64,000 nucleotides of DNA from assembly GCF_013415885.1 (NCBI RefSeq), contig NZ_CP058910.1, forward strand, positions 2,790,001-2,854,000, written 5' to 3'. Position numbers and translations under genes: made by a program. This document shows, piece by piece, positions 1 through 64,000 of this stretch. Below the pieces are notes generated by a model. It was not told the origin of the DNA, ran no database searches, and saw only the letters and a list, made by a program, of their open reading frames with translations. This stretch comes from Halosimplex rubrum (GTDB taxonomy: Archaea; Halobacteriota; Halobacteria; Halobacteriales; Haloarculaceae). Each line of letters begins with the position of its first letter. The first letter of the stretch is position 1.

Positions 1-1682
1 TGCCGGGCTTCGATACCTCTGATCTTGAAGCCATCGTCGCCGGCCACCTTCCCGAAGTACTTCGTCAACGCGCCGGCGTCGCTCTCGCGCTGCGGCACGA
101 ACGCGACCCAGTCGTAGTGGGCTTCGTGTTCAAGCCGAATCTCGACGCGCTCCGTGATCTCCGTCGCGAGCGTCTCGAGGTCCTCGCGGTCATCGTCGTC
201 GACGTCGGGATCCGGGGTCACCCAAATGGAGTCGACGATGCCGTGGACGACGCGCCAGCCGCCAGCTTCCAGCCGCTGTTTCGCCGTCAGCAGAATCTCG
301 CGAGCGAATGCGTTGATCGCCTCGTGGCACTCGATACGGCCGAATTTCGCGTTGCTGAACCCTTGATAGCCGAAGCAGGCGACGAGAATCCACTTCAGCG
401 CACCCGACCGTCCCTCGAGCTCCGTCAGCCGGTCCTCGTCGGGGTCGTCTCGTTCCTTTTCGCGACGGATGGCCGCCTTGATCTCGTCGCGGGCGTCGAT
501 GATTGGCTGCAGCACGTCGACGAGGTAGCCCCGGTCGTCGCAGATCGAGTATCCGAGGCCGGGGACGTCGTCGCGGTCGCTGTGGCAGTCACACCGGATA
601 ACGTCCGGTGAGACGTTCCGGGTACAGATGATGTTCGGGTACAACGAGGAGAAGTCGAGTTCGTGGACGTTCTCGTGGAGGCCGACCTCGGGCGCGAAGA
701 TGAAGCCGCCGCGGTCGGCATCGTGGAGCGTCCCCATCGGCTTGTAGAACTCGTGGCGCCAGGAGTTCCACGGGACGAGGACACCGCGGTCGTGGGCCTC
801 GCAGATCTGGATCGTCGTGAGCACGTTCCCGATCGACGCCCACGCAAGTTCCTGGACGGGCTTTTTCGAGCGCGACACGAGGTCGAAGACGCCGTCGAGG
901 TTCGTCTCCCCGTAGAAGAACGTGTTCGACTCGTCGATGATCGCCCGCCCGGGGACGTTGTACCGCGCCGGGGAGTGACCGACGCGGCCGTAGCTCGAGT
1001 ACGTCGACCGGCTCGCAAGCTGCTGGTAGTCGACGTCCGGCCACCGGCTCAGCGAGAAGTCGTCGATGCCGGCATCCGTCGCCATCTCGTACAGGGTCGG
1101 GACGATCTCGCTCGTCGAGCAGACCAGGACGTCCGGATCGTGTGCGTCGAGCGCCCCTTGGACGGCGGTCAGGATATCCGTCGGCGAGCCGGTGACGGTG
1201 TCGCCGGCGACGGACAGCTCCCCATAGACGTCGTTACTCATTTCGGTCACCGGGACGCTGAGCCGGAGCGTCGACAGCTCGCTCACCGGCGTCGGATCGA
1301 CACCGGTCTCCAGACAGTATCGGAACTCTCGCGAGAAGTCCACGTTGAAACAGGCGAGATCCCCGACTGGATAGTCCGACAGCTGGCGTGCCTGCCGGGC
1401 GAGTGGAGTGACGCGATCGATGTGGGCGACGTCGACCGCGATAACTGCCTCCTCGTCTCGTCGAAAGCCGGGGCGTCGCGCAACCAGTTCGGTCGCGACG
1501 ACGTCCGGGTGCTGGTCGTACACCGACTGGAGTGTCGTGAGGTCGAGGTCGGACGCTGGGTCGCGAGCGGCGACGTAGAAGCGTGGGGTGTAGTCATTGC
1601 GCTCGGTCGCGACGGCGCCGTCGGCGGTTGCCTCCCACTCCAGGACGCGGCCGTCGTCCAGAAAGTCGATACTGAACGGCAT
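1..1682 (-). CDS. polB: Family-B DNA polymerase (PolB2-like), 3' end outside window
   Basis: Template-directed DNA polymerase fold. About 560 residues are visible and the C-terminus lies beyond base 1. Motif A is intact (DFSSLYPNI, Asp343). The motif B region keeps its Lys and Gly but lacks the Asn-Ser-x-Tyr core (reads KWILVACFG). Motif C reads HGIVDSIW: the second Asp (Asp484) of the usual YxDTDS is kept and the first is Ile482. The exonuclease region has no Asp-Ile-Glu and no Asn-x-x-x-Phe-Asp at the expected places, so proofreading is probably lost. The start is 2 nt after the stop of the preceding small gene, so the two are probably co-transcribed. Together with the RecA-like gene this suggests a translesion role rather than replication; that is inference. 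Confidence 0.85.
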   Translation of the reverse strand, partial: MPFSIDFLDDGRVLEWEATADGAVATERNDYTPRFYVAARDPASDLDLTTLQSVYDQHPDVVATELVARRPGFRRDEEAVIAVDVAHIDRVTPLARQARQLSDYPVGDLACFNVDFSREFRYCLETGVDPTPVSELSTLRLSVPVTEMSNDVYGELSVAGDTVTGSPTDILTAVQGALDAHDPDVLVCSTSEIVPTLYEMATDAGIDDFSLSRWPDVDYQQLASRSTYSSYGRVGHSPARYNVPGRAIIDESNTFFYGETNLDGVFDLVSRSKKPVQELAWASIGNVLTTIQICEAHDRGVLVPWNSWRHEFYKPMGTLHDADRGGFIFAPEVGLHENVHELDFSSLYPNIICTRNVSPDVIRCDCHSDRDDVPGLGYSICDDRGYLVDVLQPIIDARDEIKAAIRREKERDDPDEDRLTELEGRSGALKWILVACFGYQGFSNAKFGRIECHEAINAFAREILLTAKQRLEAGGWRVVHGIVDSIWVTPDPDVDDDDREDLETLATEITERVEIRLEHEAHYDWVAFVPQRESDAGALTKYFGKVAGDDGFKIRGIEAR

Positions 1683-1684
1683 CG

Positions 1685-1990
1685 TCACGGGTTCGCGTCC
1701 GGTGGAGCGGCCTCCTGGTCATCGCTCGTTGCGACCGCGGCTTCGAGCTCTTCGAGGCGTTCCTCGTGGTCGTCGAGGCGGGCCTCCTGTTCGAGATCGA
1801 TGCTGAGCAGCGCCGGCAGCAGCGGGTTCTGGTGGTTCAACAGCCCGCTCGCGTCGGCGTGCTCGCGGGCGTACTCGAACAGCCGGTCGAAGCGCGGCTG
1901 GTCGCGACGCCGCAGTGCCCGGCGGAACTCCGCCCACCGCTCTTCGATGGCCCGGAGCGCATCCCGGTAGGTTGGGTTCGTACGCCCCAT
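1685..1990 (-). CDS. Small conserved haloarchaeal protein between RecA-like and PolB genes
   Basis: 101-residue acidic protein starting MGRTNPTYRDAL, with an Arg-rich helical N-terminal half (EERWAEFRRALRRR) and a C-terminal coiled-coil-like segment rich in Glu and Leu. No domain is recognised. I chose the ATG at 1990 because the upstream extension (MDRDRDRRPIA) overlaps the 3' end of the preceding gene and the conserved-looking sequence begins at MGRTN. It sits 2 nt from the preceding stop and 2 nt from the polymerase start, so it is probably translated as part of the same unit. A scaffold or adaptor between the RecA-like protein and the polymerase is a reasonable guess, without direct evidence. 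Confidence 0.7.
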   Translation of the reverse strand: MGRTNPTYRDALRAIEERWAEFRRALRRRDQPRFDRLFEYAREHADASGLLNHQNPLLPALLSIDLEQEARLDDHEERLEELEAAVATSDDQEAAPPDANP

Positions 1991-1992
1991 CG

Positions 1993-2937
1993 CTATCGGC
2001 CTCCTGTCCCGGTCGCGGTCCACGCATCGAGCAAGGGGTCCGCAGTGGCCGCCACCGTCTCACCGTCAGCTGTGACGCCTGTCCCGACACCCTCCGGAGT
2101 CGGCGTCGACGGCGCCGGCGTCGTCGGTTCCACGCCGACCTGCGTGGCGCGTGCCGCGAGCAGCTGCCGCCAGTACGCGAACGTCGTCTGGTAGTACGCG
2201 CCGTCGTCGACGGGATAGACGAGCGTCTCGAAGTCCTCGCCGACGACCCGTGGCCCCATCCGCGTCTGCTCGCACTCGAGGTGATGGTCGGCGACCGTCG
2301 CGACTGGCTCGGTGAATTCGTTTCGTTCGTTTCGCGTAACGAGCACCGGGATGTCGTACCCATCGGCGTAGGTCGCCAACCGGGCGAGCGTTCGAGCCTG
2401 GAGGGTTTTCGCGTGGGACTCGCCGAGGGTATCGTCGGCGCGATACTGGGCGTCGACGGCCGGCGCGACGATGAGGGCGGGCGTGTGGGGCGACGTGTCC
2501 TCGTCACGACTTGGTACCCCTCGACCGGCCGCCCCGGCATCGACAGTGGACATCTGGATCGACTTGTTCACCGCTGACGGGAGACCACAGACGGCGCCGT
2601 AGTGCTGGTAGGCGGTAAATCCGCGTGCCACGTGGATTCGGTTGAGCAACCGTCGACTGGGCGCGATCTGAGCGAGTGTCGTCGTCGTTGCGTGTCCGTT
2701 TGCGTCGACCCAGAAGGCGGGCCCGTCGTGCAGGAGGAGATGGTCGAGTACGAGCGACTGCAGGATCGGGACGCCACGGCCTCCCTCGACATCGAGCAGC
2801 GTGATGCCGTCGTCGAGTTGCGGCAACAGCATCTCGTCCGCAGCCGGATCGGCCTGGTCAGCGAGAGACCGATTGCGGTCAGCTCCCCGTGTCGGCTGGT
2901 CCACCGCCAATCGATTCGACATTGAGTGTTCTCCCAT
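1993..2937 (-). CDS. RecA/RadA-like protein with degenerate Walker A
   Basis: 314 residues. Around residues 45-62 the sequence has the position and shape of a RecA/RadA P-loop, but the segment reads EGGRGVPILQ with no Lys-Ser/Thr, so ATP hydrolysis is doubtful. It is followed by a RadA-like pattern (AFWVDANG, then RIHVARGFTAYQHY). An inactive RecA paralogue next to a polymerase recalls bacterial ImuA/DnaE2 cassettes and archaeal PolB2 neighbourhoods. It is the first gene of a three-gene minus-strand operon. A second possible start lies five codons in (MSNRLAVDQ). A weak TATA-like element (CTTATC) lies about 30 nt before the first ATG. Confidence 0.7.
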   Translation of the reverse strand: MGEHSMSNRLAVDQPTRGADRNRSLADQADPAADEMLLPQLDDGITLLDVEGGRGVPILQSLVLDHLLLHDGPAFWVDANGHATTTTLAQIAPSRRLLNRIHVARGFTAYQHYGAVCGLPSAVNKSIQMSTVDAGAAGRGVPSRDEDTSPHTPALIVAPAVDAQYRADDTLGESHAKTLQARTLARLATYADGYDIPVLVTRNERNEFTEPVATVADHHLECEQTRMGPRVVGEDFETLVYPVDDGAYYQTTFAYWRQLLAARATQVGVEPTTPAPSTPTPEGVGTGVTADGETVAATADPLLDAWTATGTGGR

Positions 2938-3093
2938 ACTCGATTAGTTGTCTACGTTCCCGATAAGCCGCGGCGTGTCGCTTCCGCGTTTCAGGGAACT
3001 CGACTTGGTCTCCTCCAATCCCGGTACAGTCCCCCGTAGTCTCTGTTTTGATCCTGTTTCCGAGATAAGTTCCTGAATCCAGTGTTCTCCGTG

Positions 3094-3134
3094 TTAACCA
3101 ACATCCGCCGTATTGACGCCGGCGTGTTGGTTAA
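3094..3134. repeat. Inverted repeat TTAACCAACA / TGTTGGTTAA
   Basis: Perfect 10-bp arms at 3094-3103 and 3125-3134 separated by 21 nt, in the 271-bp intergenic region between the divergent RecA-like operon and the gene at 3209. The arm spacing is about three helical turns centre to centre, as expected for a dimeric regulator bound on one DNA face. It may be an operator for either flanking promoter. Confidence 0.55.
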
Positions 3135-3208
3135 ACCTTCACAGCTGCAGTCTCGGGCCTGACTGCTCGGAATGTTAATGCTCAACGCCACGTTGGAAGA
3201 GGTGCTCT

Positions 3209-3799
3209 ATGAGCTACCCACGAACCCACGTCGACCACCGAAACCCCGATCACCACGAGTCAATGCACCCAACTCGAAATATCGTGAACGCCCACGTTGT
3301 TGCCGGGGAATTTCTCACTTCGCGGTACCACGAGGCGCTTCAAACTGCTCTCCATCCCCTCGGCGAGTCTTTGGACACCAAAGACCAACATGCGCTCAAC
3401 GACCTTGGCATCGTCCATGCTAATGGTTCCTTGAACGAGCTTTCTCCTATCGTTCGCACATACGTCAAACTCGATGAGTATTGGACACGCACCCATCGTA
3501 CTGCGCTCAACGAACTATTCGCTGATCGACGTGCTCACGTCCTGAGTTGCTGTACGCGGTTCCTTTCTGAGTTCCCTCGACACACTTTTGAAGCCGAATC
3601 TGGCCGTTCCGGAACTGCGCTGGATACCACCCTTGCTCCGCTTCTCGAGTGCGGATTTCTCTCGCACACAGATGATGAGAAAACCCCATACTCTGTTGAT
3701 GAACACCACGCGCTATATCGACCGACTGAACGGCTCTTCGACGCACTTCTTGAACAAGCAGCTGTTCTCTGTGAGCTTCTGCCGCCGACCGAGCTCTAA
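3209..3799 (+). CDS. Hypothetical haloarchaeal protein, 196 aa
   Basis: Not recognised. Soluble, His-rich N-terminus (HVDHRNPDHHES), largely helical, with no membrane segment and no clear catalytic motif. The C-terminal part (ECGFLSHTDDEKTPYSVDEHHALYRPTERLFDALL) resembles a winged-helix wing-and-helix arrangement, so a DNA-binding role is possible but weakly supported. A GGTG sequence 6-9 nt before the ATG may act as a ribosome binding site. Composition is somewhat less GC-rich than the polymerase operon, consistent with a different origin. It lies alone between a divergent operon and a convergent membrane-protein gene. Confidence 0.6.
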   Translation: MSYPRTHVDHRNPDHHESMHPTRNIVNAHVVAGEFLTSRYHEALQTALHPLGESLDTKDQHALNDLGIVHANGSLNELSPIVRTYVKLDEYWTRTHRTALNELFADRRAHVLSCCTRFLSEFPRHTFEAESGRSGTALDTTLAPLLECGFLSHTDDEKTPYSVDEHHALYRPTERLFDALLEQAAVLCELLPPTEL

Positions 3800-3946
3800 T
3801 CGAACGATTCAGACCCTTTTCCGCTCTGTAGAATTCCTCTTGGTCACATACTATCTACGCTGAAACAACCGGTAAATGGGCTTGCCTACCTAACCGCTGT
3901 TTCAGTGGGAAAATGTCGAACTAATGGTCTCCGCCGCGAAAGCGTA

Positions 3947-4555
3947 TCACGCACTATTCCGGTCAGTGCGGGCGCTGGCGCGGATGCCGCCAAGGATGGC
4001 GATTCGACTGCCGACGTACGTAACTCCGAAGACGACGCCGGATAGCGGGTCGGAACCGAACAGGAGTACGGCATACGCAGTGACGAAGAGCCCGCCGTCC
4101 AGTTCGCTCGCCCACCGTCCGACGCTCAGCAGCGGAACGAGGTCCTGCCGTTGCATCAACGGTGGGTAGCCGGCTCCGAGCGCAAGCCCCAGAACAGCGC
4201 CGCCGAGGACCACCAGACTGTCCGTCGCGGGAACCCATTCCGAGACGGGTGCGACCAGGTCGAAGGTCAGAGCGACGTAGAGTGCGCAGCAGAATGCCAC
4301 CGTGAACGCGACCGTCTGAGAGAGTGTGTAGGCGAACGCCGGTGGGCTCGCGTAATCGATTTGTGTCGCGTAGAACTGTTCGAGTTCCGTTTCGTACCGG
4401 CCGATACCGACGTAGAGCGTGACTCCCAGGAGCCCGGCCACCCCACCAAGAACAACTGCTATCCAGAGCCCTTCAAGTGCGCCAACAACTACCATGAAGA
4501 CCGACGGTAGGACCAGGAATACTGAACCTATCCTCTGCTGTCTCGTCCGATTCAC
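3947..4555 (-). CDS. Hypothetical multi-pass membrane protein
   Basis: About 202 residues with four to five hydrophobic segments: two near the N-terminus (VFLVLPSVFMVVVGALEG, then IAVVLGGVAGLLGVTLYVGI), one around FTVAFCCALYVALTF, one at LVVLGGAVLGLALGAGY, and one near the C-terminus. No transporter motif is visible. I prefer the GTG at 4555 because a TATA-like element (CATATG) lies about 27 nt upstream; a TTG at 4579 would extend it by eight residues. Convergent with the 3209 gene and divergent from the SRAP gene. Function unknown. Confidence 0.55.
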   Translation of the reverse strand: MNRTRQQRIGSVFLVLPSVFMVVVGALEGLWIAVVLGGVAGLLGVTLYVGIGRYETELEQFYATQIDYASPPAFAYTLSQTVAFTVAFCCALYVALTFDLVAPVSEWVPATDSLVVLGGAVLGLALGAGYPPLMQRQDLVPLLSVGRWASELDGGLFVTAYAVLLFGSDPLSGVVFGVTYVGSRIAILGGIRASARTDRNSA

Positions 4556-4706
4556 ATTTAAGCCAACTATCGCAGACAAACATATGTTTTGTTGGCCGCC
4601 TGTACTTACCGATCATCCCCAAATCTACCATCAAACGAGGGAGCAACAGAACCAGCCGTTCACATTTCCGGATACGTTGAAGACTCTCCCGGTCGAATCC
4701 GGATGT

Positions 4707-5172
4707 ATGTGTGGCCGGAACTCGCTCTTCATCGACCAAGCAGACCTCGAGGCCCGCTTCGATGCCGAGGTCGTCGCGGACGGCGGGTACACACCCCGAT
4801 ACAACATCGCGCCTGGCGACGACCTCCACATCATCACGAACGAGGCTCCAGACGAGATCGACGCCTACCACTGGGGGCTGATTCCGTTCTGGGCGGACGA
4901 ACCCGAAGAGGGCATCATCAACGCCCGCTCCGAGACTGCCGACGAGAAACGCGTCTTCGAGCGGGCGTGGGAATCACGTCCCTGCCTTGTCCCCTCGTCA
5001 GGGTTCTACGAATGGAAATCGCCGAACGGCGGGTCGAAACAGCCCTACCGGATCTACCGCGAAGACGACCCCGCATTCGCGATGGCCGGGCTCTGGGACG
5101 TCTGGGAGGGCGACGACGAGAGGATCTCGTGCGTCACGATTATCACAACGGAGCCGAACGACCTGGTCAACT
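4707..5172 (+). pseudogene. SRAP (YedK/HMCES-like) gene, 5' part, interrupted by IS
   Basis: SRAP proteins form a thiazolidine crosslink to abasic sites in single-stranded DNA. The start is MCGR, leaving catalytic Cys2 after Met removal. The stretch INARSET carries the conserved Asn and SSGFYEWK the conserved Glu. Residue 154 is the last before the IS1341-type element; the frame then runs into the IS and stops at 5240. The remaining 74 residues, starting NSIHDRMP with the conserved active-site His, are at 6589-6813. Joining AAC at 5169 to TCA at 6592 restores a 228-residue protein of normal family length. The disrupted product lacks the active-site His and is presumably inactive. Confidence 0.88.
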
Positions 5173-5300
5173 GCCTCGGGGTCAAGCCCCGAGGCTTGTC
5201 AGTGGGCTCCCGCTCTATCCGCGCAGGGCGGAAGGCGTGAAAGTGCCATTCGCGTTCAGCGTCCCTGACTTGAGGGCCAGTTGACTGGTGGCCCGTCCAG
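5169..5300 (-). ncRNA. Candidate omega/reRNA at 3' end of tnpB
   Basis: TnpB elements produce a guide RNA from the tnpB 3' end through the right end, with the adjacent flank as guide. Here the right end has a perfect 9-bp stem with a TCAAG loop (5173-5195) just before the junction. Transcription on the minus strand would run into SRAP sequence (5168 downward), so the guide would begin near GACCAGGTCGTTCGG. The 5' limit of the RNA is a guess. Confidence 0.35.
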
Positions 5301-6444
5301 CACCAGACTTGAGCCAGTGCTGGACAAGCCGCCACCCGATATTCCGAGCGGCGTTATAATCGGCGTGGAGTTTCTTTCCACACTTCAGACACTCGAACTC
5401 ATCACCATCACGGTTGTCCTCGTGGGTAAATCCGCACTCGTCGTGACTACACCGCTGTGACGTGTAGGCAGGGGCAACATCGTCTACGTCGATGCCGTAC
5501 TCTTCGGCTTTGTATTCGACGTGGCGTTCGAGTTCGCGGAACGCCCACTGCTGGAACTTGCTGGCGTTCGAGATACGCTTCCGTATGTGGTTCAAATTCT
5601 CGAACGCAATCGCCGTGCAGTCATTCTCCACGGCCTCCTGCACAATCGCTTTCGAGACGCGGTGGAGGTAGTCCGCACTCCACCGAGAAAACCGTGAGCC
5701 GATGCTCTTGATGGTGAGGTGCGCGGAGCGAGTGCCTGTCTGTTGGAGGTTGCCGCGCCGACGTTCATACTCGTCGCGTTTGTGGTTGAGGTAGTCTGCA
5801 TTACCGAGGAACGCTCCCGTGCTGGTGACGGCGAGGTATCCGTCCACGTTCAAATCGACGCCGAGAACCACTCCGTTCTCGGGTTGCTGGTCACCAGAAT
5901 CAGCGGGTTCGACTTCTTTCTCGACTGCGACGTGGAGGTAGTACGTGCCGTCACGTTTGTGGAGCGTGGCTTCCTTGCGTTCCCAGTCGTCCGTCCAATA
6001 CTCCGCAAACGGCGTCCCTTCCTCATCTTCGGGTGTGACAAACTCGGCGGTCACGCGGTCGTCCACGGTGGCGAGGGTAACGTGGTCGTCGTTGTACGTG
6101 ATGGTGCGTCCGTTGTACACGACCACGCTTCCTCGGAACTCGGGCTTGCTGGCTTTCTTGCCGTCGTCAAGGATACGGTCTTTGCAGTTGCCGAGGGCGT
6201 CGGCGGCGAGGTTGCGGGCGGATTGGACGAGGCTGGCTTGCAGACCAGTCTGCTCCCGAACAGTAGTGTAGGTCTGTTCGTGGAGCGTGTTCTTCGTGTC
6301 CTTGATCTGTGTGGGGTCGTCACTCCATCCAGCGTCAGCGACGTGTTGGGCCGCTTGACGGAATTGCTCGAACGTCTCGTCGAGGACACTGTGAGCGTCC
6401 TCGGGAACGTCGAGCTTGAGCTGGATGTTGCGGACGACCTCCAT
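5215..6444 (-). CDS. tnpB: TnpB RNA-guided nuclease (IS1341 family)
   Basis: 409 residues, the usual TnpB length. The split RuvC-like site is intact: Asp in GVDLNVDGYLAV, Glu in AIAFENL, and Asp in HADYNAARNIG. Between the last two lies a four-cysteine zinc finger (CSHDEC...CLKCG). The N-terminal wedge-type region begins MEVVRNIQLKLDV. TnpB cleaves DNA matching its guide and helps retain the element at its site. All motifs are present and the frame is open, so it appears functional. A strong TATA-like element lies 33 nt before the ATG. A second, partial tnpB at the end of the window is clearly related but distinct. Confidence 0.93.
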   Translation of the reverse strand: MEVVRNIQLKLDVPEDAHSVLDETFEQFRQAAQHVADAGWSDDPTQIKDTKNTLHEQTYTTVREQTGLQASLVQSARNLAADALGNCKDRILDDGKKASKPEFRGSVVVYNGRTITYNDDHVTLATVDDRVTAEFVTPEDEEGTPFAEYWTDDWERKEATLHKRDGTYYLHVAVEKEVEPADSGDQQPENGVVLGVDLNVDGYLAVTSTGAFLGNADYLNHKRDEYERRRGNLQQTGTRSAHLTIKSIGSRFSRWSADYLHRVSKAIVQEAVENDCTAIAFENLNHIRKRISNASKFQQWAFRELERHVEYKAEEYGIDVDDVAPAYTSQRCSHDECGFTHEDNRDGDEFECLKCGKKLHADYNAARNIGWRLVQHWLKSGAGRATSQLALKSGTLNANGTFTPSALRG

Positions 6445-6476
6445 ACTTCATTAGTACGCTTAGAGATACTTGAAGG

Positions 6477-6484
6477 TATTTATA
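6477..6484 (-). promoter_or_regulatory. TATA box of tnpB
   Basis: TATAAATA on the minus strand, 33 nt upstream of the tnpB ATG, consistent with a leaderless or short-leader haloarchaeal transcript that starts inside the element. Confidence 0.5.
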
Positions 6485-6588
6485 GATGCCGAGGGAGTCG
6501 GCCTTGGCACCGTGTTTAGTTTGTGTCATCGGGTGTCGGCTTCCTCCCTGCCCTCAAGGATCAGGGTATCCGCCTCACAATCACTATG

Positions 6589-6813
6589 AACTCAATCCAC
6601 GACCGGATGCCGGTCGTCCTCCCGCAGGACGCTGAGTCCGACTGGCTCGCCGCAGATCCGGACACTCGCAAGGAACTGTGCCAGCCGTACCCGAAGAACG
6701 ATCTGGACGCCTACGAAATATCGACGCGGGTCAACAACCCCGGCAACGACGATCCCCAGGTCATCGAGCCGCTGGACCACGAGCAATCGGACCTCGGCGA
6801 GTTCAGTTCCTGA
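6589..6813 (+). pseudogene. SRAP gene, 3' part after IS insertion
   Basis: Encodes the last 74 residues of the interrupted SRAP protein, starting NSIHDRMPVVLP. The HDRMP motif carries the conserved His of the SRAP active site. The tail (DPQVIEPL...SDLGEFSS) is a typical haloarchaeal SRAP C-terminus. An upstream in-frame start at 6523 lies inside the IS, so a short chimeric peptide could be made, but it would lack catalytic Cys2. Confidence 0.88.
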
Positions 6814-7001
6814 TCGGTGGCGGCGTCACGGTCACCCCATTGGCGACGCCGCTGCCAAATCGACGAGCGAGTACTCTCAATCTCGGATGGCATCTTCTGC
6901 CGTGAGGTGGTCTTCGAGATGCTTTCGCTCGGTCTTATCCAAGTGTGCTTTCCGCTGAGAGAGCATACGTACTATGCGACGATGACCCGTCTGTTATCAG
7001 G

Positions 7002-8402
7002 CTAGCACCCATCCTGATCATCTGATGCCGTGTCCGATGGCCATGTTGGGCCCTCTGGGCGGGGGATCTCCTCAACCAGATCCTTCTCGAACTGTGAAGC
7101 TCTCCAGGCTATCACGTTCTCCTTCCGCTGGACGTACTTTTCGTCGGTATCCAGCCAACGGGCAATCTCGTCGTACCTGTGACCAGCACAGAGCAACACC
7201 ATCAACGCGAAATCGAAGCGATCGAGATTGCTCTCGTTTGCATCGCCATCAATCCGGTCGAGGAACGCCTGTGAGGCATCACCGACGAACTCCATCAGTA
7301 TCTCATACAGCTCTTCGTCATCAAATCCATCAAACGTGAATCCCTCCGTGATGTTGTTCCCAGGGTCACTCTCTTCAGTATCCCAGCGAATCTCTTCGAG
7401 GGTTGCTCTTTCACAGTCGTGAAGTCTCGATAGGCGCTCTGGATTCTCCTGTTCCCAGGTCGTGATTGTGTCGGCTACTGCCTCAGATTGAGCGTGTTCG
7501 ATATAGGGATCACACCCTCGCTGCGCGATGACTGACTCGATGTTCTTTCCCGAAATCGTCAGTAGGACGGACGCACATCGATCAGTCTGTTCGAGGATCT
7601 GTGCGACTTCACGACGCGATTCGAGTTCGTCAAGGCCTGCACGCTTCTGCGCGTCGTGGACGAGGTTGTTTCTGCGTTCTTTGACCTCGACAAGCGATCC
7701 ATGGTCACCTCCGGTCAGTATTTGGATATCACAGAGTTTCTCTAATCGCTTCGCGTGCCCCATACTCCGAACGTGCTCTGTGATGCTGTCGAGACGAGCT
7801 TCCTCGCGAAAGAGTTCGTTGAGAACCGTTTCTGTCGTCAACTCTTCGATGAGTGCCGAGGCGAGGAGGAGATACGAAAAGAATGACCGCTCAACGTCGC
7901 TATCGATCTCGTCGGTGGACCGGAGTTTTTCAGCGATTTCAGCACGCTGTTCGAGATAATACTCGAGGACGTTGTCTGAGTGCCCGACGAGAGAGTTTTG
8001 GCGTTCTACGTAGGCAACTTGGAGGAGTAATTCCTTCTCGAAAGGGGTGCTCTCACTCAGCTTCTGGCACTTCTGGAGCGAACTTGTAGGGAGATGGCGG
8101 GTCAAATAATCGATGTCGTCGTAGACGAGCGGCGTATTCGTCGGGCAGTTGTCTACGATTGACTGAAAGTCGTCGTTGTCAGCGAGCTCGCTGAGTGCAG
8201 CACGTATCTCGTCGACGCTAAGTTCCCGGACATCTTCTGACGGGTCTGAGTCTTCACCGACCGGAACGACGCGGTACGACGCATCTCCAACGATGACGAC
8301 CGGCCCTTCCAGATCGAGAACCTGATATTCCCCGATAGGGCTCAGAGAGACTGTCTCTGCATCTATTGCGAACGATACGTCGAGATCAGTGTCGTCGCCC
8401 AC
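7002..8402 (-). CDS. HEPN-motif protein, putative RNase/defence factor
   Basis: 466 residues starting at GTG. The middle region contains VKERRNNLVHDA, a good match to the HEPN catalytic pattern R-x4-6-H, preceded by a helical stretch (SFFSYLLLASALIEELTTETVLNEL) as in RiboL-PSP/MAE_28990-like HEPN domains. HEPN proteins are often RNases of toxin or anti-phage systems. The N-terminal 60 residues look beta-rich and the C-terminus has a helix-turn-helix-like stretch (DEIARWLDTDEKYVQRKENVIAWR). It lies 22 nt after a 40-aa gene and downstream of the CBASS operon. The exact family is not recognised. Confidence 0.6.
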   Translation of the reverse strand: MGDDTDLDVSFAIDAETVSLSPIGEYQVLDLEGPVVIVGDASYRVVPVGEDSDPSEDVRELSVDEIRAALSELADNDDFQSIVDNCPTNTPLVYDDIDYLTRHLPTSSLQKCQKLSESTPFEKELLLQVAYVERQNSLVGHSDNVLEYYLEQRAEIAEKLRSTDEIDSDVERSFFSYLLLASALIEELTTETVLNELFREEARLDSITEHVRSMGHAKRLEKLCDIQILTGGDHGSLVEVKERRNNLVHDAQKRAGLDELESRREVAQILEQTDRCASVLLTISGKNIESVIAQRGCDPYIEHAQSEAVADTITTWEQENPERLSRLHDCERATLEEIRWDTEESDPGNNITEGFTFDGFDDEELYEILMEFVGDASQAFLDRIDGDANESNLDRFDFALMVLLCAGHRYDEIARWLDTDEKYVQRKENVIAWRASQFEKDLVEEIPRPEGPTWPSDTASDDQDGC

Positions 8403-8424
8403 GCATCAAAAACAGCAAAGAGCT

Positions 8425-8547
8425 CTATTCGACTTGGGCTTCGTACTCGTCCCAAAGCGTGTCGATGTCCGTGCCGGTCTCCTCAGAGATATGGCGCAGC
8501 AACTGCGCCCTGTTCTCGAACCGACGGAGCTGGCCCTTTGCGCTCAT
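8425..8547 (-). CDS. Small 40-aa protein upstream of HEPN gene
   Basis: Reads MSAKGQLRRFENRAQLL then an acidic helix ending EAQVE. Chosen start is ATG 8547 because a TATA-like TTTATTA lies about 27 nt upstream, as for leaderless haloarchaeal genes; the longer reading back to 8661 runs into an orc remnant. Charge is split into a basic N-terminal half and an acidic C-terminal half. It may be an antitoxin or regulator paired with the HEPN protein; that is inference from adjacency. Confidence 0.5.
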   Translation of the reverse strand: MSAKGQLRRFENRAQLLRHISEETGTDIDTLWDEYEAQVE

Positions 8548-8619
8548 AGTAGGACCTAATCGCTCCTGCAGTAATAAATCACGGGGGTGCATGCTCTCGG
8601 TCAACAAAACACGACCTAC

Positions 8620-8690
8620 CAGTGCTATAATCACCTCGTAGACGACGCGCTGGTGCGACATGATCGAGTCGATGCTCTCCTGGCAATGGG
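8620..8690 (-). pseudogene. Remnant of a second orc1/cdc6 gene
   Basis: On the minus strand the region reads AHCQESIDSIMSHQRVVYEV, closely matching AQIKQKSIDSLTPHQRVVYD in the intact Orc protein at 13439-14467 (start of the C-terminal winged helix). Similarity ends after about 20 residues and no open orc frame continues either side. It suggests a second orc copy was lost or that recombination occurred at orc. Confidence 0.6.
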
Positions 8691-8700
8691 CACTGATTTT

Positions 8701-9948
8701 CTATTGCTCTTCTGAGGCGGTGTCTGAGCCGTCTGAAAGTGACTGATTCTGTAATCGACCAGCAGGATAGTACCGACCCTCGTCTTTGCTGTAGAGATAG
8801 GTCTGGATCGGTCTAAGAGTGTTTGAGTTTCGCCCGAAGAGAAAGGCGAGCCCCATCGGGCCAGCTATGAAGAGATGAATAGTCGATGTTTTTGACAGTT
8901 CTTTGATTGCGTCTCGTACCTTGGTACGGAAAACACCTGCAGCATGGGCTGCCTGTGCCGGGGACAATTCCACACCAGGCCCATCTTCCGGTGTCAATCT
9001 GAGAACACCGTTGAAATCCGGAAGGTCGTTATGCATCTGGTCGATCTCCGGTTGCACATCGGCTGCGATGTTGACGAGCACCGCAAGCTCGGTTCCGTGA
9101 TTCGGTTGTCGCTGGAGATCTCCTTCTAACCCGCTTTCCTCTTGGTCGATATCGAGTGTCCATTCTGTCATCCCAGCAGGGCCGGTGGGTTGCATCCACG
9201 TTGCTTGGATACGACGTGTGGTTGGGAGACAGTAGCCGGCCGCGAACGCAGCGGGAAGATGCGTTCGGCCACGGAATCGGAGGGGGCGGCCCGATGCGTT
9301 TTGAATGAGACTGTCCGTTACCGTGGTTAACGCCGGGAGTAGACGCTGGTTCCATTCTTCTTGGGATGGTGGACCATGTTCGAACGATCTTGACCAGTCG
9401 ATAGCAATCGCTGGATCGATATCGTGAGCCGGCGATTCGTAGGTATCAAGTGAACATTCGAGAGGCTCACCGTCCGGTAAATAACCATCTATCCGCTCGA
9501 TCCGCTCTGATAAGACGGTCTGGACGATCTCTGTAGCTTTGTCAGACGTGGTCTCCTCCAGAGGGAGCATTTTCCAGGCGGAGAAGTCGTGGAGGATCGG
9601 TGCCTCGTTGAGTATCGATTTGGCTTCTCCAACGCTGACATCGGGACATGGCACAACGACCACGAAAAACTCGTCATCCCCGTCCCAGCGCTTGTTGAAT
9701 CCCGGCAACTCGTCGTTAAGAATGATGTCGGAGTCGGCTACGCCCTCACTGACGAGCGCAATACCACTGGCCGTTTCCGGGTTCTCCAACTGGTCGATGA
9801 TTTCGTCTCTGAGTGGCTCCGGCTTCAAATCGAAGATATCCCGCCAAATCGGCACCCCGTGTCGCTCCAGTTCCGTTTGCAGGAAGTTGGCGACGTCCGT
9901 CTGTTCGTGCTTATAGCTGAGAAATACACGGCCAGTTGGATCAGTCAT
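8701..9948 (-). CDS. TIR-SAVED CBASS effector
   Basis: 415 residues. The N-terminal TIR domain (about 1-130) starts GRVFLSYKHEQTDVANFL and has a Glu at position 80 (DSDIILNDE) where TIR NADases carry their catalytic Glu. The C-terminal SAVED domain ends with the hallmark HLFIAGPMGLAFLFGR (358-373). In known TIR-SAVED proteins the SAVED domain binds a cyclic oligonucleotide, drives filament assembly, and switches on NAD+ cleavage by TIR, killing infected cells. The start overlaps the stop of the E2-E1-JAB gene (ATGA), implying translational coupling. Third gene of the CBASS operon. Confidence 0.9.
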   Translation of the reverse strand: MTDPTGRVFLSYKHEQTDVANFLQTELERHGVPIWRDIFDLKPEPLRDEIIDQLENPETASGIALVSEGVADSDIILNDELPGFNKRWDGDDEFFVVVVPCPDVSVGEAKSILNEAPILHDFSAWKMLPLEETTSDKATEIVQTVLSERIERIDGYLPDGEPLECSLDTYESPAHDIDPAIAIDWSRSFEHGPPSQEEWNQRLLPALTTVTDSLIQNASGRPLRFRGRTHLPAAFAAGYCLPTTRRIQATWMQPTGPAGMTEWTLDIDQEESGLEGDLQRQPNHGTELAVLVNIAADVQPEIDQMHNDLPDFNGVLRLTPEDGPGVELSPAQAAHAAGVFRTKVRDAIKELSKTSTIHLFIAGPMGLAFLFGRNSNTLRPIQTYLYSKDEGRYYPAGRLQNQSLSDGSDTASEEQ

Positions 9949-12281
9949 ATATCGTCACCGACGTTGAGAGTTGAAGCAGCATCTGGGTTGTCAATCCGTT
10001 CTAACTGCTCGTATTCCTTACTATCGTGGAATAGATAGGCGTTAATCGAGAACTGACCCTCTTCGTCCTGACCGACGATGAAGAGGAGCGGATGCGGACA
10101 GTCGTAGCCGTCGTCGTTGGCGATTTCATTCATCGCAGTTCGATCGTCCCGGCTGAGATCGGGTGAAGCGCCGGGATGGTAGTGCCATTCACCGAGATAG
10201 TCGATGCCGATGCTCTCCCTGGCGTCTTTGAGCCACTCCTCGACTTTGTCGGTTCCGCGGAGGAATCGAGTTGGTTCTTGAATGGAGTCTCGCGGTGGGT
10301 CGCGGGCATTAACTACCAGTGCTGGTCCATTGAGACGGTCGGTTCCAGCCAGAATACCGCCCGTTTCACAGGGGTGTTCTTTCCGACAGCGATCATACAT
10401 CGCTTCAAGACACGTGGCCGGAATCTGTACGTTGATTGGCGATTCCGGTGCTCGCCATATAGTTCCGTCCTGGAAGGGAGGTGTGGCCTGTGAAATGGTC
10501 GGCAGCTCGTCGCCACTACCGGTCTCGAGTACGGTGAAGTGATTCTCGCGCAGGCTCAATGACGTCGCCTGATCGAGAAGTCGTGTCACTGTCCCTGCCC
10601 ACGTCATCACCCGGTCCGTTCGGATAACTGAAGCTGGGTGCCAGCAGCCGACTCGCTCGGGGATGGCATCCTCGTCTTCGTCCCATTCGATCTGTTCTTG
10701 CAACCGCCATGGATCGAACGCTTCGTTGTAATCGCTGTACGGAAAGGTATGTGAGTAAGCTGTGAAGCAGAACAACCGGCTCGCTCGCCGACCCATAGCC
10801 GCAGAGCAAAACACGACCGGGTGATTCCATCTAATCGCATCAAGAGCGCGACGAACTCCTCGTGACGCGGTACAGTCAATTACTACCTCCGCTTCTCTAA
10901 TTGGCTCCGGCAGCTCACCGCTCGGTGGAAAGGCGCTATCCACATCAAGCACCTGAGCGTACGGTGCAATTGATTCAAGCCGGTCCGCGACTGCTGTCGC
11001 CTTGTTTCGTCCCACCTCATCGATTGTTAGTGTGTGGCGAGCCACGTTGCCGATCTCATACGTATCATTGTCGACGATGGTAAGCTGCTGACAGCCGGCT
11101 CGAACGAGATTCTCGGCAACCATACTGCCGAGCGCTCCCGCTCCGATGAGCACGATGTTGCGATCCAGAAACCACTCCGTCATATGTCCGCGTCTGGTGA
11201 GTTGCTCATGCGACCAGTTGTCCGAGTCCAGCCACCGAATCTGTTCCTCTCCAGCTTCCCGCCGTTCGGCTATCTCTGGCCCCCTTCCAGTATCTCGAAA
11301 TCCGCCGGAAAGGTCATTCGGGTCCTTGAACTCCTGGATCTCGATTGGTTGCCAATAAATGATCTCGGGGTCGCCGTCGACCGAAGCTGGGATGGGGAAC
11401 CCGATTAGAAGAATCTTGACCGGTTCATCGTCCAACACGGGCTTGATATTTGCCCGTAGTTCGTACGGGTCGGTCTCGGTGCCCTCGAAAAACCCTTCCA
11501 AATCTTCCCACGTCTCCGGGGCCTCCCACGGGGGTTCAATCGGCACCTCTTCTAACAATGCCCACGCTCCGGAAACAGAGTCATCCGGATTCGAATCGAT
11601 GTATCCGCCCCATTGTGGCTGATAGACGACTTCATCGTCGCTATCTTTGAACGCACCAGTCGCGTATGTCTCTTCAGCAGTTGGCAACGAGCGGAGATTG
11701 ACCGTCCCCCACTGTCCATACGTCGTCCTCCAGTCTGGGAACGACTCCTGCGTCTCATTGAATGCGATGGTCGTGGCCGAAGCCGAGTTCGTATCGAAGG
11801 CCGGGATTTCAAACGGTTCGTCTGGTTCCCGGAGTTCCCCTTTCGCAGCATTACTTAACCACCGCAGTGCTCGGTCCATATGCCAACAGAGTCGATCACG
11901 GCTTGTGCTGGGTTCGCCGGTGGCTCCCGTTTGACTGAGGGTGTGCCCATACCGAGCAACACAGATATCGCCTCTTCGCCATGGAGTATCGTTGCTCCCA
12001 GCCACGTTCAGCTTCTGGTGGGGGAATGTGGCGGTAATGGTGTTCTCTTCTTGATCCGCAGGGTAGATCCCAATTGAACCGGCGGGGTACGTATCCCGTA
12101 GATGGAGATACCAGTCCGTCTCGCGTGGCACGTCCGGATGGGGTTCTAAGTCGTCTGGAGAAAGCCTGATCTTGACGATCCACCGTCCGTTGCTATCGTG
12201 TCGATATGGCTCTTTGAGGACGGTGACTCCGTCCCGTTCGGCAATGGCTGCAACGGCTTCTGTAATTTCGTGGGGAGGCAT
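9945..12281 (-). CDS. Single-chain E2-E1-JAB protein (Cap2-Cap3 fusion) of CBASS
   Basis: 778 residues. The N-terminal part (about 1-160) is E2-like, with Cys107 in RRGDICVARYG as candidate active Cys. A linker region precedes the ThiF/E1 domain (about 365-600) with the nucleotide loop IGAGALG (379-385), DNDTYEIGNVARH, and candidate catalytic Cys546 (VGCWHPAS). The C-terminal JAB/JAMM protease (about 615-760) has Glu639, His700, His702, Ser710 and Asp713 in exact HxHx7SxxD spacing. In type II CBASS, Cap2 ligates the CD-NTase C-terminus to target molecules and Cap3 removes it; here both are in one chain. It begins 8 nt after the CD-NTase stop. Confidence 0.9.
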   Translation of the reverse strand: MPPHEITEAVAAIAERDGVTVLKEPYRHDSNGRWIVKIRLSPDDLEPHPDVPRETDWYLHLRDTYPAGSIGIYPADQEENTITATFPHQKLNVAGSNDTPWRRGDICVARYGHTLSQTGATGEPSTSRDRLCWHMDRALRWLSNAAKGELREPDEPFEIPAFDTNSASATTIAFNETQESFPDWRTTYGQWGTVNLRSLPTAEETYATGAFKDSDDEVVYQPQWGGYIDSNPDDSVSGAWALLEEVPIEPPWEAPETWEDLEGFFEGTETDPYELRANIKPVLDDEPVKILLIGFPIPASVDGDPEIIYWQPIEIQEFKDPNDLSGGFRDTGRGPEIAERREAGEEQIRWLDSDNWSHEQLTRRGHMTEWFLDRNIVLIGAGALGSMVAENLVRAGCQQLTIVDNDTYEIGNVARHTLTIDEVGRNKATAVADRLESIAPYAQVLDVDSAFPPSGELPEPIREAEVVIDCTASRGVRRALDAIRWNHPVVFCSAAMGRRASRLFCFTAYSHTFPYSDYNEAFDPWRLQEQIEWDEDEDAIPERVGCWHPASVIRTDRVMTWAGTVTRLLDQATSLSLRENHFTVLETGSGDELPTISQATPPFQDGTIWRAPESPINVQIPATCLEAMYDRCRKEHPCETGGILAGTDRLNGPALVVNARDPPRDSIQEPTRFLRGTDKVEEWLKDARESIGIDYLGEWHYHPGASPDLSRDDRTAMNEIANDDGYDCPHPLLFIVGQDEEGQFSINAYLFHDSKEYEQLERIDNPDAASTLNVGDDI

Positions 12282-12289
12282 TTGTTACG

Positions 12290-13414
12290 TCAGCTGTCCG
12301 ACTCGGCGAACTGGTGGTCAGATGGATCCTCTACCTGTGAGGACGACCCTACTGACATGGCTTTCTTCCCTCCATCGTCAGAATCGTCGTCGCTTCCGAA
12401 GGGAGGGAATTTCTCACCGAAGAGCTGGTACCAGTAATCCCTCGATGTTTCTTTGTCCTCCTCATCCAGTGCTGTCCGCGCGAGCGCTGCGGCATCCTCT
12501 GCCTCATCGTAGAACGCCGCGAAATCTTTCCCGTCGATCTGTTTGAGGACGTCATTCTCGGGGGTTCTCGGGAGCCCGTGAGCCGGCAAGACGGGGGTTT
12601 CCTCAGCCAATGCGTCGGTCTTGAACTGCCGTGTGAGTTCTTCGAGCGTCCTTGTCACGCCTTCAGCGACGCTGTCGATATCATCAGGACAGCACTGGCC
12701 AACGATGTGCTCGAGGGGATAGCTTGTCGGTCCTTCGACGTCCGGTGTCTTCGTTCGCCGCCACCATTTGATGGCCTTGACGACGTTCACGTAGTGGCCA
12801 TCCGTGATATCGTTCTTATTTACGGTGAAGGCGATAGTCGCGAGGGGATGGGTATTCTCCCACTCGTTCTCATCTCGATGCGGGATCTTGAGCGGTTCGT
12901 CCTTCCACTCGTCGTCACCATCTGCCGACATATTGAGGGCCTCCGCCACGGTCGAAAGGTCGTCTGGACTCAGGGCCGTGCCTACGTCCAGTGAACCCAG
13001 TGATTTGACGGCTTCTCGTGTTGCCTCGCTGGGTGCCGCTGTCAAGACGAGATCGATCTCCACCTCCTCTTCCTCGATTTTGTAGGAGTGCGCATTCGGT
13101 TCCCACTGCCCCTCATAGTGTTCATCCAGGAACGGCTCGCATTTTCTTAGCGCAACATCGGTATCGAGATCACTGCTGAGATCAGAGACAAAGACGACGT
13201 CAACGTCGGATTTTTCGTCTTCTTGCGGTCTGAGTGCTGTCCACCGACGGTAGCTCCCCTGTAGAAAGTCTGCAACGTAGAACTCGTCGATGTCATCGTC
13301 ATTCTGCAAGTGGTCGCGGAGGGTTTCGTGGCCCTCCTTGTAGGCATCATTGTGCTCGTCCTGCGGGCGGATGTCTGACAGGAAGGTCTCGAATAGTGTG
13401 GGGAGTGTGGTCAT
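12290..13414 (-). CDS. CD-NTase (cGAS/DncV-like cyclic oligonucleotide synthase)
   Basis: 374 residues. Nucleotidyltransferase core: Gly53-Ser54 in LQGSYRRWTAL, Asp70 and Asp72 in KSDVDVVFV, and the third metal-binding Asp121 in EEVEIDLVL. The second half is helical with KAIKWWRR, typical of OAS-like CD-NTases. It would make the signal that activates the TIR-SAVED effector. First gene of the CBASS operon, starting 24 nt after the end of orc. The C-terminus (ending HQFAESDS) is long, acidic and probably disordered, as needed for conjugation by the E1-E2 enzyme, although it does not end in Gly. Confidence 0.92.
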   Translation of the reverse strand: MTTLPTLFETFLSDIRPQDEHNDAYKEGHETLRDHLQNDDDIDEFYVADFLQGSYRRWTALRPQEDEKSDVDVVFVSDLSSDLDTDVALRKCEPFLDEHYEGQWEPNAHSYKIEEEEVEIDLVLTAAPSEATREAVKSLGSLDVGTALSPDDLSTVAEALNMSADGDDEWKDEPLKIPHRDENEWENTHPLATIAFTVNKNDITDGHYVNVVKAIKWWRRTKTPDVEGPTSYPLEHIVGQCCPDDIDSVAEGVTRTLEELTRQFKTDALAEETPVLPAHGLPRTPENDVLKQIDGKDFAAFYDEAEDAAALARTALDEEDKETSRDYWYQLFGEKFPPFGSDDDSDDGGKKAMSVGSSSQVEDPSDHQFAESDS

Positions 13415-13435
13415 AGTGTATCGATGTTCTGGAAT

Positions 13436-13443
13436 GTTTTAAG
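13436..13443 (-). promoter_or_regulatory. TATA-like element of CBASS operon, overlapping orc stop codon
   Basis: CTTAAAAC on the minus strand, about 22-29 nt before the CD-NTase ATG. The TAA stop of orc is inside this element. It would give a leaderless CBASS transcript separate from orc read-through. Confidence 0.4.
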
Positions 13444-14467
13444 TGGTTGTTGCAGCAGGTGGTGACTCAATGATTGCGTATTCTCGATCCCGGCTCGTGC
13501 CCTCGGCCTCAAGGAGGTTGTACTGGGCCATCTTCGAGAGATAGGACCGGACTGTCCGTTTCGTCCGGGGATCGTCTACCTCGTCCGTATAGTGGTCGTG
13601 AATCTCGCTCGGGCCGAGCGGGCCGTGCTCACGAACGACGTCGTAGACGACGCGCTGGTGTGGCGTGAGTGAATCGATGCTCTTCTGCTTGATCTGGGCC
13701 CGAGCGTCTTCGGCTGAGTCGAGAAGGATGCCGTCAGTAATTCGCTCGCGATTTTCGCGGTCGGCCTTGCTGGCGGCCGTCCGAAGAATACCGATTGCGA
13801 GGCGGGCGTCGCCGGCGGCCGCGTCGGCGATCCGGTAGAGCTGGTCGTCGGTGATGACGTCCTCGTCGAGGCCCCACTTCGCCCGCGCACTCAGGATGTC
13901 GTACAGCTGCTCGTCGTGGTACTTGTCCATCCGGACGTGTTCGCTGGAGCGCAGGCGGCTCACGAGGCGGTCGTCGACGCGGCTGAACAGCTCCTCTTCC
14001 TTGTTCGCGATACAGATGATTGCGAACTGCGGGAGGCTGTGGAGGTCGTAGATGACGCTGGGGTCTTCGAGCTGGTCGACCTCATCGAGGATGACGACGG
14101 TTCGAGGACCGTCGTGCTGCTGGAGGCGGTCGACGAGTTCGTCGTGCGGCGTCGACTGTCGGTGGATGTCGATGGTCGCGCCGAGGTCGTCGAGGATCTG
14201 GTAGAGCGTGCGGAACCGCGTGTAGTTGCGCCAGCAGTTGACGTAGGTGGTCTCGACGTCGAGGACCTCTTCCCGGAGTCGTTCGGTGACGAATTGTGAG
14301 ATGCAGGTCTTGCCGGCGCCGCTGGGTCCAGTGACGATGGCCGTGTCGGCGGGTTCTCCGTTCGTGATGGGCTCAAGAACGCTGGAGAGGTGGTTGACTT
14401 CGGCGTCGCGATGCTCAACTTCCCGAGGGACGAACCCGGCGCGGAGAACGCGAGCATCGCGAATCAT
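13439..14467 (-). CDS. orc: Orc1/Cdc6 replication initiator
   Basis: 342 residues, slightly shorter than chromosomal haloarchaeal Orc1 proteins but complete. AAA+ motifs: Walker A GPSGAGKT (47-54), Walker B VVILDEVDQL, sensor-2-type arginine in GDARLAIGILR. The C-terminal winged helix (HQRVVYDVVREHGPLGPSEIHDHYTD) binds origin repeats. The upstream intergenic region holds ORB-like sequences, so orc plus origin may form the replicon of this element. A TATA-like TTTTTAGTA lies about 38 nt before the ATG. Downstream it leads directly into the CBASS operon. Confidence 0.92.
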   Translation of the reverse strand: MIRDARVLRAGFVPREVEHRDAEVNHLSSVLEPITNGEPADTAIVTGPSGAGKTCISQFVTERLREEVLDVETTYVNCWRNYTRFRTLYQILDDLGATIDIHRQSTPHDELVDRLQQHDGPRTVVILDEVDQLEDPSVIYDLHSLPQFAIICIANKEEELFSRVDDRLVSRLRSSEHVRMDKYHDEQLYDILSARAKWGLDEDVITDDQLYRIADAAAGDARLAIGILRTAASKADRENRERITDGILLDSAEDARAQIKQKSIDSLTPHQRVVYDVVREHGPLGPSEIHDHYTDEVDDPRTKRTVRSYLSKMAQYNLLEAEGTSRDREYAIIESPPAATTT

Positions 14468-14520
14468 CGTTGCTTGATAGACTGGTTTTCTGGCTAGTAC
14501 TAAAAACGTGACCGGGTTGC

Positions 14521-14621
14521 TTCCGGAAACACCCCATTTAGCCCCCTCGAACCTAACTAAATCCTCGCGCAGTAACGCGATTCCTGTTCGTGGAAACTCA
14601 AGATTTCCGGGATTTCCGGAA
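14521..14621. other. ORB-like repeats, candidate replication origin
   Basis: Three sequences resemble the haloarchaeal origin recognition box core (TTCC...GGAAAC with a flanking G string): TTCCGGAAACACCCC at 14521, TTCGTGGAAACTC at 14587, and the tandem TTTCCGGGATTTCCGGAA at 14604. They lie 50-150 bp upstream of the orc start, the usual position. Match quality is moderate, and no strongly AT-rich unwinding element was seen beyond TTTAG and AACTAAAT stretches. Confidence 0.35.
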
Positions 14622-14626
14622 TCAGG

Positions 14627-14986
14627 TCACGGGCGGGAACTCGTGACACCGGGATTTTGCCAGTCGTCGGCTTCGTGTTCACTCCAGGGGATGAGGTATA
14701 CTCCGTTGTCAGCGCGACTTTGACAGTCCAGCTCATCCATCAAGTTATTCCACCGTTCTTCGATCGTATTGCCGGACTGCTCGAGGAGTGACTTATCGAG
14801 TTCGTCGATCAGCTGCTCTTGGAGTTTCTGGTGTCGTTCGCTTCCGTACTCGCCAAAGACACCCTCATATCCTTCCCCTCGGAGTAGTCGAACGAGTGTC
14901 GTGATACGGAGGGCTCGGTCCTCGCTTATGTCAAATTCCTCTTCTAGTCGCATACACATCCTGCCAGCCCAATCAGATGCGCCCAT
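14627..14986 (-). CDS. Hypothetical acidic protein, 119 aa
   Basis: Starts MGASDWAGRMCMRLEEEFDI and is strongly helical and acidic (KLQEQLIDELDKSLLEQSG), ending PGVTSSRP. No domain recognised. I chose ATG 14986 because a purine-rich Shine-Dalgarno-like GAGGGGGGA lies immediately upstream and a TATA-like CTATTATAC about 27-35 nt upstream; the longer reading from 15109 overlaps the next upstream gene. It ends close to the ORB-like repeats and may be a small plasmid or defence accessory gene. Confidence 0.6.
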   Translation of the reverse strand: MGASDWAGRMCMRLEEEFDISEDRALRITTLVRLLRGEGYEGVFGEYGSERHQKLQEQLIDELDKSLLEQSGNTIEERWNNLMDELDCQSRADNGVYLIPWSEHEADDWQNPGVTSSRP

Positions 14987-15032
14987 ACTCCCCCCTCTTG
15001 TCGTCAGTATAATAGATGTTCGTGGGCCCAGA

Positions 15033-15488
15033 CTAGAAGCAGTCAGGACATTCCCATACGTACCCCCGACTCTTGCGCCGGTCGCTTTTTGGCATTTGAA
15101 GAGACTCACAGAGGCCGCAGATCTTGAATTCGGATTCGGGAATTAGTTCTATGAGCTTCTCCTTCCAGATCCGAATTTCAGCCTTCTTGATGTTGTTTCG
15201 TTCGTTCTCTACCTTGGAACTGTTCCTGTTGAATTCCCACTCTCGATTTTCGTTTCGGCGCCATTCAGCCAATATTCGGAGAACCTCGTCTTGTTCGTCC
15301 ACGCCATCAAGATCCTCTTGGCAGTCCTCAACGACATCTCGCCGAATTTTCGGTTCCACCTTGTCCCAGACCGCGTGGTTGCTTCCATCTCCTTCGTGCC
15401 GCTCTTCCTGGCGTTTTTGCTCGTCTTCCAGCTCCTCGATTCTGGCATCAAGAGACTCTCGTATCGGGGCGAGATCGGGTATACTCAT
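15033..15488 (-). CDS. Coiled-coil protein with C-terminal zinc ribbon
   Basis: 151 residues starting MSIPDLAPIRESLDARIEEL. The N-terminal half is a charged coiled coil (LEDEQKRQEERHEGD), the middle is basic-acidic helical, and the last 35 residues form a four-cysteine ribbon (CGLCESLQMPK...WECPDC). No family recognised; zinc ribbon plus coiled coil suggests nucleic-acid or protein binding. ATG 15488 is preferred because a TATA-like ATATTATG lies about 30 nt upstream. It precedes the 14627-14986 gene on the same strand with a gap of about 46 nt. Confidence 0.6.
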   Translation of the reverse strand: MSIPDLAPIRESLDARIEELEDEQKRQEERHEGDGSNHAVWDKVEPKIRRDVVEDCQEDLDGVDEQDEVLRILAEWRRNENREWEFNRNSSKVENERNNIKKAEIRIWKEKLIELIPESEFKICGLCESLQMPKSDRRKSRGYVWECPDCF

Positions 15489-15620
15489 ACGAAGATACCA
15501 CGACTGGAACGTCATAATATTCTGGTGCTGTACCGCTTCTGTCTGGTTTAAACAGGTATTGCGAATCGCCTGATTCTATCGTGTTCAGCTCTCACGATCA
15601 GCGATCAGCCCGAATCGACA

Positions 15621-16595
15621 CTATTCTCTGGGAATCAGGTGTCGTTTGACTTCTCTAGAACAATGATTGCAGAGTGCCGCTGGCATCGGGAGCGTATCTG
15701 GGGAGAATTCCCGGGTGTCGCCTGAACGGGCTTCATGACCACAGACGGTCGTCCCAGTTTCATTCTGTACGAGGTGGTACTTCGCCTTCCCCGATTGGCG
15801 GAGCGAGAATGCAGATTCGTCTTCTGTGGGATAATCGTCGTCTACAATATCTTCGACCGTTGCCGAGGAGATCCAGTATCTGCTGAGATCCGTCCACCAG
15901 GTGTTCGAGCATCGAATTTGCTGGCGGAAGAGCTGCCGGTAATCAACCGTGAACCGTTGCGAATCCTGCTGAATGAGGTCATCGGTGTGGAACTCAAGTG
16001 TCCGTGGGGATCGCTCTTCTCTGTTTGATTCAGGCTCTAACTCGATGGTCCACTCCGTTTTGACGTACGCTCCACCGGTGTATTCGACAGTGTCTGCGCT
16101 TACAGACTTGGTACGGTCACGAAGCCAACGAACGGTCGGTGGACGGAGCTTCTCAGTAAGTTGCTCTGAGAAGATGTCGTGTAGCAGTTCATCCGTGACG
16201 AGTGCGTCTTGGAGGGCGGTTCCGAGCTCTCGAGGTGCCGTCTGGTTCGTATAGTTCTCTGCCTGTGCGATGAGTGTCTCTCGAGCTTCGGCAATCCCAT
16301 CGACGGTCAACCAGAATCCGTACGGTTCGTGACCATCGGTGAGCACTTCGCCATCGGTGAGCCGAACCAGCATCGGCCGGATATGGTCAGGTGCCGGAAA
16401 CAGATGTAACTGGTATTGGTCGGTGACCGGGACTACTGGATAGGGGAACTCCTCTCTAGAGGGTACTCCCCCCTCGTTACGGGGTATGGAGAAGCCTCCC
16501 AGGTCTGCTACCGGGACGTGCCTTGGCATACACTCCGGGATACGATTCCAGTACGTCCCATATCGGTGATCGCGAGGACCGCGATTAATTTGCAT
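15621..16595 (-). CDS. Hypothetical protein with C-terminal Cys/His cluster
   Basis: 324 residues beginning MQINRGPRDHRYGTYWNRIPE. Central parts contain helical segments (ALQDALVTDELLHDIFSEQL) and a stretch reading PPTVRWLRDRTKSVSADTVEY. The C-terminal 50 residues carry CGHEARSG and CNHCSREVKRH, a possible metal site similar to short zinc-binding domains in haloarchaeal plasmid proteins. No function assigned. It is divergent from the AbrB-like/DUF499 operon across about 140 bp, so the two may share a regulatory region. Confidence 0.6.
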   Translation of the reverse strand: MQINRGPRDHRYGTYWNRIPECMPRHVPVADLGGFSIPRNEGGVPSREEFPYPVVPVTDQYQLHLFPAPDHIRPMLVRLTDGEVLTDGHEPYGFWLTVDGIAEARETLIAQAENYTNQTAPRELGTALQDALVTDELLHDIFSEQLTEKLRPPTVRWLRDRTKSVSADTVEYTGGAYVKTEWTIELEPESNREERSPRTLEFHTDDLIQQDSQRFTVDYRQLFRQQIRCSNTWWTDLSRYWISSATVEDIVDDDYPTEDESAFSLRQSGKAKYHLVQNETGTTVCGHEARSGDTREFSPDTLPMPAALCNHCSREVKRHLIPRE

Positions 16596-16738
16596 TGTGA
16601 GTAGACCGATTACCCCCAGTCACTTAGTATTCAGGGGGTGGTGGGGGGAGGGTCTATAGAAGAACTACCATACTACAAATCGGGAACTTAGACTAAGTAA
16701 AGGTTATAACATTCCCGCTAGGTGATGTGACTATCCAG

Positions 16739-16966
16739 ATGACTCAGAAGACAATTGGACAGAACACCGGCCAATCGGGCCGGGTGAATCTGTCGGGACC
16801 CGAACTCGACCAATTCGATGCGGAGGTTGGGGACGCTATCAAGGTCGATGTCGCGGAGTCGAAGGGGATCGCCAAGGCGATCATCGAGAACAGCACGGAG
16901 TGTGAATTCGTAATCGTATCCAAACCAGAAGCTGATTCCTCACCCACGGAGGAAATCGATGAGTAG
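16739..16966 (+). CDS. AbrB/SpoVT-like small protein leading the DUF499 operon
   Basis: 75 residues from ATG 16739 (an in-frame GTG lies four codons upstream). The segment GRVNLSGPELDQFDAEVGDAIKVDVAES has the pattern of a swapped-hairpin AbrB fold (beta, helix, Gly-Asp turn, beta). Such proteins bind operator DNA and often repress their own operon. Its stop overlaps the ATG of the DUF499 ATPase by 8 nt, so they are translationally coupled. A TATA-like TTATAAC lies about 30-35 nt upstream. Likely the regulator of the defence operon that follows. Confidence 0.65.
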   Translation: MTQKTIGQNTGQSGRVNLSGPELDQFDAEVGDAIKVDVAESKGIAKAIIENSTECEFVIVSKPEADSSPTEEIDE

Positions 16967-19900
16967 TGAGTACCCTTCTCTCTTCGAAAGCTGTCAGCCA
17001 CGAGACGACGTCTTAGACGGCTCGCTCCAGGAGGAACAGTTCGCTGCGAAACTCTCGACTGTCGTCCACAACCCTGAGAAGGCAGCACCAGTCTATCGAG
17101 ACCCCGACTCGTTCTACGATATGACCTATCCCACGGAGGGTCTCCGCACGCTGCTCTCCAATCTCACGGGGCGTTTCTTGGCGACCACAAAGTACGACCC
17201 CGGCTCGTATACTTCGAGCATTCTCTGTCTCGACACACGGTTCGGTGGTGGGAAAACGCACGACCTCATCGCCTCTTACCATCTTGCTGAGAACCCCGTA
17301 GATATTGACGACCTCTCACACTACCTGCTGGACGGCGACGAGGAGCTTGCGGCCGACTATCAAGATGCGGTGGCAGAGGGCCTCGATATTGCGACGGGGG
17401 TCTTCATCGGAACGAAGGCTGATAGCAAGGATGCCCGCCATGCCGACGACGATCCGGATGCTCCGAATACCCGGACAATGTGGGGTGAACTCGCGTACCA
17501 GCTCTATGGGCTCGATGGCTACGAGTACCTCAAGGACTACGACCAAGACCGGGACGCCCCCGGTGAGGGGACGCTCTCGAAACTCTTCGCTCAGCACGAC
17601 CAGCCGGCCCTCATTCTGATCGACGAAATCGCCGACTACATGAACAAAGCCGCGGGCACGCCTGTCGGCGACAAGACGCTCGCCGATCAGACGCTTTCGT
17701 TCGTGATGGCGCTCCTCGAAGCGGCTGCCGAATCGGAGCACGTCACGGTCGTCTACTCTATCGCGGATACGGCCTTTGGTGAGCAGGCTGACCGGGTTCG
17801 TGATGGCGTCCGTGACCATATCGAGGAGGTCAATGAGATTGGCCGGCGGCAGCACAAGACGGTCACGCCGACCGACGAAAACGAGATCGGACAAGTCCTT
17901 CAGCACCGACTCTTCTCGGAAGTTCCAGAAAACGCCGCGCACGAAGCCGCCGACTCATACTTCCAATTCTATGACCAGGAAGACCGGCAGTATCCACAGG
18001 AAGCCACCGACGCTGGCTACGTGGATGTCCTCGCTCGCGAATACCCCTTCCATCCCTCCTTAATCGACGCTCTCACGGACAAGATCGATACGATACCTCG
18101 ATTCCAGCGCACGCGTGATGCCCTCCGCTTACTTGCTCGAGCCGTCTACTACCTCTGGAATCACCAGCCCGACAGTTACGACCGCCACTGGATTCGGATC
18201 TACGACCTCACAGTCGCTGATGACGATCCTGGCGGCGGGATTCAGACGATCCTTCGTGAGCGTCTATTCGACTTCGTCGATCTCGGTCCCGCAGTGACCG
18301 CCGACATCTACGACGACGATGGTACCGCGCACGCCCAGCTTGAGGATCGGAAATGGACCGAAAACGGTCTCCCGCCCCTCGGAACCCATCTGACAACGAC
18401 AGTTCTCTGGCACAGCCTCGCATACGGTGAACAGGCCGCCGGCCTAACTCACGCCGATCTGAACCTCGCCATCGGTCATCCCAATCTGAACTTCGACGAC
18501 TACGATGCCGCCCTATCCGCACTCCGTGGCGACGATATGGACGTCGCGTGTTACTTCCTCTACGAGGAAGAGCGCCTCCGATTCAAGCAAGAACCAAACC
18601 TGATCCGAATTATCGACCAGCGGATCGAGTCTACCCCCGAAGCGAGCGCTCATTCGCGTTTCGAGAACCGTCTCACCTCGAAGGAAATCGGGGATGGTGG
18701 CTTCCAGCCGGTGGAGTTCCCTGAGTCGCCGGCGGACTTACCGGATACCCCGGATACCCCGAAGCTCGCGGTGATGCATCCGGATACCGCAGCTGTCGAA
18801 GACGGCGGCGATACGCCGCCGAACCGGGTGACTCAGCTCTACGAGCAGCAAGCCGCAAAACACGAGGGAGAGACTGAGACGCGAATCTACAAGAACTACG
18901 CTCTGTTCCTCGCCCCTGACGCAGATCGAATGGATGCGGCAATCGACGAGGCTCGGCGTCTCGAGGCTATAGAGGCCCTGCTTGATAGCCCTGAGCAGAA
19001 AGCCGACCTCTCCTCGGAACAAATCGAGGAGCTCCGAGAACGGAGCGACGAGGCACAGCTGATGCTCGGAGAGCTCGTTCGGAACGTCTACCGGCACCTC
19101 TACTACCCGGACCGGGACGGGCTCACCCACATCACCATCGGTGCGACCGAATCCAACGGCGGGACGACACTGGTCGATGCTGTCCAGACAACGCTCGAGG
19201 ATAAGATCGTGAAACGCGACGCCGGCGCTCGTGGGTCCGCTCACGTCCAACAGAAACTCTGGCAGCAGACACAGGATGCTATGTCCACCGAAGCGCTGGT
19301 CAACCAATACGCGAAGAAGCCGGGACTGGACTACCTCTTCAGCACGAAACCGATTCGAGAGACTGTTTCCTCTCTCGTTAGCGACCACGGGTACGCATAC
19401 TGGGATGGCGAGTCTGGGACAGCGTACTGGGTCGGAACAACGGAGCCTGAAACGTGGCCGCATCCGGAACCGTTCGCGAAATCTCCCGATGTCGAGACCT
19501 CGATTCGGGACAGCGATGTCCAAATCGGGAGTGCCTTCGTCGTTTATCGAGATATCGACGCGCTCGTCGACGACCACCTCGACGAAATCGACCGGCCAGA
19601 ACAGACGGTTGCTACCTGTGTCGAGTGTGGGGCGGAGATTGAAAACCCAGAAGGCAGCGAACCCTACTACTGTGAGGAACACCAGTCCGATACGACCTGT
19701 AGTTCCTGCGGCAAAGAGGTCGCTAGCGAGCAGCTGCTGGACGCACGCGGACGCTGCGAGGAATGCCAGCCAGACGAATCCTGGGAGGCGAGCAAGAAGA
19801 TGATGTCCGCTTCGCGGGCGTTCTCAGAGGTTCGTCGCGATGCGGAATCGAAGGCCGGAACTGACCGGACGCCGCTGCTTGAAGAGGTGACCATCCAGGT

Positions 19901-20258
19901 CGGTGGGGACGAACCTTTCCAAGCGGCCAAGTTCATCAGTCAGCGCCCCGGATTCAAAGCTCGCGAAGACTCGGTGACGGTTCGAATGCAGTACGAAACC
20001 CGGACTGACGACGGGACGTACAGCGCGGAGTTCACGGGGTCACCGAGCCGATTCCGGGACGTGATCGACCAGCCAGGCTCGTTCGGCGATGATCGAGAGA
20101 CCATCCAGTTCCGCTTCCAGTTTGACGAGCCCGAACCGATTACTGACGAGGGTGACGACCTCCTCGCTGCCCTCGATAATGACCTCGATGCGGGCAACAT
20201 CGACGTCCGGGTCGAAGGGCGTGGCCCGATTCAGGCGAGCTCGGAGGTGACGGTCTGA
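16959..20258 (+). CDS. DUF499-type AAA+ ATPase of a predicted defence operon
   Basis: 1,099 residues. The P-loop is RFGGGKT (94-100) and the Walker B LILIDEIADYM has Asp222-Glu223. The N-terminal 700 residues match the DUF499 ATPase pattern known from defence islands with DUF1156 methyltransferases. Near residues 887-935 are two zinc-ribbon pairs (CVECG...YYCEEH and CSSCG...CEECQ), then a C-terminal region rich in beta strands. It is followed, with a 1-nt overlap (TGATG), by the small accessory gene. Its role is probably energy-dependent sensing or DNA translocation for the methyltransferase/helicase pair; the mechanism is not known to me. Confidence 0.85.
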   Translation: MSSEYPSLFESCQPRDDVLDGSLQEEQFAAKLSTVVHNPEKAAPVYRDPDSFYDMTYPTEGLRTLLSNLTGRFLATTKYDPGSYTSSILCLDTRFGGGKTHDLIASYHLAENPVDIDDLSHYLLDGDEELAADYQDAVAEGLDIATGVFIGTKADSKDARHADDDPDAPNTRTMWGELAYQLYGLDGYEYLKDYDQDRDAPGEGTLSKLFAQHDQPALILIDEIADYMNKAAGTPVGDKTLADQTLSFVMALLEAAAESEHVTVVYSIADTAFGEQADRVRDGVRDHIEEVNEIGRRQHKTVTPTDENEIGQVLQHRLFSEVPENAAHEAADSYFQFYDQEDRQYPQEATDAGYVDVLAREYPFHPSLIDALTDKIDTIPRFQRTRDALRLLARAVYYLWNHQPDSYDRHWIRIYDLTVADDDPGGGIQTILRERLFDFVDLGPAVTADIYDDDGTAHAQLEDRKWTENGLPPLGTHLTTTVLWHSLAYGEQAAGLTHADLNLAIGHPNLNFDDYDAALSALRGDDMDVACYFLYEEERLRFKQEPNLIRIIDQRIESTPEASAHSRFENRLTSKEIGDGGFQPVEFPESPADLPDTPDTPKLAVMHPDTAAVEDGGDTPPNRVTQLYEQQAAKHEGETETRIYKNYALFLAPDADRMDAAIDEARRLEAIEALLDSPEQKADLSSEQIEELRERSDEAQLMLGELVRNVYRHLYYPDRDGLTHITIGATESNGGTTLVDAVQTTLEDKIVKRDAGARGSAHVQQKLWQQTQDAMSTEALVNQYAKKPGLDYLFSTKPIRETVSSLVSDHGYAYWDGESGTAYWVGTTEPETWPHPEPFAKSPDVETSIRDSDVQIGSAFVVYRDIDALVDDHLDEIDRPEQTVATCVECGAEIENPEGSEPYYCEEHQSDTTCSSCGKEVASEQLLDARGRCEECQPDESWEASKKMMSASRAFSEVRRDAESKAGTDRTPLLEEVTIQVGGDEPFQAAKFISQRPGFKAREDSVTVRMQYETRTDDGTYSAEFTGSPSRFRDVIDQPGSFGDDRETIQFRFQFDEPEPITDEGDDLLAALDNDLDAGNIDVRVEGRGPIQASSEVTV

Positions 20259-20896
20259 TGGCGAGTCGCGGTTCGGAATTTGAGACCTCACCCGCTGAAG
20301 GAACAGAGGAGGATCGGCTGGTTCGCTACGGGACGAGTATGTTCGGTGGCCGCCCGACGTTCACGCTCGTCCGACGAGAGACAGACGGTGGCGGCGAGTG
20401 GACGCTCCACGAACTACTCCCTCGTGAACAGGCTGAAGCCCGCCGTGATCGCCTAGAGCGAGATGGTCGTTCGCTGAGTATCACACCAGTCGAGGATCTC
20501 GTCTCGGACATAGCTGGCGACGACCTCCTTTCCAAGCTCGATGGTTGGACGTGGGATGAATGGGCCGGCGCAAAGGTCGCACGGCTTGACCCGACCCGCG
20601 TCCGTGCGCTCCAGGACGTCGTCAGGGAAGCGATCGAGGGCACGCCAGGAGATTCCTCAGAAGTTCTTACTGGTGGGGCTGGATTCGTGTTTCTACCCGA
20701 GACGGCAGGCGTCCGGCTTGCTGTTGCCTTCCGTGGCGTGAAACCGATCCAGCGTATCGATCGGATGCGGTCGCTGGCTCGAGGCGTTGCACGGATGAGC
20801 GATGAGGAGTGTTACTACTGGTACGCAAAGTGTCGGTCTCCGTCGAGTCCGAACGGCGAAAAGGCCCTTCGAGTGCTGCTGACGGACCATATTTAA
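20258..20896 (+). CDS. Small accessory protein of the DUF499/DUF1156 operon
   Basis: 212 residues, no catalytic motif recognised. It occupies the place of the small DUF3780-like genes seen in related cassettes between the ATPase and the methyltransferase. Features: a basic-acidic alternating region (LPREQAEARRDRLERDGRSL), a Trp-rich segment (KLDGWTWDEWAGAKV), and a C-terminal YYWYAKCRS block. The start overlaps the previous stop by 1 nt and the methyltransferase starts 6 nt after its stop, so it belongs to the operon. Probably a subunit rather than an enzyme. Confidence 0.6.
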   Translation: MASRGSEFETSPAEGTEEDRLVRYGTSMFGGRPTFTLVRRETDGGGEWTLHELLPREQAEARRDRLERDGRSLSITPVEDLVSDIAGDDLLSKLDGWTWDEWAGAKVARLDPTRVRALQDVVREAIEGTPGDSSEVLTGGAGFVFLPETAGVRLAVAFRGVKPIQRIDRMRSLARGVARMSDEECYYWYAKCRSPSSPNGEKALRVLLTDHI

Positions 20897-20902
20897 AACA
20901 AA

Positions 20903-23800
20903 ATGACAGAAGAAGATAATTCGGAACGAAGTGAAGAGCGTAAGAGTGTCGCGATAGAGGGTAAACTTCCCCTAAAGGCGGTGGGAATTGAGAATCTAAA
21001 GGAGGCGAACCCACAACATATGCCTCCGCATCGTTATCTCCACCCTTGGTTTGCGAGACGTCCCACCCCGGGAGCAAGGCTTGCGGTTCTTGCTTCAGTC
21101 CTTCCAGCGGATGTTGAACCGGATCAGCTACTTAATTGGATGCAAATCGGCCCCTCCGAAGGAACAGGTGGAGAGAGCATAGTCGATTACGTTGCGAGAA
21201 AGAAAAGTCAAGAAGACGAACGAACTGGGACCCTACAGGATCATTATGGTTATCCACGCCCCTTCACACGCTCTCCAAGCAAAAACCAGCGCGAAGAGAT
21301 TCATGACCTTCTCTTAGATCAGTGGGAAGGAGAACTCCCGACAATTCTTGACCCAACGGCTGGAGGTGGAGTTATTCCGTTTGAATCTCTCCGATATGAT
21401 CTCCCAACTATTGCGAACGAATTGAATGCGGTTCCCTCTCTCATTCTCAAGACGATGAATGAGTACGCTCCAAAAGTTGGCTCATTAAAAAGTGACCTGA
21501 ATAGGTGGAGCGACGAAATTGATAAAATCGCATCGGAACAGTTGAAGGAGTATTTCCCCAGTAAGAATGATCGGCAAACACCCTCTCACTATGCCTGTAC
21601 TTATACGGTTACTTGTCCAGATTGTGGATTCGAGATACCGTTGGTGAAGAAGTGGTGGCTCCAGAAGCAGTCCGCAACGAAAGGTATCGCTGCTCGCCCG
21701 CAACTCAATCATGAAAATAAGAGTATTGAATATGATTGTGTTCGTCTCCCAGATGATATCGAAAAAAGCGAATTTGACCCTCAGAAGGGGCCATATTCAC
21801 GAAGTGGGGCAGATTGTCTTAATTGTCCCGTAGTGTTGGAGTCTGATAATATACAAGAGGCATTCAAAGAGGGAGAATATCGGTCGACAATCTATGGCGT
21901 AAAATATGTCAGTGACTCTTCCAGCTCCGGATGGAGGGCACCAACGAAGATGGATCACGATGCCTGTAAAAAGGCTTCAAATCGGGTAGACACCGACTTT
22001 GCGCTTCAATCTCTCCTTTCTACTAAGAGATATGATGGAGACATTCATGAGCGTGCATTGATATATGGTGTTTCCGAATGGCGAGATGCCTTCACTGACC
22101 GCCAGCTGATCTCCCATTATCAGTATCTACAGGCATTTCGTGACGTGGAGGAACAAATCCGGCAGGAACACGACGAGATTGAAGCTAACGCTATCCTAAC
22201 AATATTGTCATTAATATCAAGCAAGGCAATTGACCGGAATACACGTTTTGCACCTCTGGATACCGGAAAGGGCTACCCAGCGAATGCAGTTGGCGGAAAA
22301 CAGTTTGGGTTGCAGTGGAGCTTTGTTGATAATAACCTGTGCGCTGGGAACCAGTCTTGGAAGGATAACTTCGAACGGGTACGTGACTCATATGAAGAAA
22401 TGGTCACGTATCTTGAAGATATCGATAACCCAGACTCTACAGTATTGGTTGGGGACGCGGCAGAACTGGAGATTGAATCCGAGTCAATCCAAGCAGTGGT
22501 AATCGATCCGCCATATTATGATAGTATTATATATTCCGAAATGTCTGATATATTTTATGTGTGGTTGAAAGAATATCTCGGAGAATCCTTCCCGGAGATG
22601 TTCCCTGATGACCTCTCAAATAAAGAGGACGAGGCCGTTGCTAACGTTGCCGAGTATGATCATATTGCAGATGGTTCCAAATCCAAGAAGGATTTTGCAG
22701 CAGGCGATTATGAGGATAAAATGGCAGAAATATTTCAAGAACTGCATAGAGTATTGGAACCTGGCGGAGTTATGACTGTAATGTTTACTCACAAAGAGTC
22801 CAGTGCGTGGGATACTTTGACTAAGTCACTAATTCGATCTGGATTTACTGTCACCTCTACACACCCAATTACCAGTGAGATGCCACAAAGAACCGACACT
22901 CGTGGTGGAGGCTCTGCAGATAGTACGCTTTTGCTCACAGGGAGAAAGCCGATTGACTCATCTACTTCCACGGGCCAGAGGGCTCCTACCCTTTGGAGTG
23001 ACGTTAGAGCTGATACAAGAACTGTTGCGAAGGAAGCAGCACGTGATCTACTCGATTCTGGCCTTTCACTCACTAAAACGGACGTAATTATCTCCGCTTT
23101 CGGACCGACTCTCAAAGTCTACGCCGATGCATACCCTGTTGTTGATGATCGAGATGAAGAAGTCCCTCCTCGTCGGGCTCTTGAAGAGGCGCGAGAGGCA
23201 GTAACTCGCGTCCTTGTTGAAGAGTATCTTGAGGGAGAAGGGCTCGGAGACTTGGACGACATTACAGAGTGGTATATCCTCTCTTGGCTGGTTCATGAAT
23301 CCGACACCTTCCACTACGACGACGGCCACCAACTGGGTCTTGGCGTTGGTGTCGACATTGACGATATCAAGCGCTCTACGAAAATCTGGGGGAAGAAACG
23401 TGGCGACATACAGCTGAAAACCCACGAAGAGCGCGTCCAAGATATTACACTCCCACCCGAAGAGAGATCTAACAGGACGCCCGTTGATCCTGAAGCGCTG
23501 TCCTACACAATTGCCCTTGATGCAGTTCACGCCGCAATGCACGTTTACGAGAAACAGGGTGAGGACGTCGCAATTGATTGGCTCAAAGAACGCAACTTCG
23601 ACACAGACGCGGGCTTCAAAGCAACGCTCAAAGCCCTCCTACAAGTTCTTCCGAAGAACAGTTCGGAATGGGAGGCTGCTCGCGACCTCGCATTAGGGAG
23701 AACCCATGACGCTCTTGGCCTCGAATTCACACCTACCGATTTCACTGCGGCCGCAGAAGATCGGCTTGAACAGAGCGAGCTTGGTGACCACGAATCTTGA
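20903..23800 (+). CDS. DUF1156-type DNA methyltransferase with zinc ribbon
   Basis: 965 residues. The DUF1156 signature is at the N-terminus (KAVGIENLKEANPQHMPPHRYLHPWFARRP split over residues 25-53). SAM-binding motif I is ILDPTAGGG (148-156), the catalytic motif IV is DPPYYDS (535-541), and a Cys cluster (CPDCGFEIP ... CLNCP) lies between. The DPPY type points to adenine-N6 methylation, although cytosine-N4 cannot be excluded. It probably marks host DNA so that the helicase/ATPase pair acts on unmodified DNA. The first two thirds are visibly AT-richer than all neighbours (16 G/C of 60 at 22501-22560), while the last quarter returns to about half G/C, indicating a mosaic gene. Confidence 0.88.
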   Translation: MTEEDNSERSEERKSVAIEGKLPLKAVGIENLKEANPQHMPPHRYLHPWFARRPTPGARLAVLASVLPADVEPDQLLNWMQIGPSEGTGGESIVDYVARKKSQEDERTGTLQDHYGYPRPFTRSPSKNQREEIHDLLLDQWEGELPTILDPTAGGGVIPFESLRYDLPTIANELNAVPSLILKTMNEYAPKVGSLKSDLNRWSDEIDKIASEQLKEYFPSKNDRQTPSHYACTYTVTCPDCGFEIPLVKKWWLQKQSATKGIAARPQLNHENKSIEYDCVRLPDDIEKSEFDPQKGPYSRSGADCLNCPVVLESDNIQEAFKEGEYRSTIYGVKYVSDSSSSGWRAPTKMDHDACKKASNRVDTDFALQSLLSTKRYDGDIHERALIYGVSEWRDAFTDRQLISHYQYLQAFRDVEEQIRQEHDEIEANAILTILSLISSKAIDRNTRFAPLDTGKGYPANAVGGKQFGLQWSFVDNNLCAGNQSWKDNFERVRDSYEEMVTYLEDIDNPDSTVLVGDAAELEIESESIQAVVIDPPYYDSIIYSEMSDIFYVWLKEYLGESFPEMFPDDLSNKEDEAVANVAEYDHIADGSKSKKDFAAGDYEDKMAEIFQELHRVLEPGGVMTVMFTHKESSAWDTLTKSLIRSGFTVTSTHPITSEMPQRTDTRGGGSADSTLLLTGRKPIDSSTSTGQRAPTLWSDVRADTRTVAKEAARDLLDSGLSLTKTDVIISAFGPTLKVYADAYPVVDDRDEEVPPRRALEEAREAVTRVLVEEYLEGEGLGDLDDITEWYILSWLVHESDTFHYDDGHQLGLGVGVDIDDIKRSTKIWGKKRGDIQLKTHEERVQDITLPPEERSNRTPVDPEALSYTIALDAVHAAMHVYEKQGEDVAIDWLKERNFDTDAGFKATLKALLQVLPKNSSEWEAARDLALGRTHDALGLEFTPTDFTAAAEDRLEQSELGDHES

Positions 23801-23812
23801 AACTCCTCCAGC

Positions 23813-26800
23813 ATGACTAATCTACGTGACCGCGAGTGGCAGTCCATCTACGAGAGCAAACCCGAGCAGGGACGCGCCCATCTCGTCAAGGACTTCTACG
23901 AGCCCGCATTGGAACGCAGCCAGCAATACGACCGGATCGCGGGCTACTTCTCCAGTACGGCACTCGCGGCTGCTGCCAACGGCATTCACGCCCTCGTCGA
24001 GAACGATGGTGAAATGCGCCTCATCGTCGGCACCGAACTCTACGAGTCTGACCGTCCGGTTCTAGAGACGCTCACCGACCGCCTCGAGGAAAACCTCGAG
24101 GACCTCGATGACGAACGCCTGGATGCGAACCTCCGTATTCTCGCGCGTCTCCTCCGCGAGGGCCGGATCCACATCAAGGTCGCCTATCCACGCTCTCCCT
24201 CTCACGACTGGGAGATCTTCCATCCGAAAGTTGGACTCTTCCACGATAGCGACGGAAACACGATTTCGTTCGAGGGCAGCGTCAATGAGACGGTCGGCGG
24301 CTGGGCTCGCAACTACGAGCGGTTCAAAGTCCACCGTTCGTGGGTTCCTGAACAGGCGGACTACGTCGCCGGCGACGAGGATACCTTCCAGCGACTGTGG
24401 AGTGATGAACACCCCTTCGTCGAAGTGTATGACCTCCCCGAGGCGATCGAAGAGGACATCATCGACTGGAAAGCCCCAGACACCGAGAGCGATCTCCAGG
24501 AAGCGATTCAGATCGCGAACGGTACAGCTCCGCCGACGGAGCGCGACAAAGCGAACATCATTCAGGATGGACCGCTCTCGCCCGGTGGGCTCGCACTGGC
24601 CGAGGAGGCGAGCACGATCACGCCGTGGCCGCATCAACGAGTCGTCTCGGACACACTCGTCAATACGTATCCACAGAGCTTCTTGCTGTGTGACGAGGTG
24701 GGACTCGGGAAGACGATCGAGGCCGGTCTTACACTCTCCCGGCTCGGACTCACCGGGGAGCTTGAAACCGGGTTGTTGCTGGTTCCGGCGAGTCTGCAGC
24801 GGCAGTGGCAGGAAGAGCTCTGGGAGAAGTTCAACATCAACGCCGTCCGATTCGACCGGGACACAGCGGGCGATCACGTATTCCGGGACGTCCGCGGTCG
24901 CGACCACTATCCACCATCGGCAACGGACCTCGACCTCACTGGGGAGCGCGAATGGGCGGACAGCCCCATCTGGCGGTTCCTCTACGAACAGCAGTCGACT
25001 GATGCCGATGCATCGTCGCCGCTGGATGGGCCGACGGTCGTCATTATGTCCTGGCACACGGCTCGTCTCGACGACCGGTGGGATCAGGTCGCTCCCTTAG
25101 ACCGGGTATCCGACCGGTCTCGGAACGGCATCCCGGCAAGCTGTCGCGGACGCGACCACGATACGGAAGACCGGATGGGCGTGTGGGACGCCGTCATCGT
25201 CGACGAGGCGCACAACGCCCGGCGTGGCAGTAATTTCTACGCTCTTCTCGAACAGCTTCGCGATTATACGCACGCCTACTACCTCTTGACGGCTACCCCG
25301 ATGCAATTGCACTCTGGCGAACTCTACGACCTGATGCAGTTGCTGGATCTTCCGGGTGGTTGGGATAACCGGGATACCTTCATGGAGTTCTTCGAAACCC
25401 GAGACGGGCTGTCGCGGGCCCTCAACGAGGTTCTCGACAACCCGAGTTCAGAGTCCGACAAAGCGGAGGCTTCCTGGGACACGCAAGCCACGCTCGATGG
25501 ACTGGAACACCAAGATCGGCTCCCGACGGACCGACCATTCTCCTCAAAAGTCTTCCAGCACCTTGCAGACGAACTCGAGATCAATGAGGACGGACAGGAC
25601 CGTGCCATCGCCAAAGAGCGTGTGCTGACCGCGTGCCGGCTCGCACGAGCCTATGGAGACGCCTACGACGGCTATCTCGACCATGTAGACGACGCGATGG
25701 CAGATTATGACATCGACCGCTTCGAGGCGAGCGAGGATACGAAACTCAAACGGCTCCTCTATCCTGAAGACGCCGACGAGTGGTTGATGGCGTCCCGCAG
25801 CGACCGACAGGACGCACTTGACGAACTTTCCCCAGGCGGTTGGCGAGTCATTCGCGATGTTCTCGCGGAGTCCACACCGGTCGACGCGCTCATCCACCGG
25901 AATACACGGGATACACTCCGGAAGTACGAGGCGGTCGGTCTCCTCGATACGACCGTTCCGAACCGGAATCCCGAACAACGGAAAATCGAACTCACCGAGG
26001 AGACACGGGCGGTCTACGACCAGATCGACGAGTACACACGTGAGTTCTACAAGCGAGCCCAGCAGACTGACGAAGCCCAAACACGCGCCATCGGGTTCGT
26101 GATGACCACGTATCGACAGCGACTCACGTCGAGTGTCTATGCGATCAGTCAGAGCCTGAAACACCGGCTTGAGACACTCCGGGCACAACGAACCGTGCTC
26201 GCCGGTCGGGAGCGCGCTCGTGACCGGGACTATGGTGATGCGGAGCAGGTTGTCCTCGAAACGCTACAAGACGCAGACCTCGACGACGGGGACGTTCTGG
26301 ATGAACTCGACGCTAGTAGCGACGACCTGGACCTCTCTGAACTCATCCCGAGCGTGACTGAAGAGGGGAAACAGCTTATCGAGGAAGAAATCGAGGCCCT
26401 GGAAGCGTTCGTCAACGACTTAGACTTGGTTGATACAGACCCGAAAATTCAGCAGCTGTACAACGACCTCGACGAGCTGGACCGGGCTGGTCACAACCGG
26501 GTGATTGTCTTCACGCAGTACGCGGACACAATGGACTTCATCCGGGACAGTCTCGCGGACCTTCTTGGAGCAACAATCGCGACGTACTCCGGTCGTGGCG
26601 GCGAGCTGTACGACCCCGATTCTGAAACGTGGGAGCATGTCGGGAAAGAGCGCGTGAAGCGTGAATTCTCACGTGATGATGGGCAGGTCGATATCCTCGT
26701 CTGTACCGACTCCGCGAGTGAGGGGCTAAACCTCCAGGAGTGTGGGGCGCTCATCAACTACGACTTGCCGTGGAACCCGATGCGAGTTGAACAGCGTATC

Positions 26801-27763
26801 GGTCGGATCGACCGTATCGGCCAACGATTCGACGAGATTCGCATTCTCAACTACAGCTACGAGGATACGGTTGAGACGGACATCTACGATCGCCTTGACG
26901 ACCGGATTGGCCTCTTCGAAAACGTCGTCGGTGAGATGCAACCCATACTCTCCGGCGTCAGCCAACAGATTCGGGATGCGACCTTGAACGCGGACAGCGC
27001 TGACGACCAGTCTGCGGTCGAATCAGCTGACCGCGAGTTCTCTGAAGAACTCGAAGAACGCGATCAGGGCGACCGCGTCGATGTCGGAGAGTCACTCGAG
27101 GACGTCGACGACCTCGTCGCTCAGGACGTCGTCGACGAAGCAAAACTTGATGCGTGGCAGTCCTACAGTCACCCAGATCTCGTCGATGTCGGCGAGGAGG
27201 AATACGAGTATCACCCCCCGTTCGAGACACCGAGTCTCCAGTCAGTGTTGGTCGATAACGATGCTCTTGCCGAGGCCGGTGTCGAATTCATCCCGGTTCA
27301 CGAGATTGACTTCGAGTACGATGACGGGGACTTCGACTTTGCGGACAGTACATATCGCCTCTCAGTAGGTGACGCACCGATTGAGGTCCCAGCCGGGGAT
27401 GGGGAACAGACGATTGCACAGGCTATTGCGACTGCTGATGATGAAGTCGCGGTGACGTTCTCGGCTGTGTGTGCTGACGAGTTCCCATCCGTTCAGCATC
27501 TTGCGCCAGGTCATCCACTTCTCGTGCAGCTCCTCACAGTACTGCAGGATGCGAGTGAGGATCCGTCGCGACTCCAACAGCGAATCGTAACTCGACCCGA
27601 TCAAGACCAAGAGCCTGTCGTGTGTGCGTGGGGGCGGGACGGCGTGTTTACCCGGATTGCGGGCGATGGGACTGTGACTGAAAATGGATCGATGGATTCC
27701 CTCCCGACATGGTGTGATCAATTCCTCGATAACCGAGAGAAGTCAACAAAGCAGCCACAGTAG
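23813..27763 (+). CDS. PLD-SNF2 helicase fusion of the defence operon
   Basis: 1,316 residues. The N-terminal phospholipase-D-like module (about 20-200) has IFHPKVGLFHDSDG (His137, Lys139, Asp145) followed by GSVNET, a single HKD-type half-site. The SNF2 core follows: Walker A DEVGLGKT (294-301), DEAH box DEAHNA (464-469), and motif V/VI in SASEGLNLQE ... RIGRIDRIGQ. The last 250 residues are acidic with a beta-rich end. Similar fusions occur in DISARM-like and DUF499/DUF1156 systems, where the helicase translocates on DNA and the PLD part may cut it. It starts 12 nt after the methyltransferase, so it is the last operon gene. Confidence 0.9.
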   Translation: MTNLRDREWQSIYESKPEQGRAHLVKDFYEPALERSQQYDRIAGYFSSTALAAAANGIHALVENDGEMRLIVGTELYESDRPVLETLTDRLEENLEDLDDERLDANLRILARLLREGRIHIKVAYPRSPSHDWEIFHPKVGLFHDSDGNTISFEGSVNETVGGWARNYERFKVHRSWVPEQADYVAGDEDTFQRLWSDEHPFVEVYDLPEAIEEDIIDWKAPDTESDLQEAIQIANGTAPPTERDKANIIQDGPLSPGGLALAEEASTITPWPHQRVVSDTLVNTYPQSFLLCDEVGLGKTIEAGLTLSRLGLTGELETGLLLVPASLQRQWQEELWEKFNINAVRFDRDTAGDHVFRDVRGRDHYPPSATDLDLTGEREWADSPIWRFLYEQQSTDADASSPLDGPTVVIMSWHTARLDDRWDQVAPLDRVSDRSRNGIPASCRGRDHDTEDRMGVWDAVIVDEAHNARRGSNFYALLEQLRDYTHAYYLLTATPMQLHSGELYDLMQLLDLPGGWDNRDTFMEFFETRDGLSRALNEVLDNPSSESDKAEASWDTQATLDGLEHQDRLPTDRPFSSKVFQHLADELEINEDGQDRAIAKERVLTACRLARAYGDAYDGYLDHVDDAMADYDIDRFEASEDTKLKRLLYPEDADEWLMASRSDRQDALDELSPGGWRVIRDVLAESTPVDALIHRNTRDTLRKYEAVGLLDTTVPNRNPEQRKIELTEETRAVYDQIDEYTREFYKRAQQTDEAQTRAIGFVMTTYRQRLTSSVYAISQSLKHRLETLRAQRTVLAGRERARDRDYGDAEQVVLETLQDADLDDGDVLDELDASSDDLDLSELIPSVTEEGKQLIEEEIEALEAFVNDLDLVDTDPKIQQLYNDLDELDRAGHNRVIVFTQYADTMDFIRDSLADLLGATIATYSGRGGELYDPDSETWEHVGKERVKREFSRDDGQVDILVCTDSASEGLNLQECGALINYDLPWNPMRVEQRIGRIDRIGQRFDEIRILNYSYEDTVETDIYDRLDDRIGLFENVVGEMQPILSGVSQQIRDATLNADSADDQSAVESADREFSEELEERDQGDRVDVGESLEDVDDLVAQDVVDEAKLDAWQSYSHPDLVDVGEEEYEYHPPFETPSLQSVLVDNDALAEAGVEFIPVHEIDFEYDDGDFDFADSTYRLSVGDAPIEVPAGDGEQTIAQAIATADDEVAVTFSAVCADEFPSVQHLAPGHPLLVQLLTVLQDASEDPSRLQQRIVTRPDQDQEPVVCAWGRDGVFTRIAGDGTVTENGSMDSLPTWCDQFLDNREKSTKQPQ

Positions 27764-27806
27764 CTGGGTAGTTTTGTAAGCATGGACTTCCCAGATGAAC
27801 CAATAG

Positions 27807-27923
27807 ATGCCAAATACTGCTCTTGAAGCAAATCTCCGCGCTATCGGGGACGGTGCGAGACTGGAACAGTTAGCTGTTGACTTGCTTGATCGAGAAGGAT
27901 ACGACGTCGTTCAACCGCCGTGA
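27807..27923 (+). pseudogene. Truncated N-terminus of a restriction-endonuclease-like gene
   Basis: 38 codons reading MPNTALEANLRAIGDGA then LEQLAVDLLDREGYDVVQPP and a stop. The spacing resembles the start of Mrr-like PD-(D/E)xK endonucleases, where a helix followed by EGYDV precedes the catalytic Asp; nothing matching the catalytic part follows. It lies 43 nt after the PLD-SNF2 gene and may be a decayed final operon member. Confidence 0.4.
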
Positions 27924-28023
27924 GGGGTCCGGATGGTGGGAGAGATGCACTTTTTGAGAGTTCGGGGAAATCTGGCGTGCTCCATTAGCTATCTCTTTGT
28001 GGCTCCGATTAGATTCGGACAAT

Positions 28024-28599
28024 ATGCCGAAGCCGGATATTGAAGTCCTCGACGACGGCGACGCCTATCCATATTCGTCGCATATCAGCGTAGACGGTAC
28101 AGAACTCCAGCTGGGCGATCTTCTTCTCGTGTTTGATTCTCCCGATGACAATAGTGTCAGTTTCTTCGAGCGTGTCTTTGGGTTCACTTGGCCGGGAATC
28201 ATTACTCACGTCGTCGATGGGCCGGTTCCTGCTGAGTACCACAATTTCGAGGACTTTGCTGCGGATCTCGACAGCGGGAAGATCGCGGTCGCCAGCAAAC
28301 GCGAACAAACGAGCTTCTTTGTCGACGAAGACACCGTCCGCACTATCACCCTCTACCGATACCAGTACCAGGGTGGGTGGCAGCCGATCCTGATTAATGA
28401 GCGACGAAATCCACTTGAGGACACTCCTCTCGCCCAATCTGTAGCTCTTTGCGATGACGGTGAGCAGGTGATCGAAGAACTACTCCTGACAAACTCTCCA
28501 GAGGGAGAGCAGGAGTTTGAGCACATTCAGGAGTTCCTTGTGTCTGCTGGCTATCGGTCTGAATTGATCCCAGCTGTTAATGAAGTCCTCGAAAACTGA
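28024..28599 (+). CDS. Hypothetical acidic protein, 191 aa
   Basis: Begins MPKPDIEVLDDGDAYPYSSHI. Beta-rich N-terminal half with FFERVFGFTWPGIITHVVDG and VPAEYHNFEDFAADL, then a helical C-terminal half (LAQSVALCDDGEQVIEELLL). No recognised domain. An upstream in-frame ATG at 27997 gives nine more residues, but 28024 looks more natural. The next gene on the same strand starts 22 nt after its stop, suggesting a two-gene unit in a defence island; a role in defence is inference. Confidence 0.55.
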   Translation: MPKPDIEVLDDGDAYPYSSHISVDGTELQLGDLLLVFDSPDDNSVSFFERVFGFTWPGIITHVVDGPVPAEYHNFEDFAADLDSGKIAVASKREQTSFFVDEDTVRTITLYRYQYQGGWQPILINERRNPLEDTPLAQSVALCDDGEQVIEELLLTNSPEGEQEFEHIQEFLVSAGYRSELIPAVNEVLEN

Positions 28600-28621
28600 T
28601 GAATTCTTTTGGAATCAACAA

Positions 28622-29098
28622 ATGGTCGGGATAGAAACGCTTGCTACCGTAGGCTTAGGCCTAGATGCTGCTGGTGCCCTAATGGTCGTCCTTCCTGAGT
28701 TCGAACAATTTCGGGCATACAAAACACCTGAGGATGAAATCCAACAAATCGAACAGGGCCGAGTAACTCTCCTGAGCGAAGGGAAACTGACCTCGGATGA
28801 TTCTGGATTTGAGGCCGTATGTGAGGCACTCGACGGGCGAGTCGAGGTACATGGCCCAATAAAGGAGATCGTCGTCGTAAGCCTGGAGGACGAGCCCGAC
28901 GCTGTCGAAGTTCGATATCACACCGATGGGGACGCGATTCACGCTCGCGACGGACGAATCTCTCGAACACTCGTCGATCGATATATCGAACGCCACGTTC
29001 ACCAGCTTGAACAACGGGCCCGCGAGTGGTATCTTCGGGCTGGCAGTTCTCTCCTCTTATTCGGCTTCTTGCTCCAGATTGCTGCGTCTCTCTTGTGA
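28622..29098 (+). CDS. Hypothetical protein with N- and C-terminal membrane segments
   Basis: 158 residues from ATG 28622 (MVGIETLATVGLGLDAAGALMVVLPEF). The first 20 residues form a hydrophobic helix with Gly/Ala-rich character, and the last 20 (AGSSLLLFGFLLQIAASLL) form a second one; between them lies a soluble acidic domain with EVRYHTDGDAIHARDGRIS. An ATG at 28580 would overlap the preceding gene by 20 nt and is less likely. Unknown function. A membrane-anchored partner of the 28024 gene is possible, and such pairs are common among membrane-disrupting defence effectors. Confidence 0.5.
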   Translation: MVGIETLATVGLGLDAAGALMVVLPEFEQFRAYKTPEDEIQQIEQGRVTLLSEGKLTSDDSGFEAVCEALDGRVEVHGPIKEIVVVSLEDEPDAVEVRYHTDGDAIHARDGRISRTLVDRYIERHVHQLEQRAREWYLRAGSSLLLFGFLLQIAASLL

Positions 29099-29140
29099 CA
29101 TCTGCTCTCGATAGCGTCGGAAGTGTGCGCGGTGGTCGGG

Positions 29141-30046
29141 TTACCGTTCTAGTGCTTCTCTGAGGTCACTTCCAAGAGAGCCAAAGATTTCGTCGAACTC
29201 CTCAGGTTGGTCCTCTGCAAATGTTCGGAGTTCCTCTCGCGATGTGATCCCGTATTCGAGCGCGAGGTAATCCTTGGTCGCCGCCCCGATTCGAGGGAGT
29301 TCGGCGAGATCATCCTTGTATTCCAGCTGATGCGCTTTCAACCATTCGTGAGACTGTTCTAGGGCTTCCTCGGGGGTTAACGACTGATCAGGTCCCGCTT
29401 CGATTGAACGGCCTTTCCGATACCAGGCGTTCCGCTCTGCTTCTGGTGCGTTGCACGCGATCGTAGTACTCCCGTCCGGCGCCGGACTGATGGTAAGGTT
29501 GAATCGCCCGGCCGAAACCCACCGAATCCGGTTTGAGGACGCCTCTACGAGGTCCCATCCAGTGAACGAGTCCTTTGGATTCAGTTGCTGTAGCGGGCCT
29601 GTATCACCGAATGCACTCCCCGACGAGAAGCCATCGAGATGGTTCGTCGCGATACTGGAGACGACATCGCGGTCCACACCGGTATCTTTGGAGATATCGA
29701 TCGGATCCGCTGTCCCCAGGAGGTCGTCGACCGTTGTGTATCCTGCGTCAGCAAACGCCACGAGCCGGTCACGATTCATTAGATCCTCGTGATGCAGCTG
29801 GTCATCAATCCCTGTTTCCTTGAGGTGGTGAAGATACTCTTGGGCGACCGAGTCCTCGAAGCGGACGTTCCCTGCTTCTATTCTGTTCGCTTTGAGCGCT
29901 TCAATGAGTGCTGAAAGGGAGTATGAGGATTTGAACAGCGGATTCCACTCTTCCTCGTCATCGTCAAATACCTCTATCTCGGTTTCTGGTTTGAAGTAGA
30001 TGGGTCGATTGGCGTTGGCAAATTCAAGAAGTGAGACTGACACCAT
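29141..30046 (-). CDS. Hypothetical protein with helix-hairpin-helix-like repeats
   Basis: 301 residues starting MVSVSLLEFANANRPIYF. Two segments look like helix-hairpin-helix motifs: AGYTTVDDLLGTADPIDIS in the middle and LPRIGAATKDYLALEYGITSREEL at the C-terminus. These usually bind the DNA backbone non-specifically. A TATA-like TATTTAAT lies about 30 nt upstream of the ATG. It is divergent from the CoiA-like gene over about 108 bp and converges with the 28622 gene. No family assigned; DNA binding is inferred from the motifs only. Confidence 0.55.
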   Translation of the reverse strand: MVSVSLLEFANANRPIYFKPETEIEVFDDDEEEWNPLFKSSYSLSALIEALKANRIEAGNVRFEDSVAQEYLHHLKETGIDDQLHHEDLMNRDRLVAFADAGYTTVDDLLGTADPIDISKDTGVDRDVVSSIATNHLDGFSSGSAFGDTGPLQQLNPKDSFTGWDLVEASSNRIRWVSAGRFNLTISPAPDGSTTIACNAPEAERNAWYRKGRSIEAGPDQSLTPEEALEQSHEWLKAHQLEYKDDLAELPRIGAATKDYLALEYGITSREELRTFAEDQPEEFDEIFGSLGSDLREALER

Positions 30047-30154
30047 TCTTACTGATGGTTGACTGACTCTCGGATTAAATAGATGTACCTCTCAAGCGAG
30101 GGGCACAACAGGGGTATTATTCTATAGGTGGGCTGCTAAACTGCGACAACTAGT

Positions 30155-31261
30155 ATGCCGTTCTTGGCCCTCCACGACGGTACCGAGGTCATCCCGAATC
30201 AGGTACAGAAAGGGGATCTCCTCGAGTGCCCGAAGTGCGGCGATCAATTGAAAATTCGCGACTCCCATCGCCGGAAGGGGTCGTTCGTCGCGCGGCATTT
30301 CTACCACGCTGCTGAAGAGGAGACGGACTGTGGCGGTGAATCTCCACCTCATTTGCGGATGAAGTCGATCGCGTATTCGAAGCTCACGACCGAGTATCCC
30401 GACGCTACAATAGGACTAGAACAGCAGCTGGGTGACCGGCGTGCCGATATTCTCGTTGAGTTTCCACAGCCTCGGTTCCCTGAGGGCCGTGGCATCGGCG
30501 TCGAAGTACAGCACAAACACGAGGACAAGGATGTCGACGCAGTAACCGCTGAGTATTTTGCTACAGAGTACAGCGTCCTCTGGTTGGGAGAAGAGGACTT
30601 CTCCGGATTCAACGTCGATCTCTCTGGCATTCTCCCGACCTGGCCTCACGCGGTCCAACACGACTTCAGCGACGGGTATCATGGCGTCATCCACTGGCTC
30701 CGACAATCAAAGCCAGCCAATCCCTCGATGGACATCGTCCTGCCGCGAGAATATCTAGCTGAACACAGCGAGGGACTTCGTCGAGCATGGGAGTACGGGA
30801 AGTTCGATCAGGGAGGGCAATCGGACTGGAACGATCTCGGATTCTGGTGGTTGAGTGCCTCGTATGACCCGTACCAGAAGTGGTTCAAACTCACCGAAAC
30901 GCCTGACGGGCGGACGATGCTTCAGCTCGGGAAGCAGGTCCGCGGTACTGAACACGTGCTCGCTCCAGTTCAGACTGAACACTCTCGGAATCGGGGGAAG
31001 GTTCACAGCTTGGCTTACGAGGTTGATTCAGCAGATACCTCCGCTGGCGAATGGGCAGATATCGAAAAGGCATGGCTGGAAACCGGATTGCAGAGCACTT
31101 CGGTTATCTTCAAGCTCGTTGTAACTCCGAGCGGGGAGCTCGCTCTTTCGCTGGGAAAGTACAAGGAACACAGCGACGATGGCGAGTTCATTACCGTCTC
31201 TACCGAGTTCCAGCGTAATCTCAAAGAGAGCCTCCACGAACTGGCTAACCTTCTGGGGTGA
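30155..31261 (+). CDS. CoiA-like PD-(D/E)xK nuclease with zinc finger
   Basis: 368 residues. The N-terminal CPKCG (Cys25, Cys28) with FVARHFYHAAEEETDC resembles the CoiA zinc site. Nuclease motifs follow: RRADILVEF with Asp98, and GVEVQHK with Glu117 and Gln119, matching the Asp...Glu-x-Gln variant known for CoiA. CoiA is a competence-associated DNA-processing protein, and related nucleases occur in haloarchaeal defence islands. The C-terminal 180 residues (WWLSASYDPYQKWFKLTE) are haloarchaea-specific to my eye. It is followed after 63 nt by the GmrSD-like enzyme. Confidence 0.65.
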   Translation: MPFLALHDGTEVIPNQVQKGDLLECPKCGDQLKIRDSHRRKGSFVARHFYHAAEEETDCGGESPPHLRMKSIAYSKLTTEYPDATIGLEQQLGDRRADILVEFPQPRFPEGRGIGVEVQHKHEDKDVDAVTAEYFATEYSVLWLGEEDFSGFNVDLSGILPTWPHAVQHDFSDGYHGVIHWLRQSKPANPSMDIVLPREYLAEHSEGLRRAWEYGKFDQGGQSDWNDLGFWWLSASYDPYQKWFKLTETPDGRTMLQLGKQVRGTEHVLAPVQTEHSRNRGKVHSLAYEVDSADTSAGEWADIEKAWLETGLQSTSVIFKLVVTPSGELALSLGKYKEHSDDGEFITVSTEFQRNLKESLHELANLLG

Positions 31262-31324
31262 CCTGACTCGGCCCGGAAACCCGCCCACAACGGTAAATGG
31301 ACGGACTACAAACAGCAGTCAATA

Positions 31325-33766
31325 ATGTCGGACGAGGCTGACGATTTGTATGATAAGTACATCGACTACGATGGCAGAGATCTCGATACCCGGAATGTCG
31401 GTGATGGGAAGGTAGTTCGGCCGATTACGGCCGAGAATTTCGAGATGGAGAAACGGACTCTGGGAGAGGTCCTCACCGATCAGAAGTTCAACGTACCAGA
31501 GTACCAGCGACTGTACTCGTGGAAGAACATCCACCACGAACAGTATTGGTCGGACATCGAGCAGTTCGTGAATGCCGACCTGGTCGCTGACCGACGCGAA
31601 GTGTCGGACGTGTTCTTCAGCTCGATGTACTTCGCGGTCAACGACGACAAACAGGTGTACGAGGTCATCGACGGCCAACAGCGCCTGACGACGACACACC
31701 TGCTGTTGCGCGTCCTTATGGAGCATCTTGAGGACGTCGACCCAGCTTCTATCGAGGACGATACCCTGGCGGAGTTTCGGGACTACGGGATCGGACGAAT
31801 CACCGATATCCTCTATGTGGAGGAGATGTTCGGCAAACGTGAGCCTCGGCTCACGCTGAACAAACACGACGCTGAATTTTTCAAAGCCCTCATGATGGGA
31901 CCCTCCGCCCAGGTGGACTACCTCAAGAACGAGGCCGACTTCAGCATTCACGGGAACAACAGCGATGCAGTACAAGTCTCGGAATGTCTGGACCGGTTCG
32001 GTACCACGGACGATGAACTCGCGGACTTGGATACTGACTCGCTGTCCTCAGGGGCGTTCTTCAAACTGTACCGCTCACACCGGCGGTTGTTGAACGCTTA
32101 CGAGTTCTACGACGAGAAGATTAGCGGCGTCGTCGCCGACGCCGAGACGCCGGACGAGACTGTGCGAGCGCTCGTGAATATCCTTAACTACGTCTACAAC
32201 TCCTACCACGTCGGGGAGTACCTGATTCGAGAGGCGGAGTCGGACTTCCGGATGCAGATCTTCGAGATTTTGAACGACCGCGGCGTCGATCTGACGAAGA
32301 TCGACCGTATCAGGGCAGCGGTCGTGAACGCGTTCTTCGATACCGACGTGAAAGACGAGTACGTCGACAAGTGGGAGGACATCGTGGTGGCGTTCGCAAC
32401 CGATGGTGATGCCATCGACGACTACCTCTCGATCTATCTGAGTATCGTCGACGATGGCATCGACAGGATTGGTGACGCGAGCGCCGAACTGACCAACGCC
32501 TTCGACACGCGGAACATCGACTCGGATGTCGTCCCGCGGCTTCGGAATCTCGATGAAGCGAAGGCGTTCCTCGACTACGCGCACGACCTCGTCGACTACT
32601 ATCAAGATATCACGACCACGGAGCTCGCCGCTGACGACCTTGAGTTAGCCAGTCACCGAGAGCAGTGTCGGGAAATCCTTGTTCGCCTCAATAACCAACA
32701 GATGGACCAGTGGCGGCCATTCGTCCTGGCGCTCTACTATCACACCAATCCTGAATCGGAACGGGATGCAGCACAGTTCCACCGCGTACTAGAGACCATC
32801 GAGAAACTCAACCTGCGACGCCTCCTCATCTCTGAACGACCGAGTATTTTCCGCGAGGTCTTCATCGAGGCCGTCGAGGAGTTCAATCTCGCACCAACTG
32901 CCGAAGCCACTCCAGATAGTGTATACGAGGCTTCTCGAGAGTACCTCATCACCGAGATGCGTTCCTCTACGCCGACGCTGTTCGGCGACCGGTTCGTCGA
33001 TACGGTCGTCCAGACGCAGTCCTGGAGTACCGGAACGGCGCGACTGCTCTTCGGGAAGATCGCCCAGGATCACTTCGACGACAGTAGTCGTGCCGTCGAG
33101 CGAGATCTGAACATGGGGAACATCCATCTCGAACACGTCCTCCCGCAGACACCCGTCAGCGACCCGGAAGACCCGACGTGGCTTCGGGAGTTTTTCAAAC
33201 TCGACTCGGAGCCGGACATCGAGATCGCGTCAGAGATCGAACGCTATATCGAGCTGGTGCAGCGCTCTGATCTCGACGAAGAGGAGGAGCGACTGAAAGA
33301 CAATATCTCGGAGTTCATCACGCAGGGGTTCATCGACGATATCGGGAACTTCCTCCTGCTCCGTGACACCGATAATATCGGGGCGAGTAATCGGCCACTC
33401 GCCGAGAAGATGACGCAGTACTACTCCGAGATCGACGGTTTCGCCAGTATCTACCCCAATCGGTATTTCACGGCCGAATACGGCAACGTCGATCGCGACT
33501 CCCTCGACAAACTCCGTGAGCAGCACGATGGCGGTGACGTTTCGAATGTGGACGCCGATGTAGTGGCGTATTTCAACTCCTTCTGGACCTACGAGACTCT
33601 GCAGGATCGACGAATCGAGCTCCTCTTGGATATTCTGTCGACGCTTGGGTTCGATTCGTTTGAGGACGAGTTCGGGATTGAATCCGACCAAGATGAGGTA
33701 CGCCACGAAATTCGAGAGAAGACGGACCAAGAGTTTGAGAAACGTCTGTCCGTCCGATCGCTTTAA
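31325..33766 (+). CDS. GmrSD-like type IV restriction enzyme (DUF262-DUF1524)
   Basis: 813 residues. The N-terminal DUF262 domain has FNVPEYQRLYSWK and the DGQQRLTT motif (116-123), the NTP-binding or hydrolysis signature of GmrS/ParB-like proteins. The C-terminal DUF1524 HNH nuclease has HLEHVLPQ (His601, Glu603, His604) and later the conserved IGNFLLLRDTDNIGASNRP. Single-chain GmrSD proteins cut DNA carrying glucosylated or other modified bases, and this is a natural member of the island. An ATG at 31325 follows a short spacer after the CoiA-like gene. Confidence 0.88.
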   Translation: MSDEADDLYDKYIDYDGRDLDTRNVGDGKVVRPITAENFEMEKRTLGEVLTDQKFNVPEYQRLYSWKNIHHEQYWSDIEQFVNADLVADRREVSDVFFSSMYFAVNDDKQVYEVIDGQQRLTTTHLLLRVLMEHLEDVDPASIEDDTLAEFRDYGIGRITDILYVEEMFGKREPRLTLNKHDAEFFKALMMGPSAQVDYLKNEADFSIHGNNSDAVQVSECLDRFGTTDDELADLDTDSLSSGAFFKLYRSHRRLLNAYEFYDEKISGVVADAETPDETVRALVNILNYVYNSYHVGEYLIREAESDFRMQIFEILNDRGVDLTKIDRIRAAVVNAFFDTDVKDEYVDKWEDIVVAFATDGDAIDDYLSIYLSIVDDGIDRIGDASAELTNAFDTRNIDSDVVPRLRNLDEAKAFLDYAHDLVDYYQDITTTELAADDLELASHREQCREILVRLNNQQMDQWRPFVLALYYHTNPESERDAAQFHRVLETIEKLNLRRLLISERPSIFREVFIEAVEEFNLAPTAEATPDSVYEASREYLITEMRSSTPTLFGDRFVDTVVQTQSWSTGTARLLFGKIAQDHFDDSSRAVERDLNMGNIHLEHVLPQTPVSDPEDPTWLREFFKLDSEPDIEIASEIERYIELVQRSDLDEEEERLKDNISEFITQGFIDDIGNFLLLRDTDNIGASNRPLAEKMTQYYSEIDGFASIYPNRYFTAEYGNVDRDSLDKLREQHDGGDVSNVDADVVAYFNSFWTYETLQDRRIELLLDILSTLGFDSFEDEFGIESDQDEVRHEIREKTDQEFEKRLSVRSL

Positions 33767-33862
33767 CCCCTCTGAGAAGTCGGTTTTGCGAGTTCCTGTC
33801 GAAGCCTTCTCAGCTGACTATCCTATCCAGCTTTGCCATCCGCACAGAAGGTACGACCTCCT

Positions 33863-34147
33863 TTGACGAAACGAAAGGAACGAATGAAACGAATGGAATG
33901 AAGTAAACGAGGTTGATGAATTGAATTATCCAAACGAACTGGTTTGTCTCTGGTTGGCCTTTAGCAGAAACGAACAAAACGAACAGAACGAATTGAGTGA
34001 TAGAAATGAACGAAATTAGTTCAACGAGCGAAACGAACAGTTGGTTTTAACATCGTAGTAATCCTCTCACCGAGTGAAACACCCTCACCGAACGCACCGA
34101 ACTAAACGACTAAAACGAACGAAACGAACACAACGAGAGAAACGAAG
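33863..34147. repeat. AACGAA repeat array (candidate parS/operator) before parA
   Basis: A 285-bp gene-free stretch holding about 17 copies of ACGA/ACGAA, most as AAACGAA or AACGAAC, in runs with spacings of about 5-10 bp (for example around 33968-33990 and 34105-34147). All lie in the same orientation. The last copies abut the parA ATG, so a bound partition protein would also control parA. The same unit recurs inside the next gene at 35037-35143. Confidence 0.7.
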
Positions 34148-34150
34148 ATA

Positions 34151-34969
34151 ATGACCGACACCAATACCGCACGAATCACGGTGGCGAATCAGAAGGGAGG
34201 CGCGGGGAAGACAACCGACGTCATTCATACTGGCGGCGCACTCGCCGCCCGAGGTCACGACGTCCTCCTGGTCGACATCGACTACCACGGAGGACTCACG
34301 TGCTCGCTTGGCTACAACGATCTGTACTACGATACCGACCGTACGACGCTGTTCGACGTCCTCGACTTCGACCAGATGGAGTCGGTGAACGACATCATCG
34401 TCGAGCACGAGGAATTCGACATCCTTCCCGCCAGCGAGAAACTCGCGAACAACAAGAACATCCAGACGCTGCTTGAGGCGCCGAAGAGTCGCGAGCGGTT
34501 GGAGATGACTCTCGACGAACTCGAGAAGGACTACGACTACATCATCGTCGACACGCCGCCATCCCTGAACGTCCTCACCGACAACGCCCTCGTCGCAACC
34601 GGCAACGTCGTCATCCCCGTCATTCCCGAGAAGCTCAACGCCAACAGCCTCCAGATTTTCGCAAAGCAGCTGAGTTCCCTTGAACAGGCGTACGGAGACA
34701 TCAATCGGCTCGCGATTGTCTGTAACCGCGTCGAGCAGAACGCTGAACACCGCGACACCATCGAGGAGATCAAGTCGGCGTACTCCCTCCCGGTGTTCGA
34801 GATCCCGAAGCGGACCGACCTCTCCCAGTCGATCGGCGAGGGGGTGTCCGTCTTCGGCTTCGGCAAGGAGAACCAGCGCGTCGAGGATGCACGCGACCTG
34901 TTCAACGAGATTGCCGACCTGTTCGACGAGACGTTCGAGAAGACTGCGCCTGAGGAGGTGAAAGCATGA
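34151..34969 (+). CDS. parA: ParA/Soj-family partition ATPase
   Basis: 272 residues. Deviant Walker A KGGAGKTT (15-22) and Walker A' IDYHGGLTCSLG, Walker B YIIVDTPPS. There is no N-terminal HTH, so it is the small-ParA type. It uses ATP-dependent DNA binding to position replicons for segregation. The second gene starts inside its stop (ATGA overlap) as for a ParB partner, and the upstream array supplies candidate centromere repeats. The usual DLDPQ is replaced by DIDYHG. Confidence 0.9.
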   Translation: MTDTNTARITVANQKGGAGKTTDVIHTGGALAARGHDVLLVDIDYHGGLTCSLGYNDLYYDTDRTTLFDVLDFDQMESVNDIIVEHEEFDILPASEKLANNKNIQTLLEAPKSRERLEMTLDELEKDYDYIIVDTPPSLNVLTDNALVATGNVVIPVIPEKLNANSLQIFAKQLSSLEQAYGDINRLAIVCNRVEQNAEHRDTIEEIKSAYSLPVFEIPKRTDLSQSIGEGVSVFGFGKENQRVEDARDLFNEIADLFDETFEKTAPEEVKA

Positions 34970-35373
34970 GCGACGGCTGGGGTGATGCTTCCGGCATCGA
35001 GGGCAACTACGAAGAGGAGGACGATGAGGTCGATTCCAGCGAAACGAGCGAGGTGAGTGAAACGGTGGAAACCAGTTCATCGACCGAAACGACCGAATCG
35101 ACTTCAACGAGTGAAACGAACGAAACGAGCAAAACGAAGACGAACATCAAGGACGAGTGGAATGGGCGGACGATCTACATTCCCGACGATGTCCTCGACG
35201 AGATGGAGGATACCTACCTCGAGTCCCAGCTAAAGCTCCGCAAGGCGGGCCAGGACGAGTTCAAGAAGAACCGCCACTTCTACCCACTACTCGTCCAGTT
35301 CGGTGTTGAGGCGCTCTCTGAGGCGGATGCCGAGGACATCAAGGCTCGGCTTTCGGAACTCGGCGACGAATGA
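34966..35373 (+). CDS. ParB-like partner of ParA with repeat-encoded linker
   Basis: 135 residues. Residues about 24-60 are a Ser/Thr/Glu-rich low-complexity linker encoded by the same AACGA/GAAACGA repeats found before parA. The C-terminal 70 residues (WNGRTIYIPDDVLDEMEDTYLESQLKLRKAG) have a beta strand plus two-helix pattern like ribbon-helix-helix DNA-binding proteins. The ATG overlaps the parA stop (ATGA), so they are coupled. It is likely the centromere-binding protein of a haloarchaeal partition system. No ParB HTH or CTPase motif is present, so it would be an unrelated adaptor. Confidence 0.65.
   Translation: MSDGWGDASGIEGNYEEEDDEVDSSETSEVSETVETSSSTETTESTSTSETNETSKTKTNIKDEWNGRTIYIPDDVLDEMEDTYLESQLKLRKAGQDEFKKNRHFYPLLVQFGVEALSEADAEDIKARLSELGDE
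35037..35143 (+). repeat. AACGAA-type repeats inside the coding sequence
   Basis: GAAACGAGCGAG, GAAACGACCGAA and AACGAACGAAACG-type units continue for about 107 bp and encode the Ser-Glu-Thr low-complexity linker. The same units form the array at 33863-34147, so this stretch probably functions as DNA as well as coding sequence. Confidence 0.65.
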
Positions 35374-35590
35374 CCTCGCGCAGAGCGAGGCGCGACTGAA
35401 GTTGAGACTGGGATTCTCAATGCATGGAGCATGCTGCACAGTTTGATCTATTAATTTGATGTACTCTCGGTTTCAACCACGGGACTGAGAAACGACTGCT
35501 ACTGGGGCCATGACTCTGTCTACAGCATTCAGGGACTATTGCCTGGAGACCTCCGCAACCTTAACCGTGAGCGGCGCATGTTCTCAAGTC

Positions 35591-36268
35591 ATGGCGATCA
35601 CTACCGAATTCGTCCTCAGTTCGCCCGCCCTCCCACTCGTCAGTATCACCGAGCGATTACAACCGAACGAAATCGAGTGTGTGCACGCGCTCTGCCTCCA
35701 ATCAGACGTTCGGATGTTCATCGTTCAGATCGATCCCGACGACGACGTCGCTGAAGCAGAACTCGCGGCGCTCGACGAAATCGACGAGACCACCGTACTC
35801 GGAGAAACGAGTGAAAAAGCCGTTTACAAGCTCGTTGTCGATGTCGATGAGTCTATCTCTGCGGCGTTCGATCCCGAACGCTTCGACGGAGCGCCCATCA
35901 AACCAACAACTATCACGCCAGAGGGGTGGCATGAACGGAAGGTGTTCACGGACTTCGAGGCCTTCACCGAGTTCCGGACCAGTTGTGAGAACCACGGAAT
36001 CTCGTTCGACCTGCTCTCTATGACTCCCGACCCATCACAATCCGAGAACCTGTCACAGGATGAGCTAACTGATCGGCAACGAGAGGCGCTCACGATCGCG
36101 GTTTCCCGGGGATACTACGAGGACCCCCGCCAGGTCACAGCTGAAGAACTCGCTGAGGAACTTGGAATCTCTCAACCGTCGCTGTCGAGTCTCCTCCGCC
36201 GAGGGGAGCGACAACTCATTTCCTCTTCCCTTGGTTCTCAGGTTCAACTGAACACGATAACCAGATAA
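35591..36268 (+). CDS. HTH_10 (Bat-type) transcriptional regulator
   Basis: 225 residues from ATG 35591; this gives the same length as the paralogue at 41207 (224 residues), so earlier in-frame starts are unlikely. The C-terminal HTH_10 region (LTDRQREALTIAVSRGYYEDPRQVTAEELAEELGISQPSLSSLLRRGERQL) is the classic bacterio-opsin-activator domain. The N-terminal domain matches the paralogue along its length (RMFIVQID; SITERLQPNEIECVHA). Such regulators often control nearby genes in response to redox or oxygen. It probably governs the downstream dehydrogenase cluster, whose promoters share a motif. Confidence 0.8.
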   Translation: MAITTEFVLSSPALPLVSITERLQPNEIECVHALCLQSDVRMFIVQIDPDDDVAEAELAALDEIDETTVLGETSEKAVYKLVVDVDESISAAFDPERFDGAPIKPTTITPEGWHERKVFTDFEAFTEFRTSCENHGISFDLLSMTPDPSQSENLSQDELTDRQREALTIAVSRGYYEDPRQVTAEELAEELGISQPSLSSLLRRGERQLISSSLGSQVQLNTITR

Positions 36269-36331
36269 TCACAACGCTTCTAGGCGAACTCTGGCGGCTT
36301 TCCTGTCTGGGTGACGGCGGGCTTCTGGTAC

Positions 36332-36359
36332 TATTTAAATACGCTATCTCGATAGCATC
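36332..36359 (+). promoter_or_regulatory. TATA box plus palindromic operator for the ADH gene
   Basis: TATTTAAATA at 36332-36341 followed by GCTATCTCGATAGCATC at 36343-36359. The core GCTATC-TC-GATAGC is a perfect inverted repeat. A related motif follows three other TATA boxes in the cluster. It ends 36 nt before the ADH ATG. Confidence 0.6.
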
Positions 36360-36395
36360 AGCCATATTCCGTCTGTGGGCGGACTATAATCTGTA

Positions 36396-37442
36396 ATGAG
36401 AGCAGCAGTCTATGGCGGCCCAGGCGACATCCGTCTCGAAGATCGCCCCGAACCTGAGATCGACAACTCAACGGATGCAGTCATTCGTATCACTCACACT
36501 GCGGTTTGCGGATCGGACCTCTGGTTCTACCGCGGCGACGACGAACCCGAGACTGGATCACGAGTCGGACACGAACCGATGGGGATCGTCGAGGAGGTCG
36601 GCGACGACGTCCGGAACGTTGAACCCGGTGACCGCGTCTTCGCTCCATTCGCGATCAGCTGTGGCGAGTGTGAATTTTGCCGAAAGGGGACCCAGACCGC
36701 CTGTACTAACGGTGGCTTCTGGGGTCCAGAAGGAGAGGTTGGTGGTGCGCAAGCCGAGAAACTCCACGTCCCACAGGCGAATGGCACGCTGGTCCGCGTC
36801 CCCGACCGGTACGCCGATAATGAAGAGGTTCTCGAAGCGTTACTCCCACTGACGGACGTGATGGGGACGGGCCATCACGCCGCCGTCTGTGCGGATGTCG
36901 GGGCTGGTGACACGGCCGTTGTTATCGGCGACGGCGCTGTCGGTCTCTGTGGCGTCATCGCCTCCAAACGGCTCGGTACCGAGCGCATTATCGCAGTTGG
37001 CCACCACGAGGACCGCCTCGAACTCGCCGAAGAACTCGGCGCGACAGATACTGTCGCCAGTACCGGTCAGGCGGCTATCGAGGAGATTCAGGAACTCACA
37101 CACGGCGGCGCGAATCACGTCCTCGAATGCGTTGGCGCTGAATCCTCGCTGGAGACTGCCGCTGCCGTCGTCCGCCCGGGCGGCAACATCGGGTACGTCG
37201 GCGTTCCTCACATCGACGATCCGTCGTTCCTCGAACCGTTGTTCTTCAGCAACGCTTCCTTCACTGGTGGCCCTGCGCCGACCCGGGCGTATGCCGAGGA
37301 ACTTATGGAGGACGTCCTTCAGGGTACCCTCGACCCGTCGCCCATTTTCACGAGGACCGTTGACCTCAACGGCGTTTCCGAGGGCTACGAGGCGATGGAC
37401 GAGAGAGAGGCGATCAAGGTCCTGGTGAAAGTTAACGAGTGA
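36396..37442 (+). CDS. Zinc-dependent alcohol dehydrogenase
   Basis: 348 residues, the usual medium-chain dehydrogenase length. Catalytic zinc ligands: Cys in CGSD and the GHE motif; structural zinc loop CGECEFCRKGTQTAC complete. Rossmann fold is weakly glycine-rich (VIGDGAVGLCGVIASK). It would oxidise an alcohol or polyol with NAD(P), or reduce an aldehyde. The SDR, MFS, cupin and aldo/keto reductase genes follow on the same strand, each behind its own TATA and operator rather than as one operon. Substrate unknown. Confidence 0.88.
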   Translation: MRAAVYGGPGDIRLEDRPEPEIDNSTDAVIRITHTAVCGSDLWFYRGDDEPETGSRVGHEPMGIVEEVGDDVRNVEPGDRVFAPFAISCGECEFCRKGTQTACTNGGFWGPEGEVGGAQAEKLHVPQANGTLVRVPDRYADNEEVLEALLPLTDVMGTGHHAAVCADVGAGDTAVVIGDGAVGLCGVIASKRLGTERIIAVGHHEDRLELAEELGATDTVASTGQAAIEEIQELTHGGANHVLECVGAESSLETAAAVVRPGGNIGYVGVPHIDDPSFLEPLFFSNASFTGGPAPTRAYAEELMEDVLQGTLDPSPIFTRTVDLNGVSEGYEAMDEREAIKVLVKVNE

Positions 37443-37508
37443 AAATTCAGAAGCAGAATTATCACCCTCTTCATTTTCTGGTTGGTACCGTATTTTAGAC
37501 TAACCGGG

Positions 37509-37534
37509 ACTTAAACAGCCTTTCTGGATAGCAT
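37509..37534 (+). promoter_or_regulatory. TATA-like element plus ATAGCAT operator for the SDR gene
   Basis: ACTTAAAC at 37509-37516, then GCCTTTCTGGATAGCAT at 37518-37534. It matches the ADH operator at CT-TCT-GATAGCAT. The ATG is 37 nt after the motif end. Confidence 0.5.
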
Positions 37535-37571
37535 TGAACCCAAGGCCTTCTCGATCCTGGTTTCAGTAGCT

Positions 37572-38435
37572 ATGTCGGAAGACTCAGAATCCGCGTTTGA
37601 TGGAGAGGTCTGGTTCATTACGGGCGCGAGCCGTGGCATGGGTGCTGAATTCGCTACGGCCGCCCTCGATGCGGGACGTGCAGTCGTCGCTACCGGCCGA
37701 GATACCGACGACGTGGCCGAGGCCGTCGGTGAGTGGGACGACCTGCTGGTCGCGGAGCTGGACGTCACAAAGCCTGCTGACGCCGAGTCGGCAACACAGG
37801 CTGCGATGGACCGGTTTGGCAGAATCGACGTGCTGGTCAACAACGCAGGCATCTCCTACAAGGGCTTCTTCGAGGAGATGACGATAGACGAGATCAAACA
37901 TCAGCTGGAAGTGAATCTCTTTGGGCAGATGTACGTCACTCGCGCTGTCCTCCCGGTCATGCGCGACCAGCGTTCGGGACACATCATCTCGATTTCGTCG
38001 GGCGCGGGACTGTCCGGGTTCGCGTTCAGTTCGGCCTATGCTACCTCGAAGTTCGGGGTCGAAGGGTGGATGGACGCACTGCACGACGAGATCGAACACT
38101 TTGGTATCGATACGACCGTCGTCAATCCAGGGTTTTTCCGCACGACCCTCACGTCCGAGGAATCGATGCCCTTCACCGACCCCGCAATCGACGACTACGA
38201 CGAGCGCCGGGCGGAGCAAATCGAGTGGTGGAAGGATCAGGGCGGTCAGCAACCGAACGATCCGGCCAAGCTCGCCAACGCGCTCGTCGAGATCGCCAGC
38301 GAGGAAGAGCCCCCACGACGATTCGTCGCCGGTGCTGACGCCGTCGAACTCGCGAAGGAGAAGGCCGCTCGACTGCGCGAAGAGGCCGAAGCATACCCCG
38401 ACCTCTCGACGTCGATGGGGTACGACGATGCGTAG
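37572..38435 (+). CDS. Short-chain dehydrogenase/reductase
   Basis: 287 residues with all classical SDR features: nucleotide motif TGASRGMG, NNAG, ISISSGAGLSG, and the catalytic pair Tyr...Lys in YATSKFG. The C-terminal 80 residues are acidic and longer than the minimal fold, as in many haloarchaeal SDRs. It lies in the redox cluster and shares the ATAGCAT operator. NAD(P)-dependent oxidation of a hydroxy compound or reduction of a ketone is expected; substrate unknown. Confidence 0.9.
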   Translation: MSEDSESAFDGEVWFITGASRGMGAEFATAALDAGRAVVATGRDTDDVAEAVGEWDDLLVAELDVTKPADAESATQAAMDRFGRIDVLVNNAGISYKGFFEEMTIDEIKHQLEVNLFGQMYVTRAVLPVMRDQRSGHIISISSGAGLSGFAFSSAYATSKFGVEGWMDALHDEIEHFGIDTTVVNPGFFRTTLTSEESMPFTDPAIDDYDERRAEQIEWWKDQGGQQPNDPAKLANALVEIASEEEPPRRFVAGADAVELAKEKAARLREEAEAYPDLSTSMGYDDA

Positions 38436-38504
38436 GCGGGACTTTGGACCGGGTCCACTCATGGGACCAGTCGTCGAAGCACGGTCGAACGATAGAGCGA
38501 ATGA

Positions 38505-39725
38505 GTGAGGATATTCACAGTGACGACGACTGAGCACCCTGTGGCGCACGAAGCGGCGCTGGACTCCCTTCGAGGATGGCTCATCGTTGCACTCGGCGTC
38601 TGTATGCTCACATTGATCTGGGGGACTGTCTTCACGTTCACTGTCTACGCCGACAGACTCGCGGCTACGTTCGCCCTCACTGCCGTTCAGGTCTCTTCGG
38701 TCTTCTCGATCACCAGTGCAGCCCTCCTCGCTGTCGGCGGCCTCTTCGGCGTGTTCGCTGCTCGGTTCACACTTCGGCCAGTGTTCGCGCTCGTCGCTGT
38801 CGGACTCGCCGGGAGTATCGCGCTCCTGCAGATTGCTGACTCATTTGCCAGCGTCGTCCTCGCGTTCGCGGTGCTCGGGACCGCCGGAGGAACAGCCTTC
38901 ACGATTATCATCTCGCTCGCGCCGCAGTGGTTCGACGACTACCAGGGCCTTGCGATGAGCATCACGATGACGGGCGTCGGCCTCGGGCCTCTCGTCATGC
39001 CACAGGCATGGCTCTGGCTGTTCGAGCGGACGAGCTTTCAGACTGGCTTCGCGGCCGTGGTCGGTCTCACCGCAGTGTTCGTGGGTGCGTCGAGTCTCGT
39101 GTACCGGCGACCGCCGGGGACTGCACAGGATTCGGACCCTGTCAATCCCGAGTGGGTCCGTCGACGACTCAGCGACCGGCGCTTTCTGAGCACGGCAGTC
39201 GGATTCCCACTCGTCTTCACGTGGTTCTACGTCCTCTCTGCACACCTCGTCGACATCCTCACCGCGAACAGTATCGGGATGGGCGTTGCCGCCGCCGGTA
39301 TTAGTATCATCGGCGGTGTCAGCGTCGTCACCCGAATCGCGGGTGGGTACGTCGGCGATCGCGTCGGTCTGCAACCGACGTTTCTCGCGAGTGCCGGACT
39401 CGCTGGCGTGTGCGCGCTTGTACTTCCATTCGTTCACTCGACCGTGTTCGCCTATGCTGCGCTCCTCGGTTTCGGGATCGCGCTCGGTCCGCTCGCCACA
39501 CTTTGGTCGCCAATCATTCTCACTGCGTTTGGACAGGAGAACGCGACCGCCACGGTCGGCCTGCTCAACGTTTCCACGGCGGTCTTCGCGCTCGTCGCAC
39601 CGACCGGGGCCAGTGTGCTCCATCGCGTAACCGGCGGGTGGGTCGTTCCCCTCGTTGCTCTCGGCATCGTGACGATCCTCGGGTTAGGCTTCTTCTACAC
39701 CGGGACTAGCCAGGCCCGAGTATAA
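38505..39725 (+). CDS. MFS transporter (oxalate/formate-antiporter-like)
   Basis: 406 residues with about twelve hydrophobic helices, starting at GTG 38505. Cytoplasmic loop RRPPGTAQDSDP after helix 6, and a typical motif-A-like GGYVGDRVGLQP in the second half. Probably imports or exports a carboxylate or other small substrate of the neighbouring enzymes. The SDR ends 69 nt upstream, so they may be co-transcribed; no separate TATA is obvious. Confidence 0.85.
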   Translation: MRIFTVTTTEHPVAHEAALDSLRGWLIVALGVCMLTLIWGTVFTFTVYADRLAATFALTAVQVSSVFSITSAALLAVGGLFGVFAARFTLRPVFALVAVGLAGSIALLQIADSFASVVLAFAVLGTAGGTAFTIIISLAPQWFDDYQGLAMSITMTGVGLGPLVMPQAWLWLFERTSFQTGFAAVVGLTAVFVGASSLVYRRPPGTAQDSDPVNPEWVRRRLSDRRFLSTAVGFPLVFTWFYVLSAHLVDILTANSIGMGVAAAGISIIGGVSVVTRIAGGYVGDRVGLQPTFLASAGLAGVCALVLPFVHSTVFAYAALLGFGIALGPLATLWSPIILTAFGQENATATVGLLNVSTAVFALVAPTGASVLHRVTGGWVVPLVALGIVTILGLGFFYTGTSQARV

Positions 39726-39742
39726 CGGTCAGCCGATTGTCC

Positions 39743-39771
39743 GTATTTAAATGGGCTGTGAGAATAGCATC
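39743..39771 (+). promoter_or_regulatory. TATA plus ATAGCATC operator for the cupin-AKR operon
   Basis: GTATTTAAAT at 39743-39752, then GCTGTGAGAATAGCATC at 39755-39771. The right half ATAGCATC is identical to the ADH operator, while the left half is weaker. The cupin ATG is 39 nt downstream. Confidence 0.55.
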
Positions 39772-39810
39772 GGACACAAGGTGCCGAGTGCCCTCGTCTG
39801 AACACGAAGC

Positions 39811-40191
39811 ATGAACGTTACCAACGTTCCGTCGTCGGACACCGAAGAATCGGACCACTCGGTACAGGTCGGGTCACCCCTCCTCTCGGAAGGAGTCGAG
39901 AGCGCCTTCGACGGTGTCACCGTCCGCTCTGCGGAGGTCACCTTCCGTCCGGGCGAGCGAACCAAGTTCCACGCCCACGCCGGCGTCCAGATCCTCTACG
40001 TCACCGACGGCGTCGGAATGGTCGGCACCCGCGACGAGGAGCGCGAGGTCTCGGCGTGCGATCTGGTCGTCTTCGAACCCGGCGAAGAACACTGGCACGG
40101 GACCGCCGAGGACGCCGACTCGGCGTTCAGCCACGTGTTCTTTCTCGCCGAACCGGACAACGGCGAACTGGATATCCAGGAGGCACCCTAA
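39811..40191 (+). CDS. Cupin-domain protein
   Basis: 126 residues of single cupin fold. Metal-binding motif 1 HAHAGVQILYVTDG and motif 2 region ending VVFEPGEEHWHG provide His residues for a metal. Small cupins act as isomerases, dioxygenases or sensors. It abuts the aldo/keto reductase (stop at 40191, ATG at 40192), so the two form a tight operon. Function with the reductase is inferred from that adjacency. Confidence 0.82.
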   Translation: MNVTNVPSSDTEESDHSVQVGSPLLSEGVESAFDGVTVRSAEVTFRPGERTKFHAHAGVQILYVTDGVGMVGTRDEEREVSACDLVVFEPGEEHWHGTAEDADSAFSHVFFLAEPDNGELDIQEAP

Positions 40192-41163
40192 ATGGAGTAC
40201 ACTACGCTCGGGTCCACTGGGATGGAAGTCAGCGAGATCTGTATCGGTTGCCTGAACTTCGGGTCGGGTCTCCGAGACGGCTGGGACAGTACCGTCGGCG
40301 AGGAGAAGAGCATCGAGATCATCGAGCGGGCGATCGACCTCGGGATCAACTACTTCGACACGGCCAACGTGTACTCGCAGGGCGAGAGCGAAGAGATCCT
40401 CGGGACGGCCCTCGAAGGATACGACCGGGACGAACTCGTCGTTGCGACGAAAGTCCACGGCGAGATGGGAGACGGACCGAACCGAGGCGGTCTCTCCCGG
40501 AAATCCATCGAACAGGAACTCCAGCACTCGCTGGATCGACTGGGGGTGGACACGATCGACCTGTACCAGATCCACCGCTGGGATCACGACACCCCGATCG
40601 AACAGACGCTGCGGTCCCTCGACGACCTCGTCCGACAAAATCGAGTCCGCTACATCGGCGCGTCGTCGATGTGGGCCCACCAGTTTCAGGAGGCGCTTCA
40701 CGTGAGCGACCGCCTCGGCCTGGAACGCTTCGCGACGATGCAGAACCACTACAACCCCGCCTATCGCGAAGAGGAGCGGGAGATGCTACCGTTGTGTGAG
40801 AACGAGGGCATCGGCGTCGTCCCCTGGAGTCCGCTCGCCCGGGGTTTCCTCGCGTATCCTCATGACGAGGACGAACTGGCCCGCGACGACGAGGCTGTCA
40901 GTCCGCGTCCGTACCGAGAGGGCGGCGGCATCGAGATCAACGAGCGGGTGCAGGAACTCGCCGAGCAGAAGACCGTGACGATGGCACAGATTGCGCTCGC
41001 CTGGCACCTTCACAAGGACTGGGTCACCGCGCCCATCGTGGGCGTCGAAACCGTCGAGCACGTCGAGGAAGCCGTCGAAGCCACCGAGATCGAACTCTCG
41101 GAGTCGGACGTGGAGTACCTCGAAGAACCGTACGAGACGGTCTGGATCTCTGGTCACGAATGA
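40192..41163 (+). CDS. Aldo/keto reductase, copy 1
   Basis: 323 residues, TIM-barrel aldo/keto reductase. Catalytic tetrad regions visible: Asp and Tyr in FDTANVYSQGESEE, Lys in VVATKV, His in YQIHRWDHDTPIEQT. The typical C-terminal cofactor region (GVETVEHVEEAVEA) is present. NAD(P)H-dependent carbonyl reduction is expected. It is highly similar in layout to the second copy at 41990 (shared MEYTTLGSTGMEVS start), so the pair probably arose by duplication. Confidence 0.9.
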   Translation: MEYTTLGSTGMEVSEICIGCLNFGSGLRDGWDSTVGEEKSIEIIERAIDLGINYFDTANVYSQGESEEILGTALEGYDRDELVVATKVHGEMGDGPNRGGLSRKSIEQELQHSLDRLGVDTIDLYQIHRWDHDTPIEQTLRSLDDLVRQNRVRYIGASSMWAHQFQEALHVSDRLGLERFATMQNHYNPAYREEEREMLPLCENEGIGVVPWSPLARGFLAYPHDEDELARDDEAVSPRPYREGGGIEINERVQELAEQKTVTMAQIALAWHLHKDWVTAPIVGVETVEHVEEAVEATEIELSESDVEYLEEPYETVWISGHE

Positions 41164-41206
41164 ATGACCCAGAACGTCTATCGCCACTGAACTCTGAGAC
41201 CAAGCC

Positions 41207-41881
41207 ATGACGATCAGAATCGATCTCTTCTTGCGTTCGCTCTCGCTTCCGTTAGTCAGCGTCGTCCGGTCCTTACAACTCGACGAACTAGAGTACGTCC
41301 ACCGCGGACGGATCGAGGAAGGCCGTCAACTGTTCATTGTCCAGATCGATGAGACCGCCGATGTCCCTCAGTGTGCCCTCGCGGAGGTCGACGAAGTTGC
41401 GGAGGCAACGGCACTCGGACAGGCAGGCGGCAAGGAGATCTACAAGTGTATCGTCGATCTCGATGACTTGTTCCAGCGAATGTACGACGCCAACCTCGAT
41501 GGAGCGCCGCTCGAACCTCCCGTCGTCAGGCCCGACGGCTGGTACGAGACGAAGATATTCAAGAACTACAGCACGCTGAGCGAGTTCCAGTCAGTCTGCC
41601 GGGAGAACAATATCGAGGTCGAACTCCACTCGATCACGTCTGGTCACGCCGGGTCCGAGGACTCTCCGGCGTACGGTCTGACCGAACGCCAACACGAGGC
41701 CCTGACCCTTGCACTGTCACGCGGCTACTACGAGAGCCCCCGTCGCACGTCTACCGAAGCACTCGCCGACGAACTCGACATCTCCCAGCCGTCGATGTCT
41801 GACCTCCTCCGGCGGGCCGAGCACCAAATCTTGTCCTCGACGCTCGGTTCGCAAACGCGAGTCGAGATGCCCTCTTCGTAG
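41207..41881 (+). CDS. HTH_10 (Bat-type) transcriptional regulator, paralogue
   Basis: 224 residues, related over its whole length to the regulator at 35591: shared LPLVS start region, FIVQID, and an HTH_10 end LTERQHEALTLALSRGYYESPRR then LADELDISQPSMSDLLRRAEHQIL. It sits between the two aldo/keto reductase copies, so it was probably duplicated with them. Likely regulates the second module; binding to the shared operator motif is inference. Confidence 0.82.
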   Translation: MTIRIDLFLRSLSLPLVSVVRSLQLDELEYVHRGRIEEGRQLFIVQIDETADVPQCALAEVDEVAEATALGQAGGKEIYKCIVDLDDLFQRMYDANLDGAPLEPPVVRPDGWYETKIFKNYSTLSEFQSVCRENNIEVELHSITSGHAGSEDSPAYGLTERQHEALTLALSRGYYESPRRTSTEALADELDISQPSMSDLLRRAEHQILSSTLGSQTRVEMPSS

Positions 41882-41922
41882 CGGGCTTCAATCAATGAAT
41901 ACCACACACGTGGCGGTGCTAG

Positions 41923-41950
41923 TACATAAATACACTATCTACACAGCACC
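41923..41950 (+). promoter_or_regulatory. TATA plus ACAGCACC operator variant for AKR copy 2
   Basis: TACATAAATA at 41923-41932, then ACTATCTACACAGCACC at 41934-41950. Left half is close to GCTATCT of the ADH site, right half is a two-base variant of ATAGCATC. The ATG at 41990 is 39 nt downstream. Confidence 0.5.
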
Positions 41951-41989
41951 AACACCAAGCCGTGGAACACCCGATATGAACTCGTTCCC

Positions 41990-42982
41990 ATGGAATACAC
42001 GACTCTCGGATCGACCGGCATGGAGGTCAGTCGTATCTGTCTCGGTGGCATGAGCTTCGGAAAGAACGGAGAAGAATGGACACTCGACGAGGAGGGGAGT
42101 CGCGAGATCATCGAGCGAGCGATCGATCTTGGGATCAATTTCTTCGACACTGCCAACGTCTACTCGCAAGGCGAAAGCGAGGAGATCATAGGGAATGTCC
42201 TCGCCGACTACGACCGTGATGAGCAGGTTGTCGCCACGAAGGTCTTCTTTCCGCCGTACAGCGATTCGCTTGAAGAAGGTGCACACCCGAACACGTCCGG
42301 TCTTTCTCGAAAGACCATCGAACAGGAACTCCAGCACTCGCTGGACCGGCTGGGAATGGATACGGTCGATTTGTATCAGATTCACCGGTGGGATTACGAC
42401 ACACCAATCGAGCAGACACTGCGAGCGCTTGACGACGTGGTCCGTCGCCACCAGGTCCGATACATTGGTGCCTCGTCGATGTGGGCACACCAGTTCCAGA
42501 AGGCGTTGCATACCAGCGATCGTCTCGGACTCGAACGGTTCCAGACGATGCAGAACCACTATGCGCTGGCATATCGCGAGGAAGAACGCGAGATGCTACC
42601 GCTCTGTGACAAGGAAGATATCGGTGTCATCCCGTGGTCGCCACTCGCACACGGCTACCTCACACGTCCCCACGAGGAGATGGAGGCGACCACGCGCGGT
42701 GAGACACACGACCCGCTCTACGCCCATCCCTATCGGGAAGGCGGCGGTATCGAAATAAACGAACGCGTACAGGAACTTGCCGACGAGAAAGACGTAACGA
42801 TGGCACAGATTGCGCTGGCGTGGCACTTCCACAAGGACATCGTGGACGCACCTATCGTCGGAACCACCAGTGTTGAGCACCTCGAACAGGCCGTCGAAGC
42901 ACTGGACATCAGTCTCTCGGACTCGGATATCGAGTATCTTGAAGAACCCTACGAACCCGTGCCAGTCACTACCCACGAGTAG
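41990..42982 (+). CDS. Aldo/keto reductase, copy 2
   Basis: 330 residues, closely parallel to copy 1 (same MEYTTLGSTGMEVS, FFDTANVYSQGESEEI, YQIHRWDYDTPIEQT). A seven-residue insertion near FFPPYSDSLEEGAHP distinguishes it. Catalytic Asp, Tyr, Lys and His regions are intact. It is expressed from its own promoter with a variant of the shared operator, so the copies may respond to different signals. The exact substrates are unknown. Confidence 0.9.
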   Translation: MEYTTLGSTGMEVSRICLGGMSFGKNGEEWTLDEEGSREIIERAIDLGINFFDTANVYSQGESEEIIGNVLADYDRDEQVVATKVFFPPYSDSLEEGAHPNTSGLSRKTIEQELQHSLDRLGMDTVDLYQIHRWDYDTPIEQTLRALDDVVRRHQVRYIGASSMWAHQFQKALHTSDRLGLERFQTMQNHYALAYREEEREMLPLCDKEDIGVIPWSPLAHGYLTRPHEEMEATTRGETHDPLYAHPYREGGGIEINERVQELADEKDVTMAQIALAWHFHKDIVDAPIVGTTSVEHLEQAVEALDISLSDSDIEYLEEPYEPVPVTTHE

Positions 42983-43037
42983 CAGGTAAAAGCAGCTGGC
43001 CCCCGATACTGAAAGGTCTTTGACGTTCCAGCGGATT

Positions 43038-44866
43038 CCGACCTGTTGTTGAAACAAACACCCGTAACAGTCCAATCTCACTAACCAGATGGTAGCAACA
43101 CTGTCGTCCTGCCGTGAAATTTTCCGACGTATTGCACAGACATCGTATTACCAGTGGCCCACCTACTCCCACACCCCACTATACAACCGAAGCTCAACCG
43201 CTGGTCTCGCTGAAGATGTCCGGATCCTCGCCAGCGTTTGGTTCGAACATGAAGAGCATAATTCCGTGGAAGAGTTCGTCTATTACTGGCCATTAGATTA
43301 TGCTGAATTTGACGAGCACGACCGCTATACGGGAGAGACGGACTACAACATGGAACGACTATTTCGAGTGTTTATCCTCAAGGAACTTTACGGCTGGGAG
43401 CACGAAACCATGCTCCTCACCTACCTCAAACAATGTCCCTCCCGCTATGACCGGTTTGGTTTTGAGACATTGCCCGACCAGTCGACGCTGTGGCGCAGCT
43501 GGCACGAGCGCTTCACGGGTGAGCTACGTAAAACGGTCGAGACAGCTGCTCAAACGATCCTAATCAATGCACGGAACGCAGGTGTGAGCGTTTCGCGTGA
43601 GCCGAAGCGGACGCTCCCCCAGCGAGGCGACAGTGCCGGAGACTCCACTCTGAACGAACAGACCGTACTGGACCAGGCAGAGAAGATCACTGCCCACCTC
43701 GGCCGCGTCGTCTTCCCGGCGTTCTCGTTGGATCGTGGTGAGGGCTGTGAGATCCACGAAAATGCCTACTGGGACCTACAGACGTATCTCGGACTCCGCG
43801 AAAACCTGGCCGCCAACGAAGGCGCTCGCAGCTTCATATACGAGTCGACCCGCGACCGGACGCCGTTGGGTCATGCACACCGCGAGCATCTTCGTGACCT
43901 GTCGATCGCGCAGATTCGCGAGATGTACCGACAGGCGGTGAATCGACTGCTGGACGAGGTCGCGGAGACGGAGGAGTTCTTCCGAGCCGGAATCGTCGCA
44001 ATCGACATCACCGAAGCTGATCCCTTCACGGGCGATAGGACGGACCACGAGGACGAGATTATCGGGACGAAGGAGAAGAACGACGAGTACGCCTACCAGT
44101 GGGCGACAGTCCAGCTGGTCGGCAACGCTGTCCCACTCGTGCTCGATGCGCGACCAGTTCGACGAGGCGAGTCACGTAAGGAGATTGTTGAAGATCTGCT
44201 TGACTCTGCAGAGGAACTCGTTCACGTCGATAACGTCCTGATGGACAGGGAGTTCGACAGTCAGCACGTCCTGGAGATGATCAGCCAGCGCGGGCTCTCC
44301 TACGTCGTCCCAAAGCGGATGCAGACCAGCGAGAAAGCCCAAGCCAAGCGCCTTCTCAAGCGAGGGAAAGATCGCTACGAGACTGATCGAAAACTGCACT
44401 TGGGCGACAACGAGTGGCACTCGACGACGCTGATCTACCGTCGGAAAGAGAACTCCGAACACGACGACCACCGGCAATATTCGGTGTTCATGACGAACCG
44501 AGGAAGTGGCCTTCTCACTGAGTATGGCTATCGGTGGGAGATCGAGAGCGGCTACAAGTCGATTAAACGATTCATGGCGGCGACGACCTCGAAGAATTTT
44601 GGACTGCGATTCTTCTACTTCGCGTTCGCCTGTTTGCTGTACTCGATCTGGCGAGCGGTCGATCTACTCGTGCAGGTTGAGTTGAACGGTGAGTATGAAC
44701 ACTCGCCGATCGTGACGGCTGATAACACGCTGACGCTGGTGAAGAAGGAAACCGGAATCGGATAGTAATGGGGCTCTCCCCGTGGTAGCGCAGCGTCTGA
44801 GTGGCAACGCTGTCGGACGTCTCCGAAATTCGCGTATATGGTTGTAAGTTCAACAAGACAGGCCGT
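43038..44866 (+). mobile_element. Insertion sequence with DDE transposase
   Basis: The transposase gene is flanked by imperfect inverted sequences: GACCTGTTGTTGAA near 43040 and the complement of TTCAACAAGACAGGCC near 44849. These would be about 14-of-16 matches with small gaps. No target duplication was identified. Boundaries are approximate. Confidence 0.4.
43089..44765 (+). CDS. DDE transposase (IS4-like, haloarchaeal ISH group)
   Basis: 558 residues. The catalytic DDE residues appear as AIDITEADPF, VLMDREFDSQHV and the typical YRWEIESGYKSIKRF near the C-terminus (Tyr-x2-Arg-Glu... E of the triad), followed by a hydrophobic helix region FFYFAFACLLYSIWRAVDLL. The N-terminal 200 residues form a separate DNA-binding region and the frame is uninterrupted. 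It inserts a DNA element by cut-and-paste. It lies between the redox cluster and the integrase, so it may mark a module boundary. The exact IS family is not certain. Confidence 0.8.
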   Translation: MVATLSSCREIFRRIAQTSYYQWPTYSHTPLYNRSSTAGLAEDVRILASVWFEHEEHNSVEEFVYYWPLDYAEFDEHDRYTGETDYNMERLFRVFILKELYGWEHETMLLTYLKQCPSRYDRFGFETLPDQSTLWRSWHERFTGELRKTVETAAQTILINARNAGVSVSREPKRTLPQRGDSAGDSTLNEQTVLDQAEKITAHLGRVVFPAFSLDRGEGCEIHENAYWDLQTYLGLRENLAANEGARSFIYESTRDRTPLGHAHREHLRDLSIAQIREMYRQAVNRLLDEVAETEEFFRAGIVAIDITEADPFTGDRTDHEDEIIGTKEKNDEYAYQWATVQLVGNAVPLVLDARPVRRGESRKEIVEDLLDSAEELVHVDNVLMDREFDSQHVLEMISQRGLSYVVPKRMQTSEKAQAKRLLKRGKDRYETDRKLHLGDNEWHSTTLIYRRKENSEHDDHRQYSVFMTNRGSGLLTEYGYRWEIESGYKSIKRFMAATTSKNFGLRFFYFAFACLLYSIWRAVDLLVQVELNGEYEHSPIVTADNTLTLVKKETGIG

Positions 44867-45216
44867 TTGGTGAGCAATCTGAGTTAGTCTCCACTAATTG
44901 AATCGGCCGAAACCACGCATCACAGGCCCGCTAAACCCGCCATAGTCTCAACTTCCCATGGACACAAAATGATATAGCGACATATGATTTATAAAGTCGC
45001 CATTTGCTAAATTTCGCGGAATAGGGGCGTTTAGACGGTGCGATAAGGAAATTCGAACGGAAATTCAATTGGTCCTGATTACGCCGGTAATCACGAATAC
45101 TTTGAAGTACCCCGCCGCCGTCGGTGAAGCACGGATGCTGCAACCCCCTCACGACGGCGCTTCCCCCAGGGTAGAGGACCCGAGACTGGGCCCGCAGGAC
45201 GGTGGAGGGCCGGTGA
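44766..45216. other. Non-coding gap between IS and integrase
   Basis: 451 bp without a convincing gene. Contains the right end of the IS near 44849-44866 and, around 44971-45060, an AT-rich patch with a small inverted repeat (GCGAC at 44977 and GTCGC at 44996). An att site or an integrase promoter would be expected here, but I could not identify a repeated core. Confidence 0.5.
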
Positions 45217-46452
45217 ATGCCTGACCGAGCGCTTTCGACGCCGCTCGACGACAGCTTCGAGCGCTACCTCCAAGACAAGGGGAAAGGCCGCGGCGGCGAC
45301 GGTGGGAACTATCGACGTAACGCTGCACGCGAGCTCGAACGATTCGCCGAGTGGGCCGCCGGCGACCGCGGCGCCGACGACTGGACCGGGATCGTCCCCG
45401 ACGACGTCGACCGGGAGCCGACCTTTGACGATCTCGACGAACGCGTGTTCCGGGAGTACGCCCGACATCTCGGTGGTGACCGTGGCCTCAAGCAGAACAC
45501 CGTCCAAACCTATTACCGCTATATCTCTGCGTGGTGTGGCTGGTGCGTCAACGAGGGATATCTCGAGGCGCATTACGCACAGCGGGCCAGTGCGATGGCG
45601 CCGCTGCCGGAGGACGACGGCCGCAAGCCCGGCGACCAGCAGGCCTGGACGTCCGAACAGCGCCACGCCCTCACCCGCCACGTCGACGAACGGGCCCGCG
45701 ACGCCGTCGAGGCGTATACGACACTTCCAGAGGATACTGACCTCCTCGACAAGCAGCGAGGACGCTACGCGGCGCTGAAGGCGGCTCGTGACCGGGCGCT
45801 GGTGTTCGTTCTCGCGTACACCGCCGTCCGCGTCGGCGAACTCCTCCGGGACCCGAATGACCCCCGCCGGCGCGGCGTCCGCTGGGAGGATCTCTCCCTC
45901 GACGACGGGAGTATGGACGTCTACCGGAAGAAACAGCAGTGGGACGCCGCCAGTCTCCCCGATCCGGTGATTTCTCCGTTGCGGAGCTACCGTCAGCTGG
46001 TGGACCCGCCGACGGACCGCTGGCCGGTGTTTCCGACGTTCGACCAACGGACGCTCGCAGAGCTCGTCCGGGAAGAGCTAGCCGAACGAGGGGAACACCC
46101 AGAAGTAATCGACGAGCGACGTGAGGCACACGCCCGGGACCTCTTGCTGGCGCTCGATGAGAATATTCGGCCGCCGTCGATCACGACGGACGGCGCACGG
46201 TCGATTCTCCAACGACTCTCGGAGGCCGCGGAGATCGACATCGACCATCCGAAACACGATTATCTTGCTCCGCACGGTGGCCGTCGTGGCATGGGCGAGG
46301 TTCTGGTCCGGGCATTCGGATATACTGTGGCGGCCCGATATCTCGATAATTCTGAGGAGATGGTTCGTGAGCGGTACTCGCATATCGAGGCTGGTGAGTT
46401 AGGTGATGTCGCTACTGAGGCCCTCGAGGAGATCGATAGTGTACCGCAGTAA
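45217..46452 (+). CDS. Tyrosine recombinase/integrase
   Basis: 411 residues. A SAM-like N-terminal domain (about 20-130) is followed by the catalytic domain with Arg205 (YTAVRVGEL), His353-x-x-Arg356 (HGGRRG) and the nucleophile Tyr387 (ERYSHI). This matches phage-integrase/XerCD chemistry. It could integrate or resolve the replicon or drive movement of the metal-resistance block that follows. No tRNA or att repeat was seen nearby. Confidence 0.88.
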   Translation: MPDRALSTPLDDSFERYLQDKGKGRGGDGGNYRRNAARELERFAEWAAGDRGADDWTGIVPDDVDREPTFDDLDERVFREYARHLGGDRGLKQNTVQTYYRYISAWCGWCVNEGYLEAHYAQRASAMAPLPEDDGRKPGDQQAWTSEQRHALTRHVDERARDAVEAYTTLPEDTDLLDKQRGRYAALKAARDRALVFVLAYTAVRVGELLRDPNDPRRRGVRWEDLSLDDGSMDVYRKKQQWDAASLPDPVISPLRSYRQLVDPPTDRWPVFPTFDQRTLAELVREELAERGEHPEVIDERREAHARDLLLALDENIRPPSITTDGARSILQRLSEAAEIDIDHPKHDYLAPHGGRRGMGEVLVRAFGYTVAARYLDNSEEMVRERYSHIEAGELGDVATEALEEIDSVPQ

Positions 46453-46484
46453 CTTATTTCGAGTGAGAGGGGTAGACCGTCGCG

Positions 46485-47138
46485 TCAAACCGCTTTGACA
46501 GTGAACAGCGAGTCGTCACTGAGGACGACCTGTATCCGGCGGTGCCAGGCGTCAGCGAAAGCCTCTCGTTGCTGTTCAGTTGCCGATTCGTCGAGAATCC
46601 CTTGGAGGTTCCCGATTGCGGGTCCACCGTCAGGAACGTCGCTGACGTGGTAGGTCACTTCGACGGTCTCGTCCGTGTCGGTTCGCCGGAACCGGAACGT
46701 CGGCTCTGCCGTGTCCGGGTCGAACGCGTCGAAGACGAGGAGGTCGCGGCGGCCGCCGTAGCCGCCGGCGAGCCCGCTGAATCCGTCGTCTTCGGTCGCG
46801 CCAGTAACGTACGAGATGATGCGGCTCATCACGCCATACGCAGCATCGTCCTGCGGGCCGGCCGCCTGCACCTCGATTTCGCTCCGAACTGGATAGTCGT
46901 CGGGATACAGGGCGTCGAGCCCCAACTGGACGATCCGGTAGGCGCCCGAGGCAGTCGGACAGGAATGTCCCGCCTCTTTCACCGCGTCTCTATAGGTGAT
47001 GACGAACGGGTCACCCGGTTCGAGAACGCCGAGGGCCTCCGCGACAGGGTCGCGAATTTCGATCGGATCGACGTCGTAGTCTACCTTCCAATTGGTTCTA
47101 GTCTGGGTCTCGGCGGTCGCAGTCGAGTTTGATGTCAT
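46485..47138 (-). CDS. FmdE-family protein (metal-related)
   Basis: 217 residues. The core AGHSCPTASGAYRIVQLGLDALY has the conserved His-Ser-Cys of the FmdE family, and GFSGLAGGYGGRRDLLVF matches the family's second half. FmdE proteins are metal-binding relatives of the tungsten/molybdenum formylmethanofuran dehydrogenase subunit E; outside methanogens the role is unclear. It lies 28 nt after the P-type ATPase stop on the same strand, suggesting a link to metal handling. Confidence 0.75.
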   Translation of the reverse strand: MTSNSTATAETQTRTNWKVDYDVDPIEIRDPVAEALGVLEPGDPFVITYRDAVKEAGHSCPTASGAYRIVQLGLDALYPDDYPVRSEIEVQAAGPQDDAAYGVMSRIISYVTGATEDDGFSGLAGGYGGRRDLLVFDAFDPDTAEPTFRFRRTDTDETVEVTYHVSDVPDGGPAIGNLQGILDESATEQQREAFADAWHRRIQVVLSDDSLFTVKAV

Positions 47139-47166
47139 GAGTGGTGGTGATGATCGTATCTAGTGG

Positions 47167-49086
47167 TCAGTGGCGAAGCAGTCGCATCCCGTTGAGGATG
47201 ACCGCGAGGACGCTGGCCTCGTGGACCAACATTCCCGCGGCGAGGGTGACGTAGCTGGTGAGCACGCCCGCGAGCAGGACGGTCACGGTCAGCACTGCGA
47301 GCCCGACGTTCTCGAGGACGTTCCAGCGCGTCGCCTTGCTGAGTTTGACCGCGTAGGGGATGCGGTCGAGGTCGTCGGCCATCAACGCCATGTCTGCCGT
47401 TTCGATGGCGGTGTCCGTCCCGGCGGCACCCATCGCGATGCCAACGTCGGCGGTCGCCAGCGACGGCGCGTCGTTGATGCCGTCGCCGACCATCGCGACC
47501 ACGTGGCCGTCGGCTTGGTAGGCCTCGATGACTGTCTGCTTGTCCTCGGGGAGGAGTTCGGCGCGGTACTCGTCGATGCCGACCTCCTCGGCGACGGCGG
47601 CGGCCGTCCGCTCGTTGTCGCCGGTGAGCATCACCGTCTCGATGCCGACGTCCTGAAGCGCCGTGACGACCCCAGGAGCTGCCTTCCGGAGCTCGTCCCG
47701 CAGCGCGATTGCGCCGATGATGTCCCCGTCCCGGACGACGTGGACGACAGTTTCGCCGCGCTCCTCACGCTCGCGGACGTAGTCGGCGATCCGACTGGGG
47801 ACGTTAATGTCGCGGTCCTCCAGCAGTGCGCGATTGCCGACAACAACTTCGGTGCCCTCGGTATGGGCGATAACGCCCTTACCAGCGACCACGTCGAAAT
47901 CGTCCGGACCGGGAATCGACTGAAGGCTGGCGTCCGTCTCGTCCGCCTGGGCGACCGCCGCCCCACCGTCCGTCGCAGCAGTCGGGCGCTCGCGGGCTGC
48001 GTCAACGATGGCGTCAGCGAGGTGGTGTTCGCTCTTCTTCTCGGCGGTTGCCGCGAGCGAGAGGACTTCGTCATCGGCGACGCCGAATCCCTCGACGTCG
48101 GCGACGGTGGTTTCGCCCTTCGTGAGGGTGCCGGTCTTGTCGAAGGCGACGAGGTCGATCTTGCCGGCGCGTTCGAGGTGTTCGCCGCCCTTCATCAGCA
48201 CGCCCGATCGGGCGGCGTTGCCGATGGCCGAGACGATGCTGACTGGCGGCCCGATCACCAGCGCGCCCGGACAGCCGATGACCAACAGCGTCAACGACAG
48301 GATCGCGTTCTGCGTGACTGCATATGCGCCGATGGCCAGCACGATGACGGCCGGCGTGTAGTACTTCGCGAACCGGTCGATGAGACTCTCCGTGGGCGAC
48401 TGGGCCTCTTGGGCCTCCTCGACGCGACGGATGATACGTTCGAGCGTCGTGTCCGAGCCCGCACCCGTCGTCCGGATTTCTAGCGCGCCCTCCTGGTTGA
48501 CCGTCCCGGCGTAGACTTCGTCGCCGTCGGCCTTGTGGACGGGGGCGCTCTCGCCGGTGACCGGCGCCTGGTTGACGGCGCTCTCGCCGTCGACGACCTC
48601 GCCATCGACCGGAATCTTCCCGCCCGGCCTCACGACGACGACCTCGCCCTCTTCGACTTCCCGGGCGGGAACCTCTTGGAGTTCCCCGTCGCGACGGACG
48701 GTCGCCGTGTCGGGCGTCATCTCCAGGAGCTCCTGGAGGGCCGTCCGGGTCTTCCGCATGGTCCGGCCCTCGAGGTAGCTGCCGAGGCTGAACAGGAAGA
48801 CGACGGCGGCAGCCTCCCAGTACTCCCCGATGACGATGGCCCCGATAGCGGCCAGCGTCACCAGCGTCTTGATGCCGAGTGTCCGGTTCGTGACCTCGTG
48901 GTAGGCGGTCTTGGCGATGTCGTAGCCACCCACGATCGTCGCGAGGACGAGGATGGCGGCGCTTGCCATCTCGAAACTCGTGAGGTAGCCCAGACTCCAG
49001 CCACCGCCGTACAGCAGGCCGCTCGTCGCCGTGACGATGGCCTTCCGGTGTTTCCGGTAGTACTGCGTGATCGATTGAATGTTCAT
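47167..49086 (-). CDS. Heavy-metal P1B-type ATPase with CPG motif
   Basis: About 639 residues from ATG 49086 (MNIQSITQYYRKHRK); longer readings overlap the HMA gene. P-type motifs: TGES, DKTGTLTKG with phosphorylated Asp, MLTGDN, MVGDGINDAP. In the metal-binding helix the usual CPC is CPG (VIGCPGALVIGPP), which may shift metal specificity. No N-terminal HMA domain; the separate HMA protein (49091-49306) ends 4 nt upstream and probably delivers the metal. Zn, Cd or Cu export cannot be distinguished by sequence alone. Likely a resistance pump. Confidence 0.88.
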   Translation of the reverse strand: MNIQSITQYYRKHRKAIVTATSGLLYGGGWSLGYLTSFEMASAAILVLATIVGGYDIAKTAYHEVTNRTLGIKTLVTLAAIGAIVIGEYWEAAAVVFLFSLGSYLEGRTMRKTRTALQELLEMTPDTATVRRDGELQEVPAREVEEGEVVVVRPGGKIPVDGEVVDGESAVNQAPVTGESAPVHKADGDEVYAGTVNQEGALEIRTTGAGSDTTLERIIRRVEEAQEAQSPTESLIDRFAKYYTPAVIVLAIGAYAVTQNAILSLTLLVIGCPGALVIGPPVSIVSAIGNAARSGVLMKGGEHLERAGKIDLVAFDKTGTLTKGETTVADVEGFGVADDEVLSLAATAEKKSEHHLADAIVDAARERPTAATDGGAAVAQADETDASLQSIPGPDDFDVVAGKGVIAHTEGTEVVVGNRALLEDRDINVPSRIADYVREREERGETVVHVVRDGDIIGAIALRDELRKAAPGVVTALQDVGIETVMLTGDNERTAAAVAEEVGIDEYRAELLPEDKQTVIEAYQADGHVVAMVGDGINDAPSLATADVGIAMGAAGTDTAIETADMALMADDLDRIPYAVKLSKATRWNVLENVGLAVLTVTVLLAGVLTSYVTLAAGMLVHEASVLAVILNGMRLLRH

Positions 49087-49090
49087 GGTG

Positions 49091-49306
49091 TTAGGCTGGT
49101 TGGGGCGTGTACCCCTGGTTTTCGATGGTCTGTGCGAAGGCGTCGGGATCAGCGACGCTGTCGTCATATTCGATCTCGACGCGGCCGGTCGCGTAGTGAA
49201 CCTCGACGTGCTGGACACCGTCGACGTTCGATAGGGCGCGTTCGACGGTGCTCGCACAGGTCGGGCAGTCGAAGTCGAGGACGCGGAACTGGGTTGTGTC
49301 GCTCAT
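49091..49306 (-). CDS. HMA-domain metallochaperone
   Basis: 71 residues of one heavy-metal-associated domain with Cys14-x-x-Cys17 (DCPTCASTVERAL). The start is at ATG 49306 and the stop lies 4 nt before the ATPase start, so the two are translated from one message. It binds a soft metal and passes it to the ATPase. It replaces the N-terminal metal-binding domain that many P1B ATPases carry fused. An AT-rich promoter region (AAAAAATACTTATT) lies about 30-45 nt upstream. Confidence 0.85.
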   Translation of the reverse strand: MSDTTQFRVLDFDCPTCASTVERALSNVDGVQHVEVHYATGRVEIEYDDSVADPDAFAQTIENQGYTPQPA

Positions 49307-49470
49307 TACAGTTTGAGGTAGTGCCCGTACCCCAATAAGTATTTTTTAGATGATATGTTTGAATACAGATATAGGTGATTGGAACAGTCAAACGGGTTGT
49401 CTAGGGCTTTCGGTATCGCGGACCCAGCGACCTGAGTTCTAAGCAGCGTCCCGCTAGCTTTTCCCGCCTG

Positions 49471-49493
49471 CTCATACTCAGTTCTCGTATGAG
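49471..49493 (+). promoter_or_regulatory. Inverted repeat over the start of the metal regulator gene
   Basis: CTCATAC (49471-49477) and GTATGAG (49487-49493) are perfect 7-bp arms with a 9-nt spacer. The right arm contains the ATG of the regulator, so binding would block initiation. It is a natural autorepression site. A similar palindrome lies over the copZ-like start at 60351-60362. Confidence 0.5.
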
Positions 49494-50013
49494 TAGTTCC
49501 GGTACCGACCACCGGCTTGAGGACATCGCGGTGCGAGACACCCGGGTTTCGGACGCCATCGACGAACCGATGCGGGCGATGATCCTCGATATCCTCTCCG
49601 AGGAGGCGCTGACCGCAACTGAGGTCCACGGCCGTTTGGAGGACCGCGGCGTCGACCGCACGGAGAACACGGTTCGTCATCACATCAACGAGTTACGGGA
49701 TGCCGGTCTCGTCGACGTCGTCCGCTTCGAGGAAGGGCGCGGTGGGACGACGAAGTACTACCACGCGAATACGATCGTCCTCTCGTACTCGCTGCCAGAG
49801 TCAGCTGATGACGCTGTTGAGGAGATGATCGAGGCCGTTCAACCCCAGATCAGGGACTCACTCGATACTCTCACAGAAGACCACGACGACGCGATAGCGG
49901 AGATCGTCGCAGATATGCAGCCGTGTGAGCACTGTCAGACCCAGAAGTACGAAACCTACGTACTCCTGACTGTCCTCCGCCGGGCGTTCGTTCGTGCGCA
50001 CCGAGATTCTTGA
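49489..50013 (+). CDS. Winged-helix metal-responsive regulator (ArsR-like)
   Basis: 174 residues. N-terminal winged helix (AMILDILSEEALTATEVHGRLEDRGVDRTENTVRHHINELRDAGLVDV) and a C-terminal helical region ending in MQPCEHCQTQ. The CEHC pair plus flanking His could bind a metal and change DNA affinity. It is divergent from the HMA/ATPase operon across about 180 bp, the standard arrangement for a metal-sensing repressor, and an inverted repeat covers its start codon. Confidence 0.78.
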   Translation: MSSSGTDHRLEDIAVRDTRVSDAIDEPMRAMILDILSEEALTATEVHGRLEDRGVDRTENTVRHHINELRDAGLVDVVRFEEGRGGTTKYYHANTIVLSYSLPESADDAVEEMIEAVQPQIRDSLDTLTEDHDDAIAEIVADMQPCEHCQTQKYETYVLLTVLRRAFVRAHRDS

Positions 50014-50033
50014 GCTTGCGCCCTGTACCGCTG

Positions 50034-50690
50034 TCAAGGCCTCACTTCACCGTGTGTTTTAGTTATCCGGCGATATCCCTCATACACAGCTGGCAATCCG
50101 AGGGGAAGTGCGAAGACTCCGAACCCGAGTAGGATGTATCCGGCTACGTGCCGGCGTCGCACAGCTAGAACTGTCGCGGCGACGCCGACGAACGCAATCA
50201 GATAGGCAAGATTACTCCAGAGCACGTTGTACGAGGAGCAGTATAGCCAGCAGACGACCGTGTAGGAGGGAGCGTTCCAGGTCGGCGGATGAAGCTTCGG
50301 CCAGAAAAACCGGCAGTATGTCGTCCAGCTGAGCATCGCGAGCGCCGGAAGTCCAGCAAGCCACATCGGTGTTCCGAACGGCATCCAGTCTCCGAATCGT
50401 CTATAGCCAGCGAGGAACAGCGCGGGAAAGCCGATAATCCACAGCCAGATACCGATAGTGTAGGTCACCGGCCAGTGTTCGATCCGGGGCTGTGCAATCG
50501 GTAATCGTAGAGACTCGGGCAGCGTCGCCCACGGGAACGAGGGATCGGGAACGGGATTCGTGAGGAACGCGACCAGACAGAGTCCAGTCCCGATGAGGAG
50601 CCCGTATAACCCCACCGTCGTGTATCGGTCAAGCCACGCTGGAAGTTGCGGACGGGGAGACTGTTGACGGTGGTCGGGGTAGCCGGTCAT
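50034..50690 (-). CDS. Hypothetical five-helix membrane protein
   Basis: 218 residues with about five membrane segments (VGLYGLLIGTGLCLVAF, TIGIWLWIIGFPALFLA, LAGLPALAMLSWTT, NLAYLIAFVGVAATVLAV, YILLGFGVFALPLGLP). It converges with the regulator at 49489 and ends 20 nt after it. No transport motif was recognised. Its position in the metal island suggests a role in the membrane part of metal homeostasis. Confidence 0.6.
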   Translation of the reverse strand: MTGYPDHRQQSPRPQLPAWLDRYTTVGLYGLLIGTGLCLVAFLTNPVPDPSFPWATLPESLRLPIAQPRIEHWPVTYTIGIWLWIIGFPALFLAGYRRFGDWMPFGTPMWLAGLPALAMLSWTTYCRFFWPKLHPPTWNAPSYTVVCWLYCSSYNVLWSNLAYLIAFVGVAATVLAVRRRHVAGYILLGFGVFALPLGLPAVYEGYRRITKTHGEVRP

Positions 50691-50716
50691 CCTTCAGCTT
50701 TGATGTCTCGTCGTAA

Positions 50717-51088
50717 TCAGGTATCTCGTTCGAGTGCTTCGCGTCGCTGTTCGTATTCCTCGTCAGTCAGCTCCCCGCGAGCGTAGGCAAGCCGAAGCTC
50801 TTCGAGTGCCTGGTCCGAATCACTCGCAGCTCCCGTAACTGCGCGATAGATGAGGTACCCACCACCGACGAGGGCAGCGAGGAACAGCAGCTGCATCACG
50901 ATGTCGACGATGAACATCCAGCCAGGCATCGTCCCGTCGCCCCACATGTGACCGCCCCACATCCCGCTCATCATCGGACCAAACCCCATCATCCCGAAGC
51001 CCATGAAGAACAACGGGACGATGAAGACGGCACCGATGATAACGAGGAGGAGCGTAACAAGTCGCGTATCGTCTGAATTTGTCGGCAT
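50717..51088 (-). CDS. SHOCT-domain membrane protein
   Basis: 123 residues. Two membrane segments, the first followed by a Met/Gly-rich stretch (MGFGMMGFGPMMSGMWGGHMW), and a C-terminal SHOCT domain (LEELRLAYARGELTDEEYEQRREAL). SHOCT domains are oligomerisation modules. The Met-rich segment may bind Cu(I) or Ag(I), which is inference. A TATA-like AGTATAAT lies 33-40 nt upstream and a Shine-Dalgarno-like AGGGAGGGA near the ATG. It resembles the second SHOCT gene at 53276. Confidence 0.75.
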   Translation of the reverse strand: MPTNSDDTRLVTLLLVIIGAVFIVPLFFMGFGMMGFGPMMSGMWGGHMWGDGTMPGWMFIVDIVMQLLFLAALVGGGYLIYRAVTGAASDSDQALEELRLAYARGELTDEEYEQRREALERDT

Positions 51089-51270
51089 ATTGTGATCCCT
51101 CCCTGAGTTGGGGTTCTCAGATTATACTACGCACTAACTATTCAATGCGGTTGTGCCTTTGACCTACGTGTTCCACCCGCCACAATTCTTTTGAATACCT
51201 ACTCACCACGGCTCTGACCCAAACTATCTGAAGGAAAACTGCAATAGATGATCCCTTCGAACTGATACCT

Positions 51271-52656
51271 ATGGTAGCGACGATGATTGATGCCATCTCC
51301 GAAGCTCTACGTATCGGAGTGGGCTTCCTCTGGACGGCAGCGTGGGCGATCATCATGGGCCTCACGATCACGAGCCTCGTCCAAGTCTACGTCTCCAAGG
51401 AGCGGATGGCGCAGGTCCTCGGCGATGGCGATCTGAGCGGGCTCACCAAGGCGACTGCGTTCGGCGCGGCCAGTAGTGGCTGTAGTTTCGGCGCCGTCGC
51501 CATCGGGAAGGGGTTGTTCAAGAAGGGGGCGCACGCGGTGAACTTCCTCGCGTTCATGTTCGCGTCGACGAACCTCATCGTCGAACTCGGGTTGATGATC
51601 CTGATTCTGCTGGGGTGGGAGTTCCTCGTCGCAGAGTTACTTGGCGGCCTCATCCTCATCGCCGTGATGGCGGTCATCGTTCATCTCACGCTTCCGGAGA
51701 ACCTCTTCGATGAGGTGCGAGAGACGCTCAACGAGCGCGATCACGAGGCGGGCGTCACCGAGGATCCAACTTGCGGGATGGAAGGCAAAGACGAGTACAC
51801 GCTTACGACTGACGGCGGTGAGACGCTCAAGTTCTGCTCGGAGGGGTGTATGGAGACTTACCGCCAGGAGATGTCGAGTCGCGGTGGGTGGCGTGACGAG
51901 TTGCTGTCGTGGGGTGGCTGGTACAAAGTCGGGAATCAGTACCGCAAGGAGTGGTCGATGATCTGGAAGGACATCGTCGCTGGCTTCCTCATCTCGGGGT
52001 TCGTCATCGTCTTCGTCCCGCAGTGGGTGTGGAACACGCTGTTCATTCAGGGCGACGGCCTGCTCGTGACCGCCGAGAACGCAATTATGGGTGTCACCAT
52101 AGCCGTCCTCAGTTTCGTTGGCAGTATGGGCAACGTCCCGTTCGCCGTCGCGCTGTGGGGCGGTGGCGTCAGCTTCGCCGGGATCATCGCGTTCGTCTAC
52201 GCTGACCTCATCACGATTCCCGTGCTGAACGTCTACCGGAAGTACTACGGCTGGAAGATCATGCTGTACATCCTCGGCGTCTTTTTCGTGACGATGGCGT
52301 TCACTGGCTTCCTCATGGAGCTGCTGTTCGACGCGCTGGGAATCGTTCCGGATCTGGCGGGCGGCGAGACGGCGACGGAGCAGACGTACTTCAAACTCAA
52401 CTACACGTTCTATCTCAACCTCATCGCGTTCGCGCTCTCCGGGTTCCTGCTGTATGTTTATCGTCGCGGTCTCGGTGCGCCCGGCCAGTACCGCGACCCC
52501 GTCTGTGGGATGCGGACTGACGACAGCGAGCCATCGGCGACGCACGACGGCGAGACGTACTACTTCTGCTCGCAGACCTGCAAGGAGACCTTCGGGGAAA
52601 ACCCGGACGAATACGCCACCGGGCATCCGATGGTGATGGAGGGGCACGACCACTGA
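51271..52656 (+). CDS. YHS-domain permease, two YHS modules
   Basis: 461 residues. Permease-type membrane core with Gly/Cys-rich helix motifs (AASSGCSFGAVAIGKGLF, then FASTNLIVELGLMI, and GSMGNVPFAVALW). YHS modules lie in the loop near residue 165-205 (DPTCGMEGK...FCSEGCMETY) and at the C-terminus (RDPVCGMRTD...FCSQTCKETF), each with Cys residues for metal. Related permeases occur with copper-resistance genes, so metal export is the likely role. It pairs with a second YHS permease on the opposite strand at 55568. Confidence 0.82.
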   Translation: MVATMIDAISEALRIGVGFLWTAAWAIIMGLTITSLVQVYVSKERMAQVLGDGDLSGLTKATAFGAASSGCSFGAVAIGKGLFKKGAHAVNFLAFMFASTNLIVELGLMILILLGWEFLVAELLGGLILIAVMAVIVHLTLPENLFDEVRETLNERDHEAGVTEDPTCGMEGKDEYTLTTDGGETLKFCSEGCMETYRQEMSSRGGWRDELLSWGGWYKVGNQYRKEWSMIWKDIVAGFLISGFVIVFVPQWVWNTLFIQGDGLLVTAENAIMGVTIAVLSFVGSMGNVPFAVALWGGGVSFAGIIAFVYADLITIPVLNVYRKYYGWKIMLYILGVFFVTMAFTGFLMELLFDALGIVPDLAGGETATEQTYFKLNYTFYLNLIAFALSGFLLYVYRRGLGAPGQYRDPVCGMRTDDSEPSATHDGETYYFCSQTCKETFGENPDEYATGHPMVMEGHDH

Positions 52657-52811
52657 CGGACAGCTCGTTGATGGTTCACAGTCTCGATTGAGTACGTCAG
52701 TCGTGCTTGGACACATCCGCTGACGCGGCAATACTGAACACGCTACCGTGACTCTTGAGCAGAGAGAATTGGAAGCCGAATTTATGATACCCGCCTTTGA
52801 ATTCTGACTGA

Positions 52812-53261
52812 ATGTACGACCGAATTCTCCTGTCGACCGATGGAACTGTTGCGTCTGAAGATGCTGAAACGCATGCACTCGAGCTCGCAGCCGCTCACAA
52901 CGCAGTCCTCCATGTGCTCTACGTCGTTGACGAGGATGTCGTAACTGCGTACAGCGGGGACGAGTACGTCGACGAAGCCGAAGGTCCCGAACACGGTCTC
53001 GAAGAACACGGCGAGGAGACGCTTTCCGAACTCCGACGTCGAGCCGCAGAAACCGATGTCGATGTCGAGACGGCAATGCAACATGGCCGCCCCGCTGAGA
53101 CCATCGTGGACCACGCAGACGACTGTGACGCCGATCTCCTCGTGCTCGGTACCAAACGCCGGCCGGACGAATATCGTGCGTTGCTCGGAAGTGTCACCGA
53201 CCGCGTCCTTCGGCTGACGACGCGTCCGGCAACCGTCGTGAAAACCGAAGTCAGCGAGTAG
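52812..53261 (+). CDS. Universal stress protein (UspA family)
   Basis: 149 residues, standard Usp fold: MYDRILLSTDG start, and the ATP-binding-type stretch ADLLVLGTKRRPDEYRALLGSVTDRVL near the C-terminus. Expected to help survive stress, possibly metal stress given the neighbours. A TATA-like AATTTATGAT lies about 25-30 nt upstream of the ATG, typical for a leaderless haloarchaeal gene. Confidence 0.88.
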   Translation: MYDRILLSTDGTVASEDAETHALELAAAHNAVLHVLYVVDEDVVTAYSGDEYVDEAEGPEHGLEEHGEETLSELRRRAAETDVDVETAMQHGRPAETIVDHADDCDADLLVLGTKRRPDEYRALLGSVTDRVLRLTTRPATVVKTEVSE

Positions 53262-53275
53262 GGAACGACCGTCCG

Positions 53276-53671
53276 TTACCGTCCATCATCTGGTGTGAGA
53301 CGGGCGCGACGGCGGTCAAACTCCTCGTCGTCGATCTCGCCACGGGCGTACCGCTCTTGGAGGACGGCGAGTGCGCTATCCTCAGCGGGGCCGTTCGATT
53401 GCGACCGCGTTCCCAGCCAGTAGATGAAACCGAGGGGGACGGCGACGAGGAGTGCCATCCACAGGAGCCCGAACAGCATCATCCCCCAGCCCCAGCTACC
53501 CCATTCGGCCATGTGGCCGTCGTTCCACATCCCGTCGTGCCAGCCCCACATCATTGCATCTGGGACAGTCGCGTGTGTTAGCGCCATTCCGGCGACGACG
53601 GCCAGAGCCAGCGCTCCGACGACGATGAGTCCCAGAGAACGAATCCCGCGTGCTTGAATTGGATTTTGCAT
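53276..53671 (-). CDS. SHOCT-domain membrane protein, second copy
   Basis: 131 residues. Two hydrophobic segments (GLIVVGALALAVVAGMAL and WGMMLFGLLWMALLVAVPLGFIYWLG) flank a His/Met/Trp-rich segment (MMWGWHDGMWNDGHMAEW). A C-terminal SHOCT domain (VLQERYARGEIDDEEFDRRRARL) follows. It parallels the protein at 50717 in layout. It is 29 nt downstream of the DoxX gene on the same strand, so they are probably one operon. Confidence 0.75.
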   Translation of the reverse strand: MQNPIQARGIRSLGLIVVGALALAVVAGMALTHATVPDAMMWGWHDGMWNDGHMAEWGSWGWGMMLFGLLWMALLVAVPLGFIYWLGTRSQSNGPAEDSALAVLQERYARGEIDDEEFDRRRARLTPDDGR

Positions 53672-53699
53672 TGTTGTACTCCCAAAGGTCTCGGCGTGG

Positions 53700-54260
53700 T
53701 TAGCCGAGGATGTATTCGAGGGCGGGGTAGCGCTCGACGAGCGTCTCGCCGCCGACGTCGTAGTTCTCGATGTACTGGTCGAGGCCCAGGATGCGGCCCG
53801 CGGCGAACGCGGCGACCGCGAGGAACACGAGCATGTACGCGAAGTCCCCGTTGATGAACCCGTGGCCCATGTCCCAGTTCCCGAAGTAGAACATGAGCAT
53901 CATGAGCGCGCCGAAGAACGCCGCGAGGCGGACGAACGCGCCGACGAGCAGGCCGAGGCCGATGAACAGCTCGCCCCACGGCACGGCGACGTTCGCGAAC
54001 TCGACGAACCACGGCGTGCTACCCATCCACGCGAACATGCCCGCGAGCGGGTTGCCGTTGGTCGCCGCGACGTTCGACAGGTAGCCGCCGGCGGCGAACT
54101 CGCCGGTGATCTTCGTGAACCCGGAGTACGCGAACGCGTACCCCATCATGAGCCGGAGCGCGAGCACGAACCACGCGCTGAGGCTGTGGACTTTCCCGCC
54201 GACGGTCAGGCCGCCGACTCTGCTCTCGAGCTGGTTCATGCCGGAGTCGAGTGTGGACAT
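53700..54260 (-). CDS. DoxX-family membrane protein
   Basis: 186 residues with four to five membrane helices typical of DoxX (LALRLMMGYAFAYSGFTKI; GELFIGLGLLVGAFVRLAAFFG; MLMFYFGNWD; DFAYMLVFLAVAAFAAGRILG). Members act as small membrane quinone-linked or redox subunits; here the specific role is unknown. The second SHOCT gene lies 28 nt downstream, so the two may be expressed together from the promoter before 54260. Confidence 0.85.
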   Translation of the reverse strand: MSTLDSGMNQLESRVGGLTVGGKVHSLSAWFVLALRLMMGYAFAYSGFTKITGEFAAGGYLSNVAATNGNPLAGMFAWMGSTPWFVEFANVAVPWGELFIGLGLLVGAFVRLAAFFGALMMLMFYFGNWDMGHGFINGDFAYMLVFLAVAAFAAGRILGLDQYIENYDVGGETLVERYPALEYILG

Positions 54261-54374
54261 AATTATTGCACCTTCAACTATCAGTAGGCGGAGTAAGACG
54301 ATATAATAGCGAGCCGGCGTTCTGAGTCAGAAAACCGGGGGACTATATTACCCTCCTGTCGCGAGTACGGACGT

Positions 54375-54725
54375 GTGACTGAGGAGGCCGACCCGTCGGA
54401 CATCTTCGCGACGCTCGACGACGAGTACGCCCGCGACATCCTCGTGGCGACGAAGACTGACCGACTGTCTGCGAAGGAACTCAGCGAGGAATGCGACATG
54501 TCACGCCCGACCGTCTCGCGGCGTGTCACCAGCCTCGTCGAGCAGGGCCTCCTCGAGGAGTACACGCACGTCGATCCCGGTGGCCGGCACTACAGCGAGT
54601 ACGAGGCACGCCTCGAACGCGTCGAAGTCCTCCTGCAGGCGGAGGGGTTCGATGTCCAGATCGATGTCCGGCCGGACCCCGCCGACCGGATCACGTCCAT
54701 ATTCGAGGAGATGCGGGGAGACTGA
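54375..54725 (+). CDS. Winged-helix transcriptional regulator
   Basis: 116 residues from GTG 54375. The HTH reads DEYARDILVATKTDRLSAKELSEECDMSRPTVSRRVTSLVEQGLLEEY, the typical haloarchaeal ArsR-like winged helix. No C-terminal metal-binding Cys are present. The next gene starts 3 nt after its stop, so they form an operon. It is divergent from the DoxX operon, which it may control. Confidence 0.8.
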   Translation: MTEEADPSDIFATLDDEYARDILVATKTDRLSAKELSEECDMSRPTVSRRVTSLVEQGLLEEYTHVDPGGRHYSEYEARLERVEVLLQAEGFDVQIDVRPDPADRITSIFEEMRGD

Positions 54726-54728
54726 CTC

Positions 54729-55004
54729 ATGGAACACACGTTATTCGTCATTGGCAAGCTGTTCACGACCGTATTGGCGCTGGTCATCGCCTACCAGGCC
54801 TATCGCGGATACCAACGGCATCACACACAGTTGCTGCTGTACGTCGCCGCTGGCTTCGCGCTGGTCGGGCTGGGCGGCCTTCTCGAAGGCGTTCTCTTCG
54901 AACTCCTCCAAGTGTCTATCTTCGAAGCGGGATTCGTCGCAGCACTCGTCACCGCCGCCGGGATGCTGTCGATCCTCTACGCTCTGTATGCCCCGAACCC
55001 CTGA
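54729..55004 (+). CDS. Small three-helix membrane protein (DUF7521-like)
   Basis: 91 residues, almost entirely hydrophobic: FVIGKLFTTVLALVIAYQAY, LLLYVAAGFALVGLGGLLEG, and FVAALVTAAGMLSILYALYA. This layout matches the small three-helix proteins commonly paired with winged-helix regulators in haloarchaea, where they are thought to sense or buffer the membrane. It starts 3 nt after the regulator. Confidence 0.7.
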   Translation: MEHTLFVIGKLFTTVLALVIAYQAYRGYQRHHTQLLLYVAAGFALVGLGGLLEGVLFELLQVSIFEAGFVAALVTAAGMLSILYALYAPNP

Positions 55005-55141
55005 GGATTCGGGACGTTCATTCGAAAAGCGGCCTCTGGGCGTCGTTCCCGATTAGAAGCCACTATTCTTCGGACTCCCCTTATTCTCGCCAGTGTAGGA
55101 CCGCAGCGGGAATTATGTCCGTACCGGTCCTACCATATCGT

Positions 55142-55537
55142 ATGATTCGAACACTCGTGGGTGTCCTTGGCGCTCTCTCAGCGCTGTTCCCGGACGAAAT
55201 CGTCGAGCTCTTCGAGAAACTCGCGATTGCGAATCCAAGCGAGGGAACGGTGAGAGGGTGGGTACGTCCAGCAGTCCGGTCGGAGGGCGTTCTGATAGCT
55301 GCGATTTCCCTCTTTAACGGGCGGGCATACACGTGGCTAATGAATCTTACCGGCCTGTTCGGCGCGATCGTCCTCCTGTTTCCCGATCTGTATCGGAGAT
55401 TTGCCACCGCGTTCCTGTACGAGCGTCCGGAGTCGATCGAATGGAACGAGCGATTCAAATCGGCCGTTCGGGCTATCGGCGCACTATACGTCTTTTTAGC
55501 AGCGAAGACGTACAGAGAGCGCCACAACGATACCTGA
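55142..55537 (+). CDS. Small membrane protein, 131 aa
   Basis: Starts MIRTLVGVLGALSALFPDEIV. Hydrophobic segments at the N-terminus, in the middle (WLMNLTGLFGAIVLLFPDLY) and near the C-terminus (AVRAIGALYVFLAAKTY). Unknown function. ATG 55142 begins the coherent reading; earlier in-frame sequence is shadow of other genes. It converges with the YHS permease at 55568. Confidence 0.6.
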   Translation: MIRTLVGVLGALSALFPDEIVELFEKLAIANPSEGTVRGWVRPAVRSEGVLIAAISLFNGRAYTWLMNLTGLFGAIVLLFPDLYRRFATAFLYERPESIEWNERFKSAVRAIGALYVFLAAKTYRERHNDT

Positions 55538-55567
55538 TCCTACCTGCCATCGACAGCTGGCCAAGGG

Positions 55568-56902
55568 TCAGTTCATCATCGTCGCGTGGTCTTCACTACT
55601 GCGTTCCCCGCCGCCGACTGAATCCTGATTGTGGAGCCAGTAGAGGAACAGGAAGAACACAGTCGCGAGGACGTTCAATACGAGCTTGTAGTTGAGTTCG
55701 ATGGATACCTCGGCAGCCTCGGCGGCAGCCCGCGAGGGGATGAGGCCGACGCTCAGGAAGAGGAAGTGAATCACGAACCCGACGATGACTGCAGCGACGA
55801 AGATCATCAGAGACAGAACCGCCGCGAACGTCGTTCCGTAGTACTCGTCGTAGGCTTTCATGATCGGGGGGACGATGAGGTCAGCGAAGATGTACGAGAG
55901 CACCGATCCGAATGGCAGCCCCCGTGTCCAGAGAACGGTGCCGAACGGGACATTCCCGACCGAACAGACGAAGGTGACGACACCAATAATCGCCCCCAGC
56001 GCAGCCGTCCAGAGGACGTACACCGGCAAGCCGAACGTGGCTCCGGAAAAGACGCTCGTCCAGACTGATTCGGGGATGAACCCGGCAATGAGGCCGGCGA
56101 AGATGAACCCGATAGCGATTTCATCCCACAACATCGCCCATTCTTTCCACTGTTTGTCCGCGAGCGACTTCCACCCCGACCATGAGGTCGCCTTCTCCGG
56201 GATAGAGGTGTTCGCCGCTTCCGGGTCGAAGGAGTCCTTGCAGGACTGTGAACAGAAGTAGTACGTCTGGCCATCGTGTTCGATGGAGTAGTCCGTCTCC
56301 TCGGGATCGACGTCCATCCCACAGACGGGGTCCTGTACGGTGATCCCCTCGTCGTCGGTGACATTCTCGCGTGCTTCGTCGAGAATCTTGTCGGGAACGA
56401 CGTAGACGAAGCCGACCGACATCAGGCCGATGAGGAGCAGCCCACCGATGATGTCGGCAAGCAGGAACTCCCAGCCGAGCAGCAGCCAGATGACGATCCC
56501 GATCTCGATGACGAGATTCGTTGAGGCGAACTGGAACGCTGCTAGCGCCGCCGCCGCGGACGCTCCCTTCTTGTAGAGGTTCTTTGCCGTAGCGATAGCT
56601 GAGTACGAACACGACGAGGAGACGAACCCGAAGAACGTAGCGACGCCGAGCGATCGCGGACCGTGGCCTTCGAGCAGCTCCGAGATCTGCTGGGTCGATA
56701 CCCACGCCTCAACGCCGCCGGCGATAGCGAACCCGAGGACGAGCGCCCACCAGGTGATCCACGCCATCGCGGCGGTCGTTGTCGCGGCCTGCCGCGCGCT
56801 CTCCGCGAAGAACGTCCCGAGGGATTGGTTGGTCGTCACGAGGCCGATGGTGACAGTGATTACGGCGATGACCGTGAGGATCGCGTAATCTGATCTGTCC
56901 AT
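55568..56902 (-). CDS. YHS-domain permease, one YHS module
   Basis: 444 residues with a permease core like the 51271 protein (FFGFVSSSCSYSAIATAKNLYKKG; FASTNLVIEIGIVIW; VCSVGNVPFGTVLW). One YHS module near residues 193-230 (QDPVCGMDVDPEE...FCSQSCKDSF). It lacks the C-terminal YHS of the other permease. The pair probably handles the same class of metal at the cytoplasmic membrane. It is flanked by a gap and an ABC transporter operon. Confidence 0.82.
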   Translation of the reverse strand: MDRSDYAILTVIAVITVTIGLVTTNQSLGTFFAESARQAATTTAAMAWITWWALVLGFAIAGGVEAWVSTQQISELLEGHGPRSLGVATFFGFVSSSCSYSAIATAKNLYKKGASAAAALAAFQFASTNLVIEIGIVIWLLLGWEFLLADIIGGLLLIGLMSVGFVYVVPDKILDEARENVTDDEGITVQDPVCGMDVDPEETDYSIEHDGQTYYFCSQSCKDSFDPEAANTSIPEKATSWSGWKSLADKQWKEWAMLWDEIAIGFIFAGLIAGFIPESVWTSVFSGATFGLPVYVLWTAALGAIIGVVTFVCSVGNVPFGTVLWTRGLPFGSVLSYIFADLIVPPIMKAYDEYYGTTFAAVLSLMIFVAAVIVGFVIHFLFLSVGLIPSRAAAEAAEVSIELNYKLVLNVLATVFFLFLYWLHNQDSVGGGERSSEDHATMMN

Positions 56903-57253
56903 TATCGAGGTGTTCTATGATACGGGTCCTCTTCCTAATGCGCTTGTGGCTTCTATCGCGGGCTGTCTCGTGTGTTGGTCTTTCGATTCCATGGTTGTAT
57001 CCGGGGGAGAGATTTGGAATCTGAGCCGGGCCTTCAGCGAGGTATTACGGAGTTGTAGCTGATGGAGTGGATGCTCACAAGCTTGTCTCCCTCAGCGAGA
57101 CGGTGATATGATTGGTGAATTAACGGTCCTGACGCCGGAACCACAGCTGTGGCATGATCTGGATTACGAAATTAGTAAACGGCCATTCGTTTTGGATATA
57201 ATTTTTGTGCGGTCTGATACTGGGGTTTCCTAAGCGAAATCGCATTAGAACAT
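56903..57253. other. Intergenic region before the ABC exporter operon
   Basis: 351 bp, divergent promoters for the YHS permease and the ABC genes. An AT-rich stretch (ATATAATTTTTG) at about 57198-57209 is a candidate TATA for the ABC operon, 65-75 nt before the ATG. A 42-codon ORF at 57108-57236 is not convincing. I saw nothing else. Confidence 0.5.
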
Positions 57254-57274
57254 GTGTCCGTACATACGAATGTG

Positions 57275-58093
57275 ATGAACGGAGCTTCCAAGGGTGACGA
57301 CGCCAGAGGTACCGCGGACAGTTCTGGTGACACCGTCGTTAGTGCGAACAGCGTCGAGAAGACCTACGACTCTATCCTCCCGTTCACCCGATCCGTCGAA
57401 GTACTCGACGGCGCGACCCTCCACGTCGAGCGTGGACAGGTTGTCGGGATAATGGGCGAGAACGGGAGCGGGAAGTCGACGCTCATGGGCATCCTCGCCG
57501 GTGTCCTTGACCATGACGCCGGCGAGGTTGAACGGGCGGGCTCTATCGGCTGGTGTCCGCAGGAGCCGCGGCTGTACGACCGGCTGACCGTCGACGAGAC
57601 CTTCCAACTGTTCGGAACTGCCTACGGGATGAGCGACGACGAGATCGTCGACGCCAGAGCGTGGCTGACCGACGTGCTGGACTTCGAGCGCTTCCGTGAC
57701 AGGCAGATCCGCCACCTCAGCGGCGGGAACCGGCAGAAAGTCAACCTCTCGGTCGCGTTGATGCACGAGCCCGACCTCCTCCTCCTCGACGAACCGTACA
57801 CCGGGTTCGACTGGGAGACGTTCCTGGCCTTCTGGGACTTAACTGAAGAGCTTCGCACCCGCGGCGTCGGTGTCGCCATCATCTCTCACATCATCAACGA
57901 GCGCGACCGGTTCGACGTCGTCTACGAGCTCCACGAAGGCCACCTCCACAGACAGGAGATCGGCGACGACGATGGCCTCAGCTCGGAGCCAACAGACGAC
58001 GACGTCGCCTGCGAGCGGACCGCCTCATTTATCGACGAGGCTGGTGCCGGGAGCGGTCAGCGAGCGACCGCCGGACAGGAGGAAAGCGAATGA
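57275..58093 (+). CDS. ABC exporter ATPase
   Basis: 272 residues from ATG 57275 (GTG 57254 would add seven). Walker A GENGSGKST, signature LSGGNRQKV, Walker B LLLLDEP, and a final His-loop ISHI. The first 40 residues are haloarchaea-type Ser/Asp-rich. The C-terminal tail is acidic. The next gene's ATG overlaps its stop (ATGA), so ATPase and permeases are coupled. Likely exports a metal, peptide or other toxic compound. Confidence 0.88.
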   Translation: MNGASKGDDARGTADSSGDTVVSANSVEKTYDSILPFTRSVEVLDGATLHVERGQVVGIMGENGSGKSTLMGILAGVLDHDAGEVERAGSIGWCPQEPRLYDRLTVDETFQLFGTAYGMSDDEIVDARAWLTDVLDFERFRDRQIRHLSGGNRQKVNLSVALMHEPDLLLLDEPYTGFDWETFLAFWDLTEELRTRGVGVAIISHIINERDRFDVVYELHEGHLHRQEIGDDDGLSSEPTDDDVACERTASFIDEAGAGSGQRATAGQEESE

Positions 58094-58836
58094 GCACCGT
58101 TCACCGGACTCTGGCGGGCATCCAAGCGAGCACGCGTTCGTTCGTCCGGGAGCCGTTCACCGTCGTGTTGCTGGTCGTCCTGCCGGCGCTGTCGATCCAG
58201 ATTTACGGGATCGGCATGGGGCAGTTTCCCGACGTAGGGGTCTTCGCGGTGAGCGGGTCGGTCGCGACAGTCGGACGAATCACCGGCGCCGTGTTCGCCA
58301 CCGGCGCGCTCGCGGGCGTCCTCGGCCTCTTCCAGATGATTAGCGCCCGGCACGCCGACCGCAGACTCGCTATCTGTGGCTTTCGCGGCGTCGAACTCGT
58401 CACCGCACGGTTCGCGACCGTCGCCGTCGCGAGCGCCGTCGTCAGTGTGGTCGCCACGCTCTCTCTGATTGTCCTCGTTGACGACCCGATTAGAGCACCG
58501 CTCGCCGCGTTCGGAGGGCTCGCGATAGCCGGTGCCATATACGGCCTGCTCGGCATCGTCGTCGGCAGCGTGCTCCCGAGGGAACTCGAGGGCTCGCTGT
58601 TGCTAGTCATCCTGGCCGACGTGGACAATGTGTTCGCGAGCGGCCTGTTCGGCATCGAGGATAGCATCACGCAGTTCGCACCGCTCGCGCACCCGCACGC
58701 CATCGTGACGGAGGCCGTCGTCGAGGGCGCGCTAGCGACCGGACACCTCGTCCCGGCTCTCGGCCACCTTTCGCTATTTGCCCTCTTGAGCGTCGCCGCG
58801 TACACGTACCAGCTCGAGTCAGGAGGTGACGCCTGA
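58090..58836 (+). CDS. ABC-2-type permease, subunit 1
   Basis: 248 residues with about six membrane segments, including FTVVLLVVLPALSIQIYGIG and a central block GGLAIAGAIYGLLGIVVGSVL. The pattern matches ABC-2/NosY-like permeases. Its ATG overlaps the ATPase stop (ATGA), and the second permease begins at its last base. It forms the membrane half of the exporter with the next gene. Confidence 0.82.
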   Translation: MSTVHRTLAGIQASTRSFVREPFTVVLLVVLPALSIQIYGIGMGQFPDVGVFAVSGSVATVGRITGAVFATGALAGVLGLFQMISARHADRRLAICGFRGVELVTARFATVAVASAVVSVVATLSLIVLVDDPIRAPLAAFGGLAIAGAIYGLLGIVVGSVLPRELEGSLLLVILADVDNVFASGLFGIEDSITQFAPLAHPHAIVTEAVVEGALATGHLVPALGHLSLFALLSVAAYTYQLESGGDA

Positions 58837-59570
58837 TGAACCGCCGTGTCACGACCGCCGTGCGGATGGGCGTTCGAGAGTTCCGCCGGACGCCGGTCCT
58901 CCTGGCGCTGCTTGTGTTCCTGCCGGCGTACATCATCGGCGCGTTCGTCCTGCTCGTCCCGGATGTCGACGTCCCCGCGACGATTGACGGAACGAGGGTC
59001 GCTGTCCCCATGACGGACTTCGCGGCGGCGTTCATGACGCCCGTTACTGTCGCCATCCTCTCGGGTATCGTCGGACTGTTCCTCGTCCAGACGTCGCAAG
59101 CGGCCGACGACAGGCTCCGGCTGGCCGGCTATACTGCGACTGACCTCGTCGTCTCACGGGTCGGTACGCTCGGACTCGGGATCGTCGTCGTCACGATGGC
59201 GTCGGTTGTCGTCGCCGTGTTCGCGTTTACGCCCGAATCGACCGTTCCGTTCGTCGCCGCGACGCTGCTGGTCGGGCTCACGTACGGTATCCTCGGCGTT
59301 GTTGTCGGCATCGTGTTGGGTCGACTGGGCGGGGTGTACGTGATGCTGTTTTCGCCGATGGTCGACGTCCTCCTGTTCCAGAATCCGCTCGCGACTGACG
59401 CGCCTGAGTGGACGAAACTACTGCCGAGCCACTACGCGACGAACGCGCTCTTCGACGCGGCATTCACGTCGAGCATCGACGTGTGGGATTTCGGCGGTGC
59501 CGTCGCATATACCGTCGGCCTCCTCGTAATCGGCGTGCTGGTCTTCTATCAGGCGACAGACGTCGAGTGA
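58836..59570 (+). CDS. ABC-2-type permease, subunit 2
   Basis: 244 residues, about six membrane helices, similar in pattern to the previous permease (FLPAYIIGAFVLLVPDV; LLVGLTYGILGVVVGIVLG; YTVGLLVIGVLVFYQ). The start overlaps the previous stop by one base. Two tandem related permeases with one ATPase suggest a heterodimeric exporter. The Lrp/TRASH regulator gene converges with it downstream. Confidence 0.82.
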   Translation: MNRRVTTAVRMGVREFRRTPVLLALLVFLPAYIIGAFVLLVPDVDVPATIDGTRVAVPMTDFAAAFMTPVTVAILSGIVGLFLVQTSQAADDRLRLAGYTATDLVVSRVGTLGLGIVVVTMASVVVAVFAFTPESTVPFVAATLLVGLTYGILGVVVGIVLGRLGGVYVMLFSPMVDVLLFQNPLATDAPEWTKLLPSHYATNALFDAAFTSSIDVWDFGGAVAYTVGLLVIGVLVFYQATDVE

Positions 59571-59627
59571 CTTCTCCAACGACCAAAGTCGTGGTAGAAA
59601 TTATGAAGCGCGGTGCGTAATCCCGAA

Positions 59628-60227
59628 TCAGTCAGCCCCCTCTCGGAGTTGCTCGTACTTCTCCTCAAACCGAGCCTCACACGATGGACAACAGAACTGG
59701 TACAGCTCTCCATCGATGCGGGTGGCTGTTCCTTCACTGTCAACTGTATTTCCACACTGAGCGCAGGAGAGCGCGAACTCCGTTTCCCCCAATTCTGGTG
59801 CCCAGTTAGCGCCTGCGAGAAGCGTTACCTCAAAGTCGTCGACTGCTCCGGTGTCGATGGTATCCGCAAGCCAGCTTGCGATGTCTGTATCTGGAACTCT
59901 GGCGTACAGGACTAGGTCCGCTTCGGCAGTGGTAAATACGTGTTCGATGGCGCCTTCGTCGATGAGATCGTCTTTGATCGATGCAGCGCTATGGCTGGCT
60001 GATTCGACATCGAGCGTAATCAGGACCGGAATTCCGCCGCGGAGCTGTGAGCGATCGACGTCAAGCGTGAACCGATTAATAATTCCCATCTCTTGTAGCC
60101 GTTCGACTCGGTCCGACACAGCTGGCGCTGAGAGGTCTACAACATCTGCGATCTCACTGTACGGTCGACGAGCGTCCAACATCAGTAGCTGAATAATCTC
60201 GAGGTCAGTTTCGTCCAAGTCGCGCAT
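59628..60227 (-). CDS. Lrp/AsnC-type regulator with C-terminal TRASH metal domain
   Basis: 199 residues. The N-terminal HTH is AsnC-like (LDETDLEIIQLLMLDARRPYSEIADVVDLSAPAVSDRVERLQ), then an Lrp effector-like domain. The C-terminal TRASH domain carries CAQCGNTVDSEG...FCCPSCEARF with Cys pairs for metal. Such haloarchaeal proteins respond to copper and regulate the adjacent CopZ/CopA-type genes. A TATA-like TTTAGTTA lies about 27 nt before the ATG. It is divergent from the copZ-like gene, so it probably controls both directions. Confidence 0.88.
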   Translation of the reverse strand: MRDLDETDLEIIQLLMLDARRPYSEIADVVDLSAPAVSDRVERLQEMGIINRFTLDVDRSQLRGGIPVLITLDVESASHSAASIKDDLIDEGAIEHVFTTAEADLVLYARVPDTDIASWLADTIDTGAVDDFEVTLLAGANWAPELGETEFALSCAQCGNTVDSEGTATRIDGELYQFCCPSCEARFEEKYEQLREGAD

Positions 60228-60350
60228 AGTAGCACGCCGTTGGCGAGTAACTAAAGAATCACGACCATCTCTGTTTTGATTCTAAAGTCAAACCGAACCT
60301 CATACCAGCCTATCGAAGGAGAAATCCGCTAAAGGGAGGAGGGCATACAT

Positions 60351-60362
60351 TCATACGTATGA
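60351..60362 (+). promoter_or_regulatory. Palindrome over the copZ-like start codon
   Basis: TCATACGTATGA at 60351-60362 is a perfect 12-bp palindrome that contains the ATG of the HMA gene. Protein binding here would block initiation. It shares CATAC/GTATG with the inverted repeat over the 49489 regulator start. Confidence 0.5.
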
Positions 60363-60556
60363 CGACGACCATCAGCGTTGAGGGGATGACCTGTGGCCAC
60401 TGTGAACAGACAGTAGAAGAAACGCTTCAAGAGATACCTGGCGTGACCGACGCGACCGCAGACCGGGAAGCTGAACAGGCGAAGGTGGATGGTGACGCCG
60501 ACGCCTCGGTCCTCGTTGAGGCTGTCGAAGACGCCGGTTACACTGCCCACGCCTAA
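60359..60556 (+). CDS. CopZ-like HMA metallochaperone
   Basis: 65 residues of one HMA domain, metal site Cys12-x-x-Cys15 (GMTCGHCEQTVEETL). It lies 149 nt upstream of the copper-type ATPase on the same strand and probably feeds it. A purine-rich AGGGAGGAGGG about 20 nt upstream is a strong ribosome-binding candidate. A palindrome (TCATACGTATGA) covers its start. The divergent TRASH regulator is the likely controller. Confidence 0.88.
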   Translation: MTTTISVEGMTCGHCEQTVEETLQEIPGVTDATADREAEQAKVDGDADASVLVEAVEDAGYTAHA

Positions 60557-60705
60557 GTAGTGTATCTCTGGGGATAGCACATCACGCTCCTGGGTGAACG
60601 GTCCACCGTTCTCTTCGGAGTTTGCCCACCTTGACCCTGTTGTACGGTTTCAGGGACCGAACTTTCAGGAAGCCGGCGGAACCACCTCAATAGAGAACAT
60701 GATCT

Positions 60706-62988
60706 ATGGACGACCACAAAGATACAGCTAAGAATTCCCAGGGCGGAGAGGACCAGCAGGACACCACCAGTCACCAGCACGAACACGGCGACCACGATGA
60801 AGCGGTCGCGGAATCTGACGAGGAAGGGGTAGAACAGGAGCTACTAGAGGAGGAGGCTCACCCTGCTGCGGCAGGTGAGATGGCGTCCCACGAACAGCAC
60901 GAACACGCCGGCCACGAGGGCGACGGGCACGGCCACGGTTCCCACGAGGGACACGGCGAGGGCCATGGCGGGATGCACGAAGGCCACGAGCAGATGTTCC
61001 GGCGACGCTTCTTCGTCTCGACACTCCTGTCGGTTCCCGTCCTCCTGTACAGCGAAATGCTGCAGGAGTGGCTCGGCTTCTCCGTCCCCACGTTCCCGGG
61101 GAGCGAGTGGATCAACCCGGTGTTCGCCGTCATCGTCTTCGCGTACGGTGGGGTCCCGTTCCTCCAGATGGCGGTGCCGGAGCTGAAAGACCGGTCGCCG
61201 GGGATGATGACGTTGATCTCGATGGCGATCACCGTCGCGTTCGTCTACAGTCTCGCGAGCGTGGTCTTCCCGACGCAGTCTGCGTTTTTCTGGGAACTCG
61301 TCACGCTGATCGACATCATGCTGCTGGGCCACTGGATCGAGATGCGGTCGGTCCGGCGGGCCTCCAGCGCGGTCGACGAACTGGCGAAACTGATGCCAGA
61401 CACCGCCGAGCGTATTACCGACGACGGAGAAACCGAGGAGGTTCCCGTCAGGGAGCTCTCGGAAGGCGATCTCGTGCTCGTCCGGCCGGGCGCAAGTGTC
61501 CCTGCTGACGGCACCGTCGAGGAAGGTGATTCGGACGTCAACGAGTCGATGATCACTGGCGAGTCCAAGCCCGTCTCGAAGGAGCCTGGCGACGAGGTCA
61601 TCGGCGGCACCATCAACGGCGATGGTAGTCTCCGCGTCCGTGTTGGCGCGACGGGCGAGGAGACGACGCTGGCGGGCATCATGCGTCTCGTCGAGGAAGC
61701 CCAGCAGAGCAAGTCCAAGACGCAGGTACTGGCCGACCGGGCGGCAGGCTGGCTGTTCTACGTCGCGCTCGGGGCGGCAGTCGTGACGGCGATTGCGTGG
61801 ACCGTCGCGGTCTCGTTCGACGCGACCGTCATCGAGCGAGTCGTGACGGTGCTCGTCATCGCCTGCCCGCACGCCCTCGGGCTCGCCATTCCGCTGGTCG
61901 TCGCGATCAACACGTCGCTCGCCGCTCGCAACGGGATGCTCGTTCGCGACCGCATCGCGATGGAAGACGCACGGAATCTGGACGCGATCATCTTCGACAA
62001 GACAGGGACGCTTACTGAGGGTGAACACGGCGTCGTGGATATGGCGACCGTCGACGGCGTTGACGAGGACGACGCGCTCGGGCTGGCGGCAGCCGTCGAG
62101 AGTGACTCCGAACACATGATCGCCCGAGCGATCCGTGAGGCCGCCGACGAGCGAGATGTAACTACTCCTGACGCGACAGCCTTCGAGGCGATCAAAGGAC
62201 GAGGGGTCCGGGCGAATGTCGACGGAAACGAGGTGTACGTCGGTGGCCCGAACCTGTTGGCCCAACTCGATAGCGAAATTCCCGACCATCTCCAGCACTT
62301 CGCTGACGAGGCCGGTCAGAACGCCCAGACTGTGGTGTATCTCGTTCGTGACGGAGAGCTGATCGCCGCCTTCGCGATGGCCGACGTGATCCGCGAGGAG
62401 AGTTTCCGCGTCGTCGACGCCCTCCACGATCTGGGCATCGAGGTGGCGATGCTGACTGGGGACTCCCAGGACGTCGCCAACGCTGTCGCCGACGAACTGG
62501 GCATCGACACGGTGTTCGCGGAGGTCCTACCCCAAGACAAGGACGAGAAAGTCCAGGAACTCCAGGACCAGGGCAAACTCGTGGGGATGGTCGGCGACGG
62601 CGTCAACGACGCGCCGGCGCTGACGCGAGCCGACGTCGGCATTGCGATCGGGAGTGGCACCGACGTCGCGGTCCAGTCGGCCGACGTTATTCTCGTGCAG
62701 AACAACCCGATGGACGTCGTTCGGCTGGTGAAGCTCAGTAAGGCGAGCTACCGGAAGATGCAGGAGAACATCGTCTGGGCCGCCGGCTACAACGTCTTCG
62801 CGATTCCGCTCGCAGCAGGCGTGTTGGCACCGATTGGGATTCTGCTGTCCCCCGCTGTGGGTGCACTTCTGATGTCGTTGAGTACGGTCATCGTCGCGAT
62901 CAACGCTCAGCTGCTCCGCCGCGTGGACCTGTCCATCCCCGAGCTTCCAAGCGGGACACCAGCGACTGACGCACAACCTGCAGACTGA
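60706..62988 (+). CDS. Copper-type P1B ATPase with His-rich N-terminus (CopB-like)
   Basis: 760 residues. The N-terminal 105 residues are rich in His and Gly (repeated [11 protein letters not shown] and [10 protein letters not shown]) in place of an HMA domain. The metal-binding helix has CPH ([12 protein letters not shown]), the CopB signature, rather than CPC. P-type motifs [29 protein letters not shown] are intact. It exports Cu or Ag from the cytoplasm. It is probably controlled with copZ by the TRASH regulator, and a small inverted repeat (GAACGG...CCGTTC at 60596-60611) lies upstream. Confidence 0.9.
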
Positions 62989-63204
62989 ACCGCTCCCGAT
63001 CGCTTCGGAGCTTCTTTCAATTGAGTTCGGTTAATGGACAGCAAATGGCGACACTGCGTGATTTCGGTGGGTATCGCTATGCGGTCACCGATTCCACAGT
63101 TATCCCGAGGGGTGCGAAGTTTGGTATACACAGACGCTTCCTCTGATGGGCGACATTGTTGCGCCAGCACTAGGTTTATACCGTTAGACGGACTTCATTC
63201 CGAT

Positions 63205-63309
63205 ATGAGCCTCGAAGAGACGGTTGACTACCTCGCCGAGGAACTCGACCTCGAGCGAAGTGAACACGTCCGTGAGGTTGGTCAGTCGGTCGCCGAGCTT
63301 CGCGACTGA
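63205..63309 (+). CDS. Small 34-aa protein next to second IS
   Basis: 34 residues starting MSLEETVDYLAEELDLERSE. Acidic helix, no domain known. A TATA-like TTTATA lies about 25-30 nt upstream of the ATG, so it may be a leaderless gene. It ends about 60 nt before the second IS right end; it may be a stub of a longer gene or a true small protein. Confidence 0.4.
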   Translation: MSLEETVDYLAEELDLERSEHVREVGQSVAELRD

Positions 63310-63365
63310 TCAAAACATTTCTCTGAAGTCTCGTTCGACCAGTCCGTTCTCCAGATACGTGGTAA

Positions 63366-63520
63366 GCTAGCCCACGGCTAAAGCCGTGGGCGTTCAGCGT
63401 GGACTCCCGCTCTGGCCGACACTGTCGGCAGGAGAATCATACGCCCCGTTCGCGTTCAGCGTCCCGCTGTTCAAGCGCACGCCTACGGGTGCGCCTCCAC
63501 CGGAGCCAGTTTGGGTCCGA
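63366..63520 (-). ncRNA. Candidate omega/reRNA of the second tnpB element
   Basis: By analogy with other TnpB elements, RNA from the tnpB 3' end through the stem-loop at 63370-63391 would act as guide scaffold, and the flank below 63370 (reading TAGCTTACCACG on the minus strand) as guide. Ends are approximate. Confidence 0.3.
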
Positions 63521-64000
63521 CGGAGATACCGCAGTCCAATATTCTTCGCGGCGTTGTAGTCAGCGTGGTTCTCGTAGCCACACTTCAGACACTCGAACAA
63601 CTCACTCTCACGATTATCCGGGTGCGTAAACCCACACGTCGAACACCGCCGAGAGGTATTCTCCGGGTCAACCTGCTCTACGTCGATGCCGTACTCGGCG
63701 GCCTTGTACTGGACGTATTCGTAGAGGCGGTTGAACGCCCACTTGTGTCCCCACGACGCCCCAGTGCGGTCACGGATGTCCGTCAGGTCTTCGAACGCTA
63801 TCACCGAACACTCGTACTCGCGGGCTTCAGCTACCAACTCGTTCGATATACGGTGGAGCGTGATCTTGAATCGGCCTTTCTCTTTCCGTCCAACGGATTG
63901 GATGTTCTCATGCGCCCATCGCGTCCCGCACTGCTGGAGATTGCCACGGCGGTTCTCGTATTCGCGCCGCCAGTGGTCGAACTCATCACCAGTCCAGAAC
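63394..64000 (-). CDS. tnpB: TnpB RNA-guided nuclease, N-terminus outside window
   Basis: About 200 residues are visible in one open frame. The visible RuvC parts are Glu in [12 protein letters not shown], the zinc finger [11 protein letters not shown]...[12 protein letters not shown] with the final Asp in [11 protein letters not shown], and the tail ending GQSGSPR. The first RuvC Asp and the N-terminus lie beyond base 64000. The visible sequence looks functional. It resembles the first TnpB ([17 protein letters not shown]) but is clearly not a copy of it. Confidence 0.85.

Follow-up and report, generated by a model that had tools for sequence, protein, structure and literature searches.

The operon and its surroundings

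The stretch of DNA analysed here (the window) is 64,000 nucleotides long and corresponds to positions 2,790,001-2,854,000 of a single 4.48-Mb contig of Halosimplex rubrum. Between positions 8701 and 13414 on its minus strand lie three intact genes, arranged head to tail, that encode a CD-NTase, an E2-E1-JAB protein and a TIR-SAVED effector (Table 1). Gene calls and domain matches (below) agree on this arrangement, and they reproduce exactly the coordinates and gene content that the original prediction, made from the letters alone, had given for the operon. The CD-NTase and conjugase genes are separated by 8 bases, and the conjugase and effector genes overlap by 4 bases.

Table 1. Features of the CBASS locus (positions in the window).
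Feature	Position	Strand	Remarks or basis
Orc1/Cdc6-like AAA+ protein, 342 aa	13439..14467	-	TIGR02928
CD-NTase, 374 aa	12290..13414	-	E. cloacae CdnD type; SMODS domain
C-terminal extension codons E371-S-D-S374 and stop, behind Ala370	12290..12304	-	Junction DNA and codons of 16 distinct systems
E2-E1-JAB, fused Cap2 and Cap3, 778 aa	9945..12281	-	Pfam, PADLOC, structure match, catalytic residues
TIR-SAVED effector, 415 aa	8701..9948	-	SAVED, TIR_2, 7qqk
40-aa ORF between effector and 466-aa gene	8425..8547	-	WP_008528531.1
466-aa protein, no family match	7002..8402	-	Downstream of operon

The Orc1/Cdc6-like gene lies 24 bp upstream of the CD-NTase gene on the same strand, and its product scores 183.1 bits against TIGR02928 (cut-off 181.3). 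Of the 15 loci searched in the near clade (the closest relatives of the system, below), 12 have it at full length (at least residues 1-341) and three have it in part, namely L024, L025 and L102, the first and last of which come from one genome; none was found at the 9 distant loci searched. The 466-aa protein gave no Pfam or PADLOC match at an E value of 0.01 and no NCBIfam match, its single Pfam match being insignificant (E 0.23); it is present at 11 of the 15 near-clade loci searched (the exceptions are L028, L029, L058 and L104) and contains a stretch, RNNLVH, which we take to resemble the HEPN Rx4H motif. L078 and L079 carry an identical copy of the 40-aa ORF, under the annotation WP_008528531.1. 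A block from about 6586 to 14529 is common to the window and several near relatives, and beyond the cyclase gene, at 16959-27763 on the plus strand, there are genes that match HmaC/DUF499, HmaB and helicase defence models, so the surroundings look like a defence island that has acquired a mobile CBASS block.

Domains and active sites

Four Pfam families match the three proteins above their gathering scores (SMODS 71.5 bits, ThiF 91.4, Prok-JAB 42.1 and SAVED 100.6) and two match below them (Prok-E2_A 20.1 versus 25, and TIR_2 27.4 versus 28). Among solved structures the best relative of the CD-NTase is the cyclic AMP-AMP-GMP synthase 7ljl (E 2.4e-68), that of the effector is the TIR-SAVED protein 7qqk (E 1.4e-13), and the Cap2 structure 7to3 aligns to the E2-E1 part of the 778-aa chain over residues 32-576 (E 1.3e-84). 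The JAB domain occupies approximately residues 612-758 of the same chain, and its JAMM motif is intact. An AlphaFold2 model of the 778-aa protein, made with 12 alignment rows, had a mean pLDDT of 40.7 and was not used.

Active-site residues were compared across 28 distinct haloarchaeal systems (below). Invariant in all 28 fused proteins are His88 and Cys107 of the E2 domain, Gly380, Gly382, Gly385, Asp404, Asn412, Arg415, His416, Lys427, Asp469 and Cys546 of the E1 domain, and Glu639, His700, His702, Ser710 and Asp713 of the JAMM motif; Glu698 is replaced by Asp in one of them. Cys546, His700 and His702, which the original prediction had picked out for mutation, are thus correctly placed. The two cysteines are also kept in the four bacterial Cap2 rows aligned. 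Gly53, Asp72 and Asp121 of the cyclase are invariant in the 28 systems, and its G-S and D-V-D motifs are unchanged in the nine cyclases aligned from archaea and bacteria. Glu80 of the TIR domain, likewise invariant in 28 of 28, is probably catalytic, judging from its alignment to a residue of 7qqk that we presume to have this role.

Domains and the alignment to 7to3 both bear out a type II-like CBASS in which conjugase and JAB protease share one 778-aa chain. As in type II systems, the CD-NTase is intact, the Cap2 part has both cysteines and the effector has a nucleotide sensor. It departs from them in two ways: the JAB is part of the Cap2 chain rather than a separate Cap3 protein, and the CD-NTase ends not in Gly or Ala but in Ser, its conserved Ala being residue 370 of 374.

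Distribution and phylogeny of the fused protein

The fused protein matched 20 of 391 genomes of the class, 16 of them over its full length (41-100% identity, own genome included) and the remaining 4 in the E1 domain only. All 16 full-length matches are fused. The fusion is therefore no oddity, since it is also catalogued (below), and it is not a product of chance, since 16 of 391 genomes encode it at full length and the E2, E1 and JAB parts of the near-clade proteins have dN/dS values of 0.10-0.15. Nine named haloarchaeal contigs also carry the fused system, and it lies on six plasmids at 93-97% identity and on two Haloplanus rubicundus plasmids at 54.5%. Searches with the cyclase found members in 14 of 392, 10 of 146, 12 of 170 and 4 of 125 genomes; these four sets overlap, and the first two include the own genome. 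At every locus read the order is cyclase, fused protein, effector, with the effector off the contig end in two.

After de-duplication, with a genome present in two collections counted once and G809 not counted separately (Halobaculum XH14 has an identical CD-NTase gene), there are 28 distinct haloarchaeal fused systems. Sixteen form the near clade, namely the window system and 15 relatives whose fused proteins are 89-97% identical to it, and 12 are more distant. Near-clade hosts include members of Haloarculaceae, Haloferacaceae and a third family (G344), and this spread over several families points to recent horizontal transfer.

Some relatives have a separate JAB. In six bacterial plasmid systems an annotated JAB gene sits directly behind Cap2; five of these genes overlap Cap2, and all six encode the JAMM motif. 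An unannotated JAB frame lies behind Cap2 in four more bacterial-type loci (L048, L050, L072 and L074) and in the viral contig L055, and in G564, of the same phylum but outside the class, the JAB is a separate open frame of 173 residues. A single-query search of the viral collection with the conjugase gave no relative; searches of it with the cyclase, with alignments and with a bacterial cyclase gave loci of bacterial type only (hosts not stated), and phage records searched with two bacterial cyclases gave none.

In trees of E2-E1, JAB and cyclase the haloarchaeal systems stand together, apart from the bacterial ones (support 100/100, 100/99 and 100/100, respectively), which fits one fusion event, although the root of the trees is not fixed. 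The tree program warned of long branches. We use the trees for their haloarchaeal part alone, since the branches of the Deinococcus actinosclerus rows (L071) are very long and the motifs of this locus are aberrant: the E1 reads GWWHA against GCWHP in the others, and the JAB is without ETGG. This locus may be of another type or degraded.

The C-terminal tail of the CD-NTase

The window CD-NTase ends SDHQFAESDS, that is, the conserved QFA reaches residue 370 and is followed by ESDS. A four-residue tail (ESDS, EADS, VSDS, KSDS, ASDS, ESDN or ETDN) is present in all 16 near-clade systems, and their terminal residue is Ser or Asn, never Gly or Ala. Of the 12 distant systems, 11 have a CD-NTase that stops at HQFA, QRFA, HRFA, HQFG or QRFG. 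The twelfth, in the distant relative G441 (56% identical, cassette intact), ends SDQEFAWSN and so has another, three-residue tail, WSN. Phe369 and Ala/Gly370 are kept in every one of the 28 distinct haloarchaeal systems, 17 of which add a tail and 11 of which do not, and this deep conservation beneath the tail appears to us to be the strong point of the comparison.

Two systems on branches between G441 and the near clade, G208 and G179, are tailless, so there were either two tail gains or one gain and two losses; the unlike tail lengths favour two gains. The codon after the Ala is GAG, GTG, AAG or GCG in the near clade and TAG in L011 and L097, which makes loss of a stop codon the probable origin of the tail.

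Tails are not exclusive to the fusion. We read 17 bacterial-type loci, of which 12 are plasmid records and 5 are viral contigs, three of the latter sharing one ending; the 12 were drawn from 25 bacterial plasmid records, with nine Enterobacter and four Salmonella left out, and the 25 belong to a list of 33, beyond which there are 15 more distant records. Fourteen of the 17 cyclases stop at F-A or F-G, one (Spirosoma, with no cap2 listed nearby) is without the motif, and two are extended: that of L068 ends GRFA-DE (its cap2 is off the contig end) and that of L055 (= L064), whose JAB gene is separate, ends GRFS-QIC, Ser taking the place of the Ala.

Selection on the operon

For the 16 near-clade systems dN/dS is 0.126 in the cyclase core, and 0.151, 0.149, 0.122 and 0.103 in the E2, middle, E1 and JAB parts of the fused protein; it is 0.153 in the TIR-SAVED gene, for which two of the 16 were left out (a broken gene and a contig end). 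Conjugase and protease are both free of decay in the near clade. We also considered that the system as a whole is decaying and rejected this, since these values indicate purifying selection, though the reading frame of the TIR-SAVED gene of Halobellus rufus is broken near residue 257.

The tail has a dN/dS of 0.354 in the same 16 systems. Residue 371 has four states (E, V, K and A), a number that 3 of the 370 sites in the core match or surpass, and the tail as a whole has six extra residue states, which 5 of 367 four-codon segments of the core reach; variation at three or more of four sites occurs in 43 of the 367 segments and is only mildly unusual. Codons 365-370 show zero amino-acid change across the near clade, but invariant six-codon stretches are common in the cyclase gene (69 of 365 segments), and we therefore dropped the near-clade invariance of SDHQFA as strong evidence.

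Relation to known systems

The closest kin of the CD-NTase is in the E. cloacae type II CBASS (CdnD, Cap2, Cap3 and Cap4), whose Cap2 also aligns to the E2-E1 part. There, however, Cap3 is separate and the effector is not TIR-SAVED, and E. cloacae cGAS is reported to stop at Ala (PMC10097602), whereas the window CD-NTase runs on by four residues; the cyclases of three Enterobacter/Klebsiella plasmid relatives end GRFA. The effector shares its TIR plus SAVED architecture with Microbacterium ketosireducens 7qqk, but the sequences are distant. For TIR-SAVED, one review names cA3 (PMC10419184).

The fusion cannot be claimed as a novelty in itself, and we rejected it as one, since two descriptions precede ours. 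The PADLOC model PDLC00835, named only "E1-E2", matches residues 1-778 of 778 with 1632 bits and so describes the same fused protein family, but is silent on the JAB part and on the cyclase tail. The type 6a triple module of Iyer et al. (2006) likewise has E2, E1 and JAB in one polypeptide, but its usual partner, unlike here, is a metallo-beta-lactamase; a separate operon type in that paper combines E2-E1, JAB and a nucleotidyltransferase (PMC1779556, as far as its accessible text goes). The window system does not pass as 6A-MBL, since it scores 240.1 bits against the cap2_3 model NF058523 (cut-off 320), and a Pfam scan of the nine genes at 5215-16595 found no metallo-beta-lactamase domain.

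CBASS is present in archaeal genomes (PMC10544981). In keeping with the original prediction, which knew of no characterised haloarchaeal example, we found in the open-licence PMC literature no paper with an experimentally studied haloarchaeal fused system, and none there on a tailed CD-NTase or on maturation by Cap3.

The fused protease as a probable maturase of the cyclase

How can a CD-NTase that ends in Ser serve a conjugase? In the accessible parts of Jenson et al. (2023), the last residue of 1,583 cGAS proteins whose operons encode full-length Cap2 and Cap3 is a highly conserved Gly or Ala, conjugation in a bacterial system requires it, and changing the C-terminal Gly of E. coli cGAS to Ser, Val, Arg or Trp abolishes both thioester and conjugate; a Cap3 is also seen to cut at the cGAS end in a linear fusion (PMC10097602). 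The CD-NTase encoded here has no C-terminal Gly or Ala and carries four residues extra, so the JAB domain is probably required before conjugation, as a maturase.

The directly observed gene order, domains, intact active sites, tail, tail distribution and selection are in our judgement probably best explained by a type II-like CBASS with Cap2 and Cap3 in one chain, whose CD-NTase is a precursor matured by the fused JAB domain, as follows: the JAB domain would cut the CD-NTase behind Ala370 and remove ESDS; the E1 domain would then adenylate the exposed Ala370 and hand it over via Cys546 to Cys107 of the E2 domain; and the CD-NTase would be conjugated to a target. Upon infection the CD-NTase would make a cyclic oligonucleotide, probably a trinucleotide by its kinship with the cyclic AMP-AMP-GMP synthase, the SAVED domain would bind it and the TIR domain would destroy NAD, and the JAB domain would also be able to release conjugates. 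We infer the first step from the tail and the Cap3 cut in the linear cGAS fusion, and the steps from activation to deconjugation by analogy with characterised relatives.

Ubiquitin, SUMO and Atg8 precursors have a short C-terminal extension that masks the conjugated residue, and their own deconjugating protease matures them. The tail behind Ala370 would similarly hide the residue to be conjugated, but in this case a nucleotide cyclase is the modifier, and a single chain holds both protease and ligase. More tentatively, and at slightly less than even chances, we suggest that the cyclase is zymogen-like, with its conjugation licensed by proteolysis and with maturase, ligase and deconjugase in a single polypeptide, such that a JAB-dead mutant would abolish conjugation of the natural cyclase, where in E. 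coli loss of the protease raises it. The original prediction held that the fusion links activation and reversal stoichiometrically, which is a fair inference but an incomplete one, since the tailed CD-NTase probably requires the JAB domain before conjugation too; the maturation model is stronger in that activation itself would require the protease. If conjugation is indeed licensed by proteolysis, a virus would shut the system down by inhibiting the JAB domain, and a modifier without a ubiquitin fold would have a ubiquitin-style precursor step.

Several points speak against maturation. Inactive Cap3 raised conjugation in the bacterial systems tested, where deconjugation had a negligible effect on cGAMP output (PMC10097602), and tails are not tied to the fusion. 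The Cap3-loss result and the maturation model need not conflict, however, because the cyclases of Jenson et al. are tailless and end at Gly or Ala (PMC10097602). As to maturation by the JAB domain in particular, some protease of the host could take off the tail instead. The tail might indeed be a harmless stop-loss product, trimmed by a carboxypeptidase or a housekeeping JAMM protease of the host, with the fused JAB domain solely a deconjugase. Residue 371 drifts as this would predict, a lost TAG is the tail's probable origin, and haloarchaea possess other JAMM proteases; we nonetheless think this unlikely, as a second protease would have to halt exactly at Ala370 when the operon encodes a cognate one with the likely specificity, and the Cap3 of another system performs that very cut (PMC10097602).

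Two further explanations dispense with tail removal. Conjugation may have been lost in the tailed lineage, leaving a plain CD-NTase and effector; the encoded Ser or Asn terminus agrees with this, given that a C-terminal Ser blocks conjugation of E. coli cGAS (PMC10097602), but selection holds E2, E1 and JAB about as tightly as the cyclase (dN/dS 0.10-0.15), all 28 systems retain the catalytic residues checked, and the 16 distinct near-clade ones span at least three host families, which makes loss quite improbable. We regard as very improbable that this is an ordinary type II CBASS, peculiar in its fusion only, in which E1 and E2 use the extended C-terminus directly: gene order, cyclase and effector do fit known CBASS, but in the 16 near-clade systems the chain ends variably, in Ser or Asn and never in Gly or Ala, and a Gly to Ser, Val, Arg or Trp change kills thioester and conjugate elsewhere (PMC10097602).

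The role of Cap3 is unsettled, in that it lowers conjugation in E. coli (PMC10097602) and yet, according to a review, is required together with Cap2 against some phages, so that deconjugation would bring benefits not yet recognised (PMC10419184). With a tailed CD-NTase encoded alongside its own JAB domain, a positive role for Cap3 could be tested directly and with simple genetics, in a fused cassette that 16 of the 391 genomes sampled carry and that is spread over several haloarchaeal families. Systems may also differ in the sign of conjugation, since in a Bacillus system it is proposed to hold the cyclase inactive until infection releases it (Kruger et al. 2024, PMC11153139). Among haloarchaea, the available portion of a paper on CBASS transcripts in chronically infected Haloferax 48N makes no mention of Cap2 or ubiquitin; it reports on two CBASS operons, both of whose cyclase transcripts were lower in the infected strain (PMC12714723).

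Genes adjoining the CBASS cassette

The closest neighbors of the CBASS cassette were compared among the near-clade haloarchaeal loci (table below). Of the 15 near-clade loci searched, 12 have the Orc1/Cdc6-like AAA+ gene at full length and the other three have a partial copy; the gene could be a regulator or a replication remnant. On the other side, the gene for the 466-aa protein lies next to CBASS in 11 of the same 15 loci. Searches of Pfam, PADLOC, NCBIfam and the PDB gave no significant match to this protein, and it contains the stretch RNNLVH, which resembles the HEPN Rx4H motif. The stretch from ~5173 to 6585 that holds the TnpB/OrfB-type gene is missing from five relatives (L023, L026, L027, L028 and L078), in which its flanks are directly joined. 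The helicase of the more distant cluster matches the HmaA, PLD_Helicase and PbeA models, and this cluster is probably a second defense system close to CBASS.

Genes neighboring the CBASS cassette in the window
Feature	Position	Remarks
TnpB/OrfB-type gene	5215-6444
466-aa protein	7002-8402	adjoins CBASS in 11 of 15 near-clade loci
Orc1/Cdc6-like AAA+ gene	13439-14467	strand of CD-NTase, 24 bp upstream of it
HmaC/DUF499-like, HmaB-like methylase and helicase genes	16959-27763

Split and deviant relatives

In four plasmid records (L048, L050, L072 and L074) an unannotated JAB frame immediately follows Cap2, and these systems are therefore split rather than fused. Bacterial-type CD-NTases of two viral contigs have extra residues past the conserved motif: GRFS-QIC (L055:7980-9065) and GRFA-DE (L068, near 7150). 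The Deinococcus actinosclerus plasmid (L071) encodes a Cap2-like protein with GWWHA instead of GCWHP, a JAB-like protein that lacks ETGG and a cyclase that still keeps the GGFA end; it may carry another type of system or a degraded one. The TIR-SAVED gene of Halobellus rufus (L027) has a frame break near residue 257; its cyclase and conjugase are intact.
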